Shown here: piece by piece, positions 1 through 64,000 of the stretch
Numbering within the stretch: the stretch's first letter is position 1
Layout of the letters: every line of letters begins with the position of its first letter
Assembly (NCBI RefSeq): GCF_030159955.1
Contig: NZ_BSNK01000001.1
Coordinates: 186,001-250,000 of the forward strand
Direction of reading: 5' to 3'
Origin: Algimonas ampicilliniresistens
Lineage (GTDB): Bacteria > Pseudomonadota > Alphaproteobacteria > Caulobacterales > Maricaulaceae
Length of the DNA stretch: 64,000 nt
Program-made: the position numbers and the translations under genes
The notes under the pieces: generated by a model
The model's database searches: none
What the model saw: only the letters and a program-made list of their open reading frames with translations
What the model was told of the DNA's origin: nothing

Positions 1-224
1 TAACATTCGATCCGCCCAGAAAGCTGGTCCACACCTTCACTCATCAAGGTCTTATGGACGTCGAGACGACATGTACTTGGACACTTAAGGCCGTCGATCA
101 GGGCACGATTTTGTCGCTCGAACATACAGGTTTTGAAAAAGCCTCGGACGGGTTTTCACAAGTGGCAGATCACGACATTGGCTGGGATGATCATTTTGCG
201 AGACTGCGACGGGTTGTCTCCTAA
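1..224 (+). CDS. AHSA1/SRPBCC-domain protein, C-terminal fragment
   Basis: The reading frame is open from the window edge to a TAA at 222-224 and gives about 73 residues. It contains FDPPRKL, then a strand-rich stretch with TWTL and LEHTGF, and ends in a helix (DIGWDDHFARLRRVVS). This order of strands followed by a long C-terminal helix with a W..H/F..L pattern is typical of the AHSA1-like branch of the START/SRPBCC hydrophobic-ligand-binding fold. Such proteins are small, cytoplasmic and often sit beside ArsR regulators, but the upstream part lies outside the window, so neither start nor partner is visible. The specific ligand cannot be told. Confidence 0.7.
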   Translation, partial: TFDPPRKLVHTFTHQGLMDVETTCTWTLKAVDQGTILSLEHTGFEKASDGFSQVADHDIGWDDHFARLRRVVS

Positions 225-269
225 GCGAAGGATCGCTCAGCGAGACGGCTTAAAGTGCAATGCCGCACC

Positions 270-1616
270 TCAACACTCAATTACATTCACGGCCAGTCCA
301 CCCTGACTCGTCTCTTTATACTTGCTGCTCATATCCAGCCCGGTCTGGCGCATGGTTTCGATGACGGCGTCGAGGCTGACGATCATCTGACCAGGGGCGT
401 GAAGGGCGAGGCGCGCGGCGTTGGCAGCTTTGACGGCGCCGATGGCGTTGCGTTCGATACAGGGGATTTGGACGAGGCCGCCGACCGGATCACAGGTCAG
501 GCCGAGATTGTGTTCCATGCCGATTTCGGCGGCACTGGCAACTTGCTCTGGACTGCCGCCCCAAACCGCGCAGAGCCCGCCTGCCGCCATGGAACAGGCC
601 ACGCCGACTTCACCCTGACAGCCCATTTCTGCGCCGCTGATGGAAGCGCGTTGTTTGTAGAGCAGCCCGATGCCGCCCGCCGTCAGTAGGAAACGCCGGG
701 TCTGTTCGACTTGCAGAGAGCCGTCTTCATCATGACAATAGTGACGAATGATGGACGGGATGATCCCGGCGGCGCCATTGGTCGGTGCGGTTACGACCTG
801 ACCACCGGCGGCGTTTTCTTCATTCACGGCCATCGCGTAGACATTGAGCCAGTCGAACAGGGCTTCGCGTTCATTGGGCGGCGCGGAGGTGAGTTTCTGC
901 CAAAGTTTTGAGGCGCGGCGTTGCACTTTAAGCGATCCCGGCAACAGGCCGGACGCGGCCAGTCCTCGGTCGACGCTCTGCATCATGACGGCGGCGACCT
1001 GATCTATGCGGGCGAGAGTTTTGGCGCGCGGGCGTTTGGCGTCTTCATTGGCGAGGATGATCTGCGCAATGGGCAGGGCTTCGCGCGCGCATATGTCGAG
1101 CAATTCTTCGGCCGAACCAAACGGATGCGGGCTGGCATCGCCGACGCGAACCAAATCATCGCGCACAGGGCGAGAAAGCTGGGCATGACTGGCGATGAAC
1201 CCGCCGCCGGTTGAGTAATAGGTACGGCTGTCGAGGGTCTCGCCGTCGCAGCGCGCGATCATGACCATCTCATTGGGGTGGAGCCGGGTCGGTGTGTCGT
1301 AATCGACAGTAACGATCACTTCGGACCCGTTCGGTAAGCGTCCCGTTTCATTCAGCTGCGCCAGAGCGGTCTCGGCTTTCGCCATCTCAATGGTTTCAGG
1401 CACAAAGCCCAACAGGCCAAGCTTGGCGGCGCGGAAGGTGCCGTGGCCATCGCCCGTAAATGCGAGGCTGCCACGGAATACAATCTCGATCTGGTCGGGT
1501 GAGAGCGCTTTCTTGGTTAGGCGTTTGCGGTAACGCGCCGCAATCCGCATTGGTCCCACTGTGTGGGAAGAGGACGGCCCCACACCAATCCGGAAGATAT
1601 CGAGCACGGATAGCAT
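270..1616 (-). CDS. sdaA: L-serine dehydratase (iron-sulfur, single-chain)
   Basis: Converts L-serine to pyruvate and ammonia in the cytoplasm. The 448-residue product has the full single-chain length. The N-terminal part begins MLSVLDIFRIGVGPSSSHTV, the hallmark SSSHT substrate/phosphate loop of this family. The C-terminal catalytic part has three cysteines spaced C-x41-C-x10-C (in GCQGEVG, LTCDPVGG and IPCIERN), matching the three Fe-S ligands known for bacterial serine dehydratases. The C-terminus (SSKYKETSQGGLAVN) is also family-typical. The ATG at 1616 is directly followed by the conserved N-terminus, which supports this start. No partner gene is linked. The next gene upstream on this strand lies 62 bp away and encodes an unrelated membrane protein. 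Confidence 0.96.
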   Translation of the reverse strand: MLSVLDIFRIGVGPSSSHTVGPMRIAARYRKRLTKKALSPDQIEIVFRGSLAFTGDGHGTFRAAKLGLLGFVPETIEMAKAETALAQLNETGRLPNGSEVIVTVDYDTPTRLHPNEMVMIARCDGETLDSRTYYSTGGGFIASHAQLSRPVRDDLVRVGDASPHPFGSAEELLDICAREALPIAQIILANEDAKRPRAKTLARIDQVAAVMMQSVDRGLAASGLLPGSLKVQRRASKLWQKLTSAPPNEREALFDWLNVYAMAVNEENAAGGQVVTAPTNGAAGIIPSIIRHYCHDEDGSLQVEQTRRFLLTAGGIGLLYKQRASISGAEMGCQGEVGVACSMAAGGLCAVWGGSPEQVASAAEIGMEHNLGLTCDPVGGLVQIPCIERNAIGAVKAANAARLALHAPGQMIVSLDAVIETMRQTGLDMSSKYKETSQGGLAVNVIEC

Positions 1617-1678
1617 AGCCCGCTGATAGACGATTTCGTCGGATTGGGAAGCCGTGACGGGTCTTCAATATGGTCTGA

Positions 1679-2482
1679 TTATGTTGCGGCCGCGGCTGCG
1701 ATTAAGAGGTTGGAGCCTACAACCATCACAGCGATAAATGTCAGCATAGCCCCGGCGAGGAGGATTGCGCGTAAGGTCGAGTGACCACCGCCACGTTTGA
1801 AGAACCAGAAATATATCCAGAGGGCGATCCCGAAAATCGGGATGTTGTTCAGATCATAAAGAAACCCTCCAATGCCCGGAATATCCGTTGAGACACTAAT
1901 CAGATCAATGATGGCACTCGATAGAATGATCCAACTGATCGACGTCGTCATCTGGTAAAAGGCCGCGCGCATACTGGTCCTAAGGGTCCACCACGGGCCC
2001 GCCCAGCGCGTGAGCCCCTTACCCGCGACGCCGGCTAAAATGGCAATGAAATAGAGCGGTGCAATGATGGAGAGCGTTTTCCAGAGATTGCCTGCGGTCG
2101 CGGCTTCGGCGACATCCACCGCCATTCTCGGACCAATGGTGCCGCCATTTCTGGCCAGCGTGTCCTCATTGGTCAGAACAGACGCGATCAACAGCATGAT
2201 CGTCAGACCGATTGGGAAATAGGCGCCGGGGCTGAGCAAATAGCCTTGCCGTCCATCTGGTTCTTCGACCGTTAGTTGAGGAACAAGCCGCCACGGGGTG
2301 ACAACACAGGCGACAAATGTTGGGAAGGTTGCGACGATAGCCAAACTGATATGCGTCACAATGCGGTCGAGCCCGCCAATTGCATTCTTATCTTCCAGAT
2401 CGATTTGAGGGCCAGACATAGGATCAGTCTTAGCCGAGTTCGCGATCCTTGGCGAGATATCCTGCGACATAGCGCCACTCAT
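1679..2482 (-). CDS. Polytopic membrane protein, Yip1-like, function unknown
   Basis: A protein of about 267 residues with a polar N-terminal tail of some 40 residues. About five or six hydrophobic segments follow (around residues 43-65, 88-105, 130-150, 180-200, 210-230 and 240-265), and the C-terminus is Ala-rich. Between the first two segments is a short extracytoplasmic loop with WRLVPQL. The layout resembles Yip1/YIPF-type bacterial membrane proteins, but I see no diagnostic motif, so this is only a resemblance. The reading frame opens at a TTG (2485). ATG at 2482 with GGA seven bases upstream is a better start, and ATG at 2470 is also possible. It is divergent from the sensor kinase at 2542 with about 60 bp between them. 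Confidence 0.6.
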   Translation of the reverse strand: MSGAMSQDISPRIANSAKTDPMSGPQIDLEDKNAIGGLDRIVTHISLAIVATFPTFVACVVTPWRLVPQLTVEEPDGRQGYLLSPGAYFPIGLTIMLLIASVLTNEDTLARNGGTIGPRMAVDVAEAATAGNLWKTLSIIAPLYFIAILAGVAGKGLTRWAGPWWTLRTSMRAAFYQMTTSISWIILSSAIIDLISVSTDIPGIGGFLYDLNNIPIFGIALWIYFWFFKRGGGHSTLRAILLAGAMLTFIAVMVVGSNLLIAAAAAT

Positions 2483-2541
2483 CAATAAGTCCGTAGGGTT
2501 TGTATCCTAAAGCAAGTCTGAAAATCGGTTGGAGGACCGAA

Positions 2542-3978
2542 ATGAAGGACATGATTGCGCGGTGGGAAGCCTATCTGCGCCTTGATCGACTGACCAGCGT
2601 GTCGGACCTGTTCAAGGCTCGGACGATCTATGTCACGGCGGTGGCCTTTTTCGTGACGCAGATGTTCAACGCTGTGCAGATGTATTTCGTCTATGGCGGC
2701 TGGATTCTGGACCATACACTGCTGGTTATCTCAGTTGTCCTTTTGTCAGGCTCGGCTCTGACGCTACGTTACCAGGCTAATTTTGATTTCTTCTCTGTCC
2801 TGTGGGGCAGCATGATTTTGCTGGCCGTGGGTGGGACTGCGATTCCGGCAAATGTTGGGATCAATTCTGCGCTCATACCCGTTCTGGTCGCAGGAATTAT
2901 GATTGTCGCCCTATTGGGAACGCGGCGATCGCTCTTAATCTATTGTGCGTGCGCAGCGCTGCTTGTCGTCAGTCTCCACATCAATGCAAGCCAAGCCGAT
3001 ATAGCTGTCTTATCTGATCCAGCCTATGTGGCGCTGCGGAACACGCAACGCAGCATGCAGGCTATTATAGCTATCGCCATGGTCGGGGCGGTCATGGGCT
3101 CTCTAACTTTATCGCTGAACGACCTGTTCGGGTCACTGGAATCCAATCTCGCTGATGCGCGTGCTGCGGAAGCGGCCAAGACGCAATTCTTGGCGGATAT
3201 GAGCCATGAATTGCGCACACCGCTGAATGGTGTCCTTGGCATGAACCAGCTTTTGCTTCGGACGGATCTGGATGAAACGCAGCACAATTATGCGAAAATC
3301 ATCGAAGATTGCGGGGCGGGTATGATCTCCGTTATTGACGATGTGCTTGATCTCTCTCGCTTGGAAGCCGAACGGATCACCTTGACATCGACGCCGTTTA
3401 ATCCCGCCAAAATGTTGGATTCATTGATGTCCCTACATCAGGCTAACGCACGCGCAAAGGGGATCAACCTACACCTAAATATTGAACCCGGACTGCCCGC
3501 AATGTTCAGGGGCGATCACGGACGTTTGCGTCAGGTGATCGGAAATCTTCTGAGTAATGCGGTGAAGTTTACGGATACAGGCTATGTCGCCATGGCGATG
3601 CGCGGACAGGACCTAAAAGATGGTCGATGGTGGCTGAATTTCTTCGTCCAAGATAGCGGCATCGGGATTACACCGGAGCGGCAGAGCCGCGTATTTGATC
3701 GGTTCGAACAAGCCCAAGATGGACAGACCAATACAGTGCGGGGGTCGGGTCTCGGACTCTCAATCTGCCGCGAATTGACCGATCTGTTCGGCGGGGAAAT
3801 CAGCGTGACGTCAGAACCGGGCAAGGGGTCACAATTTTGTGTCGCGATCCCGCTCATGGCGGTTGAAACAGACATGCAGACCACCGCACCCGCTCAGAAC
3901 TCGGTTGTGTTCGAAGATGAAATCGAAACGCCGCTCGCCCCCACAATCGAAGAACCGCCAGTCGCGCTAGCGGGCTAG
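2542..3978 (+). CDS. Membrane-bound sensor histidine kinase
   Basis: A 478-residue signalling kinase. The first half has six or so membrane segments (about residues 28-190) forming an integral-membrane sensor, followed by a short linker and a HisKA domain with the phospho-acceptor box DMSHELRTPLNGVLG. The ATPase domain shows N box NLLSNAVKFT, G1 DSGIGI, and G2 GSGLGLSICRELTDLFGG. After the kinase core comes about 45 residues of Pro/Glu-rich tail with no receiver domain, so it is not a complete hybrid kinase. ATG 2542 is preceded by GGAGG at the right distance. An in-frame ATG 42 bases upstream has no such site. No response regulator is adjacent, so it is an orphan kinase, and its partner and stimulus are unknown. 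Confidence 0.88.
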   Translation: MKDMIARWEAYLRLDRLTSVSDLFKARTIYVTAVAFFVTQMFNAVQMYFVYGGWILDHTLLVISVVLLSGSALTLRYQANFDFFSVLWGSMILLAVGGTAIPANVGINSALIPVLVAGIMIVALLGTRRSLLIYCACAALLVVSLHINASQADIAVLSDPAYVALRNTQRSMQAIIAIAMVGAVMGSLTLSLNDLFGSLESNLADARAAEAAKTQFLADMSHELRTPLNGVLGMNQLLLRTDLDETQHNYAKIIEDCGAGMISVIDDVLDLSRLEAERITLTSTPFNPAKMLDSLMSLHQANARAKGINLHLNIEPGLPAMFRGDHGRLRQVIGNLLSNAVKFTDTGYVAMAMRGQDLKDGRWWLNFFVQDSGIGITPERQSRVFDRFEQAQDGQTNTVRGSGLGLSICRELTDLFGGEISVTSEPGKGSQFCVAIPLMAVETDMQTTAPAQNSVVFEDEIETPLAPTIEEPPVALAG

Positions 3979-3990
3979 CTAAGTTTCTTC

Positions 3991-4052
3991 AGTCAAAATG
4001 GCTTGGGACAGGCTGGATTGAATGGCCCAGTACACGCCCGCCTATTTTGACT
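3991..4052. repeat. 9-bp inverted repeat flanking 44 bp between convergent genes
   Basis: AGTCAAAAT at 3991-3999 is perfectly complementary to ATTTTGACT at 4044-4052. The two arms lie between the stop codons of the kinase and the convergent RNA helicase, and the second arm reaches into the helicase stop codon. The pair could form the base of a long stem in either transcript or be chance. There is no T-run typical of an intrinsic terminator. Confidence 0.3.
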
Positions 4053-5694
4053 AACGACCCCGTCGTTTCGGTGATTGATGGCCACCGCCACCGCGTTGCG
4101 GTGCAGCTCGCCGGGTTGATTTCCGTGCAGGCTTTGGTGCACCGCCGGGATTGCCGGGTGTCGTCTGTTTTGGCCCGCCTTGGGAGTTCGGCTTTTGCGA
4201 TCGGCTCGGTGCCGCCCGGCGACGCGAGCTATCACCGCCCGCAGATGCGGGTTTTGTCGAACGGCTGCGATATTCGGACCCATCCTTCGATGTGTTTTTA
4301 GAATTGCCCTTGAAACTGTCTTTGGATTTGTTCTGGGCGTTGTCTCTGGGTTTATCTTTGAAGCTCTCTTTGGGCTTGTCTTTATTCTTTGCCGCAAACG
4401 GTGCTTGTGGAGCCCCGCGTGTGTCGGCTCTATTGCCTCGACCATCGGTCTTTTTCTTGCCGCGCTTACGCGACTTGCCGCGGCCTTTTCGGCTCTGATC
4501 AGGTGAAACTTCGACCCGAGCGATGGCGTCACGTGCTTCGATGACCTTGATGCGGTCTGCCATGTTTTCGGGCATAGCGACGACGGGAATAGTTTCGCCG
4601 AGCAGTTTCTGAATATCCTTCAGATAGGCCTTCTCGTCCGGGGCGACGAGGGCAATGGCAAAGCCAGACGCCTTCGCCCGCGCGGTGCGGCCGATCCGGT
4701 GCACATATTGCTCGGGCACATTGGGAATTTCATAATTGATGACATGGCTAATGCCGGGAATATCAATCCCGCGCGCGGCCACATCGGTTGCCACCAGAAC
4801 ATTGACGGTGCCGTCTTTAAACGCGTCCAGCGCGCGTGTGCGTTGACCTTGGCTTTTATTGCCATGAATGGCGAGCGACGGAATGCCGATTGTTGCCAGA
4901 CGTTTCACGACCCGGTCAGCCCCATGTTTGGTGCGAGTGAAGACCAGTGCGCGCGTGACCTCTGGGCGCAGGAGTTGGTCGGCCAGCAGCATCGGTTTTT
5001 CAGGGCTTTTAGCGAAGATCAGCGATTGCTCAACACGTTCAGCTGTCGAGTTAGCCGGTGAGACCGTGACGCGAACAGGGTCGGTCAAAAAGCTATCGGC
5101 GAGTTTCTTGATCTTCGGTGGCAGTGTGGCGGAAAAGAACAAGGTTTGACGTTGCTTTGGCAGCAGCGGGATAATTTTCTTAAGCGCGTGAATGAAACCC
5201 ATATCCATCATCTGGTCGGCTTCATCGAGGATGAGGACTTCAACACCGGAAAGGCGGAGGTCGCCGCGGTCGAGCAGGTCGATAAGGCGGCCGGGCGTGG
5301 CAACCAATACATCATTGCCGTGGACAAGCCGTTTGATCTGACGGGCAATGGACACGCCGCCTGTAACTTTAGCGACCTCAAGGTCCATCATGAACCGACC
5401 ATAATTGCGGAAGCTCTCTTCGATCTGCCCGACCAGTTCGCGGGTCGGAGCCAGGACGAGCACGCGCGCCCCGCGTTTAGGCGGATCCATTTCACTGGTG
5501 AAAATGTGGTGCAAAGTCGGCAGGGCGAACGCCGCCGTCTTGCCTGTGCCGGTCTGAGCAATGCCCAGTAGGTCGCGACCCTTAAGGAGATGTGGGATCG
5601 CTTCAGTTTGGATTGGCGTTGGCTCGGTGTAACCGAGTGTCGCCAATGCGCGCGAAAGCGGCTCGGCCAGATCGAGATCGGAGAATGTTGTCAT
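4051..5694 (-). CDS. rhlE: DEAD-box ATP-dependent RNA helicase, RhlE type
   Basis: Remodels structured RNA and RNA-protein complexes using ATP. The 547-residue product has all core motifs in order: Q motif (GYTEPTPIQ), motif I AQTGTGKT, Ia PTRELVGQI, Ib TPGRL, II DEAD, III SAT, IV LVFTRTK, V ATDVAARGID and VI HRIGRTARA. The core ends near residue 375. The last 170 residues are a very basic, low-complexity tail rich in K, S, D and R with repeated SFKDKP/SKDSFKGNSK-like units and a final RGG-like region. Such tails in RhlE/CsdA-type helicases provide non-specific RNA binding. The gene is monocistronic, convergent with the kinase. The tail length is the variable feature. The start ATG 5694 directly precedes the Q-motif region. 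Confidence 0.95.
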   Translation of the reverse strand: MTTFSDLDLAEPLSRALATLGYTEPTPIQTEAIPHLLKGRDLLGIAQTGTGKTAAFALPTLHHIFTSEMDPPKRGARVLVLAPTRELVGQIEESFRNYGRFMMDLEVAKVTGGVSIARQIKRLVHGNDVLVATPGRLIDLLDRGDLRLSGVEVLILDEADQMMDMGFIHALKKIIPLLPKQRQTLFFSATLPPKIKKLADSFLTDPVRVTVSPANSTAERVEQSLIFAKSPEKPMLLADQLLRPEVTRALVFTRTKHGADRVVKRLATIGIPSLAIHGNKSQGQRTRALDAFKDGTVNVLVATDVAARGIDIPGISHVINYEIPNVPEQYVHRIGRTARAKASGFAIALVAPDEKAYLKDIQKLLGETIPVVAMPENMADRIKVIEARDAIARVEVSPDQSRKGRGKSRKRGKKKTDGRGNRADTRGAPQAPFAAKNKDKPKESFKDKPRDNAQNKSKDSFKGNSKNTSKDGSEYRSRSTKPASAGGDSSRRRAAPSRSQKPNSQGGPKQTTPGNPGGAPKPARKSTRRAAPQRGGGGHQSPKRRGR

Positions 5695-5798
5695 GAGGGT
5701 ACCGTTGGGCCGTGACGGTCATATCCGCAACAGCAAGGGGAAAGACGGCCCGCTAAGCCTCACATGCCCCCCTGTCAATGAATCGCTGCGGAGGAGAC

Positions 5799-8360
5799 TC
5801 AGGACAGTAAATCTCCGACTGCTTTGGAGAGCGCCCCATCATCGACCGGTTTGGTCAAGATTTTTATGCTCTTAAGTTCAGTTGGTACGTCGAGCGATGA
5901 ACCATAACCGGTCACGAATAGGAAAGGAGTGCCAGCCTCCATCAGAGCTTTAGCAATATCGAACGACACGACTCCACGCAAATTCATATCGAGTACGGCG
6001 AAGTCGAATGTCTGATTTTTTAAATGGCGGAGCGCTTCTTCGACAGTCGCGGAGGTCTCGACCGAGCGCGTGCCAAGGCGTGTTAGGCTTTCGACCATAT
6101 CCATAGCGAGTACGATATTATCTTCGACGAGTAGGGCTGTTTGATCGCTAGCGACCCTCTCGACCTTGCCGATTGAGCCAACAATTTTGACGGCTTTTTC
6201 TTCTTCGATTTCAACCAATAATTTCGTGGGTAGGGTGAAATCGAATTTCACTCCGCTTTCAGGATATTCAAGTATCGACGTCCCGTCGAATTCGTAAGGA
6301 ATTGCACGTTCAATCAGTGATCGACCAAATCCGTGGCGCGTCGGGGGGGACACTTTTGGTCCGTTCATTTCCAACCAGCTAAATGTCAGACCCGTCTCTT
6401 CTAGCGACCATCGTGCACGTACGATTCCATCCGGTGTGCTAAGCGCGCCATATTTCGCGGCATTCGTCACAACTTCATGTATGACAAGAGCGATGATTGG
6501 GGAAACATCTGGTCTGAGGCCAATCAAGGGTCCCGATAATAGATATTGTGCGCCGTCATCGTTGGCGTAGGGCCGCAGCTCTGTCTCCAGAATGCTGCGT
6601 AGAGATACGCCTTGCATCGTATTGTCGACAGCGAGATCGTGAGCGGCTGCTAACGCAGAAATTCGCTGCTCTAATGCCTGAGCGTAGCTTTCCAGCGAGG
6701 CTGATGAGGATTTAGCCTGACGCGAGAGTGATCGGATCAGAGCCAGAATATTTTTCACGCGATGGTTAAGTTCCGCAATCAACAGATCCTGCTGGCGTTG
6801 ATGGGAGACGAGGTCCTTGTGACGCAGCATCTGGGCGCGCTCACCCTTTGCCGTAATTTGCGTCAACAATATTTGAAATTCGCGTCCGGCCTCATTGTCG
6901 AAAGCAGACCAATCGATGCTCCACCCTGACTGTTGTTCCATATAGGCAGCAAAAGATTCACGCGGTGTTAGGCGCGGTCCGAAAGCCCCCTGTTTGATCG
7001 TCTTTTCCGGTTTGCCGGCCCAGTTAACGTTACGAGTTTTTCCATCTCGAAAGAACATCAACTGCAATGGGTAAGCAGCCGTGGAGCGGATTAGGAGGCA
7101 TCCAGCTGTATCGGCCAAATCCTGATCCGTGACCCAACCTTCATGCAAAAGCGAGGATGTGTTTTCGAGTAGGTTATCGTCGTCAGGCTTTCGCCCTGCA
7201 ATAACCCGTATAGCGTCCGAAGACGGCGTTGAACCAAGGGTTTGAATACGATCGTCGCGGATAATGGCGAGGCCATCGCTATCGACAACATCCTGCAAAA
7301 TTGGTCCCAGAGTCGGAAATGCGTGCAGAAGATCTGTGGAGGCATCAGTCTCGGCTAGGATGCGCCGACGGCCTTCGCCTGTCTGTGTCCGCGCATTTGC
7401 ACGTTCGACTTCCAGCTTCTGCTGAATGACCAAGGAGATAAGCTGTCCGAACAGTTCAACAGCAATCCTAAGGTCAGAACTGATATTGCGTGGCTCTAGA
7501 TGGTGACAGGCAAACATACCCCACAACCGACCCGACACGACTAGGCCGATCGTCAATGTCGCATGGACGCCCATATTTTGGAGATATTCGATATGAATGG
7601 GAGAAACGCCCCGCAAATGCGCTAAACTCATATCAAGCGGTGCCAGATCTTCGCTCAACGCTAAAACAGGAACGGGTGCATGGGCCACACCTGACAATAT
7701 TCGCACAGGGTTTTTAACCTGCAATGCGCGGGCTTGAGTGGGAACATCCCATGAGGGGTAGCGCAAGCCGAGGAAGCTCTCCGCCTTAGAAGTTCGCGAT
7801 TCGGCGACGACCTCTCCGTCGCCATTGTCACTATATTGATACGCTTTGACGCGGTCATAACCGGTTAGGTCTCGCAGTCCGTGAGCGCACACTTTGAGCA
7901 AGTTCTGGATTGACCGTTGATGACTGGCTTGATCGAGCAGAATGCGCATTTTGTCGACTGATGAACGGCGATCATTCGCGGTAGGCTCGATAGGTTCGAA
8001 CTCGACGACAGCAAGTCCGTCCAAATTGAGGTGGGTAAAGACTTCGACCACTTGCTGGTCTCGAGTCAGTAAGCCGACGCGCTCGCGCTGACGCGATGAG
8101 GTCGACATGCTCAACGTGTTTCGAACGTCGTGCGCTAAACTTCGGCCAAGAATTTCTTCAAAGCTTATGCCGAGTAGCTTGGCCGGCGCCATGCCCAGAA
8201 TGTCTGCTGTGTTCGAACTGGCATAATCAATACGAGCTAAATCTGTATTGCCCGCGAGAATACATCCAAAAGCTTGAATGGACCCCGGCGTATGGATTGG
8301 TTCAGAATCGCAATTGTCGAGCGCAAGCTCTTCGTTATGCGATAAGTTGGATTTGGACAT
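5799..8360 (-). CDS. bphP: Bacteriophytochrome, HWE histidine kinase with C-terminal receiver
   Basis: A red/far-red light sensor of 853 residues. The N-terminal PAS carries Cys17 in NCDSEPIHTPG, the biliverdin-attachment position of bacteriophytochromes. The GAF domain has PSWDVPTQARAL (PASDIP-like, Asp kept) and SPIHIEYLQNMGV followed by CHH. The PHY domain has the tongue motif TPRESF. A transmitter of the HWE class follows, with LNHRVKNILALIRSLSRQ as the phospho-acceptor box, HEVVTNAAKYGALS as N box and FSWLEMNGP..HGFGRSLIE. The last 125 residues are a receiver with LLVEDN, VLDMNL and LTKPVDD, so the kinase and receiver are fused. It is divergent from a heme oxygenase gene that would supply its chromophore. 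The downstream target cannot be seen. Confidence 0.95.
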   Translation of the reverse strand: MSKSNLSHNEELALDNCDSEPIHTPGSIQAFGCILAGNTDLARIDYASSNTADILGMAPAKLLGISFEEILGRSLAHDVRNTLSMSTSSRQRERVGLLTRDQQVVEVFTHLNLDGLAVVEFEPIEPTANDRRSSVDKMRILLDQASHQRSIQNLLKVCAHGLRDLTGYDRVKAYQYSDNGDGEVVAESRTSKAESFLGLRYPSWDVPTQARALQVKNPVRILSGVAHAPVPVLALSEDLAPLDMSLAHLRGVSPIHIEYLQNMGVHATLTIGLVVSGRLWGMFACHHLEPRNISSDLRIAVELFGQLISLVIQQKLEVERANARTQTGEGRRRILAETDASTDLLHAFPTLGPILQDVVDSDGLAIIRDDRIQTLGSTPSSDAIRVIAGRKPDDDNLLENTSSLLHEGWVTDQDLADTAGCLLIRSTAAYPLQLMFFRDGKTRNVNWAGKPEKTIKQGAFGPRLTPRESFAAYMEQQSGWSIDWSAFDNEAGREFQILLTQITAKGERAQMLRHKDLVSHQRQQDLLIAELNHRVKNILALIRSLSRQAKSSSASLESYAQALEQRISALAAAHDLAVDNTMQGVSLRSILETELRPYANDDGAQYLLSGPLIGLRPDVSPIIALVIHEVVTNAAKYGALSTPDGIVRARWSLEETGLTFSWLEMNGPKVSPPTRHGFGRSLIERAIPYEFDGTSILEYPESGVKFDFTLPTKLLVEIEEEKAVKIVGSIGKVERVASDQTALLVEDNIVLAMDMVESLTRLGTRSVETSATVEEALRHLKNQTFDFAVLDMNLRGVVSFDIAKALMEAGTPFLFVTGYGSSLDVPTELKSIKILTKPVDDGALSKAVGDLLS

Positions 8361-8442
8361 CCGATCTGGTCTCCAAGTGACGCGCGATCCACGACCAATT
8401 GCTAGTTAAAGTATATTATGAGGCTTTTGATGCGATTGGGAA

Positions 8443-9036
8443 GTGCATGGATACATGTCGGAGTTGTTGTGCGGTTTGGTGCACGACCCTATAGCCGTGT
8501 CGATGAATGAATTGCGGACAAAATTGCGTCAAGGTACCGCTGCGAGTCACAACCGGATCGACGCACGCTTGGGTGCACTTGATCTGACAACAGTTGAGGG
8601 CCTTAAGCGCTTCCTCTCTGCACATTTCTTAGTTCAAAGTCTCTATGAGCCGCTGCTGTCAGAGATCACGCCCACACTGAATTTTATAGCGGAATTAAAG
8701 CACGATCTAGCTGCTTTAGGAGCGAAGCTGCCAACTTGGACTAGTCCCCCAGAACAGCTTGCTTTTAACGAGATCGGCTACCGATATGTGATGACAGGCA
8801 GTCAGCTTGGTGCGAAAATTCTGCATCGTGCTTGGAAAAAATCGACTGATGAAAGAGTCCGGGCTGCGAGCCAATTCCTGAACGCCAATATTAAGAGTCG
8901 GGCGTGGCCGAGCTTTCTATTCGAGCTTGCATCCATCGATGCAGAATCGAACGAGGTCGGATCTATTCTCATATGCGCTAATCAGGTGTTCGAAGTTTTC
9001 GACTTAGCGGCGGATGAGCTACGAATAGAGACGTAA
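8443..9036 (+). CDS. bphO: Biliverdin-producing heme oxygenase for the phytochrome
   Basis: Opens heme to biliverdin, the chromophore of the divergent phytochrome. The protein is about 177-197 residues. The first helix contains LRTKLRQGTAASHNRID, where His36 (counted from the GTG start) is the likely proximal heme ligand. The distal-helix region shows the glycine pattern VMTGSQLGAKIL, as in bacterial heme oxygenases. The frame opens with GTG at 8443, preceded by GGGA. ATG codons at 8455 and 8503 are alternatives, and the family core begins at the ATG 8503 (MNELRTK), so the first 20 residues may be untranslated. Only 82 bp separate it from bphP, which suggests a shared divergent control region. 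Confidence 0.88.
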   Translation: MHGYMSELLCGLVHDPIAVSMNELRTKLRQGTAASHNRIDARLGALDLTTVEGLKRFLSAHFLVQSLYEPLLSEITPTLNFIAELKHDLAALGAKLPTWTSPPEQLAFNEIGYRYVMTGSQLGAKILHRAWKKSTDERVRAASQFLNANIKSRAWPSFLFELASIDAESNEVGSILICANQVFEVFDLAADELRIET

Positions 9037-9071
9037 CGACCTAGATTGGTGTGACGTCAAATGTTAAAAGG

Positions 9072-9115
9072 ACGACATGTGTCGTTTTGGTGGTTTACTA
9101 GACGACATCTGTCGT
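9072..9115. promoter_or_regulatory. Tandem BlaI-type operators
   Basis: Two 14-bp dyads, ACGACATGTGTCGT (9072-9085) and ACGACATCTGTCGT (9102-9115), have identical 6-bp arms (ACGACA/TGTCGT) around a 2-bp centre. They are spaced 30 bp centre to centre, about three helical turns. They lie just upstream of the BlaI-family repressor start at 9129. BlaI/MecI/CopY repressors bind ACA-N2-TGT-type dyads and autoregulate, so these are very probably the repressor's own operators. Confidence 0.85.
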
Positions 9116-9128
9116 TTACCAAATCCAT

Positions 9129-9530
9129 ATGACACAGATAATCAAACCCTCTCCGGCGGAAACTGCTATTCTTCAGGTTCTTTGGGAACGCCAGTCCTGC
9201 AGTGTGAAGACGATTCATGAGGAATTGAGCCGTACAAAGTCGGTCGGATATACAACGACCTTGAAACAGGTACAGCGGATGCATGATAAGGGTCTAGTCA
9301 GCCGCTCACCAGGTGAAGGGAAATCCTATAATTATCGGGCGATGGTGAGTGAGGCGGCGACCAAATCGCGGCTATTCGACCGGTTTGTAAATACGGCGTT
9401 TGAGGGGTCAGTGCCAGACCTCGTCATGCATGCGTTGGGTACGGATAAGGCCAGTCCAGGCGACATCGAAAAAATTCGTGAGTTTTTGGATTCGTTAGAC
9501 ATTGACCAAAAGACTGACAGCGCGATCTAG
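9129..9530 (+). CDS. BlaI/MecI/CopY-family transcriptional repressor
   Basis: A 133-residue winged-helix repressor. The N-terminal half is the DNA-binding domain (PSPAETAILQVLW, then TIHEELSRTKSVGYTTTLKQV and the wing MHDKGLVSRSPGEGKSYNY). The C-terminal helices (SRLFDRFVNTAFEGS, DIEKIREFLDSL) are the dimerization part that is cut in BlaI when the partner M56 protease is activated. Two matching operators lie directly upstream and the M56 protease gene follows after 39 bp, so this is a classic repressor/protease pair. However, no beta-lactamase or penicillin-binding protein gene is attached. The likely regulated gene is the TonB-dependent receptor at 11715 in the same operon, together with the pair itself. 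Confidence 0.92.
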   Translation: MTQIIKPSPAETAILQVLWERQSCSVKTIHEELSRTKSVGYTTTLKQVQRMHDKGLVSRSPGEGKSYNYRAMVSEAATKSRLFDRFVNTAFEGSVPDLVMHALGTDKASPGDIEKIREFLDSLDIDQKTDSAI

Positions 9531-9569
9531 CGATCGCAGCTGACAAAGTAAGATTAAGGGGACGAGACA

Positions 9570-11705
9570 ATGACACTGAATATCACCGCACTCTGGGACG
9601 CGCTCGGATGGTCTATTCTACACAGCCTATGGCAGGCCGCTTTGATCGGTGTTGTCGTTTTGACGCTCCGCGCTTTGGTAACAGAACGCAGAGCAAAGCT
9701 CCGCTATCTGATCGGGATGACCGGACTGGTCGGGACTTTTGGCGCCTTTCTGGCGACCTTCATGATTTTGACGATCACAAAGCTCCGTAGTTGGTCACCA
9801 ACACAAGTTTCAGGGGATCAAGCCTCTCAAGGCGGGGGCTTCACGGACCTCTCAGTGTCTGTCAGCGTTCTTCCGATCCAAAGCTTGGAAAGCGGCCTCG
9901 CGGTCGCGTTAGTGCCTTGGCTTGGTATGGCGTGGGCGATCGGGTTCGCCTTTTTGAGCCTGCAGGCCTACCGCGCTTGGGCGATGACACGTTGGCTGGC
10001 AACAAGCGGTTTGCGCACGGCGGGATCGGACTGGAACAGTCGGTTCGGCACACTTGTACAGCGCAGCCGGACGCATGAGCGGGTTCGTTTATTCATCTCT
10101 GAGCATGTCAACGGCCCGATGACATTGGGGGCGCTTCGCCCGATCGTTCTTGTCCCACTCGGGTTCTTGACATCGCTACCTTCTGCGCAAGTCGAAGCGA
10201 TCTTGCTGCATGAACTCGCACATATCCGCCGTCACGACTTCATGTTCGGTCTGATCCAAACCGCAATCAAGACGGTGCTCTACTTCAATCCAACCGTGCT
10301 TATTCTGTCGCGTTTGATTGATGTCGACCGGGAGCAAGCCTGTGACGACATCGCCGTGCAAATTTGCGGTCGGCCAACTGATTTGGCGCGGGGTCTTGCG
10401 GCGCTTCGCCTTGGGTCGCAGGCGCCTGCCTTGGCGATGGCGGCTGACGGGGGTCCCTTATTGACGCGCCTGAACCGCCTGATGGGTCGCCCGACGGCCC
10501 GAACGTCATCCAGTCGCCTGTCCGCGGTGGCGGTGTCAGCCCTCATGTTGGGAACAGCAGCGTGTAGCACAGTGTCGATGGCTCAATCGCAAACGGCAGA
10601 AATTGTCGAAGACCGTGAGACTACGGAACATGTCATGCTCCCAGAAACCGTCATACGATCGAATGGGAAAATTACTGGGAAAGTGAACGGTATTGAATTG
10701 CCGCCGATGCCTGAAATGCCGTCCGTGCCGCCTATGCCGGCCATGCCCGCGACACCCGTGGTTGCAACCCTCCCTACAGTTCCCGTGCCCAACTTCGGTG
10801 ACTATGAGACAGAGGCTGACTTCGAAGCCGCTATGGAGGCTTGGGGCGAGAAAATGGAAGCCTGGGGCGAAAAAATTGAGGCCAGTTTCGAAGGCGAGTG
10901 GGAAGAAAGAATGGAGGCCTGGGGCGAAGAGGTTGAGAAACGCTTCGATGGCGATTGGGAAGAGAGCATGGAGGCTTGGGGCGAGAAAATGGAGGCCTGG
11001 GGCGAACAGGTTGAAGCCATGGGCCTGAACCTAGGCGCTGAGGATATTCGTCACCGCGTCGAATCTGAAATGCAACATGTCTCCCTCATGCGCGAACAGG
11101 CAGCTCGTCAGGTCGAACAGTCGGAACGCAACCGTGATCAGGCCGAACGTGTCCGCGAGCAGGCGGAGCGTCAGGCAGAACAGTCTGAACGGGCTCGTGA
11201 ACAGGCCGAGCGTGTTCGAGAACAGGCGGAGCGTCGAGTGGAACAAGCCGAACGCGCTCGGGAGCGGGCTGTGCGCAAGGTCGAAGCTAAAGCTCACGCT
11301 GCAGAAAGGGCGCATAGCACAAGCCATTCCAACAGCACTCACACGGTGACGGTGTCTGATCCAGAAGAAGGCAAAACCATTATGATCAATGGCCGCCCTT
11401 TGGATGTGATGGCGCTGCGGGCTGACCTCATGGATGCTTTAGTCAAAGACGGTTTTGTGAAACGCAATGATAAGACAGTTTACATCAAACTTTGCCAAGA
11501 ATATCTGACGGTCGATGGCCGGAAAGTCAGCACTGAGCAGCGGAACCGTTACGCCAAGTTGATTTCCAAGGCAGGTCTGATTTTAGAAGATGAGATTACA
11601 TTGAAGTTTAAGAAAGACCAAGTCCGGATCAGCCTCTCTGGGGCACACCAGAAAGATCCACTCGTTATGACCTTCGGGACATTCGAACACGACCCCAAGA
11701 AGTAG
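9570..11705 (+). CDS. M56 (BlaR1-like) membrane metallopeptidase with coiled-coil periplasmic region
   Basis: A 711-residue integral-membrane zinc protease expected to cleave the BlaI-type repressor encoded just upstream. Three membrane segments lie at about 10-30, 40-65 and 100-130. The cytoplasmic catalytic loop has the zinc motif HELAH within AILLHELAHIRRHDF (around residue 215) and the later DREQACDD glutamate. A fourth hydrophobic segment follows at about 315-335. Unlike BlaR1/MecR1 there is no penicillin-binding sensor domain. Instead there is a Pro/Met-rich stretch (PPMPEMPSVPPMPAMP), five MEAWGE repeats, a long charged heptad coiled coil of REQAER units, and a small C-terminal domain of about 120 residues with no motif I recognise. 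The signal sensed is therefore not a beta-lactam in any obvious way. TonB-like periplasm spanning is an inference. Confidence 0.87.
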   Translation: MTLNITALWDALGWSILHSLWQAALIGVVVLTLRALVTERRAKLRYLIGMTGLVGTFGAFLATFMILTITKLRSWSPTQVSGDQASQGGGFTDLSVSVSVLPIQSLESGLAVALVPWLGMAWAIGFAFLSLQAYRAWAMTRWLATSGLRTAGSDWNSRFGTLVQRSRTHERVRLFISEHVNGPMTLGALRPIVLVPLGFLTSLPSAQVEAILLHELAHIRRHDFMFGLIQTAIKTVLYFNPTVLILSRLIDVDREQACDDIAVQICGRPTDLARGLAALRLGSQAPALAMAADGGPLLTRLNRLMGRPTARTSSSRLSAVAVSALMLGTAACSTVSMAQSQTAEIVEDRETTEHVMLPETVIRSNGKITGKVNGIELPPMPEMPSVPPMPAMPATPVVATLPTVPVPNFGDYETEADFEAAMEAWGEKMEAWGEKIEASFEGEWEERMEAWGEEVEKRFDGDWEESMEAWGEKMEAWGEQVEAMGLNLGAEDIRHRVESEMQHVSLMREQAARQVEQSERNRDQAERVREQAERQAEQSERAREQAERVREQAERRVEQAERARERAVRKVEAKAHAAERAHSTSHSNSTHTVTVSDPEEGKTIMINGRPLDVMALRADLMDALVKDGFVKRNDKTVYIKLCQEYLTVDGRKVSTEQRNRYAKLISKAGLILEDEITLKFKKDQVRISLSGAHQKDPLVMTFGTFEHDPKK
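10833..11006 (+). repeat. MEAWGE peptide repeats in the M56 protease
   Basis: Five copies of Met-Glu-Ala-Trp-Gly-Glu (first at 10833, last at 10989) are embedded in acidic sequence and separated by 0 to about 14 residues, including GEWEER and GDWEES variants. The DNA copies (atggaggc-ttggggcgag and near variants) are similar enough to have arisen by duplication and could recombine. Confidence 0.8.
11091..11316 (+). repeat. REQAER heptad-like repeats (predicted coiled coil)
   Basis: About ten degenerate units of the form R-E/D-Q-A-E-R-x, alternating with VEQSER/AEQSER. They run without proline and are followed by AKAHAAERAH. The strong charge periodicity predicts a long helix or coiled coil on the periplasmic side of the protease. 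DNA units such as gaacaggcggagcgt recur. Confidence 0.75.
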
Positions 11706-11714
11706 GGTATCTTC

Positions 11715-13892
11715 ATGTCTAATGTTCTCAAGCCGCTTCTGGCGGTCACGACATCGCTTTGCCTAATCACAGGTCTAACCTCTGGCGCTCACGCTGTCAT
11801 ACAACCTGTTGAGCAAGCCCCAGAACAAACATCAGAACAAACATCAGAACAGGCGGCTGAAACAACCCTTCCAGCCGTTGCGGGGACTTCGACCTCCAAG
11901 GAAGTCCCCGCGCCCGATACTTACCCGGCCAGCTATTTCGCTAGCTATGTCCCCAGAACGGCGTTGGACATGGTCCGGCGGATTCCGGGGTTTCAGGTCC
12001 AGAGTGGGGATACTGGACGTCGTGGCTTGGGACAGGGCGGCGCCAATGTTCTGATCAATGGCGAGCGATTAACCGGCAAGGCTGACGCACGAGACGAGTT
12101 AGAGAAAATCTTAGCGGATAATGTCGTTGAAATCCGTATCCGCGACGGCGCATCTCTCTCGATCCCCGGTTTGAGCGGGCAGGTCGCAGATATAACGGTG
12201 AGCCAATCAGGCGGCTTGAAGGGAACGTGGGAGTGGAATCCTCAATTCCGCCGCGACCTCGAACCCAATTTGTTGAATGCAGAAATCAACTTGTCAGGGG
12301 AATTCGATGTCGCAGGCGGTCTCACCTACGCTCTGCAATTGCGTGAATATGGATTTCGGGGAGGGGCGACCTCAGATGAAACGCGGTCCGATGCTTCGGG
12401 CATAATCTTTGAGCATCGTACGGAGAAGATACAGAATTTCGGTGATCGGCCGGGCGTTGCGCTCAACCTCGGCTGGACGCCTGCTCCGGATCACAAGATC
12501 AACCTGAATACGGAATACTACCTGTTCAATTTCAATCGTTCAGCTACGGGAATTCGAACGCCTGTTACGGCAGACGGGGATGACAGTCTGACCCTCGCAA
12601 CTGAAAGTGAGGATGAGTGGAATCTGGAAATTGACGGTGACTACGAATTTCCGTTCTTGGATGGGCAGCTCAAGATTACGGGTGTTCTTGATCGCGAACA
12701 TTCGCCGACAAGTCGCGGGTTTGCTGTTTTTGACCCTCAAACGGGTTTTGTTGAAGCCAGTCGATTTGACCAGACCGCTGAAGAATTAGAGCTCGTTGGC
12801 CGCGTTGAATATTCTTGGAGTTTGCCGGAGGGCGGTGACTGGCAGTTTGCGGGTGAAGGCGCTTATAATGAGCTGGATATTGAGCAACAACTTCTGACGC
12901 AAGAGCCAGACATGGCCTTTGTGGGTAGGCCGATGACAGGATTTAATGTCAGCGAAGATCGTTTCGAAGGTACGGTGACGCATAGCCGTCCCTATGGTGA
13001 CAAATGGGATTTGCAAGCTTCTGCTGGGGTTGAATATTCAAAACTGATGCAGGAACGCCTTGGATTGGCATCGGTCGATCCACGCGAGTTTGTTCGTCCA
13101 AAGGGCTTTCTGTCTGCGACCTACAAGGTCGATGATAGTTTCCAGATCCGCTCAAAAGTGGAGCGCGAAGTTGGACAACTCAATTTCTTCGATTTTATCT
13201 CATCCGTCGATCTTCAGGAAGATTTGGATCGATCCGCTAATCCGGATCTCATCCCTTCGCAAAGCTGGTTGGCTAGTCTCGAATTCGACAAGGATTTTGG
13301 ACAGGGTAACACGTTCCGGATCGAGTTTTACGGCGCGGCGATATCGGACACGGTGGACCGAATTCCAATTGGTGTCGATGGCGACGGTGTTGGCAATATC
13401 GGCAAGGCTTACCGCTATGGCTTTGACGTCGCGACGACGCTTAAAGGTGACAAATGGGGTTTGCCGGGCACCGAGCTAAACTTGATCTTCGATTGGCGCG
13501 ACTCAACCGTAGATGATCCTGTGTTAGCTTTCGGACGACGACTGAACGGGGACAAGAAAATCTATTATGAAGCCAGCTATCGCCACGATATTCCAAGAAC
13601 GGATTGGGCGTATGGTTTTTATGTCGAGCATTATGTTTCAGCCGAACGCTACCGGTTATTTTCGGTGGATCGGAACGGGAATGATAGACCGTTTACGCGC
13701 GTGTTCATCGAGCATAAAAATCTCGCTGGCATGACCCTGAACGCCAGTATTTCTAACCTCATCGGGCAAGAGGAATTTTTCGAGCGGACGCGATTTACCG
13801 CGCGGCGCGATGTAGGCGTCATAAAGGAAATGCAGGACTCCAAGTTCGCCTTTGGTCCGATCCTTCGTTTCTCTCTCAGCGGGAGCTTTTAG
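11715..13892 (+). CDS. TonB-dependent outer-membrane receptor linked to the BlaI/M56 pair
   Basis: A 725-residue outer-membrane protein. Residues 1-27 form a signal peptide (ending SGAHA), followed by a Gln/Glu/Thr-rich linker with EQTSEQ repeats. Then comes a plug domain (DMVRRIPGFQVQSGDTG, VLINGERLTGK, VEIRIRDGASLSIPG) and a long run of amphipathic strands ending in LRFSLSGSF with a terminal Phe, as expected for a 22-strand barrel. It starts only 9 bp after the M56 protease stop, so it is almost certainly cotranscribed and under the BlaI operators. The ligand is unknown; the plug resembles receptors lacking siderophore-specific signatures. Repressor, protease and receptor together suggest envelope-signal-controlled uptake. 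Confidence 0.88.
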   Translation: MSNVLKPLLAVTTSLCLITGLTSGAHAVIQPVEQAPEQTSEQTSEQAAETTLPAVAGTSTSKEVPAPDTYPASYFASYVPRTALDMVRRIPGFQVQSGDTGRRGLGQGGANVLINGERLTGKADARDELEKILADNVVEIRIRDGASLSIPGLSGQVADITVSQSGGLKGTWEWNPQFRRDLEPNLLNAEINLSGEFDVAGGLTYALQLREYGFRGGATSDETRSDASGIIFEHRTEKIQNFGDRPGVALNLGWTPAPDHKINLNTEYYLFNFNRSATGIRTPVTADGDDSLTLATESEDEWNLEIDGDYEFPFLDGQLKITGVLDREHSPTSRGFAVFDPQTGFVEASRFDQTAEELELVGRVEYSWSLPEGGDWQFAGEGAYNELDIEQQLLTQEPDMAFVGRPMTGFNVSEDRFEGTVTHSRPYGDKWDLQASAGVEYSKLMQERLGLASVDPREFVRPKGFLSATYKVDDSFQIRSKVEREVGQLNFFDFISSVDLQEDLDRSANPDLIPSQSWLASLEFDKDFGQGNTFRIEFYGAAISDTVDRIPIGVDGDGVGNIGKAYRYGFDVATTLKGDKWGLPGTELNLIFDWRDSTVDDPVLAFGRRLNGDKKIYYEASYRHDIPRTDWAYGFYVEHYVSAERYRLFSVDRNGNDRPFTRVFIEHKNLAGMTLNASISNLIGQEEFFERTRFTARRDVGVIKEMQDSKFAFGPILRFSLSGSF

Positions 13893-13907
13893 TAGGGTGA
13901 GACGAGT

Positions 13908-15215
13908 TTAGCTTTGCTCAGTAAGCGGCAGGGTCAGCGTAAAAATGGTGAGGTGTGGGTTCGGCGTGATGTCGAGCGTGCCGTCATGACGCAGAGCGAT
14001 GGATCGGCACAAGGCTAAGCCGAGGCCATGCCCCTGTTTTTCCGCCATGTCAGGGTGGCGGAAGAAGGGCGTGAAAATTTCGGAACGGAGTTCGCCGAGA
14101 ATTTGCGGGCCTTGATTGGCTACGGAAAGAACAGCCTTATTCCCGAGTGTGTCAATTGAGATAATGATATCGGTGTTGGGGTCGGCATACTTCAGCGCAT
14201 TATCGATCAGGTTGGAAATCAGTCGGCCAATTTGGGCGGGAGCGGCATCAACGACCGCTTTAGCGCGAGCTTCTAGAACCAGATGCTGGCCACGAAGTTC
14301 TGCGACAGGTTCGAACAGTTCCACCATATTGGCACCTAATTCGGCCAAATCGACGGGCTCGAGATTACGCCGATCCCCTTGCTGCGCTTCAGCCGATGAC
14401 ACATCGAGCAACCCATCCAACAGGCGGAGGCTGGACTTCAATTCGGCCCTCGCCTTGGCCAGCGCTGGATCAGCGCGTGTGTTGGATTGGGCTTTCAGCA
14501 GAGCGGCATCAAGCCGTGTCAGCGGTGAGCGCATTTCATGGGCGACTTGGTCAGTCACGCGCTTGCGTAGATTGAGTAACCGTTCGGCGCGTCCGATCAT
14601 GCCATTAATATGAGAGGCCAACGCCCCAAGCTCGTCTTCTTGCCCTGTCTCGGGCAGGCGCGCATCAAGATGACCTTTACCGACATGGTCGAGCGTGTCG
14701 TTCATCTGGCCGATCCGTTGCCGCAAAGATCCTGTCGCGCGGACGGCTATCAGCGCAGCCAGAGCGATCAGGGCAACTAACCCGATGAGCGTGTTACGAA
14801 GTTGAACCCAAGCCGCCTTGCGGATCGCGCTATTCTCACGCGCGACAATCAATGTTTCTCCGCCCTGAAACACTGTCGCTCGTAAAGTGAGAGATCCAAA
14901 GTTAGTGGATTGAACAATGGTGGGGTCGGTCAGCTTTGAGCTTTGAGTGATGGCCGCGCTGAGATCGCCGGATCGGGGTAGACCCCCTTGGTCCTCAAAT
15001 CGATAATGTGCTCCGGCTCGACTCAGTGGCGATAGCGCGAGGCGCTGTGAGATCGCAACATCAACCGCATCCGGACCTTGTGTGAGGTAGACTTCTGACA
15101 GGCTGGCCACGTCGTCATTGATCTGGTTCGTGATTTCTGTGCGCAAGCCGCACACTGTTTGCCACCCGCTCAAGGTCATAATCAAAGCGAAGATCAGCGC
15201 AGGCGCAAGGATCAA
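13908..15215 (-). CDS. Sensor histidine kinase (EnvZ/QseC type)
   Basis: A membrane kinase of 435 or more residues paired with the OmpR-type regulator just upstream. After a first membrane segment (LAPALIFALIMTLSGW) comes a periplasmic region of about 120 residues, a second segment (LIGLVALIALAALIAV), a HAMP linker (ATGSLRQRIGQ..HLDARLPETGQEDELGALASHIN), HisKA with VAHEMRSPLTRLDAALLKAQ and an ATPase domain with NLIDNALKYA and GHGLGLALCRSIALRHDG. The only standard start in frame near the beginning is TTG 15215, which begins inside the first membrane segment. The 18 codons before it encode a typical kinase N-terminus (YRRSVFSRLTAEL) back to an ATT that overlaps the regulator's stop codon. The true start may therefore be non-canonical. 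Confidence 0.87.
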   Translation of the reverse strand: MILAPALIFALIMTLSGWQTVCGLRTEITNQINDDVASLSEVYLTQGPDAVDVAISQRLALSPLSRAGAHYRFEDQGGLPRSGDLSAAITQSSKLTDPTIVQSTNFGSLTLRATVFQGGETLIVARENSAIRKAAWVQLRNTLIGLVALIALAALIAVRATGSLRQRIGQMNDTLDHVGKGHLDARLPETGQEDELGALASHINGMIGRAERLLNLRKRVTDQVAHEMRSPLTRLDAALLKAQSNTRADPALAKARAELKSSLRLLDGLLDVSSAEAQQGDRRNLEPVDLAELGANMVELFEPVAELRGQHLVLEARAKAVVDAAPAQIGRLISNLIDNALKYADPNTDIIISIDTLGNKAVLSVANQGPQILGELRSEIFTPFFRHPDMAEKQGHGLGLALCRSIALRHDGTLDITPNPHLTIFTLTLPLTEQS

Positions 15216-15268
15216 CTCGGCGGTGAGACGAGAGAAGACAGATCGGCGATATGCGCGCGGGGGAAAAA

Positions 15269-15952
15269 TTATTCAGGACCGAATGTGTAGCCAAGGCCGC
15301 GCACGGTTCGCAGCAAGGGCGTCTTGTGATCGCCGTCGAGTTTTCGTCGTAGCCGGCCAATATTCACATCGACGACGTTGGTGCCGGGATCGAAGCTCAT
15401 ATTCCAAACATCGCGAAGCAACATATCACGCGTGATAAGCGCGTCGGCATTATCGGCAAAATAGATCAGAAGGTCGAATTCTTTAGGGCTCAATTTGAGA
15501 TGCTGGCCAGCGCGGTGCGCGGTGCGCGCCTTGTCATGAATTTCCAGATCATCAATCATACGAAGATCGGTTCGAACGTGTCCGCGTGAGCGGCGCAGGA
15601 GCGCAGAGATGCGCGCCACGAGTTCGGCTGGCTCAAACGGTTTGGCGAGGTAATCATCCGCGCCTCGCTGATAGCCCTCCACCTTGTTTTCGGAATTTCC
15701 GAGCGCCGTTAGCATCAGCACCGGGGTTTCAATTCCATTGGCCCGCAAATTCTCGACCATCTCCAAACCTTCACCGTCAGGGAGCATGCGGTCGAAGATA
15801 AAAACATCATAGGGATTGGCTTTGGCCGCATGCAGCCCCTCCTTAGTCTGGGCGTGAAGGGTTACCGTCCAGCCTTCGGCACGCAGAACCTGCTGAATAT
15901 AATTTGCAATGTCCGGTTCGTCCTCAATGAGGAGGATGGATGTATCCGTCAT
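15269..15952 (-). CDS. OmpR/PhoB-family response regulator
   Basis: A 227-residue two-domain DNA-binding regulator. The receiver (1-120) has the acidic pair in LLIEDEPD, phospho-acceptor Asp54 in FIFDRMLPDG and Lys104 in YLAKPFEP. The winged-helix domain shows HLKLSPKEFDLLIYFA, ALITRDMLLRDVW, VVDVNIGRLRRKLD and TVRGLGYTF. The gene precedes its kinase with essentially no gap. It is divergent from a small lipoprotein gene at 16057, which makes that gene a candidate target. The stimulus and regulon are not evident from the sequence. Confidence 0.94.
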   Translation of the reverse strand: MTDTSILLIEDEPDIANYIQQVLRAEGWTVTLHAQTKEGLHAAKANPYDVFIFDRMLPDGEGLEMVENLRANGIETPVLMLTALGNSENKVEGYQRGADDYLAKPFEPAELVARISALLRRSRGHVRTDLRMIDDLEIHDKARTAHRAGQHLKLSPKEFDLLIYFADNADALITRDMLLRDVWNMSFDPGTNVVDVNIGRLRRKLDGDHKTPLLRTVRGLGYTFGPE

Positions 15953-16056
15953 GTTCCGTTCCCTGATCGGATCGACACCTGCTTCGTGTTTGTTTGAAAA
16001 ATAGTCTTTACAGAGTTCGCGCGCTCTTCCAATTTTGTAATCGGAGGTCGCACACC

Positions 16057-16698
16057 ATGCGCGTTGGTTTTTTCCCAGTTTTGATGTCGGCGTTGCTGCT
16101 CTGCGCGTGCGAAGCGGCTGATAGATCTGTGCAGGCGACCCACGCTGACGTCACGACCAGTGTCGCCGCCAAACATATTGAGACGACCATCCCTGATCAT
16201 CACGCGCGCATTATCGCGCTGGTTGAAGCGGGCGAGGCGGCTTTGGCGGATCAGGATGCGTCCAAACTGTTTGATGTGTCTCAGAAACTGCAGCTGTTGG
16301 GGGCGTCGCCGATTGGTGGCACAGAAGATTTGGCCAAAAGCTGGGTTCTTATGGCCCATGACCTGACTCCCGAAAACGACCGGCAATCCATTCCCTTTCG
16401 AGGACGCATTAAAGGGCCAGCCTATCGCCGCCACACGCTGGCGCCTGGAGAGCAAGATATCATTGAAGATATTTTCTATGCGGCAGAACCTGCTGAAATG
16501 ACGCTGAAATCTATGAATAACTCGACCCTGGAATGGCAAATTGCTCAGGACGGCACGGACGATGCGCCTGTCTGTGACGGCGTTGTTGGCGATCGGGCGA
16601 AGAGTTGTCGCTTCCTGCCACTTTGGACCTCGAAATATCGGATCCGGATTTCCAATGTGTCGGATCAAACCGCGACCTATCTGTTCGTGACGAACTGA
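16057..16698 (+). CDS. Exported lipoprotein of unknown function
   Basis: A 213-residue product with a lipoprotein signal peptide (MRVGFFPVLMSALLLCACEA, lipobox LLCAC near residues 14-18). ATG 16057 follows GGAGG by nine bases. An upstream in-frame start at 15994 lacks this site. The mature part is acidic to neutral. An alpha-helical first half has a Leu/Ala-rich stretch (HHARIIALVEAGEAALADQD), and a beta-rich second half carries a pair of cysteines (VCDGVVGDRAKSC) that could form a disulfide. No family is recognised. It is divergent from the two-component system, so it may be part of its regulon (inference). Confidence 0.68.
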   Translation: MRVGFFPVLMSALLLCACEAADRSVQATHADVTTSVAAKHIETTIPDHHARIIALVEAGEAALADQDASKLFDVSQKLQLLGASPIGGTEDLAKSWVLMAHDLTPENDRQSIPFRGRIKGPAYRRHTLAPGEQDIIEDIFYAAEPAEMTLKSMNNSTLEWQIAQDGTDDAPVCDGVVGDRAKSCRFLPLWTSKYRIRISNVSDQTATYLFVTN

Positions 16699-16719
16699 GA
16701 CTATTAGGTCTCATAGTCT
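16698..16719. other. Hairpin after the lipoprotein gene
   Basis: AGACTAT (16698-16704) and ATAGTCT (16713-16719) are perfect 7-bp complementary arms around an 8-base loop, starting at the stop codon of the lipoprotein gene. No T-run follows, so it is a weak terminator candidate or an mRNA 3'-end stabiliser. Confidence 0.4.
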
Positions 16720-16738
16720 AACAAACCGGCCTTATTTC

Positions 16739-16790
16739 ATGACAAATCCCGTTAGGTGCCAGCCTCGCCTAACCTAACACTTATTGTCAT
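16739..16790. promoter_or_regulatory. Symmetric nested dyad upstream of a small-ORF operon
   Basis: Outer arms ATGACAA (16739-16745) and TTGTCAT (16784-16790) enclose inner arms GTTAGG (16751-16756) and CCTAAC (16773-16778). Each inner arm is exactly 5 bases from its outer arm, so the whole 52-bp element is symmetric. A second CCTAAC overlaps at 16768. It could be a double operator or a stem in the leader of the genes at 16846 and 16902. No regulator is assigned. Confidence 0.4.
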
Positions 16791-16845
16791 TTGAACGCTG
16801 CCCCTTCGCCCCTCTACCCAAAAGTCGGCGCAGGAGGAGGCGGCA

Positions 16846-16905
16846 ATGGCGGGATATGCAGGAAAAGATCGAACGATCATTGAGTTGATCGAACGTGTAG
16901 CGTGA
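16846..16905 (+). CDS. Possible 19-residue leader peptide
   Basis: A tiny frame, ATG at 16846 to TGA at 16903-16905, encoding MAGYAGKDRTIIELIERVA. It has the strongest ribosome-binding site in the neighbourhood (AGGAGG ending about 6 bases before the ATG). Its stop overlaps the GTG start of the next gene as GTGA, the usual arrangement for translational coupling. It may be a leader that feeds ribosomes to the next gene. Alternatively it is the true N-terminus of that protein with a frameshift between the two. It is too short for homology evidence. Confidence 0.45.
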   Translation: MAGYAGKDRTIIELIERVA

Positions 16906-17309
16906 TCGCTTTGTCAGGACATCTCAAAGGGTTCATTCTGATCGCGGCGATTTTGCCAGGCACCGCCGTCTATAATGCTCCCACGGACACGCTAAATGTT
17001 TCGATATGCAGCGTGGCTTTCCCGTTCATCGTGGACAGAACTTTTTACCGGACCAAAACCCGGCAAGAATTGCGCGAACGCGGTCTGCAGGGCGATCCGG
17101 TTGGTCTCTATTTTCTAGCGCAGCAGGATTTAGAGGCAGGTCTGAAGACAGAGGCCATACTGAAACTTGAACGAGCCGCCAGCGCGGGTCTTGGCTCTGC
17201 CTATGATAGGCTTGCTGTCTTATATGATGATCGCGGCGACCGGAAAGCCGCCGGCGTGGCTCGCCATTGTTCCGCGCGGTTGCAGATGATGACATTCAGC
17301 CAGCCCTGA
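16902..17309 (+). CDS. Small exported protein with a Sel1-like repeat
   Basis: A 135-residue product starting at GTG 16902 and overlapping the preceding 19-codon frame. A hydrophobic N-terminal segment (FILIAAILPGTAVY) suggests export or a membrane anchor. The second half (GDPVGLYFLAQQDLEAG..ILKLERAASAGLGSAYDRLAVLYDD) has the alternating small-residue pattern of one or two Sel1/TPR-like helical repeats, which usually mediate protein contacts. A late Cys (ARHCSARLQ) is present. No enzyme motif is visible. Its start depends on the coupling described for the upstream frame, so the N-terminus is uncertain. Confidence 0.55.
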   Translation: MIALSGHLKGFILIAAILPGTAVYNAPTDTLNVSICSVAFPFIVDRTFYRTKTRQELRERGLQGDPVGLYFLAQQDLEAGLKTEAILKLERAASAGLGSAYDRLAVLYDDRGDRKAAGVARHCSARLQMMTFSQP

Positions 17310-17440
17310 CAGTCGTGGCCCGTGGGTCTGGAGCATTGGCCACTCCGATAGCAGGGCGGCTGGACTCGGCTCTAGCCTAGCGCCATTTGGCCGATTAAGT
17401 GGGGGCGCCAATTGATCGGCACGGCTTGGGACCATCCGTC

Positions 17441-18049
17441 ATGAAGACACTCCTGATTTCCGGCGGTAGCGCCTCTGGAAAGACGTGGCTGACGCGCCGC
17501 ATTATGAAGTCGATTCCCGATGCAACGATTCTGGCGCAAGACTCCTTCTACCATGATCGTCCCTCCGGCAGTGCAGAGGATCGTCATGATTTCGATTTTG
17601 ATCAGCCTTACGCAATCGATTGGGCGGAAATGGAAACAGCGTTGACGCGACTCCGCGCTCAGAAAGTGGCCGACATTCCGCTCTATGACTTTAGTGTGTC
17701 TCTGCGCGCCGGGTCTGAGCGTCTTATCCCGACAGGCGACACCTTGATTGTCGATGGGACATTGGTGCTGAGCCAACCGCAATTGGTCGAGTTGGCTGAC
17801 GTTTGCGTCTATGTTCGCTGTCACGAAGCCCTGCGCCGATCGAGGCGTGAACGTCGCGATGTGGAGGAGCGAGGCCGCGAATTGGAGTTCGTCCGTCGAC
17901 AGCTGGCTGAACAAGTTTTCCCCGCGCATGAGCAATTCGTGAAACCGTCAGCCCAGCATGCTGATCTGATTCTGGATGCCGAGTATATTGTCAGCGACCC
18001 CGACAGTGCGGTGAGACAGGTTCTAGCGCTTCTGGAAAAGACAGGCTAG
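17441..18049 (+). CDS. udk: Uridine kinase-like P-loop kinase
   Basis: A 202-residue cytoplasmic kinase of the uridine kinase/phosphoribulokinase-like fold. The Walker A loop GGSASGKT lies at residues 8-15. QDSFYHDRP follows, equivalent to the conserved DSFY substrate region, and then FDQPYAIDW (Phe-Asp-x-Pro, as in uridine kinases) and IVDGTLVL at the Walker B position. The lid helix has RRSRRERRDVEERGRE. ATG 17441 directly precedes the P-loop strand; a GTG 42 bases earlier is unlikely. Location next to a concentrative nucleoside transporter gene (84 bp downstream) fits pyrimidine nucleoside salvage: import, then 5'-phosphorylation. Exact nucleoside specificity is inferred from context only. 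Confidence 0.85.
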   Translation: MKTLLISGGSASGKTWLTRRIMKSIPDATILAQDSFYHDRPSGSAEDRHDFDFDQPYAIDWAEMETALTRLRAQKVADIPLYDFSVSLRAGSERLIPTGDTLIVDGTLVLSQPQLVELADVCVYVRCHEALRRSRRERRDVEERGRELEFVRRQLAEQVFPAHEQFVKPSAQHADLILDAEYIVSDPDSAVRQVLALLEKTG

Positions 18050-18133
18050 GTCGTTCCGATATGACGGGTCCGGCATGGAGCGGGAATCCGGCGTTAGTAT
18101 GCGTGACGCGTCCGGGCGCGAGGGGATCGATCC

Positions 18134-19366
18134 ATGAACCATCCTGCCTTCGGGCTTGTCGGCATTGCCGTATTGTTTGCGATTGCCGTCGCCTTTTCGT
18201 CTGACCGCCGCTCCATCTCACCGCGCATTGTGTTGGCGAGTTTTGGCCTTCAGGTCGCCATTGCCGTGCTGGTCTTATTCGTGCCGGTTGGAAAGACCGC
18301 GCTCGGGGCCTTGGCCGGGGGCTTCCAAACTCTGCTCGATTATTCCAACGATGGTATCTCCTTTATGTTCGGGCCGCTGGGCGACCCATCCAATCTAGGA
18401 TTCATTTTCTTCGTGCGGGTCTTGCCTGTCATCATCTTTTTCGCCGCGCTGATGGAAGTGTTGTATTATCTCAAGATTATGCCGTTCATCGTCCGCTGGG
18501 GTGGACGGTTCATGCAGTGGGTCACGGGGACGCGTCCTATTGAGAGCCTCAATACAGTAGCGAACATTTTCGTCGGTCAGGCTGAGGCTCCGCTGTCGCT
18601 CAAGCCCTATTTGAAGAATATTTCCAAGTTCGAGTTGTTCACCATCATGGTCTCGGGCTTGGCCTCTATCGCCGGGTCAGTCATGGCGGGTTATGTGGAA
18701 ATGGGCATCCGGGCCGACTTCCTCATCGCTGCTGCCTTTATGAGCGCCCCTGCGGGACTCATGATGGCCAAGATCATTATGCCAAGCCCCCATACGGACG
18801 TCGACGATCCGGTCACGCGTATTGAAGCTCCGGAACCGTCCAGGGAATATAATAATGTGTTTCTTGCTGCCGCGAACGGGGCTCAAACGGGCGTACAGAT
18901 TGCCATCGCTGTCGCGGCCATGCTGATCGCCTTCATCTCGCTGATCGCTTTGGTGAATGGTTTATTGGGTTGGGCCGGGGGGCTGGTCGGGTTTGATGAG
19001 TTGTCGATTCAGTACATATTGGGTTGGCTGTTTTCGCCCGTCATGTGGGCCATTGGTATTCCGTGGGAAGAGGCACGGATTGGCGGCGCTATCTTCGGCG
19101 AGAAGGTCGTGCTCAATGAATTTATCGCCTATTTGTCACTGATCGACGTTCAGGATCAGCTGTCGCCATAATCGGTTACGATCCTGACATTCGCCCTCTG
19201 CGGCTTCGCGAACTTCGCTTCGATCGGGATTTTGCTTGGTGGACTCGGCACAATCATTCCGGACCGGAAGCCAGAAATCGCGCGGATGGGTTTGAAAGCC
19301 GTGTTCGCGGCCAGCCTTGCCAATCTGATGAGCGCGGCCTTGGCGGGGATTCTGGTGGGCCTTTAA
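18134..19366 (+). pseudogene. nupC: Concentrative nucleoside transporter (NupC/CNT), interrupted by an in-frame TAA
   Basis: Codons 1-345 encode a CNT-family cation-coupled nucleoside importer: N-terminal helices, the substrate-site loop VGQAEAPLSLKPYLKNIS, and the second-repeat sequence GEKVVLNEFIAYLSL. A TAA at 19169-19171 then stops translation after DVQDQLSP. The same frame continues without gap for 64 codons ([19 protein letters not shown] through to LVGL, TAA at 19364-19366). That tail is exactly the conserved C-terminal helix pair of the family (CGFANF, then GGLG). The whole would be 410 residues, the normal length. A single base change from AAA, CAA or GAA would explain it. The gene is therefore either a fresh nonsense mutant, a sequencing error or read through. 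Loss of the CGFANF helix should abolish transport. Confidence 0.88.
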
Positions 19367-19380
19367 GCCCGCTTCGCTGC

Positions 19381-20319
19381 TTAGGCTTTGGCGAGTCCGA
19401 TTTCGCGCAGTCGCTCGTCCAGATAAACTCGCGCCGTAACTGGCGTTTTGGCCTTGCCGCCCATCTCAAGACAGGTCGGTAGAGCTTCGAGTAGGAAGTC
19501 GTTCGCCGGGTGTAGGAAGAACGGCATGGAATAGCGCGAATGCGGCGCGCGCTCTCGTGTTGGATTGACCACCCTATGTGTGGTTGACGGGATGACGCCG
19601 CCTGTAAGTCGGTCGAGCATATCGCCGGCATTGACCACCAGCGAGCCCAGCGGCGCATCAATCGATAGCCAGACACCTGAGCGGTGCTTGACTTGAAGGC
19701 CAGCTTCTTCAGCGCCCAACAGCAATGTCAGCAGATTGATATCCTCATGTTCCGCAGCCCGCACAGCAGACCCTGCGCCTTCGGGCATGGGTGGGTAATG
19801 AAGAAGGCGGAGAATCGAATTGCCATTATCGAGTGCGGCGCTCATCCGCTCCGGTGTCATATCCAAGGTCTCGCCGATGGAAATCATCAAGGTCCGCGCA
19901 AAGTCGTCCATGGCATTGAACAGATCGTGGGATGAGCGATCAAAGTGCGGCAGGCCTGCAACATCGGGCGTTCCCGGAATGCCGGGGATGGTGTCACGAC
20001 CAACATGCCAGAACTCCTTCAGATCAGGTGCATCCTGATCCTTAGCCGATTCGGTACCGAACGGAGAATAACCGCGTTGGAAATGACTATCCGGCATCGC
20101 ATATTGAGTTTTAGCTCCAACAGGCTGCGCAAAAAAGTCGCGGCTCGCCGATTCTACCGCCTCAATGTCGGTCTGTGGGATCGTATGATTGCGAATCACG
20201 ATGAAGCCCGTCTCTCGCATTCCCGCGACGAGATCCCGCCCAAATTTGGCGCGATCCGCAGTAAACTGTGAGAAATCCAGCTCTGCAATCTTCAGAGTCT
20301 TGTCCATAAGGTCTGTCAT
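19381..20319 (-). CDS. 2-oxoglutarate/Fe(II) oxygenase, isopenicillin N synthase-like
   Basis: A 312-residue cytoplasmic non-heme iron oxygenase. The N-terminal DIOX_N part has FIVIRNHTIP and FFAQPVGAK. The catalytic jelly roll keeps the iron facial triad His191-x-Asp193 (EHEDINLLTLL) and His248 (STTHRVVNP), and the cosubstrate-binding Arg262-x-Ser264 (SRYSMPFF). The presence of the RxS pair suggests 2-oxoglutarate is used, unlike isopenicillin N synthase itself. It is convergent with the broken nucleoside transporter gene and divergent from the phosphate-linked TonB receptor. The substrate cannot be deduced from sequence; relatives act on many small molecules. Confidence 0.88.
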   Translation of the reverse strand: MTDLMDKTLKIAELDFSQFTADRAKFGRDLVAGMRETGFIVIRNHTIPQTDIEAVESASRDFFAQPVGAKTQYAMPDSHFQRGYSPFGTESAKDQDAPDLKEFWHVGRDTIPGIPGTPDVAGLPHFDRSSHDLFNAMDDFARTLMISIGETLDMTPERMSAALDNGNSILRLLHYPPMPEGAGSAVRAAEHEDINLLTLLLGAEEAGLQVKHRSGVWLSIDAPLGSLVVNAGDMLDRLTGGVIPSTTHRVVNPTRERAPHSRYSMPFFLHPANDFLLEALPTCLEMGGKAKTPVTARVYLDERLREIGLAKA

Positions 20320-20360
20320 GCCGCTTCAATAACTCGAATGCCGCGAAAGGAAAGTGCGTG

Positions 20361-20380
20361 CTGTGTCTCAAATGACACAG
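20361..20380. promoter_or_regulatory. 7-bp inverted repeat in a divergent promoter region
   Basis: CTGTGTC (20361-20367) and GACACAG (20374-20380) are perfect arms separated by TCAAAT. The element lies between the oxygenase start (20319) and the Pho box, 40 bp from the oxygenase gene. It could be an operator for the oxygenase or a second regulator of the TonB receptor. Confidence 0.4.
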
Positions 20381-20409
20381 AGCTGAGGTTTCCTCGGAAC
20401 ATTGCAGTA

Positions 20410-20427
20410 CTGTCACATAACTGTCTA
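20410..20427 (+). promoter_or_regulatory. Pho box (PhoB binding site)
   Basis: CTGTCAC-ATAA-CTGTCTA, two 7-bp direct repeats 11 bp apart, matches the PhoB box consensus CTGTCAT-A/T-rich-CTGTCAY at all but two or three positions. It lies 93 bp upstream of the TonB-dependent receptor start (20520), whose downstream neighbours are two phosphatases. This strongly suggests induction by phosphate starvation. Confidence 0.8.
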
Positions 20428-20519
20428 AAACCATTGCTAGGGGGCGCGCAAAGTTGCCGGGAACGTCCCGGTTACAGCGCAATATACCTCACATCGACAG
20501 ACTTTCCGGAGTGTCTCCA

Positions 20520-23500
20520 ATGTCAAAACGCCTTTCTATCGGCGCCGCCTTCCTGCTCGGCACGAGCACGATTGCCGCCGCTGCTCTCATTCCGACCCTT
20601 GCTCAAGCTCAGGTCACAACCTCCACTATTCGCGGTTTCGTTCAAACCGAAGCCGGCGCGCCAGTCGCCAATGCAAACATCAGCCTCGTTAATACGGAAA
20701 CAGGCTTCGCTCGGACTGTTACGACTGATGGTGATGGCGGCTTTGCCGTTCGCAACCTGTCCGTCACAGGCGCCTACAATGTTGAAGTGACCGCCGCGAA
20801 CCTTCGTGGACAGCGTGTAGAAGGCATTCGTCTTTCTCTCGGTGATGAGTCGCTACTAACTTTCGCTCTGGCATCCGAAAATTTTGAAGATGAAATCATC
20901 GTCGTCGGCCAGCGCCAAGTTGTTGCAGATTTGGCAACAGGCCCAAATGTATCTTTCGGGATTACGACGATCGAGAATGCGCCCGCTATCAACCGGAACA
21001 TTGCAGATATTATTCGTCTCGACCCCCGTGTTTTCATCGATGAGAGCCGTGGCGATATCAACTCTGTCCAGTGTGTCGGCCAAAGCTCACGCTTCAACTC
21101 TATCACGCTTGACGGTATCTCAATGGACGATGCTTTTGGTCTGAACTCTAACGGTTACCCTACAGAGCGCATGCCATTCCCGTTCGACGCCATCGAACAG
21201 GTTTCTGTGGAAATCGCACCTTTTGATGTCAAATATGGCGGTTTCACAGCCTGTAACATAAACTCAGTCACTAAATCCGGCGGAAATGAATTCCACGGCG
21301 GGGCTTTCATCGACTATACAAATGAAAGCCTGCGCGGCGGGAAAGTTGATGGTGTGGATACAGCCTTCAACCCATTCGATGAAATTCGATATGGTATTAA
21401 TGTCCGTGGCCCGATCATCAAAGACAAGCTTTTCTTCAGCGTCGCCTACGAAAAGCTAGAGGGCGCTAACACATTCAATCTTCAAGAGACTGTCGGGAAT
21501 GGAGCTTTCCAGATCAGCCAAGCTGAACTTGATCGTATCTCTGCCATTTCCAATACAGTCTATCAGTACGACCCGGGGACAACGCCTGAAAGTTTTGATA
21601 ACGCCGACGAGAAAATTCTCGTGAAGCTTGACTGGAACATCAGTGATCAGCATCGCGCGGCCTTAACGTATAACTATAATGACGGCTTCAACACTGTTCG
21701 GTCCGATGGTGACAGTGACGAGTTCGAATTTTCTAACCACTTGTACAATCGTGGCTCCCGCATTCACTCATTCGCGGGTTCTCTTTACTCAGACTGGACC
21801 GACAATTTCTCGACAGAGTTTTTGGCGAGCTATCTAGACTTCAAAAATGACGTCCGTTCAGTCGGCGGAAACGACTTTGGCGAAATTCAGATCGATACGG
21901 GCGATGTGACGGTTTACCTGGGTGGTGACGATAGCCGCCAGTCTAATAAGCTAGATTATCAGAAGCTCGATCTGGTATTCCGTGCCAACTACGACATGGG
22001 AGATCACTCTTTCTTGTTTGGTGCAGAACGTCGCGATCTGGATGTTTTCAACCTGTTTGTTCAGCACACTGAAACGGAGCTGCGTTTTAGGGGTATCGAC
22101 AACTTTGAAAATGGTTTGGTTGATCGCATTTATTACAACAATGCACCCTCTCAGAACCCGGACGATGCTGCTGCAGACTGGGGCTACGCACAATACTCAC
22201 TTTATGGCCAGGATGAGTTCCAGCTTCTCGATAATCTATCAGTTATCGCTGGTCTGCGATACGACTGGTACACGACGTCGGATCTGCCGACTGAGAACCC
22301 GGACTTTGTCGCCGATTATGGCTTCTCCAACTCTCAAACCCTGGACGGAGAAGATCTCATTCAGCCACGCCTCGCAGCCGTTTGGGACGCAACGCCTAGC
22401 CTTCAAGTTCGTGCAGGCGTAGGCCGTTATTCCGGCGGTAACCCAAATGTTTGGTTGTCGAACAATTATTCGGCCAACAACATCGATCAGGTTGGCGCCT
22501 TGGCGCGCGCTGGTCGCGGGGGTCAACCAAATCCAATTGATTTGTTCGCGCAGACCTATTCAGGCGCTGAAGAAGGTGTGCCAAACTTCGCCGGCTACGC
22601 TATTCCGGACGTTGTCTATGATGCTGTTGGAAGTGGTGTTGGATCTAACTTCGAGCTGAACTATCTGGACCCGAACTTCAAAATTCCGTCTGAGTGGAAA
22701 TACTCAATCGGAGCTACCTTCTCACCGGACTTTGATACGGGTGAGTCTATTTTCGGTGGTCTGTGGACGATCCAAGCTGATGTGTTGTGGTCAGATGGCA
22801 AGGACACGGCGATCGTTCAACGCGGCGATCTGGTTCCAACCGGCACTCAAACTGTTAATGGCGTAACTGTTCCCACTTATAGTAGCCCGTTGATGGATAC
22901 GTTTGTTCTGACAAATAGCGATCTTGGAAACCAAGCCTTTGTCGCATCTCTGGGCATATCCAAAGATTGGGATAATGGTTGGTCTGCGACATTAGGTTAT
23001 GCCTATTCGGACGCTGAAGATGTTCAGCCGATGACTAGCTCTGTCGCTTTCTCGAACTACAACAACCGGGCCTATACTGATCCGCAAGAACAGGTTCTGG
23101 CCACATCTAACTACAACACGAAGCATCGTTTCACTGGATCTGTGTCCTACACCAAGGACTTCTGGAAAGATTACGATACGAATATCTTCGCATACTTCCA
23201 GTCGAGCTCCGGTACGCCTTATAGTTTGGTGGATCGTAATCCGAACAGCTATTACAACTTCACACCGTTCTTGGACGGCGGCGGAGTCTTGCTTCCGGGT
23301 GAAGAGCGGAACGGTCGTACAGGCCCATCATGGACCAAAGTTGATCTGAAAATCTCTCAGGACTTGCCAGGTCTGCGGGCTGACGATCGGGCACAAATCT
23401 TCATGGTTATTGATAACCTCACGAACCTGTTGAATGATGAATGGGGCGTTTTGCGCCAGCCAAGCTTCCCGCTCACGCTGGCCCAAGGGCAACCATTCTC

Positions 23501-23558
23501 AACGAGCTTCGACGCTTCAGCATACGAAATCCGTTTTGGTGCATCTTACGACTTCTAG
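20520..23558 (+). CDS. TonB-dependent receptor, Oar-like with carboxypeptidase-regulatory domain
   Basis: A 1012-residue outer-membrane receptor. The signal peptide ends in LAQAQ (about residue 30). A carboxypeptidase-regulatory-like beta-sandwich follows (TIRGFVQTEAGAPVANANISL to GAYNVEVTA), then a TonB-box-like EDEIIVVGQ, a plug (INRNIADIIRLDPRVFIDES, CVGQSSRFNSITLDGI, GGFTACNINSVTKSGGNEFHG) and a very long barrel ending in EIRFGASYDF. The start at ATG 20520 fits the signal peptide; an upstream in-frame GTG or ATG would add a polar tail. A Pho box lies 93 bp upstream. A terminator ends the transcript. With PhoD and PhoA downstream, the receptor may import a phosphorylated organic compound or help exploit it. 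The ligand itself is inferred only from context. Confidence 0.9.
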   Translation: MSKRLSIGAAFLLGTSTIAAAALIPTLAQAQVTTSTIRGFVQTEAGAPVANANISLVNTETGFARTVTTDGDGGFAVRNLSVTGAYNVEVTAANLRGQRVEGIRLSLGDESLLTFALASENFEDEIIVVGQRQVVADLATGPNVSFGITTIENAPAINRNIADIIRLDPRVFIDESRGDINSVQCVGQSSRFNSITLDGISMDDAFGLNSNGYPTERMPFPFDAIEQVSVEIAPFDVKYGGFTACNINSVTKSGGNEFHGGAFIDYTNESLRGGKVDGVDTAFNPFDEIRYGINVRGPIIKDKLFFSVAYEKLEGANTFNLQETVGNGAFQISQAELDRISAISNTVYQYDPGTTPESFDNADEKILVKLDWNISDQHRAALTYNYNDGFNTVRSDGDSDEFEFSNHLYNRGSRIHSFAGSLYSDWTDNFSTEFLASYLDFKNDVRSVGGNDFGEIQIDTGDVTVYLGGDDSRQSNKLDYQKLDLVFRANYDMGDHSFLFGAERRDLDVFNLFVQHTETELRFRGIDNFENGLVDRIYYNNAPSQNPDDAAADWGYAQYSLYGQDEFQLLDNLSVIAGLRYDWYTTSDLPTENPDFVADYGFSNSQTLDGEDLIQPRLAAVWDATPSLQVRAGVGRYSGGNPNVWLSNNYSANNIDQVGALARAGRGGQPNPIDLFAQTYSGAEEGVPNFAGYAIPDVVYDAVGSGVGSNFELNYLDPNFKIPSEWKYSIGATFSPDFDTGESIFGGLWTIQADVLWSDGKDTAIVQRGDLVPTGTQTVNGVTVPTYSSPLMDTFVLTNSDLGNQAFVASLGISKDWDNGWSATLGYAYSDAEDVQPMTSSVAFSNYNNRAYTDPQEQVLATSNYNTKHRFTGSVSYTKDFWKDYDTNIFAYFQSSSGTPYSLVDRNPNSYYNFTPFLDGGGVLLPGEERNGRTGPSWTKVDLKISQDLPGLRADDRAQIFMVIDNLTNLLNDEWGVLRQPSFPLTLAQGQPFSTSFDASAYEIRFGASYDF

Positions 23559-23588
23559 GATGGTCTTTCGTTAGACACTTAAATTATG

Positions 23589-23618
23589 AGGCCCGCCTTT
23601 CCCAAGGCGGGCCTTTTT
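23589..23618 (+). terminator. Intrinsic terminator after the Oar-like receptor
   Basis: An 11-bp perfect stem, AGGCCCGCCTT (23589-23599) with AAGGCGGGCCT (23604-23614), has a 4-base loop and is followed by a run of five T. It separates the receptor transcript from phoD. Confidence 0.93.
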
Positions 23619-23653
23619 GTTAGCCCCATGGTGAACTTCGCAGGATTCCCGAT

Positions 23654-25231
23654 ATGACCTTTGATCGCCGTACGCTTCTGTCATCGCTCGCTGGGACCGC
23701 CGGCCTCGTCGCCTGTCAGACAACCGCCGCGTCCACGGGTTTGGCCGCACCAGTGAAGCTCAATTCTGGACTTGGTAAATTGGGTGAAGACACGCTGTTT
23801 CCGCTCGGCGTTGCTAGCGGCGACCCCCTGTCGGACGGCGTCGTCCTCTGGACACGGATTGTGCCAGATCCGCTCGGTCTTGATAATCCTTTGCCGGGCT
23901 CAATCGATGTGGATTGGGAAGTGGCCGATGATGAGTTGTTTGCCAAAGTGGTGCAACGCGGTCGCACACGGGCCACGGCGGATTGGGCCCATAGTGTGCA
24001 CGTCGAAGTGTCCGGGCTAAAACCTGCTCGCCAGTATTTCTACCGCTTCATTGCGGATGGGCAGAAGAGCCCGACAGGGATGACGCGCACGGCTCCGACC
24101 TATCTCGCGCCGACGGACCGCGCACGGTTCGGCGTTGTGACCTGCCAACATTACGAGCAAGGCTTCTTCAACGCCTACACCGACCTAATCGAGATGGACC
24201 CCGATTTCATCCTGCATATGGGTGATTATATTTATGAGGCGAGCTGGGGTCCGCAGGTCCGCCGTCAGGCCGAAGTTGAGGCCATGGATCTGAGCGATTA
24301 TCGTCGTCTTCACGCTCAATATAAACTCGATCCCTTCCTTCAAGACGCGCACCGCCGCGTGCCGTGGTTGATGATCTGGGACGATCATGAAGTCGTGAAC
24401 GATTATGCGGGGTTCAACGATGAAAATTATATGCCGCCCGCCGAAGTGCGCGCGCGCCGCGCTGCCGCCTATCAGGCCTATTACGAACATATGCCCGTTC
24501 GCTTGCGGTCGCGCCCACGTGGACCCGACATGCATTTTCACGATAATTTCCAATATGGCGATCTACTTTCCATCGCTCTGACGGATGCGCGCCAATATCG
24601 CGACGACCAAGCCTGTCAGACGCCGGAAGATGGCGGCGCGTCGCTAGTCAATTGCGATGAGCTTTATGATCCAAATCGCTCTATGCTCGGTATGCAGCAG
24701 GAACGGGATCTGCTCCGGGGGATCGGCCGTTCTGGCGCGACGTGGGAAGTGTTGGCGCAGCCGACTTTGTTTGCGCGCCTCAATCAGACGGACCGCGACG
24801 GTAATCCTGGCGCTTGGAGCGATGGTTGGGATGGCTACGCACCAACGCGGGAACGTATTCTTGACATGGTCGAGCGCCGTAAACCGCAGAACTTCATCTC
24901 ATTGGGCGGGGACATGCATAGCTGGTGGGTCACCGATCTGAAGCCGCGCTTTAATGATGAAAATTCACCGGTCGTCGGATCGGAATTCGTGACCACATCG
25001 ATCACCGCGCACAGCTACGCTTATGGTCGCTTCTCACGCATGCTGCCCGATAACCCACACATTAAATTCTTTGATGATCGGCAACGCGGCCATACGTTCA
25101 TGGATGTGACTAAGGATCGCTGGGCAGCGACGCTTCGATCCATGAACAATGTTTATGATCCCAACGCAGGCGCGACCACGCGCGGGACTTGGGTCGTCGA
25201 AAACGGCAAACCTGGCGTGATTGAAGCGTAA
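23654..25231 (+). CDS. phoD: PhoD-like alkaline phosphatase/phosphodiesterase, Tat-exported
   Basis: A 525-residue extracytoplasmic calcium/iron phosphoesterase. The N-terminus has a twin-arginine motif (DRRTLLSSLAG) and a hydrophobic stretch ending in GLVACQ, so Tat export and possibly lipidation are expected. A fibronectin-like N-domain (residues about 45-145, LGVASGDPLSDGVVLWTR) precedes the metallophosphatase domain, which has VTCQHYEQGFFNAYTDL, LHMGDYIYE, WDDHEVVNDYAG and LGGDMHSWW. These are the metal-ligand motifs of the PhoD family. The phoA-type gene follows after 10 bp, so the two are an operon for releasing phosphate from diesters and monoesters. Separation from the receptor by a terminator suggests a second promoter, although no Pho box was found immediately upstream. 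Confidence 0.94.
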   Translation: MTFDRRTLLSSLAGTAGLVACQTTAASTGLAAPVKLNSGLGKLGEDTLFPLGVASGDPLSDGVVLWTRIVPDPLGLDNPLPGSIDVDWEVADDELFAKVVQRGRTRATADWAHSVHVEVSGLKPARQYFYRFIADGQKSPTGMTRTAPTYLAPTDRARFGVVTCQHYEQGFFNAYTDLIEMDPDFILHMGDYIYEASWGPQVRRQAEVEAMDLSDYRRLHAQYKLDPFLQDAHRRVPWLMIWDDHEVVNDYAGFNDENYMPPAEVRARRAAAYQAYYEHMPVRLRSRPRGPDMHFHDNFQYGDLLSIALTDARQYRDDQACQTPEDGGASLVNCDELYDPNRSMLGMQQERDLLRGIGRSGATWEVLAQPTLFARLNQTDRDGNPGAWSDGWDGYAPTRERILDMVERRKPQNFISLGGDMHSWWVTDLKPRFNDENSPVVGSEFVTTSITAHSYAYGRFSRMLPDNPHIKFFDDRQRGHTFMDVTKDRWAATLRSMNNVYDPNAGATTRGTWVVENGKPGVIEA

Positions 25232-25241
25232 GAGTAGGATA

Positions 25242-26738
25242 ATGGATATGACTCACATGGCACACAAAAGTCTGTTGCTGACAACAGCGCTATTTCTCGG
25301 GGCTTGCACGACCACGGCTGCGACGATGAAAGCAGACGATCAATACACCGCAGACAATCCGGTGCTGGCGGCGAAGATTGCGGCGGAACCCGTGCGAACA
25401 CCGGCCAAGAACCTGATCTTATTCATCGGCGATGGGATGGGAATTTCCACCGTGACGGCGGCGCGTATTTTCGAAGGCCAACAACAGGGTGGGCCGGGCG
25501 AGGATCACGAATTGTCATGGGAGAGCTTTCCCTACACAGCCCTGTCCAAGACCTACAACACCAACCAGCAAGTGCCAGATTCTGCCGGTACAGCGACTGC
25601 TATGTATACAGGCGTAAAAACGCGCGCTGGGGTTCTGGGTGTTGGGCCGGATGTGCAGCGCGGCGACTGCGCTGCTGTCGAAGCCGGATCGCTGAGAACG
25701 TTCTGGGATGATGCCGCGGATGAGGGGATGAAACTGGGTCTTATTTCGACCGCGCGTCTGACCCATGCAACACCCGCGGCGGCTTATGCCCATTCGTCAG
25801 AGCGTAATTGGGAATATGACGGTGAATTGTCTGATGATGCCAAGGCAGGTGGATGTCGGGATATCGCAACACAATTCGTAGAGGAGAACATCATCGATGT
25901 GGCACTGGGCGGCGGACGCAGAGCTTTCTTGCGCGATACGGATCCCGAGCCTGACCTGCCTGATACAATGGGCCGCCGGACAGATGGGATCAGCTTGATT
26001 GAAGCATGGCAGATGAAAAACCCGGACGGCAAGGTCGTCTTCGATACTGCAGGTTTTAAAGCATTGCAGCCAGGCCAAGACGAGCGGGTGCTCGGCCTAT
26101 TCGATTCTAGCCATCTTGATTTCTCGGCTGTTCAGACAGGCCCCGAACTTCAACCGACCATCGCCGAATTAACGGCGAGCGCGATTGAGCTGCTCTCCGC
26201 GAGTGGCGACGGTTTCGTACTGATGGTAGAAGGCGGCCGCATCGACCACGCCCATCATGGCGGCAACGCCTTTAATGCTCTGTCGGATACAGTCGCTTTT
26301 GCCGAAGCCGTCGCGGTTGCTGATGCGATGACATCAGATTCGGATACGACCATCATGGTCACGGCGGACCACTCACACGTCTTCACCATCGCGGGCTATC
26401 CAACGCGCGGTAATCCGATCTTGGGTCTTGTTTCTGGCAATGATGGCAGCGGCGAACCGACAGGAGAGATCGTGTTAGCCAGCGACGACGCGCCTTACAC
26501 AACGCTCGGTTATGCTAATGGTCCGGGGGCTGTCTCAGGCCCACGTCCGCAGCTGACCGATGAGGACGTTACTGCTCCCGATTATCGGCAGCAGGCAACA
26601 GTTCCGATGCGCGGTGAAACTCATGCGGGCGAAGATGTCGCCATTTACGCCAAGGGCCCGCGTGCCTTTGTTGTGTCTGGTGTTGTAGAGCAGAGCTTCG
26701 TTCACGACGCCGTGCGTTACGCGCTCGATCTGGACTAG
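25242..26738 (+). CDS. phoA: PhoA-type alkaline phosphatase, lipoprotein
   Basis: A 498-residue zinc/magnesium phosphomonoesterase. A lipoprotein signal (LLLTTALFLGAC, Cys22) places it at the membrane or outer-membrane face. Metal and catalytic motifs are complete: LFIGDGMG, nucleophile Ser114 in PDSAGTATAMYTG, THATPAAAYAH, VEGGRIDHAHHGGN, TADHSHVFT and GETHAGEDV. ATG 25242 follows a GTAGGA site. A TTG 21 bases upstream overlaps phoD but is a poorer choice. It is cotranscribed with phoD. Its last codons lie 11 bp from the convergent galE stop. It resembles the large PhoA-like enzymes of marine bacteria more than the E. coli dimer type. Confidence 0.95.
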   Translation: MDMTHMAHKSLLLTTALFLGACTTTAATMKADDQYTADNPVLAAKIAAEPVRTPAKNLILFIGDGMGISTVTAARIFEGQQQGGPGEDHELSWESFPYTALSKTYNTNQQVPDSAGTATAMYTGVKTRAGVLGVGPDVQRGDCAAVEAGSLRTFWDDAADEGMKLGLISTARLTHATPAAAYAHSSERNWEYDGELSDDAKAGGCRDIATQFVEENIIDVALGGGRRAFLRDTDPEPDLPDTMGRRTDGISLIEAWQMKNPDGKVVFDTAGFKALQPGQDERVLGLFDSSHLDFSAVQTGPELQPTIAELTASAIELLSASGDGFVLMVEGGRIDHAHHGGNAFNALSDTVAFAEAVAVADAMTSDSDTTIMVTADHSHVFTIAGYPTRGNPILGLVSGNDGSGEPTGEIVLASDDAPYTTLGYANGPGAVSGPRPQLTDEDVTAPDYRQQATVPMRGETHAGEDVAIYAKGPRAFVVSGVVEQSFVHDAVRYALDLD

Positions 26739-26748
26739 CGCGTCCGAT

Positions 26749-27738
26749 CTAGCGTCGGGCGTGAAAGGCCCAAGCCGAACGGATAATGGTCTCAATGTCT
26801 GAGTGGATGGGCTCGAAACCGAGCACGGCTTTGGCGTGGCCTTTATCCGCATAAAGCCGCGATAGATCGCCTCTCCGGCGCGGCCCATTCTCATAAGGGA
26901 CAGCCTGACCGGTGACGCGTCCGATGGTTTCCAGAATCTCCAGATTGCTGATCCCGTTGCCCGTGCCGATATTGACCTCGGCCCGGCTCAATCCGCCAGC
27001 CATCTTTTCCAAGGCTAGAACATGTGCGCGGGCAATGTCGCTGACATGGATATAGTCCCGCACACAAGTGCCGTCAGCTGTGTCGTAATCTGTGCCGAAT
27101 AACGTTAGCGGACCTCGCTGACCCATGGCCGCTTGCATGGCGAGCGGGATGAGATGGGTTTCTGGATCATGCTCTTCACCGATAAGGCCGCTCGCATCCG
27201 CGCCGGATGCATTGAAATAGCGAAGCGTGACATAGGCGAGGTCATACGCCTTATGATAACTCTGAATCATGTGCTCAATCGCGAGCTTGGTTTTGCCATA
27301 AACGGACACGGGCAGCTGCGGATCACGCTCCTCGATCGGCATTTTCTCAGTCTCGCCATAGGTCGCGCAGGTGGACGAAAAGATCAGTTTGGCGACGTTT
27401 GCGGCGCGCATCGCGTCGAGCAGGTTGAGCGCACCGATCACATTATTGCTGTAGAACTCTGCCGGCATGCGTTCGCCGATCCCGACTTCGATTGAACTGG
27501 CGAGGTGGATGACAGCCGATAGGTCGGGCCAGCGCGCGAACGCCGCATCAAGGGCCGGGCGGTCGCGCAGATCAACCGTCTCTATCGGTCCCCATTGCAC
27601 CGCATGTTTGTGACCACTGGAGAGATTGTCGAGCGTGATCGGGCGTCCGCCATTTTCCGCGATCATCTTGCAGACATGGCTGCCAATATAGCCTGCGCCG
27701 CCAACGACGAGAATGTCCTGTCCGGTGAGGTCGTACAT
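26749..27738 (-). CDS. galE: UDP-glucose 4-epimerase
   Basis: Interconverts UDP-galactose and UDP-glucose in the Leloir pathway. The 329-residue protein has the NAD Rossmann motif GGAGYIGSH, Ser in FSSTCATYGE and the catalytic pair in VYGKTKLAIEH (YxxxK), then the substrate-binding YFNASGAD and the C-terminal part HAKAVLGFEP. ATG 27738 has GAAGGA at the right spacing; an upstream TTG is less likely. It is the last gene of the operon galT-galK-galE, 11 bp after galK. Activity in cell-wall or exopolysaccharide supply is possible too. Confidence 0.96.
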   Translation of the reverse strand: MYDLTGQDILVVGGAGYIGSHVCKMIAENGGRPITLDNLSSGHKHAVQWGPIETVDLRDRPALDAAFARWPDLSAVIHLASSIEVGIGERMPAEFYSNNVIGALNLLDAMRAANVAKLIFSSTCATYGETEKMPIEERDPQLPVSVYGKTKLAIEHMIQSYHKAYDLAYVTLRYFNASGADASGLIGEEHDPETHLIPLAMQAAMGQRGPLTLFGTDYDTADGTCVRDYIHVSDIARAHVLALEKMAGGLSRAEVNIGTGNGISNLEILETIGRVTGQAVPYENGPRRRGDLSRLYADKGHAKAVLGFEPIHSDIETIIRSAWAFHARR

Positions 27739-27749
27739 AAGGCGGTCCT

Positions 27750-28826
27750 TCAGCAAACCCAGAATGCGTTGGGATGGGCGACCAGCAATCGGTCACGCCA
27801 CTCATCAAGTCGGTCGGTTTCGACGCAGGCGACGATGCAACCGCCGAACCCGCCGCCTGTAAGGCGAGCGCCGGTTGCGCCGAACGTTTGGGCATCATCG
27901 ACGAGTGCGTCGACAGGCTCCACAGAGATTTCAAAGTCATCGCGCATGGAGAGATGGCTTTGGTTCATCAGTGCTCCAAAGTCCTCCATTCGCTGATCAC
28001 GCAAGGCCTTCGCGGCCTTAACAGTGCGGCGATGCTCGCTCATACAATGCCGTGCGCGCCGGATAAGATGAGCATCCACATGTTGGATGGAGGCGAACTC
28101 AGCCTCGGTCATCAGGCACAAGTCATCATGGCCGAGCGCGGCTTTGAGCGCATCGCACTCTTCTTTCCGAACCTTGTAACGTCCCTCATTGAGCTGCCGA
28201 AAAATACCGGAATGGATGACCGCCATATGATGCGTATTAGGGAGGTCGATCACGTTAAAATCGAGGGTTTTCGTATCCAATGCCAAGGCTTGACCGGGCC
28301 GCGAGATTGCAACCGCCATTTGGTCCATAATCCCGCACGGCATGCCGATAAAGTCATTCTCTACCCGCCTCGCGAGTATGGCGAGATCTGTTGCTGACTG
28401 CCCGCTGCTGCTCAGATCGCGTGCCGCGCGCAACGTGCCGACAGTCACTGCAGCGGAGGACGATATACCCGCCCCAAAGGGCAGCGTGGTTGTGACTCTC
28501 ACATCCGCCCCGTTTGGGCCGAACCCCTCATGTCGCGTGAATTGCAAGGCCCCAACGATATAGTCGGACCAGTGATCCTGTGCCGGATCGTCAATGCTAC
28601 GTTCGGCCAGATCGTCGAATTTATCCGATTGGATACGAACCCGCCCATCATCCCGCGCAGACAGGGCCAGAGTGACGCCGAGACGCAAGGCCGTCGGCAA
28701 CACTCTGCCGCCATTATAGTCCGTATGTTCGCCGATCAGATTGACCCGACCTGGTGTGAAGCCGGACACGTCGGGCGCGTGCCCGAAGGTGTGTTTGAAC
28801 GGATCTTCGATCATGGCTTGAGTCAC
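27750..28826 (-). CDS. galK: Galactokinase
   Basis: Phosphorylates alpha-D-galactose at C1. The 358-residue GHMP kinase shows the substrate motif PGRVNLIGEHTDYNGG near the N-terminus, the ATP loop LPFGAGISSSAAVTVG (around residue 118), the catalytic Asp in CGIMDQMAVAI and the C-terminal motif GARLTGGGFGGC. The frame opens at GTG 28826, whose GTGA overlaps the galT stop and suggests coupling. ATG 28814 is the alternative and would shorten the protein by four residues. It sits between galT and galE in one operon. Confidence 0.96.
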   Translation of the reverse strand: MTQAMIEDPFKHTFGHAPDVSGFTPGRVNLIGEHTDYNGGRVLPTALRLGVTLALSARDDGRVRIQSDKFDDLAERSIDDPAQDHWSDYIVGALQFTRHEGFGPNGADVRVTTTLPFGAGISSSAAVTVGTLRAARDLSSSGQSATDLAILARRVENDFIGMPCGIMDQMAVAISRPGQALALDTKTLDFNVIDLPNTHHMAVIHSGIFRQLNEGRYKVRKEECDALKAALGHDDLCLMTEAEFASIQHVDAHLIRRARHCMSEHRRTVKAAKALRDQRMEDFGALMNQSHLSMRDDFEISVEPVDALVDDAQTFGATGARLTGGGFGGCIVACVETDRLDEWRDRLLVAHPNAFWVC

Positions 28827-29899
28827 AGGGCGCGCAACGCCTGCGCCGCGCGCTCCGGCATCACATCGACCGTGAATGCACCCGTCGATTGCTCAACTGA
28901 GGCGAGATATTTGATCCGTCCCGGCGCCCGCATGAGCGGATAAAATTGGGCGCAGAACTGCCAATCCTGTTCCAGTCCAATCGGCGCGGCGTGCAGCGAG
29001 AGCATATATGGCGTCGTCTGCCCGAACAGGGTGTCATATCGGCGGGTCATATCGCCCAGCAGGTGCGCGAACCCGTCGGCTTCGTCTTCTGTGAACTGCC
29101 ACGGGCCTATGACTGGGCGGCGCGGGACCAGCCATGTCTCATAGGGAAAGCGGGTAAAGGGTGGACAGACTGCGTCAATGCCGCCTGCCTCAGTCACCTT
29201 ATAAGTCTCCAACCCGTCTCGCATATGAGCCGCTAAATCATAGCCGGCTTGAAAGCCCTCAGCCGCCTGACGCTGGACTTGCGGCACAAAGGGGAAGGCA
29301 TAAATTTGCCCATGTGGGTGATGCAGCGTCACGCCGACGGCATCGCCGCGCGACTCAAACGGCAGAACGAATTTGCAACCCTGCGCGAACAGATCGACAT
29401 ATCGGTCATTCCAAGCCCCGAGCAGCAGGCGGCGTTTATCTTGGCCGACCGTGTGCAGGTTTCCGCTATGCTCCGGCGTGTAGACGACCACGTCGCAATG
29501 ACCTTTGGCGACGGCACTTTCCATACCAACTACACTCTGTGGGGCGGGCGCGTCGCGATGGAGGCTGGTGAATTTATTCTCAAACACGGCCAGTTCAAAG
29601 TTGGTGAAGGGTATTTCCGTATCGGGTCCGCCGCGTTTGGACGGGGCTAACGGATCATCCGCCGCAGAAGGTTTGAACGTTCGGTTCTGGCGATGCGGCG
29701 CATAGACATTCCACTCACGGCGGAGCGGGTGCCACCGTAGTTCTCCGCCCTTGGCAACCTCGCCGCCCGTCTCCGGCAGGGGTGGCTCATCATGCGGTTT
29801 ATAGCCGTAAAGATGCAGCGGACGCCCATCCGCTTTGGTGAAGACCCGGCGGTAGATCGGTCGTCCGGCGATAGTCGCGATGGGCGAGGCATTATCCAT
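28823..29899 (-). CDS. galT: Galactose-1-phosphate uridylyltransferase
   Basis: Transfers UMP from UDP-glucose to galactose-1-phosphate. The 358-residue protein is a full-length HIT-superfamily GalT: ELRWHPLRREWNVYAPHRQNR at the N-terminus, VVVYTPEHSG, and the catalytic HxHxQ-like motif VTLHHPHGQIYAF. The expected Leu/Pro context follows, and then HAAPIGLEQDWQFCAQFYPL. It is the first gene of the gal operon and divergent from the alpha-galactosidase at 29971 with a 71-bp shared promoter region. Confidence 0.95.
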   Translation of the reverse strand: MDNASPIATIAGRPIYRRVFTKADGRPLHLYGYKPHDEPPLPETGGEVAKGGELRWHPLRREWNVYAPHRQNRTFKPSAADDPLAPSKRGGPDTEIPFTNFELAVFENKFTSLHRDAPAPQSVVGMESAVAKGHCDVVVYTPEHSGNLHTVGQDKRRLLLGAWNDRYVDLFAQGCKFVLPFESRGDAVGVTLHHPHGQIYAFPFVPQVQRQAAEGFQAGYDLAAHMRDGLETYKVTEAGGIDAVCPPFTRFPYETWLVPRRPVIGPWQFTEDEADGFAHLLGDMTRRYDTLFGQTTPYMLSLHAAPIGLEQDWQFCAQFYPLMRAPGRIKYLASVEQSTGAFTVDVMPERAAQALRAL

Positions 29900-29941
29900 G
29901 GCGGACCTCTAATTCATTCTGGGACTAATGACCATTTGGGA

Positions 29942-29957
29942 CCGACCATAAAGTCGG
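29942..29957. promoter_or_regulatory. Inverted repeat in the gal/alpha-galactosidase divergent promoter
   Basis: CCGAC (29942-29946) and GTCGG (29953-29957) are 5-bp arms around CATAAA, 13 bp before the alpha-galactosidase ATG. A TGGGAC direct repeat lies just upstream. It is a candidate operator controlling both galactoside operons, but no regulator is encoded within the cluster. Confidence 0.35.
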
Positions 29958-29970
29958 ATAACTGACCCGA

Positions 29971-32103
29971 ATGGAGTTGATTGATGTTTCAGATGAGCTG
30001 ACCTTCATGCTGCGTAATGCAGCGATCACCTATGCCATGCAGGTGAGCGCTGAAGGATTGTTGGAACAGCTCTATTTCGGGGCGTCTATCGCCGCGCCGC
30101 AGTCGCCGTCATGCCCATTACGCCATTGCACCGTGATGTTTGAAGACAGTCCCGCGCTGACGTTGAATGAGCTGCCGCAGGAATATCCAACGCATGGGCG
30201 CGGTGATTTCGGATCACCCGCCTTTCACGCAGTCGGTGCCGATAATTCGGTCTTTTCGTTTCTCTACAAGTCGTATCGAGTTGAAGACGGAAAACCGACG
30301 CTCGACGGGATGCCGTCATCGCGCGGTAATGGCGCAAAGACCTTGATTGTGACTCTCGCTGACGCGGTCCAGCAGGTCGAAGTCGATCTTCATTACACAA
30401 TCTGGCCGGACCACGCCGTGATTGCGCGCCGGGTGGAGATCCGCAATGTCGGGACAGAGCCGATCAGTCTGCGGCATGTTCACTCCAGCGCTCTCGACCT
30501 TGCGCCCGGCCATTACGACTTGCAGCATTTTCACGGCACATGGGCGCGGGAATTTAATGCGGAACGCCTGTCGCTAACGACCGCGCGCTTCACGATTGAA
30601 AGCATGCGTGGCACATCGAGCAATGCGCATAATCCGTACCTGGCGGTGATGGAGTCGGGCGCAAGCGAGACAAACGGGAACTGTTTGGGCACGACGCTCG
30701 TCTATTCCGGTAATTTCGCGATCAGCGCGGAACGAGGCGAGTTTGGGCGCGTGCGATTACTGGCGGGGCTCAACCCGTTCGATTTCAATTGGGGGCTGGA
30801 GCCCGGCGAAATTTTCGCCACACCAGAAGTCCTGCATGCCTTTTCGGGTGAAGGACTCGGGGGGCTCAGCCATGTCTGGCACGACTTCGTCCGGGCGCAT
30901 GTCTCACCGGAACGTTTTCGCAATATCCCGCGACCAACTTATCTCAATACATGGGAAGCGGCCTATTTCGATGTAAACGAAGATAAAGTCCTCGACCTCG
31001 CCGATGTTGCGACAGGGATCGGCGTCGAGATGCTGGTGCTTGATGATGGCTGGTTCAAGGGCCGGACGGATGATCGACGCGCATTGGGAGATTGGACAGC
31101 TGACCCGGACCGGTTCCCGATGGGTATTCCAGCGTTGGCCGAAAAAGTTCGGGCCAAAGGGCTGAAATTCGGTCTTTGGTTTGAACCGGAAATGGTCAGC
31201 CCTGACAGTGACCTTTACCGCGCTCATCCAGATTGGGCGATATCTGTACCGGGCCGAACGCCCTCGCTGGGTCGCAACCAGATGACGCTTGATTTTTCGA
31301 AGCCTGAGGTCGTCGACCATACTTACGGACAACTGGACGCGATCTTGTCGTCGGGTCAGGTCGGCTATGTGAAGTGGGACATGAACCGGAATATGACTGA
31401 GGTTGGATCGGGCGCGAAAGCACACCGATATATGCTTGGCCTCTACGGTTTGCTGGATCGTTTGATGACCGCCTATCCGGATATTTTATTCGAAACCTGC
31501 GCATCGGGTGGCAACCGGTTCGACCTCGGTATGCTCGGCTATATGGCACAGGGTTGGGTGTCCGATATGTGCGATCCCATTGGGCGTCTCGCCATTATCA
31601 ATGGCGCGTCTCACCTATTTCCGACCGATGTCATGGCGGCGTATATTGGGCCGTCCCCCAACCATCAGAACGGACGAATGAGTTCTATCTGGGCGCGCTT
31701 CTTGGCGGGCGTCGTATGTGCGGCGCGTGGCGTATCGCTGAACGGATCCGACATCGCGGCTCATGATGACGCGCTGACGAAACATGTTCGATTTTGCAAG
31801 GCGACCGCGCGCCATATGCTCGGCGCGCGGTTTGATCGTCTTTGCCATGATGACAACGAAACCATCTGGCAGCAAACGAGCCATGACGGAGGCATAGTTT
31901 ATGTTGTGGCATTCCAGACGCTAAACGCGCCGAATTTGCCAGTACGGAGAGCCCGATTGCGCGGCTTGGATCCGGATGTGAACTATGCGGTTGAAGGTGG
32001 CGCGGTTTATGGTGGGGATAGGCTGATGCAGCACGGTATCGCATTGACGATACCAACCGAAGATTTTGCGGCAGAGCTTCTTATTCTACAAAAAGTCAGC
32101 TAG
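29971..32103 (+). CDS. Alpha-galactosidase, GH36
   Basis: Hydrolyses terminal alpha-1,6-galactosides such as melibiose and raffinose. The 710-residue protein has the three-part GH36 layout: an N-terminal beta-supersandwich, a (beta/alpha)8 barrel from about residue 325 (YLNTWEAAYFD, LDDGWFKGR) and a C-terminal beta domain. The nucleophile is Asp470 in YVKWDMNR. The acid/base region is SDMCDP at residues 531-536. No signal peptide is visible, so the enzyme is probably cytoplasmic and depends on the symporter encoded next. Substrate motifs FEPEMVSPDSDLYRAHPDW and ETCASGGNRFDLG are conserved. It starts the operon GH36-symporter-GH42 and is divergent from galT. Confidence 0.95.
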   Translation: MELIDVSDELTFMLRNAAITYAMQVSAEGLLEQLYFGASIAAPQSPSCPLRHCTVMFEDSPALTLNELPQEYPTHGRGDFGSPAFHAVGADNSVFSFLYKSYRVEDGKPTLDGMPSSRGNGAKTLIVTLADAVQQVEVDLHYTIWPDHAVIARRVEIRNVGTEPISLRHVHSSALDLAPGHYDLQHFHGTWAREFNAERLSLTTARFTIESMRGTSSNAHNPYLAVMESGASETNGNCLGTTLVYSGNFAISAERGEFGRVRLLAGLNPFDFNWGLEPGEIFATPEVLHAFSGEGLGGLSHVWHDFVRAHVSPERFRNIPRPTYLNTWEAAYFDVNEDKVLDLADVATGIGVEMLVLDDGWFKGRTDDRRALGDWTADPDRFPMGIPALAEKVRAKGLKFGLWFEPEMVSPDSDLYRAHPDWAISVPGRTPSLGRNQMTLDFSKPEVVDHTYGQLDAILSSGQVGYVKWDMNRNMTEVGSGAKAHRYMLGLYGLLDRLMTAYPDILFETCASGGNRFDLGMLGYMAQGWVSDMCDPIGRLAIINGASHLFPTDVMAAYIGPSPNHQNGRMSSIWARFLAGVVCAARGVSLNGSDIAAHDDALTKHVRFCKATARHMLGARFDRLCHDDNETIWQQTSHDGGIVYVVAFQTLNAPNLPVRRARLRGLDPDVNYAVEGGAVYGGDRLMQHGIALTIPTEDFAAELLILQKVS

Positions 32104-32146
32104 CAGATTGGGGCAGGGCCAAAGGTCCGCGTCAGGGGAAATATCA

Positions 32147-33631
32147 ATGGAACTCAGTCTCACGCAAGTGCTGGTCTTTCTGGGACTTAGCGCCGCCATC
32201 GCCTTGGCGACCTGGTGGTTCTGTCGCGACCAAATTGGACGGGGAACAGGCGAAAGTGCCGAGTCCGATTACTTCCTCGCCGGAGGTGGCTTGAAATGGT
32301 ATTTTGTCGCCGGATCAATCACGCTGACCAATCTTTCGACGGATCAATTGGTTGGGATGAACGGCGCGCAAATGGCGCTGCTGGCTTGGTGGGAGTTAGC
32401 CGCCGTTGTCGGGCTAATGATGCTCGCTTTCGTATTTATTCCCGTTTATTATAAATATAACTGTACGACGACGACGGAGCTGCTCGAGCGGCGTTACAAT
32501 AATAAACATATTCGCGCGCTGATTTCGATCCTGTTTTTGCTCGGCAATATTTTCATCTTTTTGCCAGCGATCCTCTATGGCGGCTCACTGTTCATGATCA
32601 ATCTGTTCGATTTGGACATTAATCTCTACATTATCGCGGCGCTGTTTGCGATTGTTGGCTCGGCTTATGCGATCTTTGGCGGCCTACGTGCCGTCGCTGT
32701 GTCGGACACATTCTCCGGGGTATTGCTACTGGGTTTAGCCATCTTGGTGACGGTCATCGCGCTCAACGCCATCGGCTGGGATTTATCAGGTATTCCGCGT
32801 GAGCGGCTAACCTTGATCGGTGGCCCCGATAGCGACATTCCATTTACGACCCTGTTCACGGGCATGCTGTTTATCCAGATGTTCTACTGGTCCACGAACC
32901 AGACGATCACGCAACGCGCTATGGCGTCACCATCAGTCGGGGAGGCGCAAAAGGGCATTTTGGCGGCTGCCGCGATCCGTCTGCTGATTATCCCGCCGAT
33001 TATCGTTTTGCCTGGGATCGTGGCGTTCAAACTCTATGGGGATATTGGCGACGCGACCTATGGCCGACTGGTCGGTGATGTGCTGCCCGCCTTCCTGTCT
33101 GGGGCCTTCGCGGCCGCCATCGCGGCGGCCGTGCTGACCACCTTTAACTCCATTCTGAACGCCTCTGCAGCGCTATGGGTGATGGATATTCACGAGACCT
33201 ATATCAACAAACGTCCCAATGTTCGGCGGCTGTCCTTATGGGTTTCTGTCGTAATGGTGCTACTCGGTTTCGCCTTGATCCCGATCTTCAATAATCCGGA
33301 AAACAGCATCATTGATCTGGTGCAGCGGCTTTATGGCCTACTGTCTATGCCGATCTTGTCCGCCTTCATCGTCGGGTTGTTGTTCCGCAATGTGAATGCC
33401 TACGCGATGATTGTCGCGGTGCTATACGGCGTGCTGGCTTATGGTTGGGCGACCAATCCGTTTGGAGAGCCCAATATCGGCCTGCACTATATCCACATCA
33501 TGGCGATCACCCTGTTTTCTGGTGTGGCGTTGGCGCTGCTGCTCAGCCTCCTGTTTGGCTCGCGACCTGTTTGGGATGCGCACAACGTCTTCTCGCGCTC
33601 ATCAGAGGCGATGACCCCGATCGATGGCTGA
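32147..33631 (+). CDS. Sodium/solute symporter (SSS family), probable galactoside importer
   Basis: A 494-residue inner-membrane symporter with about 13-14 hydrophobic segments. It has FLAGGGLKWYFVAGSITLTNLSTDQLVGMNG, the first-helix signature of the sugar-transporting SLC5/SSS branch, then FGGLRAVAVSDTFSG and FYWSTNQTITQRAMAS, the SSS motif. ATG 32147 follows AGGGGAA; an upstream in-frame start inside the preceding gene is unlikely. Its stop overlaps the GH42 start (ATGGCTGA). Location between an alpha- and a beta-galactosidase suggests that it imports di- or oligo-galactosides with Na+. The exact sugar is inferred. Confidence 0.9.
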   Translation: MELSLTQVLVFLGLSAAIALATWWFCRDQIGRGTGESAESDYFLAGGGLKWYFVAGSITLTNLSTDQLVGMNGAQMALLAWWELAAVVGLMMLAFVFIPVYYKYNCTTTTELLERRYNNKHIRALISILFLLGNIFIFLPAILYGGSLFMINLFDLDINLYIIAALFAIVGSAYAIFGGLRAVAVSDTFSGVLLLGLAILVTVIALNAIGWDLSGIPRERLTLIGGPDSDIPFTTLFTGMLFIQMFYWSTNQTITQRAMASPSVGEAQKGILAAAAIRLLIIPPIIVLPGIVAFKLYGDIGDATYGRLVGDVLPAFLSGAFAAAIAAAVLTTFNSILNASAALWVMDIHETYINKRPNVRRLSLWVSVVMVLLGFALIPIFNNPENSIIDLVQRLYGLLSMPILSAFIVGLLFRNVNAYAMIVAVLYGVLAYGWATNPFGEPNIGLHYIHIMAITLFSGVALALLLSLLFGSRPVWDAHNVFSRSSEAMTPIDG

Positions 33632-35477
33632 ACCTGTCCGACCAGAGCTAGGCGTTTGCTATTATCCGGAACATTGGCCGGAGACTATCTGGGCGGACGA
33701 CGCGCGCCGAATGGTCAAGATGGGCCTATCTTGGGTTCGGATTGGGGAATTCGCCTGGAGCCGGATCGAGCCTGAGCCGGGGCAGTTTGATTGGGGCTGG
33801 CTGGACCGTGCGATTGAGACGTTAGGAAAGGCAGGCTTAAAGGTCGTCATGTCGACGCCGACCGCGACCCCGCCGCGCTGGATGCTGGATCATTATCCCG
33901 ACATGCTGGCGTGGGACGTCGAAGGCCGCCTTCGTGGCTTTGGATCAAGACGGCATTATGATCTTTCGCATCAAGGGTATCGGGATGAGTGCGTCCGGAT
34001 CGCGACGGTCCTAGGCGAACGCTATGGTCGCAATGCGCATATTCAGGCCTGGCAACTTGATAATGAATATGGCTGCCACGACACGACGCGGTCCTATAGT
34101 CCTGTCGCACGGGCGGCGTTCCAAACTTGGCTTCGTGATAAGTATGGCAAGATTGATGCGTTAAATACGCGTTGGGGTAATGTCTTCTGGTCGATGGACT
34201 ATGTATCATTCGATCAGATCGATCTGCCCAATCTTGCTGTGACGGAGCCGAATCCGGCGCACGCCATGGACTTCCGCCGTTTCGCTTCTGATCAGACCGT
34301 CGCCTTTAACCGGGCTCAACTGGACGCGCTTTGCCCGCTGACCGACGCACCTTTGCTGCACAATTATATGGGCCGGATTACCGATTTTGATCACTTTGCG
34401 GTTGGCGAGGATTTAGACATCGCGACATGGGATAGCTATCCGCTTGGTTTCCTTGAGGATCGCTCAGACCGCGATCAGGCGTTCAAACGCGTTCACATGC
34501 GCTGTGGCGATCCTGATTTTCAGGCTTTCCATCACGATCTTTACCGGGCGGTCGGCAAAGGCCGTTGGTGGGTGATGGAGCAGCAGCCGGGACCCGTAAA
34601 TTGGGCGCCGCACAACCCCATTCCGGCACCCGGTATGGTTCGCCTCTGGGCAATGGAGGCATTTGCACACGGCGCGGAAGTTGTTTGTTTCTTCCGTTGG
34701 CGACAAGCACCGTTTGCGCAAGAACAGAACCATGCTGGCTTGCTACGTTCTGATGGTGAACTCTCAGAGGGTGGGCGTGAGGTGCAGGCCTTGGCGCGTG
34801 AATTAGAGAGCTTTGGCGATCTGTCATCCGCGCCCGCGGATGTCGCCATCGTCTTCGACTATGCCTCGCAATGGGCATGGGAGGTTCAACCGCAAGACGT
34901 GCAGTTCGACTATTTCCGCCTTGTTTTTGAGATCTATTGCGGGCTTCGTCGAGCCGGTTTGACAGTCGATATCCTCCCGCCGAGCACGGAGAGTTTTGAA
35001 GGCCTATCTCTTGTTATGATACCGGGACTGTTTGCATGGACTGACCCGTTGCGGCTGGCGATGTCTAAGTTCGAAGGGCAGATTGTCATTGGCCCGCGAA
35101 CCGGGTCTCGTACAGAAAACTTCCGAATTCTTGATGACCTGCCGCCGGGTCTTGAAGGCATCAAAGTCACAGCCGTCGACACGCTGAGAGCTGATGCGTC
35201 GGAACATCTGACCGAAGGCGGCACAGTGCAGATCTGGCGTGAAAGAGTCGAATCGGATTGGACTATTCTGGAATCAACGCGCGACGGCCATCCGGTCCGT
35301 CTCCGTCGTGACAACACACACTATTGGGCGGGGTGGCCAGATGGCGAAGCCCTGGATCGCTGGTTGGGTGATCTATTGGGGTCAGACGCGCGAGACGTTG
35401 ACCGAACACGATTGCGTCGGACTACGGGCAGCGAGATCAAGATCGATTATCAGGGCGCGTCGGCCACACGCCTTTGA
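33624..35477 (+). CDS. Beta-galactosidase, GH42
   Basis: Hydrolyses beta-galactosides inside the cell. The 617-residue protein has the GH42 barrel start (LGVCYYPEHWPE..DDARRMVKMGLSWVRIGEFAWSRIEP). The acid/base is Glu148 in AWQLDNEYG and the nucleophile Glu319 in WWVMEQQPGPVNWAP. A flavodoxin-like trimerisation domain (VAIVFDYASQWAWEVQPQ) and a small C-terminal domain follow. No signal peptide is present. The start ATG at 33624 overlaps the symporter's last codons. GH42 enzymes commonly act on short galactan-derived oligosaccharides rather than lactose, which would fit an algal or plant polysaccharide diet (inference). It is convergent with the second symporter gene, with only 4 bp between the stops. 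Confidence 0.95.
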   Translation: MAEPVRPELGVCYYPEHWPETIWADDARRMVKMGLSWVRIGEFAWSRIEPEPGQFDWGWLDRAIETLGKAGLKVVMSTPTATPPRWMLDHYPDMLAWDVEGRLRGFGSRRHYDLSHQGYRDECVRIATVLGERYGRNAHIQAWQLDNEYGCHDTTRSYSPVARAAFQTWLRDKYGKIDALNTRWGNVFWSMDYVSFDQIDLPNLAVTEPNPAHAMDFRRFASDQTVAFNRAQLDALCPLTDAPLLHNYMGRITDFDHFAVGEDLDIATWDSYPLGFLEDRSDRDQAFKRVHMRCGDPDFQAFHHDLYRAVGKGRWWVMEQQPGPVNWAPHNPIPAPGMVRLWAMEAFAHGAEVVCFFRWRQAPFAQEQNHAGLLRSDGELSEGGREVQALARELESFGDLSSAPADVAIVFDYASQWAWEVQPQDVQFDYFRLVFEIYCGLRRAGLTVDILPPSTESFEGLSLVMIPGLFAWTDPLRLAMSKFEGQIVIGPRTGSRTENFRILDDLPPGLEGIKVTAVDTLRADASEHLTEGGTVQIWRERVESDWTILESTRDGHPVRLRRDNTHYWAGWPDGEALDRWLGDLLGSDARDVDRTRLRRTTGSEIKIDYQGASATRL

Positions 35478-35481
35478 TAGA

Positions 35482-37089
35482 TCAGGCCGCCAACCCCAAA
35501 GGCGAGAATAGCACATAGACGCCGACTACTAAGGCCACGAGTAGAAGCGCTGTCGGCTTGGCATAACGCCATGGGGTTAGGTCAACCTTATGCGGATCGG
35601 GCTGGGCTGTGGGGCCGGTACGTGGGGCCAAATGTGTGGCGACGGCGAGAGTGCCCAGCTCAATCGCGAATAGCACGGCGTAGAGGTGCAAGAAATGCAG
35701 CGTTACCACATCGTCGAACACGAACTTCAATAGACCGTAAGCGATGACGTGAAAGATGATGACGAGCTTGGCCCCAATGGCGGGCGTCCGCTTGGTGAAC
35801 AGACCGACGATGACGATGGTCACGATCGGAATGTTATAGAAACCGGTGAAGATGCGGATGATCTGCCATAGGCCCTGCGGCGCAAGGTATAGCAACGGCG
35901 CGACGATGAAGGAAAAGACCGCGATGACCACGCTGGCGATCATCGCGACCCGCACCGTTTGCGCTTCACTCATCGGTGTCTTCCGTGCGGGAACATAGAC
36001 GTCGAGCACGAACAGGGTCGCGGCGCTGTTGAGCAGCGAGTTGAAGGAGCTGAACACCGCGCCGAGCAGGACAGCGAGGAAGAAGCCCATCACCCAGATC
36101 GGGAGTAGGTCTTGCACAAGTTGCGGGAAGGCTAGATCGATCGAGGTGAGGCCGGGGCCGTAGAGGTGAAAGGCGATGACGCCGGGGATCATCATAAAAA
36201 ACGGCACTAGCACTTTGAAAAACCCAGATAGTAAAACGCCTTTCTGCCCTTCGGCGAGGCTACGCGCGGCAAGGGTTCGCTGGATGACATATTGATTGGT
36301 GCACCAATAAAATAGATTGGCGATAATCATGCCAGTGAAGAGCGTGCCAAACGGAGTCGGGTCGGTCTGGTCACCAATGGCATTCAGTTTTTCGGGATGG
36401 TCGCTGAGTAGGCGGCCGAGGCCGTCGCCCATGTTGCCATCGCCCAGTGCCGAGAGGCCCAAGCACAGAACGAGCGCGCCAACGATCAGTAGGCCGAGCC
36501 CATTGATTGTATCTGAAACGGCGACCGCTTTAAGTCCGCCAAACACGGCATAGAGCGCGCCGACAACGCCAATGACGAGCACAGTTGCGACCAATCCACC
36601 AAATTCTGACAGGCCTAACAGGGTCGGCACGTCGAAGATTTTGATGACCGCGATGGAGCCCGAATAGAGCACGGACGGAATGGTCACGAGGCCGTAACCG
36701 AGCATAAACAGCACGACTGAATAGCGTCGTACATCGGCGTCATAACGATCGTTGAGGAATTCCGGCAGTGTCGTGAACGCGCCCTTGAGATAGCGCGGCA
36801 GGAAAATCATCGCCATGGCGATGGTCGAAATGGCGGCGGTGACCTCCCACGCCATGCTCGACATATTGTGGCCGTAAGCGGAGCCATTTAACCCGATTAA
36901 CTGTTCTGCCGACAGGTTGGTGAGGAGCAGAGACCCGGCAATAAACAAACCGCCAAGATTACGTCCGGCGAGGAAATAGCCGTCTTGCGTCTGCACTTCA
37001 TCGCGAGATGCCCGATAGGAAACATAGGCTACGCCCGCCATGAAAACGGCGCAGCTGACAAGGACGAAAATCAGGGACGAACCGCTCAT
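35482..37089 (-). CDS. Sodium/solute symporter (SSS family) of the sulfonate divergon
   Basis: A 535-residue inner-membrane Na+ symporter with about 14 membrane segments. It has DGYFLAGRNLGGLFIAGSLLLTNLSAEQLIGLNG, FGGLKAVAVSDTINGLG and FYWCTNQYVIQRTLAARSL, all SSS hallmarks of the sugar/polyol branch. It starts 34 bp after the stop of the FMN monooxygenase gene and on the same strand, so the two form an operon. The gene order, with a GntR/oxidoreductase/YeiH operon diverging, suggests it imports the monooxygenase substrate, which would then be an anionic sugar-like sulfonate. That is an inference from context. The protein is related to, but clearly distinct from, the other symporter at 32147. 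Confidence 0.88.
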   Translation of the reverse strand: MSGSSLIFVLVSCAVFMAGVAYVSYRASRDEVQTQDGYFLAGRNLGGLFIAGSLLLTNLSAEQLIGLNGSAYGHNMSSMAWEVTAAISTIAMAMIFLPRYLKGAFTTLPEFLNDRYDADVRRYSVVLFMLGYGLVTIPSVLYSGSIAVIKIFDVPTLLGLSEFGGLVATVLVIGVVGALYAVFGGLKAVAVSDTINGLGLLIVGALVLCLGLSALGDGNMGDGLGRLLSDHPEKLNAIGDQTDPTPFGTLFTGMIIANLFYWCTNQYVIQRTLAARSLAEGQKGVLLSGFFKVLVPFFMMIPGVIAFHLYGPGLTSIDLAFPQLVQDLLPIWVMGFFLAVLLGAVFSSFNSLLNSAATLFVLDVYVPARKTPMSEAQTVRVAMIASVVIAVFSFIVAPLLYLAPQGLWQIIRIFTGFYNIPIVTIVIVGLFTKRTPAIGAKLVIIFHVIAYGLLKFVFDDVVTLHFLHLYAVLFAIELGTLAVATHLAPRTGPTAQPDPHKVDLTPWRYAKPTALLLVALVVGVYVLFSPLGLAA

Positions 37090-37123
37090 TGATGTGACCT
37101 AGTCGGGCTCGCCCACCTTGTCA

Positions 37124-38281
37124 TCAACTGCGGGGTCCTGCGCCTAAGGGGGTGGGAGGGGTTGCCGATGGGACACGCCCATAAGCCTGCGGCAATGATG
37201 ATGTTTTCATCTGTGACAGGATGCGGGACCCAAATAGTTTCGCTTCGTCGATGTGCGGATATCCCGAGAAGATGAAGGCGCGGATGCCCATTTTCATATA
37301 ACTCTCAATCTCGCTCATCACCTGATCTGTAGAGCCAACAATAGCGGCCCCACAGCCAGACCGCGCGCGACCAATCCCGGTCCAGAGATGCGGTTCAACA
37401 TAGCCAAACTGGTCGGCTAATTCGCGCGCTCGCGCCTGATGCGACACACCCAGACTGATACTGTCATGGGCGCGATCGCGGATCAGCTTGCCATATTCAT
37501 CGTCGAGCTGGCTTACGAGGTAATCTGCATATTCCCGAGCCTCTGCCTCTGTGTCGCGAACAATCACATGGGCGCGCAGGCCATAATCTAGTGTGCGGCC
37601 ATAGCGGTCGGCGACGGCGTGAACGGCCTTCATGCGTTCGGCCAGCTGGTTCTTGGTTTCCGGCCACATCAGATAAACATCACAATGCTCTCCACACAGA
37701 TCGAGCGCTGAGGGTGAGTAGCCGCCGAAATAGAGCAGGGGTCCGCCATTCTGCTGATAGGGTTTGGCGGGTGCGGCGGGGACATCGGTGAAGTCGTAAA
37801 TCTCACCGTGAAAATCGATCACGTCCTGAGTCCAAGCCTGTTTGAGGATTGAGACTACTTCGCGCGACCGCTGATAGCGATAGGCACTGTCGGCGCGTTC
37901 GCCCGGAAAGTCCGAACTAATGATGTTTACCGTCAGTCGACCCTCCAGCATATGATCCAGAGTAGCCAAGGTCCGCGCGAGCATGATCGGCTGCATCTCG
38001 CCGCAGCGGACGGCGGCGAGCATATTGATCCGCTCGGTCAGCGGGGCGCAGCCTGCGACGAAGGACAATGTGTCTTGTCCGACCTGGTAGGAAGACGGGC
38101 AAAGGATATTGCGAAAGCCTTGTGCCTCAGCCTCCAATAGGATGTCGCGGCAATGGGTCCAGCTTGATTTTAAATCATCGTCGGGGACGCCGAGAAATTG
38201 ATAATCGTCTGAGCAAAGCGCGGAAAACCATGAAATTTCCGGGTCACGAAGATCGGGTGATGTGATGGGAACGATGCTCAT
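37124..38281 (-). CDS. SsuD-type FMNH2-dependent sulfonate monooxygenase
   Basis: A 385-residue luciferase-like (LLM) monooxygenase. Such enzymes cut C-S bonds of sulfonates with FMNH2 and O2, giving an aldehyde and sulfite. It follows the E. coli SsuD order throughout and keeps the active-site residues: His238 in RAHVIVRD, Arg307 in [10 protein letters not shown] and Tyr341 in SGYPHIDEA, the counterparts of SsuD His228, Arg297 and Tyr331. PLLYFGGYS and DVYLMWPE are also shared. The SsuD Cys54 position is not conserved. Relatives include SmoC, which desulfonates sulfoquinovose. No flavin reductase gene is linked, so reduced FMN must come from elsewhere. It heads the operon with the symporter at 35482 and diverges from the GntR gene. 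Confidence 0.87.
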
Positions 38282-38333
38282 GGCAAGCCTGCCTGATGGG
38301 TTGAAAACAGAGATTGCCTAACACTCAAATCAG

Positions 38334-38355
38334 AGTATATCAATACTGTATCAAT
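38334..38355. promoter_or_regulatory. Candidate GntR operator
   Basis: AGTAT-ATCA-ATACT (38334-38347) is a perfect dyad. A TATCAAT direct repeat at 38338-38344 and 38349-38355 overlaps it, with 11-bp spacing. It lies between the divergent monooxygenase (start 38281) and GntR (start 38368) genes, where a GntR/HutC-type regulator would control both operons. Confidence 0.6.
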
Positions 38356-38367
38356 TCGGGGAAAAGC

Positions 38368-39081
38368 ATGACGCCGTCACGGCCATTGCCGCGCAGTATC
38401 GAGATCAGCGAAACGCTAATCCGGGAGATTGCGTCGGGGCTTTTGCCCGACGGCTCGCGCCTGCCCACGGAACGGCAAATGGCAGCTGATTACGGCGTCG
38501 CGGTTGGAACCTTGCGTAAGGCGCTGGCCGTGCTTGAGGAAAAGGGTTTGCTGGAACGGGTTCAGGGTTCTGGTAATTATGTCCGCAGGCGCGCCAATGT
38601 TCAAAGCGTCTATTCCCAATTCCGTTTGGAAAAGCTGGGCGGTGGTGGCTTACCGACAGCGCAGATCGTGGATCTGATGAACACGACGTCTCCTGAGTCC
38701 GCGCTGGCTTTCGGGTTTTCAGCCACGGCGCTCAGGATCGACCGATTGCGATCACTCGACGGACACCCGGTCGCACTCGAACGCATTTGGTTGGATGGCC
38801 GATATGGGGCGTCAGCGGACGCGTCCCAGATAAGCGAGTCCCTCTATGCTTTCTACCGCGATCATCTCGGTTTGGTTATTTCGCGGGTCGAAGACAGTGT
38901 TGGCGTGTCTAACCTGCCAGCTTGGGCAAAGCTACCGGGGATCAATGCTGGAGACGCGTCCGGCTATATTGAACGACGGGCGTGGAGCCAGTCCGGCGAG
39001 GCGGCGGAATATTCCCAAACATGGTTCGACCCGGCCCGGGCGCGTTTCATCAATCGGATCGAGGGTCTGTCGGTATCATGA
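38368..39081 (+). CDS. GntR-family regulator with UTRA sensor domain
   Basis: A 237-residue regulator. The N-terminal winged helix (residues about 10-78) reads ETLIREIASGLLPDGSRLPTERQMAADYGVAVGTLRKALAVLEEKGLLERVQGSGNYV, a typical GntR/HutC reader. The UTRA ligand domain follows (RIDRLRSLDGHPVALERIWLDG, AEYSQTWFDPARARFINRI). UTRA domains usually bind sugars or small acids. ATG 38368 follows GGGGAAAA; a TTG 54 bases earlier is possible but weak. The stop overlaps the next start as ATGA. The likely target is the dyad in the 86-bp divergent promoter, with the substrate or a metabolite as inducer. Confidence 0.93.
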   Translation: MTPSRPLPRSIEISETLIREIASGLLPDGSRLPTERQMAADYGVAVGTLRKALAVLEEKGLLERVQGSGNYVRRRANVQSVYSQFRLEKLGGGGLPTAQIVDLMNTTSPESALAFGFSATALRIDRLRSLDGHPVALERIWLDGRYGASADASQISESLYAFYRDHLGLVISRVEDSVGVSNLPAWAKLPGINAGDASGYIERRAWSQSGEAAEYSQTWFDPARARFINRIEGLSVS

Positions 39082-40154
39082 AAAAATACGGCATTATCGG
39101 CTGTGGCATGATGGGGCTCGAGCATATCGAGAATATCAATCTGCTAGAGGGCGCAATGGTTCATACGGTCTACGACCCGGTTGCGGAGCTGGCGAAATTA
39201 GCGGCCGTGAGAGCCGGCGGGGCTGTGATTAGGTCATCCATCGAACAGTTAGTGGCTGACCCAGACCTGGACGCCATCGTGATTGTCAGCCCCAATTTTC
39301 TCCATGTCGATCAGCTCGAAATCATTGCATCGCACGCAACGCTGCCAATTCTATGCGAGAAACCGCTCTATACCGATCCAGGCCAAGTGGATCGATTGGC
39401 GCGGTTTGAGAAAAGCTACGGCGCACCCGTCTGGGTCGCGATGGAATATCGCTACATGCCGCCTATCGCGAAACTGATCGAGCAATGCGACGCCGTCACG
39501 GGCGGTGTCAAAATGCTGAGCATTCGGGAGCACCGATTTCCGTTCTTACCAAAGATCGGTAATTGGAACCGGTTTTCAGAGAACACTGGTGGGACGATGG
39601 TTGAGAAATGCTGCCATTTCTTCGACCTGATGCGTCTGATTACGGGCGCGGAACCGATCCGGGTCAGTGCAACCGCCGGACAAGCCGTCAATCATCTGGC
39701 GGAACGCTATGAGGGCCGGACGCCGGATATTTGGGATTCGGGATACGTCCTGTTCGATTTCGACAACGGGGCTCGGGCGATGTTAGAGCTGTGCATGTTT
39801 GCCGACGGATCGCAATGGAATGAAGAAATCAGCGCGGTTGGCGCCAAGGGCAAAATTGAATGCCGCTTGCCTGGTCCGCATCGGTTCTGGCCTGCTGGCA
39901 TTGATCTTATTCCGCAACTCACCACGGCCCCACGCAGTCCGAAAAACCCTGTCACGATAGATGTGCCTATTGATGAAACTTTGCTGATGGCTGGCGATCA
40001 TCACGGGTCCACTTTTTATCAGCATGAGCGGTTTCTCGACGTCGTGCGAGGGGAGGCTAAGGTTGAAGTGACGCTTACCGATGGTCGGCGCGCTGTAGAG
40101 ATGGGATTGGCGGCCCAGACAGCGGCAACAGACCATTGTGTGATTGATCTATGA
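39078..40154 (+). CDS. Gfo/Idh/MocA-family NAD(P)-dependent oxidoreductase or glycosidase
   Basis: A 358-residue protein with the N-terminal Rossmann motif GIIGCGMMGLEH and the family EKP motif (CEKP, Glu94-Pro96). The C-terminal beta-sheet domain carries REHRFPFLPKIGNWNRFSE, then GGTMVEKCCHFFDLM, with His180 in the catalytic position. Members oxidise or reduce sugars and inositols. Some relatives (GH109, and GH188 sulfoquinovosidases) use bound NAD+ to cleave glycosides, and this placement beside an SsuD-type enzyme makes a sulfosugar role plausible. It overlaps the GntR gene by ATGA and the YeiH gene follows closely, so all three are coupled. Dehydrogenase versus glycosidase cannot be decided from sequence alone. 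Confidence 0.9.
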   Translation: MKKYGIIGCGMMGLEHIENINLLEGAMVHTVYDPVAELAKLAAVRAGGAVIRSSIEQLVADPDLDAIVIVSPNFLHVDQLEIIASHATLPILCEKPLYTDPGQVDRLARFEKSYGAPVWVAMEYRYMPPIAKLIEQCDAVTGGVKMLSIREHRFPFLPKIGNWNRFSENTGGTMVEKCCHFFDLMRLITGAEPIRVSATAGQAVNHLAERYEGRTPDIWDSGYVLFDFDNGARAMLELCMFADGSQWNEEISAVGAKGKIECRLPGPHRFWPAGIDLIPQLTTAPRSPKNPVTIDVPIDETLLMAGDHHGSTFYQHERFLDVVRGEAKVEVTLTDGRRAVEMGLAAQTAATDHCVIDL

Positions 40155-40176
40155 CCCAGATGACTTGGAACCTTTG

Positions 40177-41205
40177 ATGGGTGAGGCGGCCTCAGTTGAG
40201 ACGAAGTCTCTAGCAAAGACACTCGTCAGTGCCGTTCCGGGGTTGGGACTTGTGATTATCGCGACTGCCTGCGCTTACGCCCTGGCCACGCTCCTCCATC
40301 TTCCCTCAGTGATTGTCGCCTTGATTGTCGGTATGGCGCTTCATCCTCTACTGACACGGATATCCGTAATCGGACCAGGCGTGTTTTTCGCCGCTGATCC
40401 CTTGATGCGAATAGGGGTGGCCTGTCTTGGGGCAGGTGTGAATGCGGCGCTGTTGCTGACCCTGGGTTGGCCAATCTTTGCAACGTTGAGCCTTGCAATT
40501 AGCGCGACCATTCTATGCGGCTTGGTCGTCGGAAAATGGCTCGGTCAATCACGACGCTTCAGTGTTTTATCGGCGGGCGCCGTGGCGATTTGCGGTGCGT
40601 CTGCTGCGCTTGCCATTTCCTGCGCGCTGCCAAAGACGGATGAGGAAAACGGTGATGTTTCGGTCGTCATCGTCGCTGTCAGTCTTTTATCGGCAGCTGG
40701 CATTCTTCTTTATCCGCTTTTAACAAGCGCACTGGCGTTAAGCGATGCCTCGGCTGGGTTCGTGCTCGGTGGCTCGCTTCACAATGTGGCACAAGCGATT
40801 GCTGCTGGGTTCTCTGTCTCTGACCCGGCAGGCGAAATGGCGACGTTGGTCAAAATGTCCCGGGTCGCGATGTTGGCGCCTATTGTCATGCTTGTCGCTC
40901 TTACCTTCCGTAGGACGGGCGAAAGTGAAGGTGGCGCGCGCAGGCTGGCTTTGCCGCCAATTTTCCTTTTAGGATTCCTCGCACTCATGGGTGCCAGTTC
41001 AGCCAATCTTATACCGCAGAGTGTTGAGACAGGCCTTGGCTATGTGTCCAAAGCCTGTCTGCTGCTCGCCATGACCGCCATTGGTTTGCGAACACCGATC
41101 ATGGATATGGTCAGGTTGGACCGCAGAGCGATCGTTTTGCTGTTGCTCGAGACTGTCACCATCCTATTGGTGGTTTTGATCGCCGTGCAGTTTATCCCGA
41201 TTTAG
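40177..41205 (+). CDS. YeiH/YadS-type putative sulfite/sulfate exporter
   Basis: A 342-residue inner-membrane protein of the PF03601 (YeiH) family with about 10 hydrophobic segments. Conserved family sequences are visible: LGAGVNAALLL, AICGASAALAI (around residue 135), SLHNVAQAIAAGF and the terminal WL-free segment TAIGLRTPIMDM. Members are proposed anion (sulfate/sulfite) exporters and accompany desulfonation genes in several organisms. The ATG at 40177 is chosen; an in-frame TTG at 40144 would overlap the preceding gene by 11 bases. It would remove the sulfite made by the SsuD-type enzyme, which is toxic. It is the last gene of its operon. Confidence 0.85.
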   Translation: MGEAASVETKSLAKTLVSAVPGLGLVIIATACAYALATLLHLPSVIVALIVGMALHPLLTRISVIGPGVFFAADPLMRIGVACLGAGVNAALLLTLGWPIFATLSLAISATILCGLVVGKWLGQSRRFSVLSAGAVAICGASAALAISCALPKTDEENGDVSVVIVAVSLLSAAGILLYPLLTSALALSDASAGFVLGGSLHNVAQAIAAGFSVSDPAGEMATLVKMSRVAMLAPIVMLVALTFRRTGESEGGARRLALPPIFLLGFLALMGASSANLIPQSVETGLGYVSKACLLLAMTAIGLRTPIMDMVRLDRRAIVLLLLETVTILLVVLIAVQFIPI

Positions 41206-41217
41206 GCGGCCCAGAGA

Positions 41218-41841
41218 TTAAGCGGCGTCTGTTCGGACCCAGATGTAAGAGCGATCCGCTTCCCACGTCCCGTCTTCGGTCCAATTCAGAGACTTAGTCT
41301 CATGCTCGGTCGGGGATAGTTCTCGGCTCTCATGTTTGACGCGATTGGGTGGCCGCCCCTCGGCGGTAAATGTCTGTTCGGCAAAGTGGGTTTTGCCGTC
41401 ATCTCCCAACGTCATGGTTCCGTCCCCGACGACGCCCCAGCCACTTTGGACGACCCGCATCTCACCACTCGCGCGGTCCCAATATTGATAGAAGCTCCAA
41501 AAGTCGGCCTGACTCGGTTGGCCGTCTATTGTGGCGTACATCCGCGCCGTCATGGACAGATCATCCGGACCAGCTGACCATTCCATGACGTAGAACTCCC
41601 ACGGCTCCGCGTCCGATTTATAGGCTGCATTATCCGCGACCCAGCGCCCGGTGCCCTCAGTCATATAGGCGATATTGGCGCGCGCCCAGTCAGGGATGGC
41701 GGTCGGAACGGGTGCGGCTTGTGTTGTGTCTTGGCTGACAGAGACGGGGTCTGCTTGTGTGGCTTGTGGCTCTTCTGAGCAGGCTGCGATGCCTAAAAGG
41801 GCGATGGTCCCGATCAAAACTGGCCGAATAGTATATGTCAT
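41218..41841 (-). CDS. Lipoprotein of unknown function
   Basis: A 207-residue product with signal peptide and lipobox LLGIAAC (Cys21), then a Thr/Gln/Asp/Pro-rich linker and a beta-rich domain of about 150 residues with many aromatic residues (WARANIAYMTEGTGRW, FYVMEWSAGPDD, FWSFYQYWDRASGEMRVVQ, WTEDGTWEADRSYIWVR). The pattern suggests a compact beta-barrel or calycin-like fold but no family is recognised. It is convergent with the YeiH gene (12 bp apart). It does not obviously belong to either neighbouring cluster, and the terminator at 41950 shields it from the TonB receptor. Confidence 0.65.
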   Translation of the reverse strand: MTYTIRPVLIGTIALLGIAACSEEPQATQADPVSVSQDTTQAAPVPTAIPDWARANIAYMTEGTGRWVADNAAYKSDAEPWEFYVMEWSAGPDDLSMTARMYATIDGQPSQADFWSFYQYWDRASGEMRVVQSGWGVVGDGTMTLGDDGKTHFAEQTFTAEGRPPNRVKHESRELSPTEHETKSLNWTEDGTWEADRSYIWVRTDAA

Positions 41842-41949
41842 CGTCTGTCCCCTTTATTTGATGCAGCCTAGGGCTTCATTGCTGGAATCCAAAGGGCCTG
41901 AAATGGTGGGGCGTCCATGAAATTCGACCACGAACGCAGTTTTCCAGAC

Positions 41950-41987
41950 AAAAAAAGACCGACACCCATCTTCCAATGGGGTCGGCC
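41950..41987 (-). terminator. Intrinsic terminator downstream of the TonB receptor
   Basis: Read on the minus strand, GGCCGACCCCAT (41987-41976) pairs with ATGGGTGTCGGTC (41969-41957), with one bulge and a 6-base loop. A run of seven T (41956-41950) follows. It lies 25 bp beyond the receptor stop codon at 42012. Confidence 0.82.
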
Positions 41988-42011
41988 AGGGCTTGGGAAA
42001 AGTGAGTTTAC

Positions 42012-44354
42012 CTAGAAGTCGACATGTAGCGCCGCGCCAAAGATCCGCGGGTCCAGCAGGAACGCACTCTTAAAGCTACCCACAAGGTTAGAGTTCGTTT
42101 CCAAGAAGGTGATGCTGTTCTCGTCCAGAACATTTTTGACGAAAAAGGTCAGATCCCAAGGCATATCATCATTGGCGATTGCGACCTGGAGGTCGAGCTG
42201 ATCCCAGCCTTCGACCTTATCAGATGGAGTATTGAACTCACGCGAGAAGAAGCCCGTTTGATTATAATAATCAACGCGTGGGGTAACCCTCCAACTGTCA
42301 CCAACTTCATACTCATATTCAGCGGCGACTTTGAGGGTTCGCTTAGGTGAGTTCGGCAAGTCATTGCCCTGGATTTCAAAGAACGTGCCGCCCCTGGCTG
42401 CATCCGATGATAGGAACGAACTCTGGATTTGAGCGCTCAACAGACCGAGCGCGCCTTCGAGTCGGAGTCCGTTTCCGGGCGCGTAGACGGTTTCGACTTC
42501 GAGACCATAGACCTCGGATTTCGGGATGTTGACGTTGGTCGCCAGCGTCCCGACAATATTGCCGACAATCAGGGACTGATAGTCATAATAAAAGGCGGCC
42601 GTGTTGAGCTGCAAGGCCCCGTCAGCGAAAATGCTCTTTGCGCCGATTTCATAGGCGTCAATCACCTCGTCTTCAAAGACGGGATTGACCGCATTGCCGG
42701 GGTTAAATCCGCCGGACTTGTACCCGCGTGAGAAGGACGCGTAGATATTTGTGTCATCTGTGCCGGCTATCTGCGGCGACCAGTTCAACACCGCGCGACC
42801 CGTAACCTTGTCAAAGCTCGCTTCCTGCACATTCGGTGCAGGCAGAGCGAACAGGCCGTTGGCGGTGCTGATGTTTTTCGTATCGTCGGAATAACGTAGG
42901 CCTCCGATGAATTCGAGATCATCCGAGAGATCGACATAAATTTCGCCAAACACGGCGTAGCTTTCCACCGCTCCGGTTGTTGTCAGCGCAACGACCGCTG
43001 CTGCAGGCAGGTAGGTGTTGACCGAACCGCCGCCATCAGAATTGAGATAATAGCCCCCGACAAGGAAGTCGAAACGACCGCCCAGATCAGACGCTAGGCG
43101 CACTTCTTGGCTGAACTGATCGCGGAAACCTTTGGCCGTCTGGGCTGTGCGGTAATCAGTTGTTGTCACGAAAATATCGTTGGGCTGGTCGAATAGTTGA
43201 TAGGTTAGAACACCATTGCCGTTGCCATCGTCGGCCACCGTCCGCGCACCAAACGTACCGGGGTTGAAGGCGTTGGGGCGGTAACCCTGATCGAAGTCGC
43301 GGATGGAACGCGAATTGCCATCGCGATAGCCCGTGACGGAGGTCAGCAGGAAATTTCCGAAGTCGTGGTTCAGCTCGAAGGTTGCGAGGAAATCATCATT
43401 ATCCTGCACCGGGTTAATGTCGATATTGACGGTGCGAAGGTCGGATGGGTTCGGCACGAAGGTACCGTCGCGCGTGATGCCGGGCAAAAGGAACGCGTCG
43501 AGACGGAATGTGCTGGTCGGGAATTGCGTGTCGACACGATCTGGTGAGCAGCCAAATGCCGGGTCGGGCGAGCACAGTGTTTTGACGGCATTGGCGCGGT
43601 TACTGTCTTCGTTGAAATAGGTCAGTACAAGATCGGCTGAGGTCGTCCCATTGTCGAACCGCGTTGAAGATCGCAGCGTATATTGGTCGCGTCCATCGAT
43701 CCGTCCGCCATCAAACAGGTTCTTCGTATAGCCATCGCGTTTGACGAAGTTAGCCGCGAAACGCTGGGACAGGACATCATTGATCGGCAGGTTAAGCGCG
43801 CCGCTGGCACGAACCCCATTAAAGGATTCGCCTTGAATAGTGACATAGCCGCCATACTCGTCAGTCGGCTTTTGACTGATGAAGTTGATGACACCGCCGG
43901 TCGTGTTGCGCCCTTGCAGCGTGCCTTGTGGTCCGCGCAGGACCTCGATCCGTTCAAGGTCAAAATATTCGCCAAACGTCGTCCCGGATTGCAAGAAAAC
44001 TCCATTGTTCAGCACGCCAATATTGGTGTCTGAAGTGCCGCCAAAAGATTGCGAGCCAACGCCGCGAATTGTGATGTTGCGATTGGCAGATAGTAAAACG
44101 TTGGGAACATTGAACTGCAGGTCCAACGTGTCTTCTATCCGCGCGGCTTCAAGATCAGCCGCGCTGAGCGCGGTAATGGCAATCGGCACTTCTTGCAGCG
44201 TCTGCTCGCGTTTCTGCGCGGTGACGATGATGACATCCATATCCGCATCGTCCTGAGCATCCTGCGCAAAAGCAGTGCCAGCACTGCTCAAGATCGTCGA
44301 AACGGCGAGCAATGTCGCCAAGCTATAGGCTGGACTTTTGATGGATGTATTCAT
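42012..44354 (-). CDS. TonB-dependent receptor of the lipoprotein catabolic cluster
   Basis: A 780-residue outer-membrane receptor. The signal peptide is LLAVSTILSSAGTAFAQ, followed by DADMDVIIVTAQKREQTLQEVP, the TonB box and start of the plug, as in the large FyuA/CirA-like group of receptors widely found in sphingomonads. The plug has NITIRGVGSQ and IEVLRGPQGTLQGRNTTGGVINFIS. The barrel ends in GAALHVDF. ATG 44354 follows GGGGAG; an upstream in-frame start at 44378 is not supported. Its promoter region carries the shared 22-bp dyad, so it is very likely regulated with the enzyme genes at 44.5-51.5 kb. In that context it would import the substrate, which is not known. Confidence 0.9.
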   Translation of the reverse strand: MNTSIKSPAYSLATLLAVSTILSSAGTAFAQDAQDDADMDVIIVTAQKREQTLQEVPIAITALSAADLEAARIEDTLDLQFNVPNVLLSANRNITIRGVGSQSFGGTSDTNIGVLNNGVFLQSGTTFGEYFDLERIEVLRGPQGTLQGRNTTGGVINFISQKPTDEYGGYVTIQGESFNGVRASGALNLPINDVLSQRFAANFVKRDGYTKNLFDGGRIDGRDQYTLRSSTRFDNGTTSADLVLTYFNEDSNRANAVKTLCSPDPAFGCSPDRVDTQFPTSTFRLDAFLLPGITRDGTFVPNPSDLRTVNIDINPVQDNDDFLATFELNHDFGNFLLTSVTGYRDGNSRSIRDFDQGYRPNAFNPGTFGARTVADDGNGNGVLTYQLFDQPNDIFVTTTDYRTAQTAKGFRDQFSQEVRLASDLGGRFDFLVGGYYLNSDGGGSVNTYLPAAAVVALTTTGAVESYAVFGEIYVDLSDDLEFIGGLRYSDDTKNISTANGLFALPAPNVQEASFDKVTGRAVLNWSPQIAGTDDTNIYASFSRGYKSGGFNPGNAVNPVFEDEVIDAYEIGAKSIFADGALQLNTAAFYYDYQSLIVGNIVGTLATNVNIPKSEVYGLEVETVYAPGNGLRLEGALGLLSAQIQSSFLSSDAARGGTFFEIQGNDLPNSPKRTLKVAAEYEYEVGDSWRVTPRVDYYNQTGFFSREFNTPSDKVEGWDQLDLQVAIANDDMPWDLTFFVKNVLDENSITFLETNSNLVGSFKSAFLLDPRIFGAALHVDF

Positions 44355-44417
44355 GACACGTCTCCCCTGTGTTGCCACTTTGATGGCCGCTTTTTCAGCT
44401 GATGGGAGATCGTAACC

Positions 44418-44439
44418 TTATTGGAACTTTCGTCAATAA
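44418..44439. promoter_or_regulatory. Dyad operator 1 of the TetR cluster
   Basis: TTATTG (44418-44423) and CAATAA (44434-44439) are perfect 6-bp arms 10 bp apart, with GAACTTTCGT between. On the minus strand the sequence contains TTGACG followed 16 bp later by TACGAT, a possible sigma-70 promoter for the receptor, so the dyad would cover the -35 element and spacer. The same motif occurs at 46955 and 51479. Confidence 0.7.
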
Positions 44440-44481
44440 AAACTTTTCATGACATTATCCCCTTGAATATTAAGGGTATTC

Positions 44482-45873
44482 CTATTGAGGTTTAGCATAA
44501 ACTGCGTTCAGTAGCTCTTGGAAGTAGCTTCGAACGTCACCCTCAAAGACCTGAGTCATCAACACGCCCGTGGTCTCAGTTTCCTCATCGATCCAGAAAT
44601 AGGTAGAGGCAGCGCCCGCCCAAAACAGACCGCATTGCGGAAAGACCGTGCCGTCATGTGTTTCGCTTTCCCGGACTGCAAAGCCGAGCCCGAAGCCACG
44701 CTTGTCGAGAAACGCATCTTGCGCTTTCGCGGTTGCAGGAAGTTGATCCCGGCTCGCTTCGGCCCAAATTTCGGGAGAGACCAAACGCGGCGATCCATTT
44801 ATAAGTGCGTTGGTGAAAGCGAGGTAATCATCCGCATCCGCGACCATGCCTGCGCCGCCAAATTCAAAGTCGGGTGTCTTTGTGTAGATGCCATCGCGAT
44901 AGGGATCGACCCGATAGGGGGTCTGTGGCTTAAGGTCATCAATCGGTGTTGTGTAATCGATCGAGCTCCTCGCGGGGGTTTGCGATGGGACTATATAGGC
45001 GCTGGTAAAGTCGTCTTGGCGTTCCGGGTCTATGATGAAACTCGAATCCGTCATGCCAGTGGGGATGAAAATATTCTCGTCTAAATAATCGCTGAGCGAC
45101 TGGCCCGACACTGTTGCGACGACCGCACCGAGAACATCTGTCGAATTTCCATAGGTAAACTGTTGACCCGGATCATGTTTCAACGGGGCCATCGAAATCC
45201 GCTCCGCAAACATCTCATTCCCAACAACTGGGTCCATGCCATTCGTGGGTGCATCGGACACGCCCGGTCCAGCAGGTACGCCTAGCTTCGCATAGATGGC
45301 GGCAATCGGATCGGTCTTGGCACCCGTCCGGTAAGTAAGGCCCGTCGTATGCCGCATCAGATCACGAATCGTGGGCGCCCGGCTGGGGGGGCGTGTCGCG
45401 GCTCCAGTCTCGTCTGTTGCGACTTTGATGTCAGCAAAGGCGGGGAGATAGCGACTGATCGGTGCGTCGAGCTCTAGTTGGCCTTTGTCTACTAGCTGTA
45501 AGGCCGCGATGGTCGTGACCGCTTTGGTCATCGAATAAATGCGAAACAGCGAGTCCGTCTGCATCGGTTTTTGGTCTTCAAGATCGGCGAAACCATACGC
45601 CTTTTTCAAAACAATTTCGCCCTTTTGTGTAATCTGCACAACGGCTCCGGGGGCGATGCCTCGATCCATCATATGTGCCATTAAGCCATCGATCTTCGTC
45701 TCAAATTCATTATCAAACTGTGCCGTTTCATAAGGCGCGCTGACCTGACAGGCACTGGCATCTGCGACGGTGGACTGTTGGTCTGTGCCGGCCGTCGGCG
45801 TGTGTTCGCATCCGATCACTGAGAAGGCAGAAATGGCGAGCGCCGCCGTCGTCACTTTAAGAGAAGTCTTCAT
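44482..45873 (-). CDS. Class C beta-lactamase-like serine hydrolase, lipoprotein
   Basis: A 463-residue serine hydrolase of the beta-lactamase/transpeptidase fold (EstB-like esterases). The signal peptide ends in SAFSVIGC (Cys22), so it is a lipoprotein. Catalytic motifs are Ser114-x-x-Lys117 in YSMTKAVTT and YGN in QFTYGNSTDVLG, and the fold continues to the usual KTP/HxG-equivalent region (ECGLFWAGAASTYFWIDEE context). Class C-type antibiotic resistance is not implied, because esterases and peptidases share these motifs. The start ATG at 45873 overlaps the stop of the preceding alpha/beta-hydrolase gene as ATGA, so the two are coupled. The ORF can be extended to 46047 only through a region that reads as the other gene. 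Confidence 0.85.
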   Translation of the reverse strand: MKTSLKVTTAALAISAFSVIGCEHTPTAGTDQQSTVADASACQVSAPYETAQFDNEFETKIDGLMAHMMDRGIAPGAVVQITQKGEIVLKKAYGFADLEDQKPMQTDSLFRIYSMTKAVTTIAALQLVDKGQLELDAPISRYLPAFADIKVATDETGAATRPPSRAPTIRDLMRHTTGLTYRTGAKTDPIAAIYAKLGVPAGPGVSDAPTNGMDPVVGNEMFAERISMAPLKHDPGQQFTYGNSTDVLGAVVATVSGQSLSDYLDENIFIPTGMTDSSFIIDPERQDDFTSAYIVPSQTPARSSIDYTTPIDDLKPQTPYRVDPYRDGIYTKTPDFEFGGAGMVADADDYLAFTNALINGSPRLVSPEIWAEASRDQLPATAKAQDAFLDKRGFGLGFAVRESETHDGTVFPQCGLFWAGAASTYFWIDEETETTGVLMTQVFEGDVRSYFQELLNAVYAKPQ

Positions 45874-46943
45874 GGTGTCGTCTCCAATGTCCCTAAGAAT
45901 GTTCGGATCGCCGAATTGGCGAGTTCCGGTTGTTCCATGGATGTCCAATGCCCGATGCCGGGTAGGCGAGCGATCTGCAAGTTTGTCTCGGTCACGAGCA
46001 GACTGTCGATGATCTCTGGAAGGAATATTCCGTCCGCTTCGCCCCAAATGAATAGGGCGGGAATTTCGAGTCTGGCATCAGCGGAGGGCCATTGCGACCC
46101 ATCATCGATTTCATCCCAAGGTGGGATATTGGCGCGGTACCAATTCATGCCGCCATGCACCGCCTCAGCCCGTCCGACAGAGGCGTGGAACAGCTCGATC
46201 TCGCGCGCAGACAACTCTCCGGTAGCCGCTAATTTGGCATAAGATTGTTCCGCGACAGTTTTGGCAATTCCGTTGGCCTCAATGGCATCTAACGTGATCG
46301 CCCGAAACCGCTGCATATAGTCGGATATCGCTTGTTGCTCAGGGGATGCAGCCAATTGGGCGAGCAGATTGTTGAGCGGTGGGGCGCTCATACCGATGAC
46401 TCCGCGCAAGCGATCCGGGCGCCACTGTGCATAGGCAAAGGAGAGCGGCGCGCCCCAATCATGTCCGATCAGAACAAAGCGTTCACCGGGGGACAGAGCT
46501 TCGGCGAGCCGGTCGAGCTGTGCGGCTAAGGCCTTCACCGTGTAGGCGTCTGATGCTTCCGGTTTGGATGACAGACCTGCACCGAGGCCATCAACAGCGA
46601 TAACCCGATAGTCTGACGCTAAGAACTCAATCTGGTCGTGCCAACTGAACCAGTAAGAGGGAAACCCATGATAGAGCAGGATGAGGGGACCGTCGCCAGC
46701 CTCGACAAAATGAATGCGATGCTCACCGTCTTGGAACCAGCCTTCCCGATAATCCAATCGCGCGTCGGACGTAGACTCGGCATAGGAAATCGTCGGGTCG
46801 ACGATGTCAGTTTCCGCGGAATAGGTGATTGTGGGAGAGGAGTTAGGGCCAGCACAAGCGACCAAGAAGACCGCCGCTGATACGAAACAAGAGCGGGCCA
46901 AAATGGCGATCAATCGATGTCGAGTCTTCCGACTTGCTTTCAA
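45870..46943 (-). CDS. Alpha/beta-hydrolase (epoxide hydrolase/dehalogenase-like), lipoprotein
   Basis: A protein of about 357 residues with a lipoprotein signal (LIAILARSCFVSAAVFLVACAG). The fold motifs are HGFP (oxyanion hole), nucleophile Asp in GHDWGAP, a cap domain, the acid region ALFIWGEADG and the catalytic His in LPGIGHWTSMEQP. An Asp nucleophile is typical of epoxide hydrolases and haloalkane dehalogenases rather than esterases. Start is uncertain: ATG 46979 overlaps the divergent gene and operator, while TTG 46943 follows AAGGGG and is used here. The gene precedes the serine hydrolase with an ATGA overlap. Lipid anchoring of such an enzyme is unusual and suggests it works on substrate in the periplasm or at the cell surface. 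Confidence 0.85.
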   Translation of the reverse strand: MKASRKTRHRLIAILARSCFVSAAVFLVACAGPNSSPTITYSAETDIVDPTISYAESTSDARLDYREGWFQDGEHRIHFVEAGDGPLILLYHGFPSYWFSWHDQIEFLASDYRVIAVDGLGAGLSSKPEASDAYTVKALAAQLDRLAEALSPGERFVLIGHDWGAPLSFAYAQWRPDRLRGVIGMSAPPLNNLLAQLAASPEQQAISDYMQRFRAITLDAIEANGIAKTVAEQSYAKLAATGELSAREIELFHASVGRAEAVHGGMNWYRANIPPWDEIDDGSQWPSADARLEIPALFIWGEADGIFLPEIIDSLLVTETNLQIARLPGIGHWTSMEQPELANSAIRTFLGTLETTP

Positions 46944-46954
46944 GTAAACACCCC

Positions 46955-46976
46955 TTATTGTAAAATTGGTCAACAA
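46955..46976. promoter_or_regulatory. Dyad operator 2 of the TetR cluster
   Basis: TTATTG (46955-46960) and CAACAA (46971-46976), one mismatch from symmetry, lie 10 bp apart with TAAAATTGGT between. It sits between the divergent alpha/beta-hydrolase and cytochrome-PQQ dehydrogenase genes and would control both. Compared with sites at 44418 and 51479, the arms and TG..AA....GTCAA core are shared. Confidence 0.65.
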
Positions 46977-46989
46977 CATGGCGGGCAGG

Positions 46990-48945
46990 ATGTCAAGAGA
47001 CAGAGCAAAGCGCGAGATGGGGGCTAGATATGGCCTGGATCATTCGGCTGTCCTGTTGACGGGGCTGGGTGTGATCGCCTTATCGTCCTGCAGCTCTGGC
47101 ACCGATGTCTCTATAGATAATCCCGCGCAAATCTCGGGTCCAACAATTGATGAGATGATCCAGGCGGCGATCCAAGCTGACGACGGAGATCATCCAGGTC
47201 GTCAGCTCTATATCGATAATTGCGCGTCTTGTCATGACGGCAGCGGTGTCGAAGCCCCCACCCGAGAAGCGATCAGTCTGCAAGGGAGTGAAGCGATTGT
47301 CCGGTCACTCGCCTTTGGCATCATGCAAGTTCAGGCTGAGCATCTAACGCCGATGGAGCGCCGCCATATTGCCGAATATCTCGGCGACCCAACGGCTGGG
47401 TCCGCAGTCGAGAATGCCCAAGCCAATCGGTGCGAAACCGACTTCAATCCAGGGGACGCGCTCTGGACGCAATGGGGCAGTGATCAGCGCAACACGCGTT
47501 ATGCACCGCATTCAACCTTAAGCGCCGATCAAATCGAGACGCTGGAATTGAAATGGTCCTTCGGTTTTCCGGGGGCCGCACGGGCGCGGTCGCAGCCAGC
47601 CGCGACCAGTACAGCGCTATTCACCGGCTCACAGAGCGGTCTCGTCTATGCGCTCGACCGAGAGACGGGCTGCATTCACTGGACATACCCGGCCAAGGCC
47701 GAAGTTCGGGTCGCGCCGATGATCGAGGTTGATGCGCAGGGCCGCGCTGAGATGCTCTACTTCGGAGATTTTGACGCCAATATTTATGCGCTGAACGCCC
47801 AGACGGGTGAGGCGCTTTGGGTCAGTTCGGTGAAGGACCATCCCGCCGGAACGATAACGGGCTCACCCGTCCTGCATGACGGTCGTCTCTTTGTCCCCAT
47901 GTCGTCGCTCGAAGTGATCGACGCTTACACGCCGGGCTATGAATGCTGCACCTTTCGGGGCGGTATGACGGCAGTTGACGCGACGACGGGGGAAACAATC
48001 TGGCGGATGCATACGGTTGCCGAGCCCCAGGAGCGCGGCGTCAATAGTGTCGGTGCGAAACGCTTCGGGCCATCCGGTGCGCCGATCTGGAATTCCCCAA
48101 CCATCGATGCCAAGCGCGGACTTCTCTATGCTGGAACGGGTGAGAATTATTCCTCACCGGCCAATGATTTGAGCGATGCGATCCTCGCAATTTCAATGGA
48201 GACAGGCGAGATTGTTTGGGCAACCCAGACGATTGAAGGCGATGCGTGGAACGCGGCCTGTGGTCCCTATGGCACGACCGTCAATTGCCCTGAAGAAGAT
48301 GGTCCCGATTTCGATTTTGGCGCGCCGCCGATCCTTACGACTACCGCCGCAGGTCGCGACATTCTGCTGGCCGGGCAGAAGTCCGGCATGATCTACGGGC
48401 TTGATCCCGAAGACGGCGGTAAGATCCTCTGGGACATGCGTAAAGGCAGAGGCGGCTTTAATGGCGGGGTTCATTGGGGCATGGCCACTCACAAGGGCCA
48501 GCTCTTCATCGGTATTGCCGACACGCCGGGTAATCGCTTTGCGGTGGGCGATAATCGCCAAGGTATGCACGTTAAGGACATCACGACGAACGCAACCGTC
48601 TGGAGCGTGATCGAACCCGATAAATGTGACGAGCCGACACATCACTGCCGCACAGCCGTGTCCGCGCCGCCGACTGTCACCGACACAGCCGTCTTCGCCA
48701 GCACGCTCAACGGCATTGTGAAAGCCTATGATATTGAGTCCGGAGACACGCTCTGGTCCTTCGATACGTTGCGTGATTTTCAAACCACCAATGGGGTGAT
48801 GGCTCGGGGTGGGTCGATCGACTCAGCGGGTATTGTGGTCGTTGGCGAGCAGGTGATCACTAATTCCGGCTATGATAAATTTGGTCAAATCCCGGGCAAT
48901 GTGCTGCTGGTTTTCGGACCCGAAGAGGACGTCAAAGGGGAATAG
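46990..48945 (+). CDS. Cytochrome c-PQQ dehydrogenase (polyvinyl-alcohol-dehydrogenase-like), lipoprotein
   Basis: An alcohol- or sugar-oxidising quinoprotein of about 650 residues, periplasmic and lipid-anchored (VIALSSCSSG). The N-terminal cytochrome c domain has CASCH with the heme-binding Cys-Cys-His, and LTPMERRHIAEYLG. The propeller begins WTQWGSDQRNTRYAPHSTL and repeats the W-docking motif (ALDRETGCIHWTYP, ALNAQTGEALWVSS, AVDATTGETIWRM, AISMETGEIVWATQ). An adjacent Cys-Cys pair in YECCTFRGG matches the vicinal disulfide known in PQQ dehydrogenases and polyvinyl alcohol dehydrogenase. Start is uncertain; ATG 46990 is used, others at 46978 and 47017. PQQ synthesis genes are not in this window. 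The substrate is probably a secondary alcohol from the imported compound (inference). Confidence 0.85.
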   Translation: MSRDRAKREMGARYGLDHSAVLLTGLGVIALSSCSSGTDVSIDNPAQISGPTIDEMIQAAIQADDGDHPGRQLYIDNCASCHDGSGVEAPTREAISLQGSEAIVRSLAFGIMQVQAEHLTPMERRHIAEYLGDPTAGSAVENAQANRCETDFNPGDALWTQWGSDQRNTRYAPHSTLSADQIETLELKWSFGFPGAARARSQPAATSTALFTGSQSGLVYALDRETGCIHWTYPAKAEVRVAPMIEVDAQGRAEMLYFGDFDANIYALNAQTGEALWVSSVKDHPAGTITGSPVLHDGRLFVPMSSLEVIDAYTPGYECCTFRGGMTAVDATTGETIWRMHTVAEPQERGVNSVGAKRFGPSGAPIWNSPTIDAKRGLLYAGTGENYSSPANDLSDAILAISMETGEIVWATQTIEGDAWNAACGPYGTTVNCPEEDGPDFDFGAPPILTTTAAGRDILLAGQKSGMIYGLDPEDGGKILWDMRKGRGGFNGGVHWGMATHKGQLFIGIADTPGNRFAVGDNRQGMHVKDITTNATVWSVIEPDKCDEPTHHCRTAVSAPPTVTDTAVFASTLNGIVKAYDIESGDTLWSFDTLRDFQTTNGVMARGGSIDSAGIVVVGEQVITNSGYDKFGQIPGNVLLVFGPEEDVKGE

Positions 48946-48946
48946 A

Positions 48947-49993
48947 ATGAAACATGTAGGAATGTGTTTGATCGCAGCGGCGGCGTTGGTCGCATGCCAG
49001 TCGATTGGCATTGAAACCGACTCACCGAATGTGACTGAGGTAGATCTAGAATCTGGCGTCAAAGGCGTGCGCTTCATCGGCAAGACCGTGTCCGACATCG
49101 ACGAAACCCTAGCCTTTTATCAAGGCGTCGTGCCCTACACTCTGGTCCGTCGGGATCGGGTCGATCCTGCGATGCTTTATCCCTCCCAGTTTATTGCTGG
49201 CGATCACGACGAAATTGAAGTGGCCTTAGTCGACGCTCGTAACGTCTTCGTTCAGCTTGTCGATTTCGATCCGGACGCCCCTTCGGAGCCCTTTATTCGC
49301 CCGGTGAAAGGGCCTGGTTATACGCATATGTGCTTCATCTCACCGGCGTCTGACTCCGCGTTCACGAAGTTCCGGGAGAATGGACTGACTATGGTGACGC
49401 GCGGTGAAGAGCCTGTCGACCTCGGCGGTTACGGGATGCGCTACGCCTATGGGTTGGATCCAAACGGCGCCATGATCGAAACCGAAGTCGCCGACACGCC
49501 GCGACGTGATGGCGGACCATGGGTTGGGCATATTGGCTCGGCCACGCCGGACGCAGACCGGATGAGTGAGTTTTACACCAAAATTCTGGGTTATGGCCCG
49601 CGTCGTCGTGGCGAATATTCTGATCGCCCTCTGATCGATCAAGTGGTCGGGTACGACAATACAGTCGTGCGCAGTTCTTGGTTCGCTGCACGCAATATGG
49701 AAATCGAATTTTGGGAGTATATTAAGCCGCGGACAGAAGCGCGGGATGGGCACGCCATGCTGGACACGCTGGGCTATAATATGATCGCGTATGAGGTTGA
49801 AGATCTGGACGCAGAACGCGCACGTTTGGCGGATGCGACTGTGTTCTCAGACCCAATAATGACACCATTTGGCTGGCGTGTTGCGACAGGTTTGGACCCG
49901 GATGGTAATATCATCGCCCTGCATGAGCGCGTGTCTGCACCAGAGACGGAGTCGATTGACGCCATGCTCTGGATTGACCCCGCGACTTTCTAG
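48947..49993 (+). CDS. VOC-superfamily protein, tandem domains, lipoprotein
   Basis: A 348-residue protein with lipobox LVAC (about Cys17) and two vicinal-oxygen-chelate (glyoxalase/dioxygenase) domains. The first runs from GVRFIGKTVSDIDETLAFYQGV to THMCFISPASDSAF and AMIETEVAD. The second runs from VGHIGSATPDADRMSEFYTKILGYG to NIIALHER. Potential metal ligands are His in GYTHMCF and Glu in MIETEV for the first half, and His in VGHIG, Glu and His for the second. It starts 1 bp after the PQQ dehydrogenase stop, so it belongs to that operon. Known VOC enzymes act as ring-cleaving dioxygenases, lyases or isomerases; this one is not assignable. Lipid anchoring of a VOC protein is odd and repeats the theme of its neighbours. 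Confidence 0.8.
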   Translation: MKHVGMCLIAAAALVACQSIGIETDSPNVTEVDLESGVKGVRFIGKTVSDIDETLAFYQGVVPYTLVRRDRVDPAMLYPSQFIAGDHDEIEVALVDARNVFVQLVDFDPDAPSEPFIRPVKGPGYTHMCFISPASDSAFTKFRENGLTMVTRGEEPVDLGGYGMRYAYGLDPNGAMIETEVADTPRRDGGPWVGHIGSATPDADRMSEFYTKILGYGPRRRGEYSDRPLIDQVVGYDNTVVRSSWFAARNMEIEFWEYIKPRTEARDGHAMLDTLGYNMIAYEVEDLDAERARLADATVFSDPIMTPFGWRVATGLDPDGNIIALHERVSAPETESIDAMLWIDPATF

Positions 49994-50041
49994 GGCATAG
50001 CTGGTAGGTGCAATCCGCCTTCTCATCTTCGAGCTTCTTCC

Positions 50042-50716
50042 ATGTCCTCGACAACACCCGCCAAGCGCCGCCGCTACAGCCCCGAGAAACGTCGGGCGAT
50101 GATCTTGGATCATGCAGCCGAAGTCGTGGCGAGCGAAGGCGTCAGTGCGGCGACGATGGAGCGCATTGCGCGTCAGGCTGACGTTAGCAAATCGCTGATC
50201 TATGCTTATTTCGAAAATGTGACCGAGCTGCTGCGCGAACTGCTGCAGCGTGAACTACGTCGTTTGCGACGCCTACAAGCGCAAGCGGCGGCGACAACCG
50301 AAGATTTCTCCGAGATGGTTCGCGCCGTCACCCATCAATATATTGGTTATATTGCCGAGCGGGGCTTGATCCTGCAGCGCTTACAATCCGAGCCGTCCCT
50401 AGCGGATGGTCGCGACCCAACAGATTATAGTCGCCCGGATGCGGTTCGTTTTGTAGCCAAAGTGGTGTCGGCCAATTTCGATATGCCGATGGACCTCGCG
50501 ATCGCCTGCACTGATATCTCATTCGGTATTCCTGCAGCAGCCGGTCATTTTCTCGAAAGCGAGACGACGGATCCTGCTTGGGTCGAGGACATCACCGTGC
50601 AGATGATCATTGGGTCGATTGAAGGTGTCAGCAACGCTTACAAAGCCGGTCAGCTGGCCAGCGTTGCGTCTGACGAGGACACGCTACATGGGGTGGATGG
50701 TGTGGCCGCCGTCTAG
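50042..50716 (+). CDS. TetR/AcrR-family regulator of the lipoprotein catabolic cluster
   Basis: A 224-residue repressor. The N-terminal helix-turn-helix (KRRAMILDHAAEVVASEGVSAATMERIARQADVSKSLIYAYFENVTELLRELL) is the classic TetR DNA-binding unit. The C-terminal all-helical domain binds the effector. It lies 48 bp after the VOC gene on the same strand. Its 3' end overlaps the convergent SDR gene by 33 bp. A 22-bp dyad recurs in front of the TonB receptor, the hydrolase/PQQ pair and the SDR gene, so this regulator is the best candidate for recognising it. The inducer is unknown. Confidence 0.92.
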   Translation: MSSTTPAKRRRYSPEKRRAMILDHAAEVVASEGVSAATMERIARQADVSKSLIYAYFENVTELLRELLQRELRRLRRLQAQAAATTEDFSEMVRAVTHQYIGYIAERGLILQRLQSEPSLADGRDPTDYSRPDAVRFVAKVVSANFDMPMDLAIACTDISFGIPAAAGHFLESETTDPAWVEDITVQMIIGSIEGVSNAYKAGQLASVASDEDTLHGVDGVAAV

Positions 50717-51442
50717 AACCAGAGTTTGACCTGTCATTAAGTGGCTCTCATCGGACGCCAAGAAGACCGCAATACCTTCCATATCCTCAAGCGTGCCGAT
50801 TTTGCCTGACGCTGAGCGACGACGACAAGCATCCTGAAAAGCCTGCGGCGTATCCAACGACATTTCCGTTTCAATATAGCCGGGCAGAATAGCGTTGACC
50901 TGAATGTCGGCGCGACCCAGTTCGACGGCTAACGACCTGACCAATCCGTTGACCGCAGCCTTTGTCGTTGCATAGCCAGCCGCTCTCGGCGTTCCCATCA
51001 TTGAGGCGACTGAGGATGTCACGATCAGCTTGCCCGGGGCTTTGCGTGACAGCAGGTGCCCCGTCATGGCGCGGAACGTTTTGACGACGCTGTTGAGGTT
51101 GAGATCGACGACACTGTCCCAAGCCTCGTCGCTGAGTTCATGAAGCATGCCCGACGGACCAGAGCCGCCGGCATTGGCGAAACAGACATCGACCTGACCG
51201 AAATGTTCGACCGTGTTTTCGAACGCCGCGCGAACGCTGTCGCTATCGGTCACGTCGCATTCAAACGCGGTCACCTTTGTCCCTAACGGTGACAGAACTG
51301 CGACCGCCGCAGCGTTCTTGTCTGCATTGCGGCCCCAGATCGCGATGTCAGCGCCTGCTTTCGCCAACCCTTTTGACATGGCGAGGCCAAGCCCGCCATT
51401 ACCGCCCGTTACCAGCGCGACTTTTCCACTCAGATCGAACAC
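50684..51442 (-). CDS. Short-chain dehydrogenase/reductase
   Basis: A cytoplasmic SDR of about 252 residues. The cofactor motif is TGGNGGLG, near the N-terminus. FECDVTDSDS follows, and the catalytic set Ser in VTSSVASM, Tyr-x-x-x-Lys in AGYATTKAAVN, then PGYIETEM and VLDGGHTIHPM. The longest frame starts at 51478, but GTG 51442 follows TTGGAGG and gives the canonical N-terminus MFDLSGKVALVTGG, so it is preferred. That places the shared dyad (51479-51500) about 37 bases before the start. The gene ends inside the TetR coding sequence (33-bp convergent overlap). Substrate unknown; in context it may act on an intermediate released by the periplasmic enzymes. Confidence 0.9.
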   Translation of the reverse strand: MFDLSGKVALVTGGNGGLGLAMSKGLAKAGADIAIWGRNADKNAAAVAVLSPLGTKVTAFECDVTDSDSVRAAFENTVEHFGQVDVCFANAGGSGPSGMLHELSDEAWDSVVDLNLNSVVKTFRAMTGHLLSRKAPGKLIVTSSVASMMGTPRAAGYATTKAAVNGLVRSLAVELGRADIQVNAILPGYIETEMSLDTPQAFQDACRRRSASGKIGTLEDMEGIAVFLASDESHLMTGQTLVLDGGHTIHPM

Positions 51443-51478
51443 GGTGCCTCCAATATGGTCCATCGTCGACCGTGACAT

Positions 51479-51500
51479 TAACTGGAAAGATCGTCAATAA
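51479..51500. promoter_or_regulatory. Dyad operator 3 of the TetR cluster
   Basis: TAACTG (51479-51484) and CAATAA (51495-51500) are separated by GAAAGATCGT. The left arm is 4/6 complementary to the right. Aligned to the site at 44418 it shares TGGAA-N3-TCGTCAATAA, with 16 of 19 bases identical over the last part. It precedes the SDR gene on the minus strand. Confidence 0.6.
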
Positions 51501-51645
51501 GGATATTGATGTGAGGGAATTAGTCAATTTTTCGCCAGTTTTTACCTCGTAGGAATAGTTTTCTATCAGTTCCGCATGGTCGGCCTTGTTCGTGCGGGGG
51601 AGAGCCGTCAGTAGCGTCTTTATTGATTTCGAAATGGAGACTTGC

Positions 51646-53844
51646 GTGACGACTCGATTGAAAACCACACCCCTTTATACCAGCTCGCTGATAGCCCTCG
51701 CCATGGCGGTCGCTATGCCGGCCTCAGCGACGGAAGGCATGTTTACGCCGGATCAGTTACCAGAGATTGCCAAGGACCTTCGCGCCAAAGGGCTCAAACT
51801 CAAACCCGCGCAAATTTCCGATCTCACAGGCTTTCCAATGGGTGCGGTGGTGTCGATCAATGGCTGTACGGCATCGTTCGTCTCAACGCAGGGCTTGGTC
51901 GTGACCAACCATCACTGCGCCTATGGGTCCATCCAATATAATTCTACCGAAGAGAATAATTATCTCGAAGACGGTTTTCTCGCTCAGGATTTTGACGCCG
52001 AGCTTCCAGCCGCACCGGGATCTCGCATCTACGTCACCGTGGATGTTGACGATGTCACGGACAAAGTGACAGGCGATCTATCGGAAAGCCTATCGGGTGA
52101 GGAGCGCTTTGCTGCCATCGACTCAGCACGGAAGGCTCTCGTATCCGAATGCGAGGAAGATGAAGGCCATCATTGTAACGTGGCCTCTTTTTATGGCGGT
52201 CTCCAATATAAGTTGATCAAGAGCCTTTGGATTAAAGATGTGCGTCTAGTCTACGCGCCAGCGGGCCCGATCGGTAAATATGGCGGTGATATCGATAACT
52301 GGATGTGGCCACGTCATACGGGCGATTTCTCATTCTACCGGGCCTATGTGTCTCCCGACGGCAAGTCAGCGGATTATAGCGAAGAGAACGTCCCGTTCAC
52401 GCCGCAGCACACGCTGAAAGTTTCTGGCGCTGGACTGGATGACGGCGATTTCGTGATGGTCGCTGGGTATCCGGGCCGCACGTCTCGTTATGCGCGTTTG
52501 GCCGAGGTCGAGAATACGTTCGATTGGAACTATCCAACATGGCAAGTCGTGCTGAAAGACTGGATCGGCGCTATCGAAGGCGCGTCTGAGCCAGGCAGTG
52601 ATGCGCGGATCAAATATGAATCCCGTCTGGCGGGACTTAATAATTTCATGAAGAATCTCGGCGGCCAGATCGAAGGCGCTCGCCGCGTTGGGCTAGTTGA
52701 TCGCCGGGCCGAGCGTGAAGCGGCTCTCAATGCTTGGATTGCTGATGAGGCGCCGGATGCTGGCTATGCCGAGTCTATCGAAGCGCTCGACGCGCTGGCA
52801 AAAGAAACAGCGATGGCCGCGCAAAAATCCTACTGGTTCGGCAATGCCACACGCCCGCAACTCTACAATATTGCGCGCCGTCTTTATCGTTTGTCTAAGG
52901 AGAGTGAAAAAGCCGATGCTGATCGCGAAACCGGTTATCAAGAGCGCGATATGGACCGGATGAAGCAGAGCTTCACAGCGATTGATCGTCGTTATGATCC
53001 CGCCGTCGACAAGGCGGAATGGATGGTCTTCCTAAAAGGCTATCTGGCACAACCGGAAGCGCAGCGTGTTGATGTGTTCGACACCGCCTTGGGGCTCAAT
53101 GGGTCCATGAGCGAGGCAGAGATGTCGGCTATGCTGGATCGCTATTATGCCGAGACGACGTTGGGTGATCTCGACACGCGCCTAGCGTTGATGGAAGCAA
53201 CAACCGAAGAGTTGGAAGCGAGCGATGATCCGTTCATGCAACTCGCTGTCGCGCTGTATGATTATGGCATGGAGCGTGAAGGCGCGAGAAAAGATCGAGC
53301 CGGTCGTCGCGCCACATTGCAACCTAAATATATGGAAGCGATTATCGCGTGGCAGAAAGCACAGGGCTTCACTGCCTATCCGGATGCCAATTCCACGCTG
53401 CGGGTGACGTATGGCAATGTCATGGGTGGCTCGCCCAAGGATGGACTGCGCTACGATCCATTCACGACGCTAGAAGGCATTATCGAGAAGGATAATGGCG
53501 AGGACCCGTTTAACTCTCCACAAAAGCAACTTAATCTGATCAATGCGAAGGACTACGGGTCCTATGCGTTGAAATCTATTGGATCCGTTCCGGTTAATTT
53601 CCTCACGGACCTCGACTCGACTGGCGGGAATTCCGGTTCAGCGACGCTGAATGCGCGCGGGGAACTGGTCGGCTTACTCTTCGACGGAACGATTGAGAGT
53701 GTGAACTCCGATTGGGACTTCGACCCACGCACGACCCGGTCTATCCATGTCGATAGCCGCTACATGCTGTGGGTCATGGATAAGGTTGATGAGGCGGATC
53801 GCCTGCTTGAAGAGATGGATATCGTCAACGCACGCGGTCGCTAG
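51646..53844 (+). CDS. S46-family dipeptidyl-peptidase
   Basis: A periplasmic serine exopeptidase of about 732 residues that removes N-terminal dipeptides. The signal peptide is SSLIALAMAVAMPASA. The chymotrypsin-like halves carry His in VVTNHHCAYG, then Asp in the DGDFVMVAGYPGRTSR region, and the catalytic Ser in TGGNSGSATLN near the C-terminus, followed by GELVGLLFDGTIES. The residue after FD is Gly, as in DPP7-type enzymes that accept hydrophobic P1 residues, rather than the Arg of acidic-specific DPP11; this reading is tentative. Start at GTG 51646 follows GGAG. The upstream in-frame ATG 51634 would add four residues. It is monocistronic with its own terminator. Confidence 0.93.
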   Translation: MTTRLKTTPLYTSSLIALAMAVAMPASATEGMFTPDQLPEIAKDLRAKGLKLKPAQISDLTGFPMGAVVSINGCTASFVSTQGLVVTNHHCAYGSIQYNSTEENNYLEDGFLAQDFDAELPAAPGSRIYVTVDVDDVTDKVTGDLSESLSGEERFAAIDSARKALVSECEEDEGHHCNVASFYGGLQYKLIKSLWIKDVRLVYAPAGPIGKYGGDIDNWMWPRHTGDFSFYRAYVSPDGKSADYSEENVPFTPQHTLKVSGAGLDDGDFVMVAGYPGRTSRYARLAEVENTFDWNYPTWQVVLKDWIGAIEGASEPGSDARIKYESRLAGLNNFMKNLGGQIEGARRVGLVDRRAEREAALNAWIADEAPDAGYAESIEALDALAKETAMAAQKSYWFGNATRPQLYNIARRLYRLSKESEKADADRETGYQERDMDRMKQSFTAIDRRYDPAVDKAEWMVFLKGYLAQPEAQRVDVFDTALGLNGSMSEAEMSAMLDRYYAETTLGDLDTRLALMEATTEELEASDDPFMQLAVALYDYGMEREGARKDRAGRRATLQPKYMEAIIAWQKAQGFTAYPDANSTLRVTYGNVMGGSPKDGLRYDPFTTLEGIIEKDNGEDPFNSPQKQLNLINAKDYGSYALKSIGSVPVNFLTDLDSTGGNSGSATLNARGELVGLLFDGTIESVNSDWDFDPRTTRSIHVDSRYMLWVMDKVDEADRLLEEMDIVNARGR

Positions 53845-53868
53845 ACTCTCAAACACTTACGAATTGGA

Positions 53869-53897
53869 GCCGCCCGTTTTGACGGGCGGCTTTTTTT
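53869..53897 (+). terminator. Intrinsic terminator after the S46 peptidase
   Basis: GCCGCCCGT (53869-53877) and ACGGGCGGC (53882-53890) form a perfect 9-bp stem with a TTTG loop, followed by seven T (53891-53897). It ends the peptidase transcript before the convergent AMP nucleosidase gene. Confidence 0.95.
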
Positions 53898-53914
53898 ATG
53901 AGCGGAATATTTTG

Positions 53915-55372
53915 TTATCGGAACAGCGGCTCATCAAAACTGCGCAGTTTCCGCGAATGTAGATTTCCAGCATCGGCCTCGTCGCGCAGGATTTTGATCG
54001 CGCGCAGACCAATCTGAAGATGTTGCCCGACGCGCTCCTGATAAAACGCATCCGCCATTCCTGGCAGTTTAATCTCTCCGTGAAGAGGTCGATCTGACGC
54101 GCAGAGAAGTGTGCCATAGGGAACACGGTAGCGATATCCATTGGCCGCAATCGTCGCAGATTCCATGTCGATGGCGATGGCCCGCGACTTATTCAAATCA
54201 ACGGCATAGTCTTCAAACGCCAATTCCCAGTTCCGATCATCCGTGGTCACGACTGTGCCAGTTCGCAGCAGATGTTTCAGGTCGGACGGGGAGGCGCCCG
54301 TCTCTTCACAAACGGCTTTACTAAGAGAGAGCTGCACTTCGGCCAAGGTTGGCAGCGGAATATGTGGTGGCAGAACATGGTCGAGGACTTTGTCTTTGCG
54401 AAGATAGGCATGGGCAAGCACATAGTCGCCAAGGCGCTGAGTGCGCCGAAGCGCTCCGCAATGGCCGATCATCAGCCAGACATGCGGTCGCAACACGGCG
54501 AGGTGATCAGTGATGGTTTTGGCATTGGACGGGCCAACACCAATATTTACCAAGGTGACACCCCGACCCTGTTCCCGCACAAGGTGGTAGGCTGGCATTT
54601 GCGGGACTTTCGCAATCGGATCGCAGGACGGCTTGCCGTCCGGTCCAGTGACCCGGCCACCCGGCTCGACCAGATGGGTCGCACGACCCGCGCGGACTTC
54701 TTCCACTGCCCAGACGACGAATTCATCGACATAACGCTGATAGTTGGTGAACAGAATATAGGACTGGAAGTCTTCGGGTTGGGTGGCCGTATAATGCCGT
54801 ATGCGGTGCAATGAGTAATCGGTCCGTTCGGCCGAAAATAATGCCAACGGCATAGCCGCTGTGCGATCAAGGATCTCTTTGCCGTCGACAATATGGTCGT
54901 TCGTAGCCACTAAGTTTGGTGTGTAGAAATAGGTCGGCAGGGCTTGCCGCGCCTTAAGATCAAGGCCCGCAGTCGCCGATTCCAGGGCAAAGTTGAGCGG
55001 GATCGGGCTGTCAGACAAGCTCACCTGAATGCGCGCCGAAAATTGCTCTAAAACCTTAGTGAGTTGACGTTCGAGATAGGGACGAAACAGGCGCGGTTGC
55101 GTGATTGTCGTCGTGAATTCGTGACGTGTTGACACACGACCCAAGGCCAGATTGCTGGTCATGACCGCTTCTTCGGCGGGGATCGACACCGTAATTTGCG
55201 GATAGACGGCGTGGGTCAAGTCGAGACTGTCGACGCGCCCTTCGGAATAGGCATCAAAGCGAGCTCGTAGCAGGGCGACTTGTTGATCATAGAGTTCAAC
55301 CAGTCGATCAACAGCATCGCTAGGCAAGGATTGAGAGGAATTGGGTTTAGTTGGGGCACTCGGATCGGACAT
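53915..55372 (-). CDS. amn: AMP nucleosidase
   Basis: Hydrolyses AMP to adenine and ribose 5-phosphate in purine turnover. The 485-residue protein has the N-terminal Amn-specific domain (TTTITQPRLFRPYLERQL, PIPLNFALESATAG) and the C-terminal phosphorylase-like domain. That domain contains VNIGVGPSNAKTITDHLAVLRPHVWLMIGHCGALR, the VLPPHIPLP loop and AIDMESATIAANGYRYRVPYGTLLCASDRPLHGEIK, where the Glu and Asp are catalytic-site residues of the nucleoside phosphorylase fold. ATG 55372 starts the polar N-terminal tail; an upstream frame is weaker. The gene is divergent from the dipeptide epimerase with about 180 bp between starts. Confidence 0.95.
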   Translation of the reverse strand: MSDPSAPTKPNSSQSLPSDAVDRLVELYDQQVALLRARFDAYSEGRVDSLDLTHAVYPQITVSIPAEEAVMTSNLALGRVSTRHEFTTTITQPRLFRPYLERQLTKVLEQFSARIQVSLSDSPIPLNFALESATAGLDLKARQALPTYFYTPNLVATNDHIVDGKEILDRTAAMPLALFSAERTDYSLHRIRHYTATQPEDFQSYILFTNYQRYVDEFVVWAVEEVRAGRATHLVEPGGRVTGPDGKPSCDPIAKVPQMPAYHLVREQGRGVTLVNIGVGPSNAKTITDHLAVLRPHVWLMIGHCGALRRTQRLGDYVLAHAYLRKDKVLDHVLPPHIPLPTLAEVQLSLSKAVCEETGASPSDLKHLLRTGTVVTTDDRNWELAFEDYAVDLNKSRAIAIDMESATIAANGYRYRVPYGTLLCASDRPLHGEIKLPGMADAFYQERVGQHLQIGLRAIKILRDEADAGNLHSRKLRSFDEPLFR

Positions 55373-55552
55373 AAAAACTCTTTGCAATGAATAAAATTCT
55401 CCGCCCATAGCGCACCAGGCGAGGACTTGCCAAGTTATTCATGCGCCCTCGCGACATGTATGTGGATTATGTCATGCGCTTGACCAATCAGCACAAAATC
55501 GCATGACAAGATGTCAGGACGCTATTGTCCGCAAAGCATTGAGCGAAATGTG

Positions 55553-56578
55553 ATGAACAGGCTTCGACTGACCGTTTCGGTCCATAATCCACGGCTCAAA
55601 AAGCCGTTTATTATTTCGACGGGCGCGCGGACCCATCAGCCCTATCTGTCTGTGCGTCTCACCGATGGTCCACATTCTGGCCGAGGGGCCGCAACGGGCA
55701 TCAACTATCTCGGCGCAACGCCTGAGGGATTGCTGGCAGAGATTGAAGCGGTGCGCTCGCAAATTGAACAGGGTTTGACGCGAGACGATCTTATTAACTT
55801 ACTACCAGCAGGCGGCGCGCGATCTGCGCTCGATGCAGCCTTATGGGACTTGGAGGCCGCTCGAACAGGTGCGACTGTGGCCCGCACTCTCGGCCTGTCA
55901 CCAGAACCCATTCCAAGCGCTTTCACTATCGTCCTCGATAGTCCCGAAAGTATGGCGGAGCAGGCCCGCAGTGAGGCGTGGCGACCGCTACTCAAGGTCA
56001 AACTGGGCGGCAGTCCTGACGAAGAAGAAATACGGATACGGGCCGTCGCGATGAGCGCACCAGACACGCGCCGCGTGATTGATGCCAATGCGGGATGGTC
56101 GGTTGAGCAACTTGATCGGTTGGCGCCGGTCGCGGCTGAATGTGGATACGAATTGTTAGAACAGCCTTTGACTAGACATTGTGAAAACGAATCCGATGCA
56201 CGCGCATCTTTAATTCAAGCGGCCAAAGTGCTGCCCATCTGTGCCGATGAAAGTTTTCAAACGATTGATGACTTCGATCGGATCGACGGACTCTATCAAA
56301 TCGTCAATATCAAGCTTGATAAATGCGGGGGTTTGACCTCAGCTTTGGTCATTCGCGATGAGGCGCGCGCTCGGGGTTTGAGCGTGTTTGTCGGCAGTAT
56401 GTTGGCCCCGACGGTCGCCGTCGCGCCCGCGCACTTACTGTCCCAATCCGCCGACTACGCTGACCTCGATGGTCCGTTCTGGTTTTCAGACGAACCAGCG
56501 AGCTTGACAGAGGACGGTCTGTTTGCGCCCATCGATCCAGCCATCTGGGGCGGGGGCGAAACGCGCGCCAATGATTGA
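55553..56578 (+). CDS. Dipeptide epimerase (enolase superfamily)
   Basis: Epimerises dipeptides such as L-Ala-D/L-Glu, usually for recycling of cell-wall peptides. The 341-residue barrel has the muconate-lactonizing-like catalytic pattern: Lys in LLKVKLGG, metal ligands Asp in DANAGWS, Glu in LLEQPL and Asp in CADESFQ, and the second Lys in VNIKLDKCGG. The C-terminal GSMLAPTVAVAPAHLL is typical. Start at ATG 55553 is chosen; a longer in-frame start exists at 55511. The enzyme name is by family resemblance; the actual dipeptide is unknown. It precedes the FixK-like gene, which lies convergent 25 bp away. Confidence 0.87.
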   Translation: MNRLRLTVSVHNPRLKKPFIISTGARTHQPYLSVRLTDGPHSGRGAATGINYLGATPEGLLAEIEAVRSQIEQGLTRDDLINLLPAGGARSALDAALWDLEAARTGATVARTLGLSPEPIPSAFTIVLDSPESMAEQARSEAWRPLLKVKLGGSPDEEEIRIRAVAMSAPDTRRVIDANAGWSVEQLDRLAPVAAECGYELLEQPLTRHCENESDARASLIQAAKVLPICADESFQTIDDFDRIDGLYQIVNIKLDKCGGLTSALVIRDEARARGLSVFVGSMLAPTVAVAPAHLLSQSADYADLDGPFWFSDEPASLTEDGLFAPIDPAIWGGGETRAND

Positions 56579-56603
56579 GAGGGCGCTTCGGGAGTGATCT
56601 AGC

Positions 56604-57248
56604 TTAGCCCGTCACCACAGTTCCGGCCTTGCGGCGTAAGCCGTCAATTTCGGTGATGTTCGCGGTATGCGTATCGGGAAGGGCGATGAGTCCGAGACCC
56701 TGTAGGTCATTGAGACGCCGGCTGACAGTTTCGCGGGACAGGCCGAGATAGTCGGCAATGTCGAGGCGAGACATGGGTAGGCGGACTTCTATGGCGTTTT
56801 CATCTTGCTTTGCGCCGCGGCGCTTTCGGCGTTCGGCGAGCATGACAAGGAAAGCCGCGACCCGCGCTTCAGACGAGGATTTGGTCAGGGTCATCATCAA
56901 ATTCTGGGCGTCTTCGACTTTGCGCCAGCTATGGTCCAGCAATTGGGCGCGGAGATCCGCATCGGTCTCCAGAGCCGAGATCGAGACGCTCTGCACGCCA
57001 GCACTGGTCACGGTGACCGCACCGTCCATATGCTCGCCGTCTGGTGACAGGCCGAAAAATTCTCCCTCAGTGCAGAAGCCAGTGATCTGGCGACGGCTAT
57101 CTTCGAGCAAACGGAATGTCATGATGACACCGCTATTGACGCGGAAAATCCGCGTGGCGGCATCGCCTTGGTAATAGACTGGTGTCTTGTCAGGATAGAC
57201 ACGAACAGCCCCAATTCCGGATTGTTGTGGCGATGCTGTGTTCGGCAT
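56604..57248 (-). CDS. fixK: Crp/Fnr-family regulator, FixK-like
   Basis: A 214-residue regulator with a cyclic-nucleotide-binding-like beta roll (RVYPDKTPVYYQGDAATRIFRVNSGVI) and a C-terminal winged helix (EVRLPMSRLDIADYLGLSRETVSRRLNDLQGLGLI), in which the recognition helix has the E-x-x-SR pattern of FNR/FixK proteins that bind TTGAT-N4-ATCAA. The four N-terminal cysteines that hold the FNR iron-sulfur cluster are absent, so it is FixK-like and probably not an oxygen sensor itself. ATG 57248 follows AGGGAA. A FixJ box lies about 70 bp upstream, and the fixJ and fixL genes follow, so it is likely the FixJ target that drives cco expression. Confidence 0.9.
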   Translation of the reverse strand: MPNTASPQQSGIGAVRVYPDKTPVYYQGDAATRIFRVNSGVIMTFRLLEDSRRQITGFCTEGEFFGLSPDGEHMDGAVTVTSAGVQSVSISALETDADLRAQLLDHSWRKVEDAQNLMMTLTKSSSEARVAAFLVMLAERRKRRGAKQDENAIEVRLPMSRLDIADYLGLSRETVSRRLNDLQGLGLIALPDTHTANITEIDGLRRKAGTVVTG

Positions 57249-57310
57249 TGTCAAAATTCCCTTCTTGCGGAGGGATATGGACGGTGCGGCGTTAGTTTCT
57301 CAGTTCGGTA

Positions 57311-57326
57311 TTCTACGTACGTAGAA
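57311..57326. promoter_or_regulatory. FixJ box in the fixK promoter
   Basis: TTCTACGTACGTAGAA is a perfect 16-bp palindrome. It contains GTACGTAG on both strands (57317-57324 and 57320-57313), a perfect match to the described FixJ consensus GTAMGTAG. It lies in the 92-bp intergenic region between fixJ and the FixK-like gene, about 63-78 bp upstream of the fixK start. Confidence 0.8.
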
Positions 57327-57340
57327 CTACGCAGACGGGT

Positions 57341-57907
57341 CTAGGGTAGAAGGATTAGGCGGACGAGTTCTGCCAGTGACCGGATGCCAAGTTTCGACAT
57401 GACCCGCGCGCGGTGTGTCTCAACCGTCCTGACGGACACGCCAAGTTCATGGGCAACCACCTTATTAGGTTTGCCGTCGGCCAGCGCTTTGGCAACCTCA
57501 AGCTCTCGTGGGGTCAAGGCTGCGAGAGCATCGGGCGCCATATCGACGGGCTCGCCAAGACGATCAATCGCCGACAGAATTCGATTGGCAACAAAGGGCT
57601 TTTCGACAAAATCGTTCGCACCCGCCTGCATGGCTTTAACCGCAAGGGGCACATCGCCATGTCCGCTAATCATAATGACAGGTACGTTTTTTGACCGAGT
57701 CCGCACGTGCAGCAGGGTTTCCAACCCGTCTCGGCCTGGCATCCGCACATCCAAAATAAGGACAGCATGGGTGAGGTCCGGCGCGGCATCGACATGGGCG
57801 TCACCCGAGACATAAGTCAGCACATCATGTCCCACCGTCTCCAGCAGGAGGCCGAGTGACTCTCGAACCTGTTCATCATCATCAATAATATGAATGGTTG
57901 GTTTCAT
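57341..57907 (-). CDS. fixJ: FixJ-type response regulator
   Basis: A 188-residue regulator. The receiver has the acidic pocket IIDDDEQ, phospho-acceptor Asp53 in ILDVRMPG, Ser in MISGHGDVP and Lys103 in VEKPF. The LuxR-type helix-turn-helix is LTPRELEVAKALADGKPNKVVAHELGVSVRTVETHRARVMSKLG. The receiver motif set SGHGDVPLAVKAMQAGANDFVEKPF is diagnostic for FixJ rather than other NarL-type regulators. It overlaps the fixL stop (ATGA at 57904-57907), so kinase and regulator are translationally coupled. It should activate fixK under low oxygen. Confidence 0.96.
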   Translation of the reverse strand: MKPTIHIIDDDEQVRESLGLLLETVGHDVLTYVSGDAHVDAAPDLTHAVLILDVRMPGRDGLETLLHVRTRSKNVPVIMISGHGDVPLAVKAMQAGANDFVEKPFVANRILSAIDRLGEPVDMAPDALAALTPRELEVAKALADGKPNKVVAHELGVSVRTVETHRARVMSKLGIRSLAELVRLILLP

Positions 57908-59058
57908 GCGTCGTCCGCCAACGGCAAGGTGAAGCTGAAGGTCGACCCACCCGATGGATTGGATGTGGCCCAGATCCGCCCGCCATGAGCGCGGACAATC
58001 GACTGGCTGATTGAAAGCCCAACGCCCAGCCCGCCCGTTTTTGTTGACGTAAAGGCGGTGAAGAGATCGGGAATAATGTCTTGAGAGAGACCTGTGCCCG
58101 TGTCGGATAAGCTAACGCAAGCCAGATTAGGATGCTCCGCATCAGAATCAACAGAGATATGAAGCTGCTTGTGAGCGCTGTCTGTCATCGCTTCGCAGCC
58201 ATTGCGGATCAGATTGACGAGGACTTGCTGAATCTGGACGCCGTCACCGAACACCTGGCTGGCATTTGGATTAATGTCTCGAATAATATCAATCTGCGTG
58301 TCGCGGAACCGGGACAGGCTAAGCATGACCGAGGCTTCAATGATTTCATCGAGGTCGACAGTTTCAGAACTGACATCACCGCGTTCGATAAATTTGCGCA
58401 TACGGGCGATAATTTCTGCCGCTCGGTTATTCTGCTCCAAGGCGCGTTCCAGCACAGAGCCAAGCTTTTCACCGCCCTCATCAAGACGGGTGCAGAGTAT
58501 TTTCCCGGTTTCAATATAGTTGGCAGCAGCGGCCAGCGGTTGGTTGATTTCATGGGCAATCGCGGTGCCCATTTCGTTCATGGCTGCGACACGGGAGAGG
58601 TGAAAATGCCGCGCTTGCAGTTCATCAAATTCGGTCTCCCGACGACGCTCCTCGGTCAAATCTCTAATAATGCCGACGAATAAGGTGCTATCTTGATGGC
58701 CCATTTCGCCGACCGCGAGGCTCATCGGAAAAATCTCACCATTACTGCGTTGGCCTTCGACTTCACGACCGATACCAATAATTTTTGCCTCGCCGGTTTT
58801 TAAATATCGATCCAGATATCCGTCATGCTCGGAATGATAGGGTTCGGGCATGAGGCAGGTGATGTTGCGGCCGATGACCTCTTTCGCGGCATAGCCAAAG
58901 ATGGATTCTCCTGCGGGGTTGATCAATTGGATCGACCCGCGCGCATCAATCACAATGGCACCATCGACCAACGTATTCATTACTGCATCCAGTGCGGATG
59001 TTGGTTCCGAGTTTGGCCCAGAAATTGGCAAGGAAGAGGTCATGCGGTTCATGTCCAT
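57904..59058 (-). CDS. fixL: FixL heme-PAS oxygen-sensing histidine kinase
   Basis: A soluble kinase of about 384 residues that autophosphorylates when oxygen is absent. The PAS domain carries His78 in PEPYHSEHDGYL (the heme-ligand position of Bradyrhizobium FixL His200), and Arg98 in IIGIGREV equivalent to FixL Arg220, so heme binding is expected. The position equivalent to His214 is Lys. HisKA has His169 in GTAIAHEINQPLAAAANYI, and the ATPase domain has NLIRNGCEAM, DTGTGLS and GGLGVGLSISQSIVRAHGG. No membrane segment is seen. The start is uncertain: ATG 59058 is used, ATG 59052 and 59043 are close, and a TTG at 59133 would lengthen it by 25 residues. The residue numbers above use 59058. Confidence 0.95.
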   Translation of the reverse strand: MDMNRMTSSLPISGPNSEPTSALDAVMNTLVDGAIVIDARGSIQLINPAGESIFGYAAKEVIGRNITCLMPEPYHSEHDGYLDRYLKTGEAKIIGIGREVEGQRSNGEIFPMSLAVGEMGHQDSTLFVGIIRDLTEERRRETEFDELQARHFHLSRVAAMNEMGTAIAHEINQPLAAAANYIETGKILCTRLDEGGEKLGSVLERALEQNNRAAEIIARMRKFIERGDVSSETVDLDEIIEASVMLSLSRFRDTQIDIIRDINPNASQVFGDGVQIQQVLVNLIRNGCEAMTDSAHKQLHISVDSDAEHPNLACVSLSDTGTGLSQDIIPDLFTAFTSTKTGGLGVGLSISQSIVRAHGGRIWATSNPSGGSTFSFTLPLADDA

Positions 59059-59156
59059 GCGGCGGATATCGTCCTGCCTTTGCGCCACAGACGTGACCCC
59101 GGTCACAATGGCGGAGTGTTGCTCCTTTATCAAAGATCAACACTCAAGGCTTTCTC

Positions 59157-59540
59157 ATGTCGCTCAGCGCCGCACAACCCGTCATCTATATGATCGATAG
59201 TCAGTCTGCGACTTTGGCCTCTATGCGTCCCCTGCTCGAAGCGAGCGGGCGACCGGTCATGGAAGTGGATGATGCTGACACGTTTTCACATGATGTATTG
59301 GCGCATCGAACGGTACGCCGATGCGACGCCATCATCCTCGATTTGGATGGGGGTCAGGCTCCGATCTACAGGTTGCTCAACCTCGTTATGGGTGAAACAG
59401 ATCGCCCGAAAATTGTTCTGATGGCGGGCGATGACGCCCCTCTGGGCGATACGGACAGCTTCTTACAAAGCCGCTTACACGTTCTGCATCACCCGGCCCG
59501 GCCACGTGATTTGCTCGACATTCTGGATGACGATTCGTGA
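59157..59540 (+). CDS. Degenerate single-domain receiver protein, FixT-like position
   Basis: A 127-residue protein with a receiver-like pattern: one acidic residue in IYMIDSQ (Asp14), the phospho-acceptor position Asp62 in AIILDLDGG, then KIVLMAGDD. The usual C-terminal Lys is missing (LHVLHHPARPRDLLDIL), and the acidic pair is incomplete, so phosphorylation is doubtful. It is divergent from fixL. In Caulobacter, FixT is a single-domain receiver that inhibits FixL; this protein could play the same part, but it has only one Cys (Cys56), so it lacks the cysteine set of Fe-S-binding FixT. Its stop overlaps the next start as GTGA. Confidence 0.7.
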   Translation: MSLSAAQPVIYMIDSQSATLASMRPLLEASGRPVMEVDDADTFSHDVLAHRTVRRCDAIILDLDGGQAPIYRLLNLVMGETDRPKIVLMAGDDAPLGDTDSFLQSRLHVLHHPARPRDLLDILDDDS

Positions 59541-59779
59541 GCGTTGCCAAAGCCTGCGCCGTTCTAGTCGGCTTGAATTCTTTTTTACCTTTAATGCCAG
59601 TGCCTGAAGGCTCGAACTTTATCGAAACTTTGTCCTGCGCAACAGGCCGCGTCATTCGGATTCAGCTGCCCGGGCAGCCCAAAGAACCCAGCGATGAAGC
59701 ACCGATGCCATGCCACGCCGTATGTGCGCGCGATGACGATGAGCCTGCGGCCAACAAGACGCCTCAACCCAAAGGGTAA
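59537..59779 (+). CDS. Small Cys-containing exported or membrane protein
   Basis: An 80-residue protein starting at GTG 59537, overlapping the previous stop as GTGA. A hydrophobic N-terminus (KACAVLVGLNSFLPLMPVP) is followed by a region with Cys34 and a CHAVC motif (Cys59 and Cys63), then a polar Pro-rich tail. The N-terminal Cys7 makes four Cys in all. I do not recognise a named family. The 3' end overlaps the convergent ccoS stop by 16 bp. The coupling and the CHAxC pattern argue for a real gene; metal binding is an inference. Confidence 0.55.
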   Translation: MSVAKACAVLVGLNSFLPLMPVPEGSNFIETLSCATGRVIRIQLPGQPKEPSDEAPMPCHAVCARDDDEPAANKTPQPKG

Positions 59780-59916
59780 TCGTCGTCTCCAAGGATCCGC
59801 TCTGCGTCTCCGTCAGGGTCGTCAAACTGTCCGGATCGGAGCGCCCAGACAAACAGACCGAGCGCGCCGCTGCCCAAAATCAGAGCGATGGGAATGAGCC
59901 ACAAAAGCGAATTCAT
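59764..59916 (-). CDS. ccoS: cbb3 cytochrome oxidase maturation protein CcoS
   Basis: A 50-residue protein beginning MNSLLWLIPIALILGSG and continuing LGLFVWALRSGQFDD with a DDPDGDAERIL tail. This is the CcoS layout: a single membrane helix followed by an FxWxxxxGQFDDxxxxAxRIL signature. CcoS is needed to insert copper and heme into the cbb3 oxidase. Its start overlaps the stop of the ccoI ATPase (ATGA at 59913-59916), so the genes are coupled. It also overlaps the 3' end of the small protein on the opposite strand. Confidence 0.93.
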   Translation of the reverse strand: MNSLLWLIPIALILGSGALGLFVWALRSGQFDDPDGDAERILGDDDYPLG

Positions 59917-62102
59917 CGCTGCGCCTTACCATAATTCTGTCCAGGGTGGCTCGGTCCTGCATATTGTCCAACCTGGCGCATTCGCAATGCGTTGAGCGTC
60001 ACGATCAGCGACGAGGCCGACATAGCCACGGCTGCAATGAGCGGCGTGACATAGCCGAAAACCGCAAGCGGAACCGCCAGCATATTATAGCCGATCGCCA
60101 GTCCGAAATTCTCCTGTACACGCCGCCGCGCCGCGCGGGCAACTTGAACGGCAAAAGGCAGCCCAGCTAGCGTATCCCCTTGAAGCACAATATCGGAGGC
60201 TGAGCGCGAAATTTCTGTGCCGCTGGCCAGCGCTGCAGAGGCGTCGGCATGCGCCAGAGCAGGCGCGTCATTGATGCCGTCACCGACCATGAGAACGGAG
60301 TTGCCCTCAGCTTGTAAGGCGGAGATGCGGGCGAGCTTATCGGCAGGTTTAACGCGCGCTGTCACGTCATTAATGCCAAGCTCCGCCCCGACTTGATTGG
60401 CCGTTTCGCGTGCATCGCCACTCAGAATTGAGAGGGTCAGTCCCATTTCCTTGAGCTTAAAGACTGTGTCTGCAGCCTCAGGGCGTAAGGTATCCCGCAC
60501 AGGAATCAGGATCGCGGTTTGATTGTCAATTCGGGCCCAAAGTCCGGGAGCGTCCAGATTATCGGACCCTACAAAAGCGGCCTGACCGAGACAAACAGTG
60601 TGACCTAGGATCTGCCCGCGAAGACCAGACCCTTCAACCTCCTCGACATGTGTGACCTCGACTGCGTCTGCGAAGGGGTGGAGCGACTCCGACATAGGGT
60701 GGGTTGAGTGCCTGGCTAAAGTGGCGATCAGGCCAAGGTCACCAGGGTCGATACGACTCACATCGGCTTTCACGCGACCTTCAGTCAAAGTGCCGGTCTT
60801 GTCGAACACGATGTGGCGGATAGTGGACAACCGTTCCAGCGCATCGCCAGAACGGATCAACACGCCTTTGGCAAATAGTCGGCCTACGGCAACAACCTGT
60901 ACCGCAGGGACGGCCAAACCTAATGCACAAGGGCAGGTGATGATGAGCACAGCAATGGCGTTAAGGATCGCTGTGCGCGGCGTTCCGCCGACCATTAGCC
61001 AACCCACAAAAGTGAGCAGCGCCAGACTGTGTACAATGGGCACATAAGCGCGGGCGGCGCGGTCGGCGAGACGGACATAGCGCGCCTGTGTTTGCTGTCC
61101 GGCTTCGACCATGCTGGCAATATCGGCCAAAAACGAGTCGGCGCTGATCTTGAGTGCCTCAATGGTGATCGGCGCGCCGCGATTGATCGTCCCTGAATAG
61201 ACTGGATCACCAATCTCGACAGATTGTAGGGCCGTTTCGCCCGTGACGAGCGCGGCATCGAGTCGGGACGAGCCTGTCATGATGATCCCGTCCACGGGTA
61301 TGCGTTCCCCCGAAGCGACCATAAGCCGGTCGCCTAACATGATCTCGGTCGTTGGGACGGTTTCAACCCCTCCGTCCGATGTAAGCCGTTGGGCATTGTG
61401 GACCTGTAAAGCAGCGAGCTGCCTGGCCGCCAGTCCTGTGCGGGCGCGCAGCCTATTATCCAAAACTCGTCCGATCAGGAGCAAGAAGATCAGCATCAGC
61501 GCGGCATCAAAATAGGTGTGGACCTCGCCGTGCCACGTCTCCCAAAGACTCAGGCCGCAGGCGAGCAGGATTGCAAGGGAGATCGGCACGTCCATATTCG
61601 TTGTACGGGCGCGCAGCGCTTGCCAGGCAGAGGCGAAGAAGGGGCGCCCCGAAAAGGCGGCAATTGGTAAGGCGATTGCCGCTGAGAGCCAATGTAGCAG
61701 AGCGCGTGTCTCTTCGCTCATATCCGCGCCACCCGACCAGACGGCGATGGATAGGATCATCACATTCATTAAGCCGAACGCAGCGACGGCCATAGCAAGT
61801 AGAAGCTTGCGCGATTGCTGAACGTCGCTCTGTTCGGCGTCGTCGGGAATATACGGTCCGGCCGTAAATCCCATGCTTTCGAGATTGCGGGCAAAGCCGT
61901 CAGCTCTATCCGCGCCTCCGTCCCAGACGATGTGCAGGCGGGACGTAGAGAGGTTCATGCGCGCCTGATTGACGCCCGGTTGCTCGCGTAGTCCGTTTTC
62001 AATTTTGGCGAGGCACCCCCCGCATCGAGCGCCGCCAATGACGAGATCAAGCGACGCTTGCTGACCGTCCTTTTTGACGAAGGATGCGAGAGCGACGCTC
62101 AT
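59913..62102 (-). CDS. ccoI: Copper P1B-type ATPase of cbb3 oxidase assembly
   Basis: A 729-residue copper-exporting ATPase that supplies copper to the cbb3 oxidase (FixI/CcoI). The N-terminal metal-binding domain has Cys27-x-x-Cys30 in GARCGGCLAK. The ATPase core shows TCPCALGLAVPAVQ (membrane CPC motif), the phosphorylation site DKTGTLTEG, the nucleotide motif THPMSESLHP, and GDGINDAPALAHAD. Eight membrane segments are visible. ATG 62102 overlaps the fixH stop (ATGA); an upstream frame to 62171 lies inside fixH and is not needed. CcoI and CopA are similar, and the ccoGHIS context decides for CcoI. Confidence 0.95.
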   Translation of the reverse strand: MSVALASFVKKDGQQASLDLVIGGARCGGCLAKIENGLREQPGVNQARMNLSTSRLHIVWDGGADRADGFARNLESMGFTAGPYIPDDAEQSDVQQSRKLLLAMAVAAFGLMNVMILSIAVWSGGADMSEETRALLHWLSAAIALPIAAFSGRPFFASAWQALRARTTNMDVPISLAILLACGLSLWETWHGEVHTYFDAALMLIFLLLIGRVLDNRLRARTGLAARQLAALQVHNAQRLTSDGGVETVPTTEIMLGDRLMVASGERIPVDGIIMTGSSRLDAALVTGETALQSVEIGDPVYSGTINRGAPITIEALKISADSFLADIASMVEAGQQTQARYVRLADRAARAYVPIVHSLALLTFVGWLMVGGTPRTAILNAIAVLIITCPCALGLAVPAVQVVAVGRLFAKGVLIRSGDALERLSTIRHIVFDKTGTLTEGRVKADVSRIDPGDLGLIATLARHSTHPMSESLHPFADAVEVTHVEEVEGSGLRGQILGHTVCLGQAAFVGSDNLDAPGLWARIDNQTAILIPVRDTLRPEAADTVFKLKEMGLTLSILSGDARETANQVGAELGINDVTARVKPADKLARISALQAEGNSVLMVGDGINDAPALAHADASAALASGTEISRSASDIVLQGDTLAGLPFAVQVARAARRRVQENFGLAIGYNMLAVPLAVFGYVTPLIAAVAMSASSLIVTLNALRMRQVGQYAGPSHPGQNYGKAQR

Positions 62103-62611
62103 CTGAGATCGAGACTGCGCCGAAAGTGGAAGCGATCCTCGCCGCGGATCGCGTCGGCTTCCAACGTCCATTGGCCGAGCAGGCCAGTTAGATCAGCGCG
62201 GGCTGTCCCGTCCTCAAAAGTTTCAAAGATCACAGGGCGGTCGAGGGTAGAATCGACCGGATGACGCAAGCCCCCAGAAAAGGTCACGCCTTGCAATCCG
62301 GCTTCAGCTTGATCTGTGATTTTCACGACCAAGCTCCGCTCAGCCATGTTTCCGACGACGTTCACGGTGGCTGTCCAGCCAAGTTGTGATTGCGCTGCAC
62401 GCGCTTCGAGAGTCGAATTATATTCGATCCCTTGGCGGTAAGATTGCTTGATATCTTCGCCGCGGAAGGACTTCACGGCGAGAGTCGTGAACACGATGCT
62501 GACCGTGATGATGATACCAAAGAAAATGACCAGCATGGCCAGCACATGACGACCCGTCAGCTGCCAGCCGTCAGTGGTTTCTTCGACGGGTAGGGACATA
62601 CTTTTGCTCAT
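62099..62611 (-). CDS. ccoH: FixH/CcoH family protein
   Basis: A 170-residue inner-membrane protein with one N-terminal helix (VLAMLVIFFGIIITVSIVFTTLA) and a periplasmic domain. It has the FixH-typical motif SFRGEDIKQSYRQGIEYNSTL and a beta-rich domain ending in HFRRSLDLR. It assists cbb3 oxidase assembly and stabilises the subunits. Its start lies 8 bp after the ccoG stop at 62620, and its end overlaps ccoI by 4 bp, so it belongs to the same operon. Confidence 0.92.
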   Translation of the reverse strand: MSKSMSLPVEETTDGWQLTGRHVLAMLVIFFGIIITVSIVFTTLAVKSFRGEDIKQSYRQGIEYNSTLEARAAQSQLGWTATVNVVGNMAERSLVVKITDQAEAGLQGVTFSGGLRHPVDSTLDRPVIFETFEDGTARADLTGLLGQWTLEADAIRGEDRFHFRRSLDLR

Positions 62612-62619
62612 GTCAGCCT

Positions 62620-64000
62620 CTATTTTGTGCCGCCAGCCACAAAGACGGCGCTGCGAGTTGCCTCTGTGTCTGATGCCGGGTCGGTCAGTCGGAACAGGAT
62701 TTCAGCGCGTCCGCCAATCTGATCCAAATTATCTTCGACGATCGTGACCCGGAAGTCGACAGCCTCATCAGACGGTACGTTCAGTGTCAGGTCAGTCTGG
62801 CCCGCTACTTTGATGACGGGGCTGGGCAGACCTTCGGCCGTGAGGGTAAGGGCGCGCGTTTGTGTCGCCTTGTTCAAGACCTTGACCGTATAGCCGTTTT
62901 GTATGCTGCCATCTGACATGACGACGAAATTGGGCTGACGGTCACGCTGGACATTTAGATCAAGGGTGGTTCGCCCGATCAAGGCGCCGAGCATGATAAA
63001 GCCGACACCCGCAAACAGCACGGCGTAGATGATGGTTCGCGGACGGATAAGCCGGTAACGGGCTTTTTCCCCCTTGCTACGTCGCACGACATTCTCGTCC
63101 GTATCATAGGCGATCAGATTGCGAGGACGATCGACCTTGTCCATAATTTCGTTGCAAGCATCGATACACAGCGCGCAGCCAATACATTCCAGCTGTAGAC
63201 CGTCGCGAATATCGATCCCGACGGGACAGACGGCGACACATTGGCGGCAATCGATACAGTCGCCTCGACCGTCCCAAGTTGCACCTTTTTTATGTGGTCC
63301 GCGCGGTTCTCCCCGATCATAACGATAGGTGACGTTGAGCGCTTCTTCGTCGATCATAGCGGCCTGAATGCGGGGCCATGGGCACATATAGGTGCAGACC
63401 TGTTCGCGCATGAAACCGGCGAGCGAATAGGTGGTGAAAGTTAGCAGCGCGGCAAAGACGTAACTGGTCGTCGGCGCGTGCCCGGTAAAGAAGTCCCGCG
63501 CAATCGTCGGTGCGTCGTGGAAATAGAGGATCCAGACCCCGCCGGTAAATGCCGCGATGAACAGCCAAACGATATGTTTGGCGGTTTTCTTGTAGATTTT
63601 AGAGAGCGTCCATTTCGACTTATTGAGCTTGATCCGCGCATTGCGGTCACCCTCAAAGAAGCGCTCGACATAGATAAACAAGTCCGTCCAGATCGTCTGC
63701 GGACAAGCATAACCGCACCAGACACGTCCAAATAGCGATGTCACCAAGAACAGACCGAGCGCGGCGAGGATAAGTAAGCCTGTGATGTAATAGGCTTCTT
63801 GCGGCCAAATCTCGATGAAGAAGAAATAGAAGCGTGCATTCTCGAAGTCGATCAGAACCGCTTGGTCAGGTTGTCCCACGCCGCGGTCCCACCGCAACCA
63901 AGGGACGATATAGTAGATGCCCAGCAGTACGACGAGCGCGAGCCACTTCAGGTTCCGGAATGTACCATGCGCGAGCTTTGGATAGATCTGCTCGCGCTTT
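62620..64000 (-). CDS. ccoG: cbb3 oxidase assembly protein CcoG (FixG/RdxA), N-terminal end beyond window
   Basis: The frame runs to the window edge at 64000. The visible 460 residues begin KREQIYPKLAHGTFRNLKWL, then LLGIYYIVPWLRWDRGVG, so the start codon is a few dozen codons further upstream outside the window. It has about five membrane helices and, in the soluble part, two [4Fe-4S] clusters: CIDCRQCVAVCP and CIGCALCIDACN, with the first membrane motif VWCGYACPQTIWTDL. A C-terminal beta-domain (FixG immunoglobulin-like) closes the protein. CcoG is a cupric reductase for the cbb3 oxidase. It heads the operon ccoG-H-I-S on this side; ccoNOQP probably lies beyond the edge. Confidence 0.93.
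   Translation of the reverse strand, partial: KREQIYPKLAHGTFRNLKWLALVVLLGIYYIVPWLRWDRGVGQPDQAVLIDFENARFYFFFIEIWPQEAYYITGLLILAALGLFLVTSLFGRVWCGYACPQTIWTDLFIYVERFFEGDRNARIKLNKSKWTLSKIYKKTAKHIVWLFIAAFTGGVWILYFHDAPTIARDFFTGHAPTTSYVFAALLTFTTYSLAGFMREQVCTYMCPWPRIQAAMIDEEALNVTYRYDRGEPRGPHKKGATWDGRGDCIDCRQCVAVCPVGIDIRDGLQLECIGCALCIDACNEIMDKVDRPRNLIAYDTDENVVRRSKGEKARYRLIRPRTIIYAVLFAGVGFIMLGALIGRTTLDLNVQRDRQPNFVVMSDGSIQNGYTVKVLNKATQTRALTLTAEGLPSPVIKVAGQTDLTLNVPSDEAVDFRVTIVEDNLDQIGGRAEILFRLTDPASDTEATRSAVFVAGGTK

What the first reader, a model, noticed from the sequence alone, without database searches (positions are those of the whole stretch)
35482..41205. A divergent symporter-desulfonase-GntR-Gfo/Idh-YeiH locus: a candidate minimal sulfosugar degradation system
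Minus-strand operon: SsuD-type FMN monooxygenase (keeps the catalytic His/Arg/Tyr of SsuD), then an SSS Na+ symporter. Plus-strand operon: GntR-UTRA, Gfo/Idh/MocA protein, YeiH-type anion exporter. The combination reads as import, C-S cleavage to sulfite, sulfite export and handling of the desulfonated sugar. The known sulfo-SMO route of sulfoquinovose (SmoC with SmoA/SmoB and ABC import) differs: here the importer is SSS, the flavin reductase and the aldo-keto reductase are missing, and the Gfo/Idh protein may be the redox or GH188-like glycosidase part. The adjacent galactoside cluster suggests a marine plant or algal sugar diet. Substrate is inferred, not shown.
Basis: partly seen in the sequence, partly recalled or inferred. 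Interest (0 to 1): 0.78.

Follow-up and report, generated by a model that had tools for sequence, protein, structure and literature searches.

The report
Sulfoquinovose-degradation locus with sodium symporter
These genes very probably let an alphaproteobacterium take up and desulfonate sulfoquinovose, the sugar of plant and algal sulfolipids, by an already known route, here with a different importer and with two usual helper genes missing.

Summary
The five genes are real and intact. The LLM protein is a sulfoquinovose monooxygenase of the SmoC/SquD branch (E 4.5e-208 to 7oh2). The Gfo/Idh protein is a GH188 NAD-dependent sulfoquinovosidase with published catalytic and sulfonate-binding residues. 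So this is a sulfo-SMO plus GH188 cluster, a known kind, common in Roseobacter and Rhizobium relatives.

It departs from the usual cluster in two ways. First, an SSS symporter is the linked importer; homologues in two Burkholderiales sit beside a YihQ-type glycosidase, so sulfoquinovose or its glycerol glycoside is the likely cargo. Second, SmoA and SmoB are missing: the 99.65%-complete genome has no PF01613 flavin reductase, and its best SmoB match is an unlinked reductase at 36% identity. Same-genus G015 carries the same locus with smoB in place. The monooxygenase is no faster-evolving than G015's, so the pathway probably works with outside reductases.

An unexplained ABH-PQQ-VOC-TetR-SDR module is linked to the SSS-type cluster in four genomes. 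Substrate and activities are inferred, not measured.

The parts
35482..37089 (-). SSS-family Na+ symporter (NF007790 type), proposed importer of sulfoquinovose or its glycerol glycoside
   Evidence: NF007790 696 bits over cut-off 401; 34 bases from smoC; 83% (G015) and 73% (G134, G142) identical copies linked to SmoC; 55% identical copy beside a YihQ-type glycosidase on a Burkholderia plasmid
37124..38281 (-). SmoC/SquD-type FMNH2-dependent sulfoquinovose monooxygenase
   Evidence: 7oh2 E 4.5e-208 and 7olf E 1.3e-205; TIGR03565 only 229 of 518 bits, so not SsuD itself
38337..38355 (.). Operator-like tandem repeat RTATCAAT-N3-GTATCAAT in the smoC-gntR divergent promoter
   Evidence: Found at the same place in all 9 GntR-bearing loci scanned (window, L025, L028, L029, L030, L031, L002, L003, L005), up to 2 substitutions; none in the module-only stretch L123; 0.08 hits per shuffled window; one weaker second hit in the window at 7824
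38368..39081 (+). GntR-UTRA regulator (start corrected from the TTG at 38314)
   Evidence: PF00392 and PF07702; operator position
39078..40154 (+). GH188 NAD+-dependent sulfoquinovosidase (SqgA-like)
   Evidence: 8zn9 E 3.8e-135, 8qc3 E 1.9e-104, 8qc2 E 1e-101; catalytic and sulfonate residues present
40144..41205 (+). YeiH-family anion exporter (PF03601), proposed sulfite exporter
   Evidence: PF03601 E 1.9e-58; TIGR00698 106 of 232.6 bits; 52% identical copy at the same place in G015; a YeiH-family gene also in the Rhizobium SL42 cluster, but such genes were seen in only 6 of 80 named SmoC loci
42012..44378 (-). TonB-dependent receptor, linked; candidate outer-membrane importer (membership not shown)
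   Evidence: PF00593 and PF07715; 83% identical at the matching place in G015
44482..46047 (-). Beta-lactamase-fold serine hydrolase with a lipoprotein-like N-terminus, linked; could deacylate sulfolipid (speculative)
   Evidence: PF00144; matching place in G015, 63%
45870..46979 (-). Alpha/beta hydrolase of epoxide-hydrolase type with a lipoprotein-like N-terminus; linked module
   Evidence: PF00561; nearest solved structures are epoxide hydrolases; linked in 4 genomes
46966..48945 (+). PQQ-type dehydrogenase with N-terminal cytochrome c; linked module, role unknown
   Evidence: PF01011 and PF13442; the 4 best hits in 150 relatives are the 4 SSS-type sulfo-SMO genomes
48872..49993 (+). Double VOC/glyoxalase-fold protein; linked module, role unknown
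   Evidence: PF13669 and PF00903; linked copies
50042..50716 (+). TetR regulator of the linked module
   Evidence: PF00440; linked copies
50684..51478 (-). Short-chain dehydrogenase of the linked module
   Evidence: PF13561; linked copies

Best explanation
The locus is a sulfo-SMO (sulfo-ASMO) sulfoquinovose pathway with a GH188 sulfoquinovosidase. The SSS symporter brings in sulfoquinovosyl glycerol or free sulfoquinovose with sodium. GH188 frees sulfoquinovose from its glycoside through a transient NAD+ oxidation at C3. The SmoC-type monooxygenase uses FMNH2 and O2 to cut the C-S bond, giving sulfite and 6-dehydroglucose. The YeiH protein exports the sulfite, and GntR-UTRA controls the divergent promoter through the conserved tandem repeat. 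The usual local helpers are gone. FMNH2 probably comes from a general PF03358-type reductase elsewhere in the genome. 6-dehydroglucose is probably reduced to glucose by the unlinked SquF-like aldo-keto reductase at G000:C1:717017-717871. Shown here: gene identities by sequence, residue conservation, conserved linkage, and the genome-wide absence of the SmoA family. Inferred: substrate, direction of transport, sulfite export, and both stand-in reductases (the aldo-keto reductase at about 0.5).
For: SmoC identity: 694 and 686 bits to 7oh2 and 7olf over residues 1-384 of 385, next best 192 bits. In one search's alignments the R-x-H pair and the Tyr of the SGYPH motif are kept (motif roles recalled). 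GH188: 454, 353 and 344 bits to 8zn9, 8qc3 and 8qc2. ArSqgA residues K107, Y136, R166, L170, K172, E189, H193 and H321 (PMC10755693) correspond to window K95, Y124, R153, L157, K159, E176, H180 and H308 (my count on the alignment; letters checked). Linkage: of 80 named SmoC loci, 77 have a SmoB-type reductase, 77 GH188, 79 GntR, 73 a SmoA-type reductase. The SmoB-type protein of G015 scores 417 bits to 7bby. Operator: all 9 GntR-bearing loci scanned. Importer: the SSS homologue (55%) sits in a Burkholderia plasmid cluster with an NF007746 glycosidase at 980 bits, glycerol kinase, a lactonase, an Edd-type dehydratase and a TSUP exporter; of 6 neighbours sought around its Paraburkholderia copy, 4 were found (glycosidase, aldehyde dehydrogenase, lactonase, TSUP). 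Function kept: pN/pS 0.10 for the monooxygenase and 0.20 for GH188 against G015; no significant rate difference for the monooxygenase in 6 of 6 outgroup comparisons. Reductase: among 17 monooxygenase-bearing genomes, 5 have SmoB and the other 12 have a SquF-like reductase, none both and none neither.
Against: No activity or growth data exist. The window genome has no SmoB orthologue (best 36%). The stand-in reductase lies in a clade of 19 rows of which 17 come from genomes without the monooxygenase, and 25 of 133 monooxygenase-negative relatives carry one (counted), so it may have another job. The SSS family also serves alpha-galactoside and inositol clusters, and a 57% identical copy in Staphylococcus saprophyticus has no sugar genes around it. 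YeiH-family genes are not a regular part: 6 of 80 loci; the window's YeiH score is below the TIGR00698 cut-off. YeiH and GntR evolve fast against G015 (pN/pS 0.48 and 0.39). For GH188, one of six outgroup comparisons gives significantly more changes on the window side (22 against 10, chi2 4.5). Of 6 Burkholderia neighbours sought in Paraburkholderia, glycerol kinase and the GlpD-type gene were not found. Two of the 17 genomes are only 65-67% complete.
Confidence: 0.87

Rival explanations
1. A sulfur-scavenging system: the monooxygenase releases sulfite for assimilation under sulfur limitation, as SsuD does, and the carbon is wasted or handled slowly, so SmoB is not needed.
For: SmoA and SmoB are missing. 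GH188-monooxygenase pairs without a SmoB or SquF gene nearby recur in G009, G023, G100, G148 and G092.
Against: An exporter of the YeiH family in the same operon fits sulfite surplus, not sulfur hunger. The regulator and its operator are those of the clusters that carry smoB and smoA. The glycosidase and sugar-type symporter fit sugar uptake.
Confidence: 0.15
2. A decaying pathway: smoA and smoB were lost and the rest is on its way out.
For: Same-genus G015 has smoB between the symporter and smoC. The window has only a 34-base gap there and no remnant. YeiH and GntR have raised pN/pS; one of six GH188 rate comparisons points to the window.
Against: All frames are open. The listed GH188 residues are kept. 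The monooxygenase is under strong constraint and not accelerated against its smoB-bearing relative. Five of six monooxygenase-bearing genomes of the family lack PF01613, including smoB-bearing G015 and G001, so lack of SmoA is not peculiar to this genome.
Confidence: 0.1
3. 6-dehydroglucose is handled by the linked short-chain dehydrogenase (50684-51478) or another enzyme of the PQQ/VOC module instead of SmoB.
For: The module is physically linked to the SSS-type cluster in 4 genomes.
Against: The dehydrogenase is present in G015 and G142, which have SmoB in the locus, and in G134, which has it elsewhere, so it does not track the loss of SmoB. The module carries no copy of the GntR operator and has its own TetR.
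Confidence: 0.07
4. The substrate is another sulfonate (methanesulfonate or an alkanesulfonate), as the deposited names of 7oh2 and 7olf say.
For: Molecule names 'Alkanesulfonate monooxygenase' and 'Methanesulfonate sulfonatase'.
Against: GH188 and a SmoB-type reductase are linked to this monooxygenase branch in 77 of 80 loci each. The alkanesulfonate monooxygenases 7jv3 and 1m41 score only 192 and 173 bits.
Confidence: 0.04

Closest known systems
Sulfo-SMO (sulfo-ASMO) pathway of Agrobacterium tumefaciens and Novosphingobium aromaticivorans (PMC9594981, PMC12890257, passages)
   Same: SmoC/SquD monooxygenase making sulfite and 6-dehydroglucose; aerobic proteobacteria
   Different: SSS instead of ABC import (Agrobacterium); GH188 in place of a GH31 glycosidase; no SmoA family and no SmoB orthologue in the genome
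GH188-bearing sulfo-SMO clusters of Roseobacter clade bacteria (PMC10755693)
   Same: smoC | gntR - GH188 order and operator
   Different: Of 80 named relatives, 77 carry a SmoB-type and 73 a SmoA-type reductase and 52 a TRAP permease gene (some loci cut by contig ends); here an SSS symporter and YeiH exporter, smoA and smoB absent
SqgA, the GH188 NAD+-dependent sulfoquinovosidase (8qc2, 8qc3)
   Same: Sequence family and eight listed catalytic and sulfonate residues
   Different: About 350 bits, so a distinct branch; 8zn9 is nearer at 454 bits
Burkholderia multivorans plasmid cluster with YihQ-type glycosidase, Edd-type dehydratase and lactonase, sulfo-ED-like by my reading
   Same: SSS symporter, 55% identical
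   Different: C-C cleavage type of route; no SmoC listed in the stretch
Sodium/glucose cotransporter entries 2xq2 and 3dh4 (recalled as the Vibrio galactose symporter vSGLT)
   Same: Family and sugar-symporter kind (198 bits)
   Different: Substrate

Membership tests
Sulfo-SMO pathway | SmoC/SquD FMN-dependent sulfoquinovose monooxygenase | tested here: met
   By sequence only: 694 bits to 7oh2; 80-locus linkage
Sulfo-SMO pathway | SmoB/SquF 6-dehydroglucose reductase | tested here: inconclusive
   No SmoB orthologue; a SquF-like reductase is unlinked and in a clade mostly from monooxygenase-negative genomes
Sulfo-SMO pathway | SmoA flavin reductase (PF01613) | tested here: not met
   No PF01613 protein in the genome, controls ring in 13 of 14; not strictly defining, since clusters without a flavin reductase are published (PMC9594981, passages)
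Sulfo-SMO pathway | Marker rule: SmoB plus SmoC within 10 ORFs (PMC13372026, passages) | tested here: not met
   No SmoB match in the window
Sulfo-SMO pathway | Sulfite release from sulfoquinovose | not testable with these tools
   Needs enzyme assay
GH188 sulfoquinovosidase | Sequence closest to characterised SqgA, not to inositol dehydrogenases | tested here: met
   344-454 bits against 64 bits; 8zn9, the best hit, is named only 'Oxidoreductase, putative'
GH188 sulfoquinovosidase | Sulfonate-binding R166, L170, K172 | tested here: met
   R153, L157, K159
GH188 sulfoquinovosidase | Active-site K107, Y136, E189, H193, H321 | tested here: met
   K95, Y124, E176, H180, H308
GH188 sulfoquinovosidase | Glu163 of ArSqgA | tested here: inconclusive
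   By my count it falls on R150, beside the conserved Glu151; the paper's or my numbering may be off by one
GH188 sulfoquinovosidase | NAD+-dependent cleavage of sulfoquinovosides | not testable with these tools
   Needs enzyme assay
SsuD alkanesulfonate monooxygenase | TIGR03565 score above cut-off | tested here: not met
   229 of 518.2 bits
YeiH family exporter | PF03601 above cut-off; TIGR00698 above cut-off | tested here: inconclusive
   PF03601 met (198 against 24.5); TIGR00698 not met (106 against 232.6)
NF007790 solute:sodium symporter | Score above curated cut-off | tested here: met
   696 against 401

The most novel reading that the evidence does not exclude
The SSS-type sulfo-SMO cluster and the neighbouring TonB receptor, serine hydrolase, epoxide-hydrolase-like protein, PQQ/cytochrome c dehydrogenase, VOC and SDR genes form one sulfolipid-utilisation locus. 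In it a sulfolipid-derived glycoside is first taken in and oxidised or trimmed in the periplasm before import and desulfonation. The evidence is linkage of the hydrolase, PQQ, VOC, TetR and SDR genes to this cluster in four genomes of two families, in three gene orders, with the symporter inside the PQQ/VOC module in one of them. The matching TonB receptor and serine hydrolase were seen only in the window and G015.
Probability: 0.13. Interest if true: 0.62.

Novelty: new variant of a known kind. Interest (0 to 1): 0.36.

Why it matters
Sulfoquinovose is produced at about 10 billion tons a year (PMC10755693). Genome surveys that require SmoB within 10 ORFs of SmoC (PMC13372026, passages) would miss this genome and similar reduced clusters. 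The SSS symporter is a candidate Na+-coupled sulfoquinovose importer that occurs beside two mechanistically different kinds of pathway. It also raises a testable question: which enzyme removes the reactive 6-dehydroglucose when SmoB is absent.

Tried and rejected
Gfo/Idh as the missing redox partner or as an inositol dehydrogenase: rejected by scores and residue conservation. SmoB hidden in the window: no match, best E 0.21. SmoA hidden in the genome: none by family, with controls, nor by one protein, without control. SDR as SmoB replacement: it does not track SmoB loss. Common GntR regulation of the PQQ module: no operator there; a second weak hit at 7824 is likely chance. VOC on plasmids: no match in 72,556 records at E 1e-20. 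VOC in a class sample: 4 of 385 genomes, the window's own and three at 30-32% identity. Rfam scan of the window: nothing at gathering scores. The VOC protein's nearest solved structures were uninformative. No structure was predicted. Papers not held: PMC9938184, PMC10507154, and the PNAS paper on the Agrobacterium pathway, so whether they describe SSS importers is unknown to me. Literature searches that showed no paper on an SSS importer or on Hyphomonadaceae for sulfoquinovose: (0 papers), and the listed top rows only (10 of 8,738; 15 of 316, none of the 15 holding the word sulfoquinovose), so this is weak evidence of absence. One search listed 9 papers; I read passages of three of them (PMC9594981, PMC12890257, PMC13372026).


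Full report
OBSERVATION. The window lies in a 3.26 Mb genome, 99.65% complete.

THE MONOOXYGENASE. It matches PDB 7oh2 and 7olf over residues 1-384 of 385 at 694 and 686 bits; the next structures are at 192 and 173 bits. I recall 7oh2 and 7olf as SmoC structures; their deposited names are alkanesulfonate monooxygenase and methanesulfonate sulfonatase, and a paper search for these codes found nothing useful. The assignment rests also on linkage. Several loci are cut by contig ends, so these are lower bounds. The reductase in G015 scores 417 bits to 7bby, recalled as SmoB.

THE GLYCOSIDASE. The Gfo/Idh protein scores 454, 353 and 344 bits to 8zn9, 8qc3 and 8qc2, against 64 bits for an inositol dehydrogenase. 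PMC10755693 (parts 1-3 of 4 read) assigns 8qc2 and 8qc3 to SqgA proteins, founders of GH188, and lists their residues. PMC11465081 (part 1 of 2 read) gives the sulfonate triad. Counting on the alignment (tag offset 13, inferred from the match), eight of the paper's nine residues are present in the window's protein. The ninth, Glu163, falls by that count on R150 beside the conserved Glu151, so I count it as inconclusive. The same paper states that GH188 occurs near-universally in sulfo-SMO clusters of marine Roseobacter clade bacteria.

THE REGULATOR SITE. Between smoC and gntR lies RTATCAAT-N3-GTATCAAT at 38337-38355. Allowing two substitutions, it was found at that place in all nine GntR-bearing loci scanned (window, L025, L028, L029, L030, L031, L002, L003, L005) and not in the module-only stretch L123. 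The window gave one more, weaker hit at 7824. Shuffled windows gave 0.08 on average. Two further loci were only printed and looked at by eye: L100, with GntR, shows a variant of the repeat, and L027, without GntR, a degenerate form; L026, without GntR, has only a short intergenic stretch and no visible repeat.

THE IMPORTER. In the 80 named loci the symporter occurs once, in Henriciella. Among the 17 monooxygenase-bearing relatives (the window's genome counted) it is linked to smoC in four: G000, G015, G142 and G134; four of the 17 were seen only with short flanks. It is 55% identical to a symporter on a Burkholderia multivorans plasmid beside an NF007746 glycosidase (980 bits; this model, PRK10426, is recalled as YihQ), an Edd-type dehydratase, a lactonase, glycerol kinase and a TSUP exporter. 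Of six of these neighbours sought around the Paraburkholderia caribensis copy, four were found and the two glycerol genes were not. I read these as sulfo-ED-type clusters. As a check on specificity, four other plasmid homologues at 39-45% identity lie in alpha-galactosidase (3) and inositol (1) clusters, and one at 57% in Staphylococcus saprophyticus has no sugar genes around it (7 contexts seen of 36 records with a match). The family is thus a sugar-symporter family, and the linkage, not the family, points to sulfoquinovose.

THE MISSING HELPERS. Same-genus G015 has SSS - smoB - smoC | gntR - GH188 - YeiH - TBDR - BLA - ABH, the window's order with smoB present. The window has a 34-base gap there and no smoB remnant. 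In the whole genome there is no PF01613 protein (controls ring in 13 of 14), two aldo-keto reductases, and three PF03358 reductases, none of which NCBIfam assigns as SsuE at E 1e-10. Of the 17 monooxygenase-bearing genomes, 5 lack PF01613, all in the window's family, which has 6 such genomes (one of the five, G009, is only 65% complete). PMC9594981 (passages) already says that some clusters lack the flavin reductase and are presumed to use others in the cell. In Henriciella G134 smoB lies elsewhere in the genome (62% identical). For the window's genome the best match is 36% identical.

WHO REDUCES 6-DEHYDROGLUCOSE? At E 1e-60 or better, a reductase like the window genome's unlinked one is found in 37 of 150 relatives. 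Twelve of the 37 are among the 17 monooxygenase-bearing genomes, in three of them beside the monooxygenase (G123, G120, G099), and 25 among the other 133. The 12 are exactly those without SmoB. This either-or pattern would arise by chance once in 6,188 draws if genomes were independent, which they are not: six of the twelve are one genus, and two of the 17 genomes are 65-67% complete. In the tree (49 rows, 22 of the 25 monooxygenase-negative ones) the SMO-linked genes of Sphingomonas, G123, G099 and G120 group together (93/85) and with the g22 genes (100/100). The window's gene sits in a neighbouring clade of 19 rows, 17 of them from genomes without the monooxygenase. The stand-in role is therefore plausible but not shown.

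IS IT WORKING? Frames are open. Against G015, pN/pS is 0.10 for the monooxygenase, 0.16 for the symporter, 0.20 for GH188, 0.39 for GntR and 0.48 for YeiH, with synonymous sites near saturation. In relative-rate comparisons with six outgroups each, the window's monooxygenase never differs significantly from that of smoB-bearing G015 (chi2 at most 0.62). For GH188 one of six comparisons exceeds chi2 3.84, towards the window (22 against 10); another leans the other way (11 against 22, chi2 3.67). On balance this argues against decay.

THE LINKED MODULE. An alpha/beta hydrolase, a PQQ-type dehydrogenase with an N-terminal cytochrome c, a double VOC protein, TetR and an SDR (45870-51478) are linked to the SSS-type cluster in G000, G015, G142 and G134, in three gene orders; in G142 the symporter lies between the SDR and TetR genes. 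The four best PQQ hits among 150 relatives are exactly these four genomes. Ten further genomes have weaker hits, 34-44% identical apart from one 55% fragment. I fetched stretches around the hit in eight of the ten; none showed VOC or TetR matches at E 1e-8. The module has no GntR site and its role is unexplained.

VERDICT. A sulfo-SMO plus GH188 sulfoquinovose locus, known in kind, with an SSS importer, a YeiH-family exporter, and SmoA and SmoB missing from the whole genome. Literature: PMC12890257 and PMC13372026 were seen as passages only; none of the rows listed described an SSS importer for sulfoquinovose, but those lists were cut and key papers were not held.

Noticed in passing
window 45870-51478: ABH-PQQ/cyt c-VOC-TetR-SDR module, linked to the SSS-type sulfo-SMO cluster in four genomes of two families in three gene orders; role unknown.
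   Followed up: partly
window 38337-38355: Tandem repeat RTATCAAT-N3-GTATCAAT, probable GntR operator, conserved from Rhizobium and Roseobacter relatives to this genome.
   Followed up: yes
L230:1-11540 and L231:4659-11780: SSS symporter homologue beside a YihQ-type glycosidase on Burkholderia multivorans and Paraburkholderia caribensis replicons; the genes around look like a sulfo-ED cluster.
   Followed up: partly
L026, L027, L035, L036, L037: smoC-GH188 pairs without a SmoB or SquF gene nearby in five relatives of the same order.
   Followed up: partly
window 41218-41841 (-): 207-aa lipoprotein-like protein with no Pfam or NCBIfam match, between YeiH and the TonB receptor; no match to it at the corresponding place in G015.
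   Followed up: no
window 29971-35477: Neighbouring galactoside-type genes: a 710-aa frame not searched against families, a second SSS symporter (34% identical to the first) and a GH42 beta-galactosidase.
   Followed up: no
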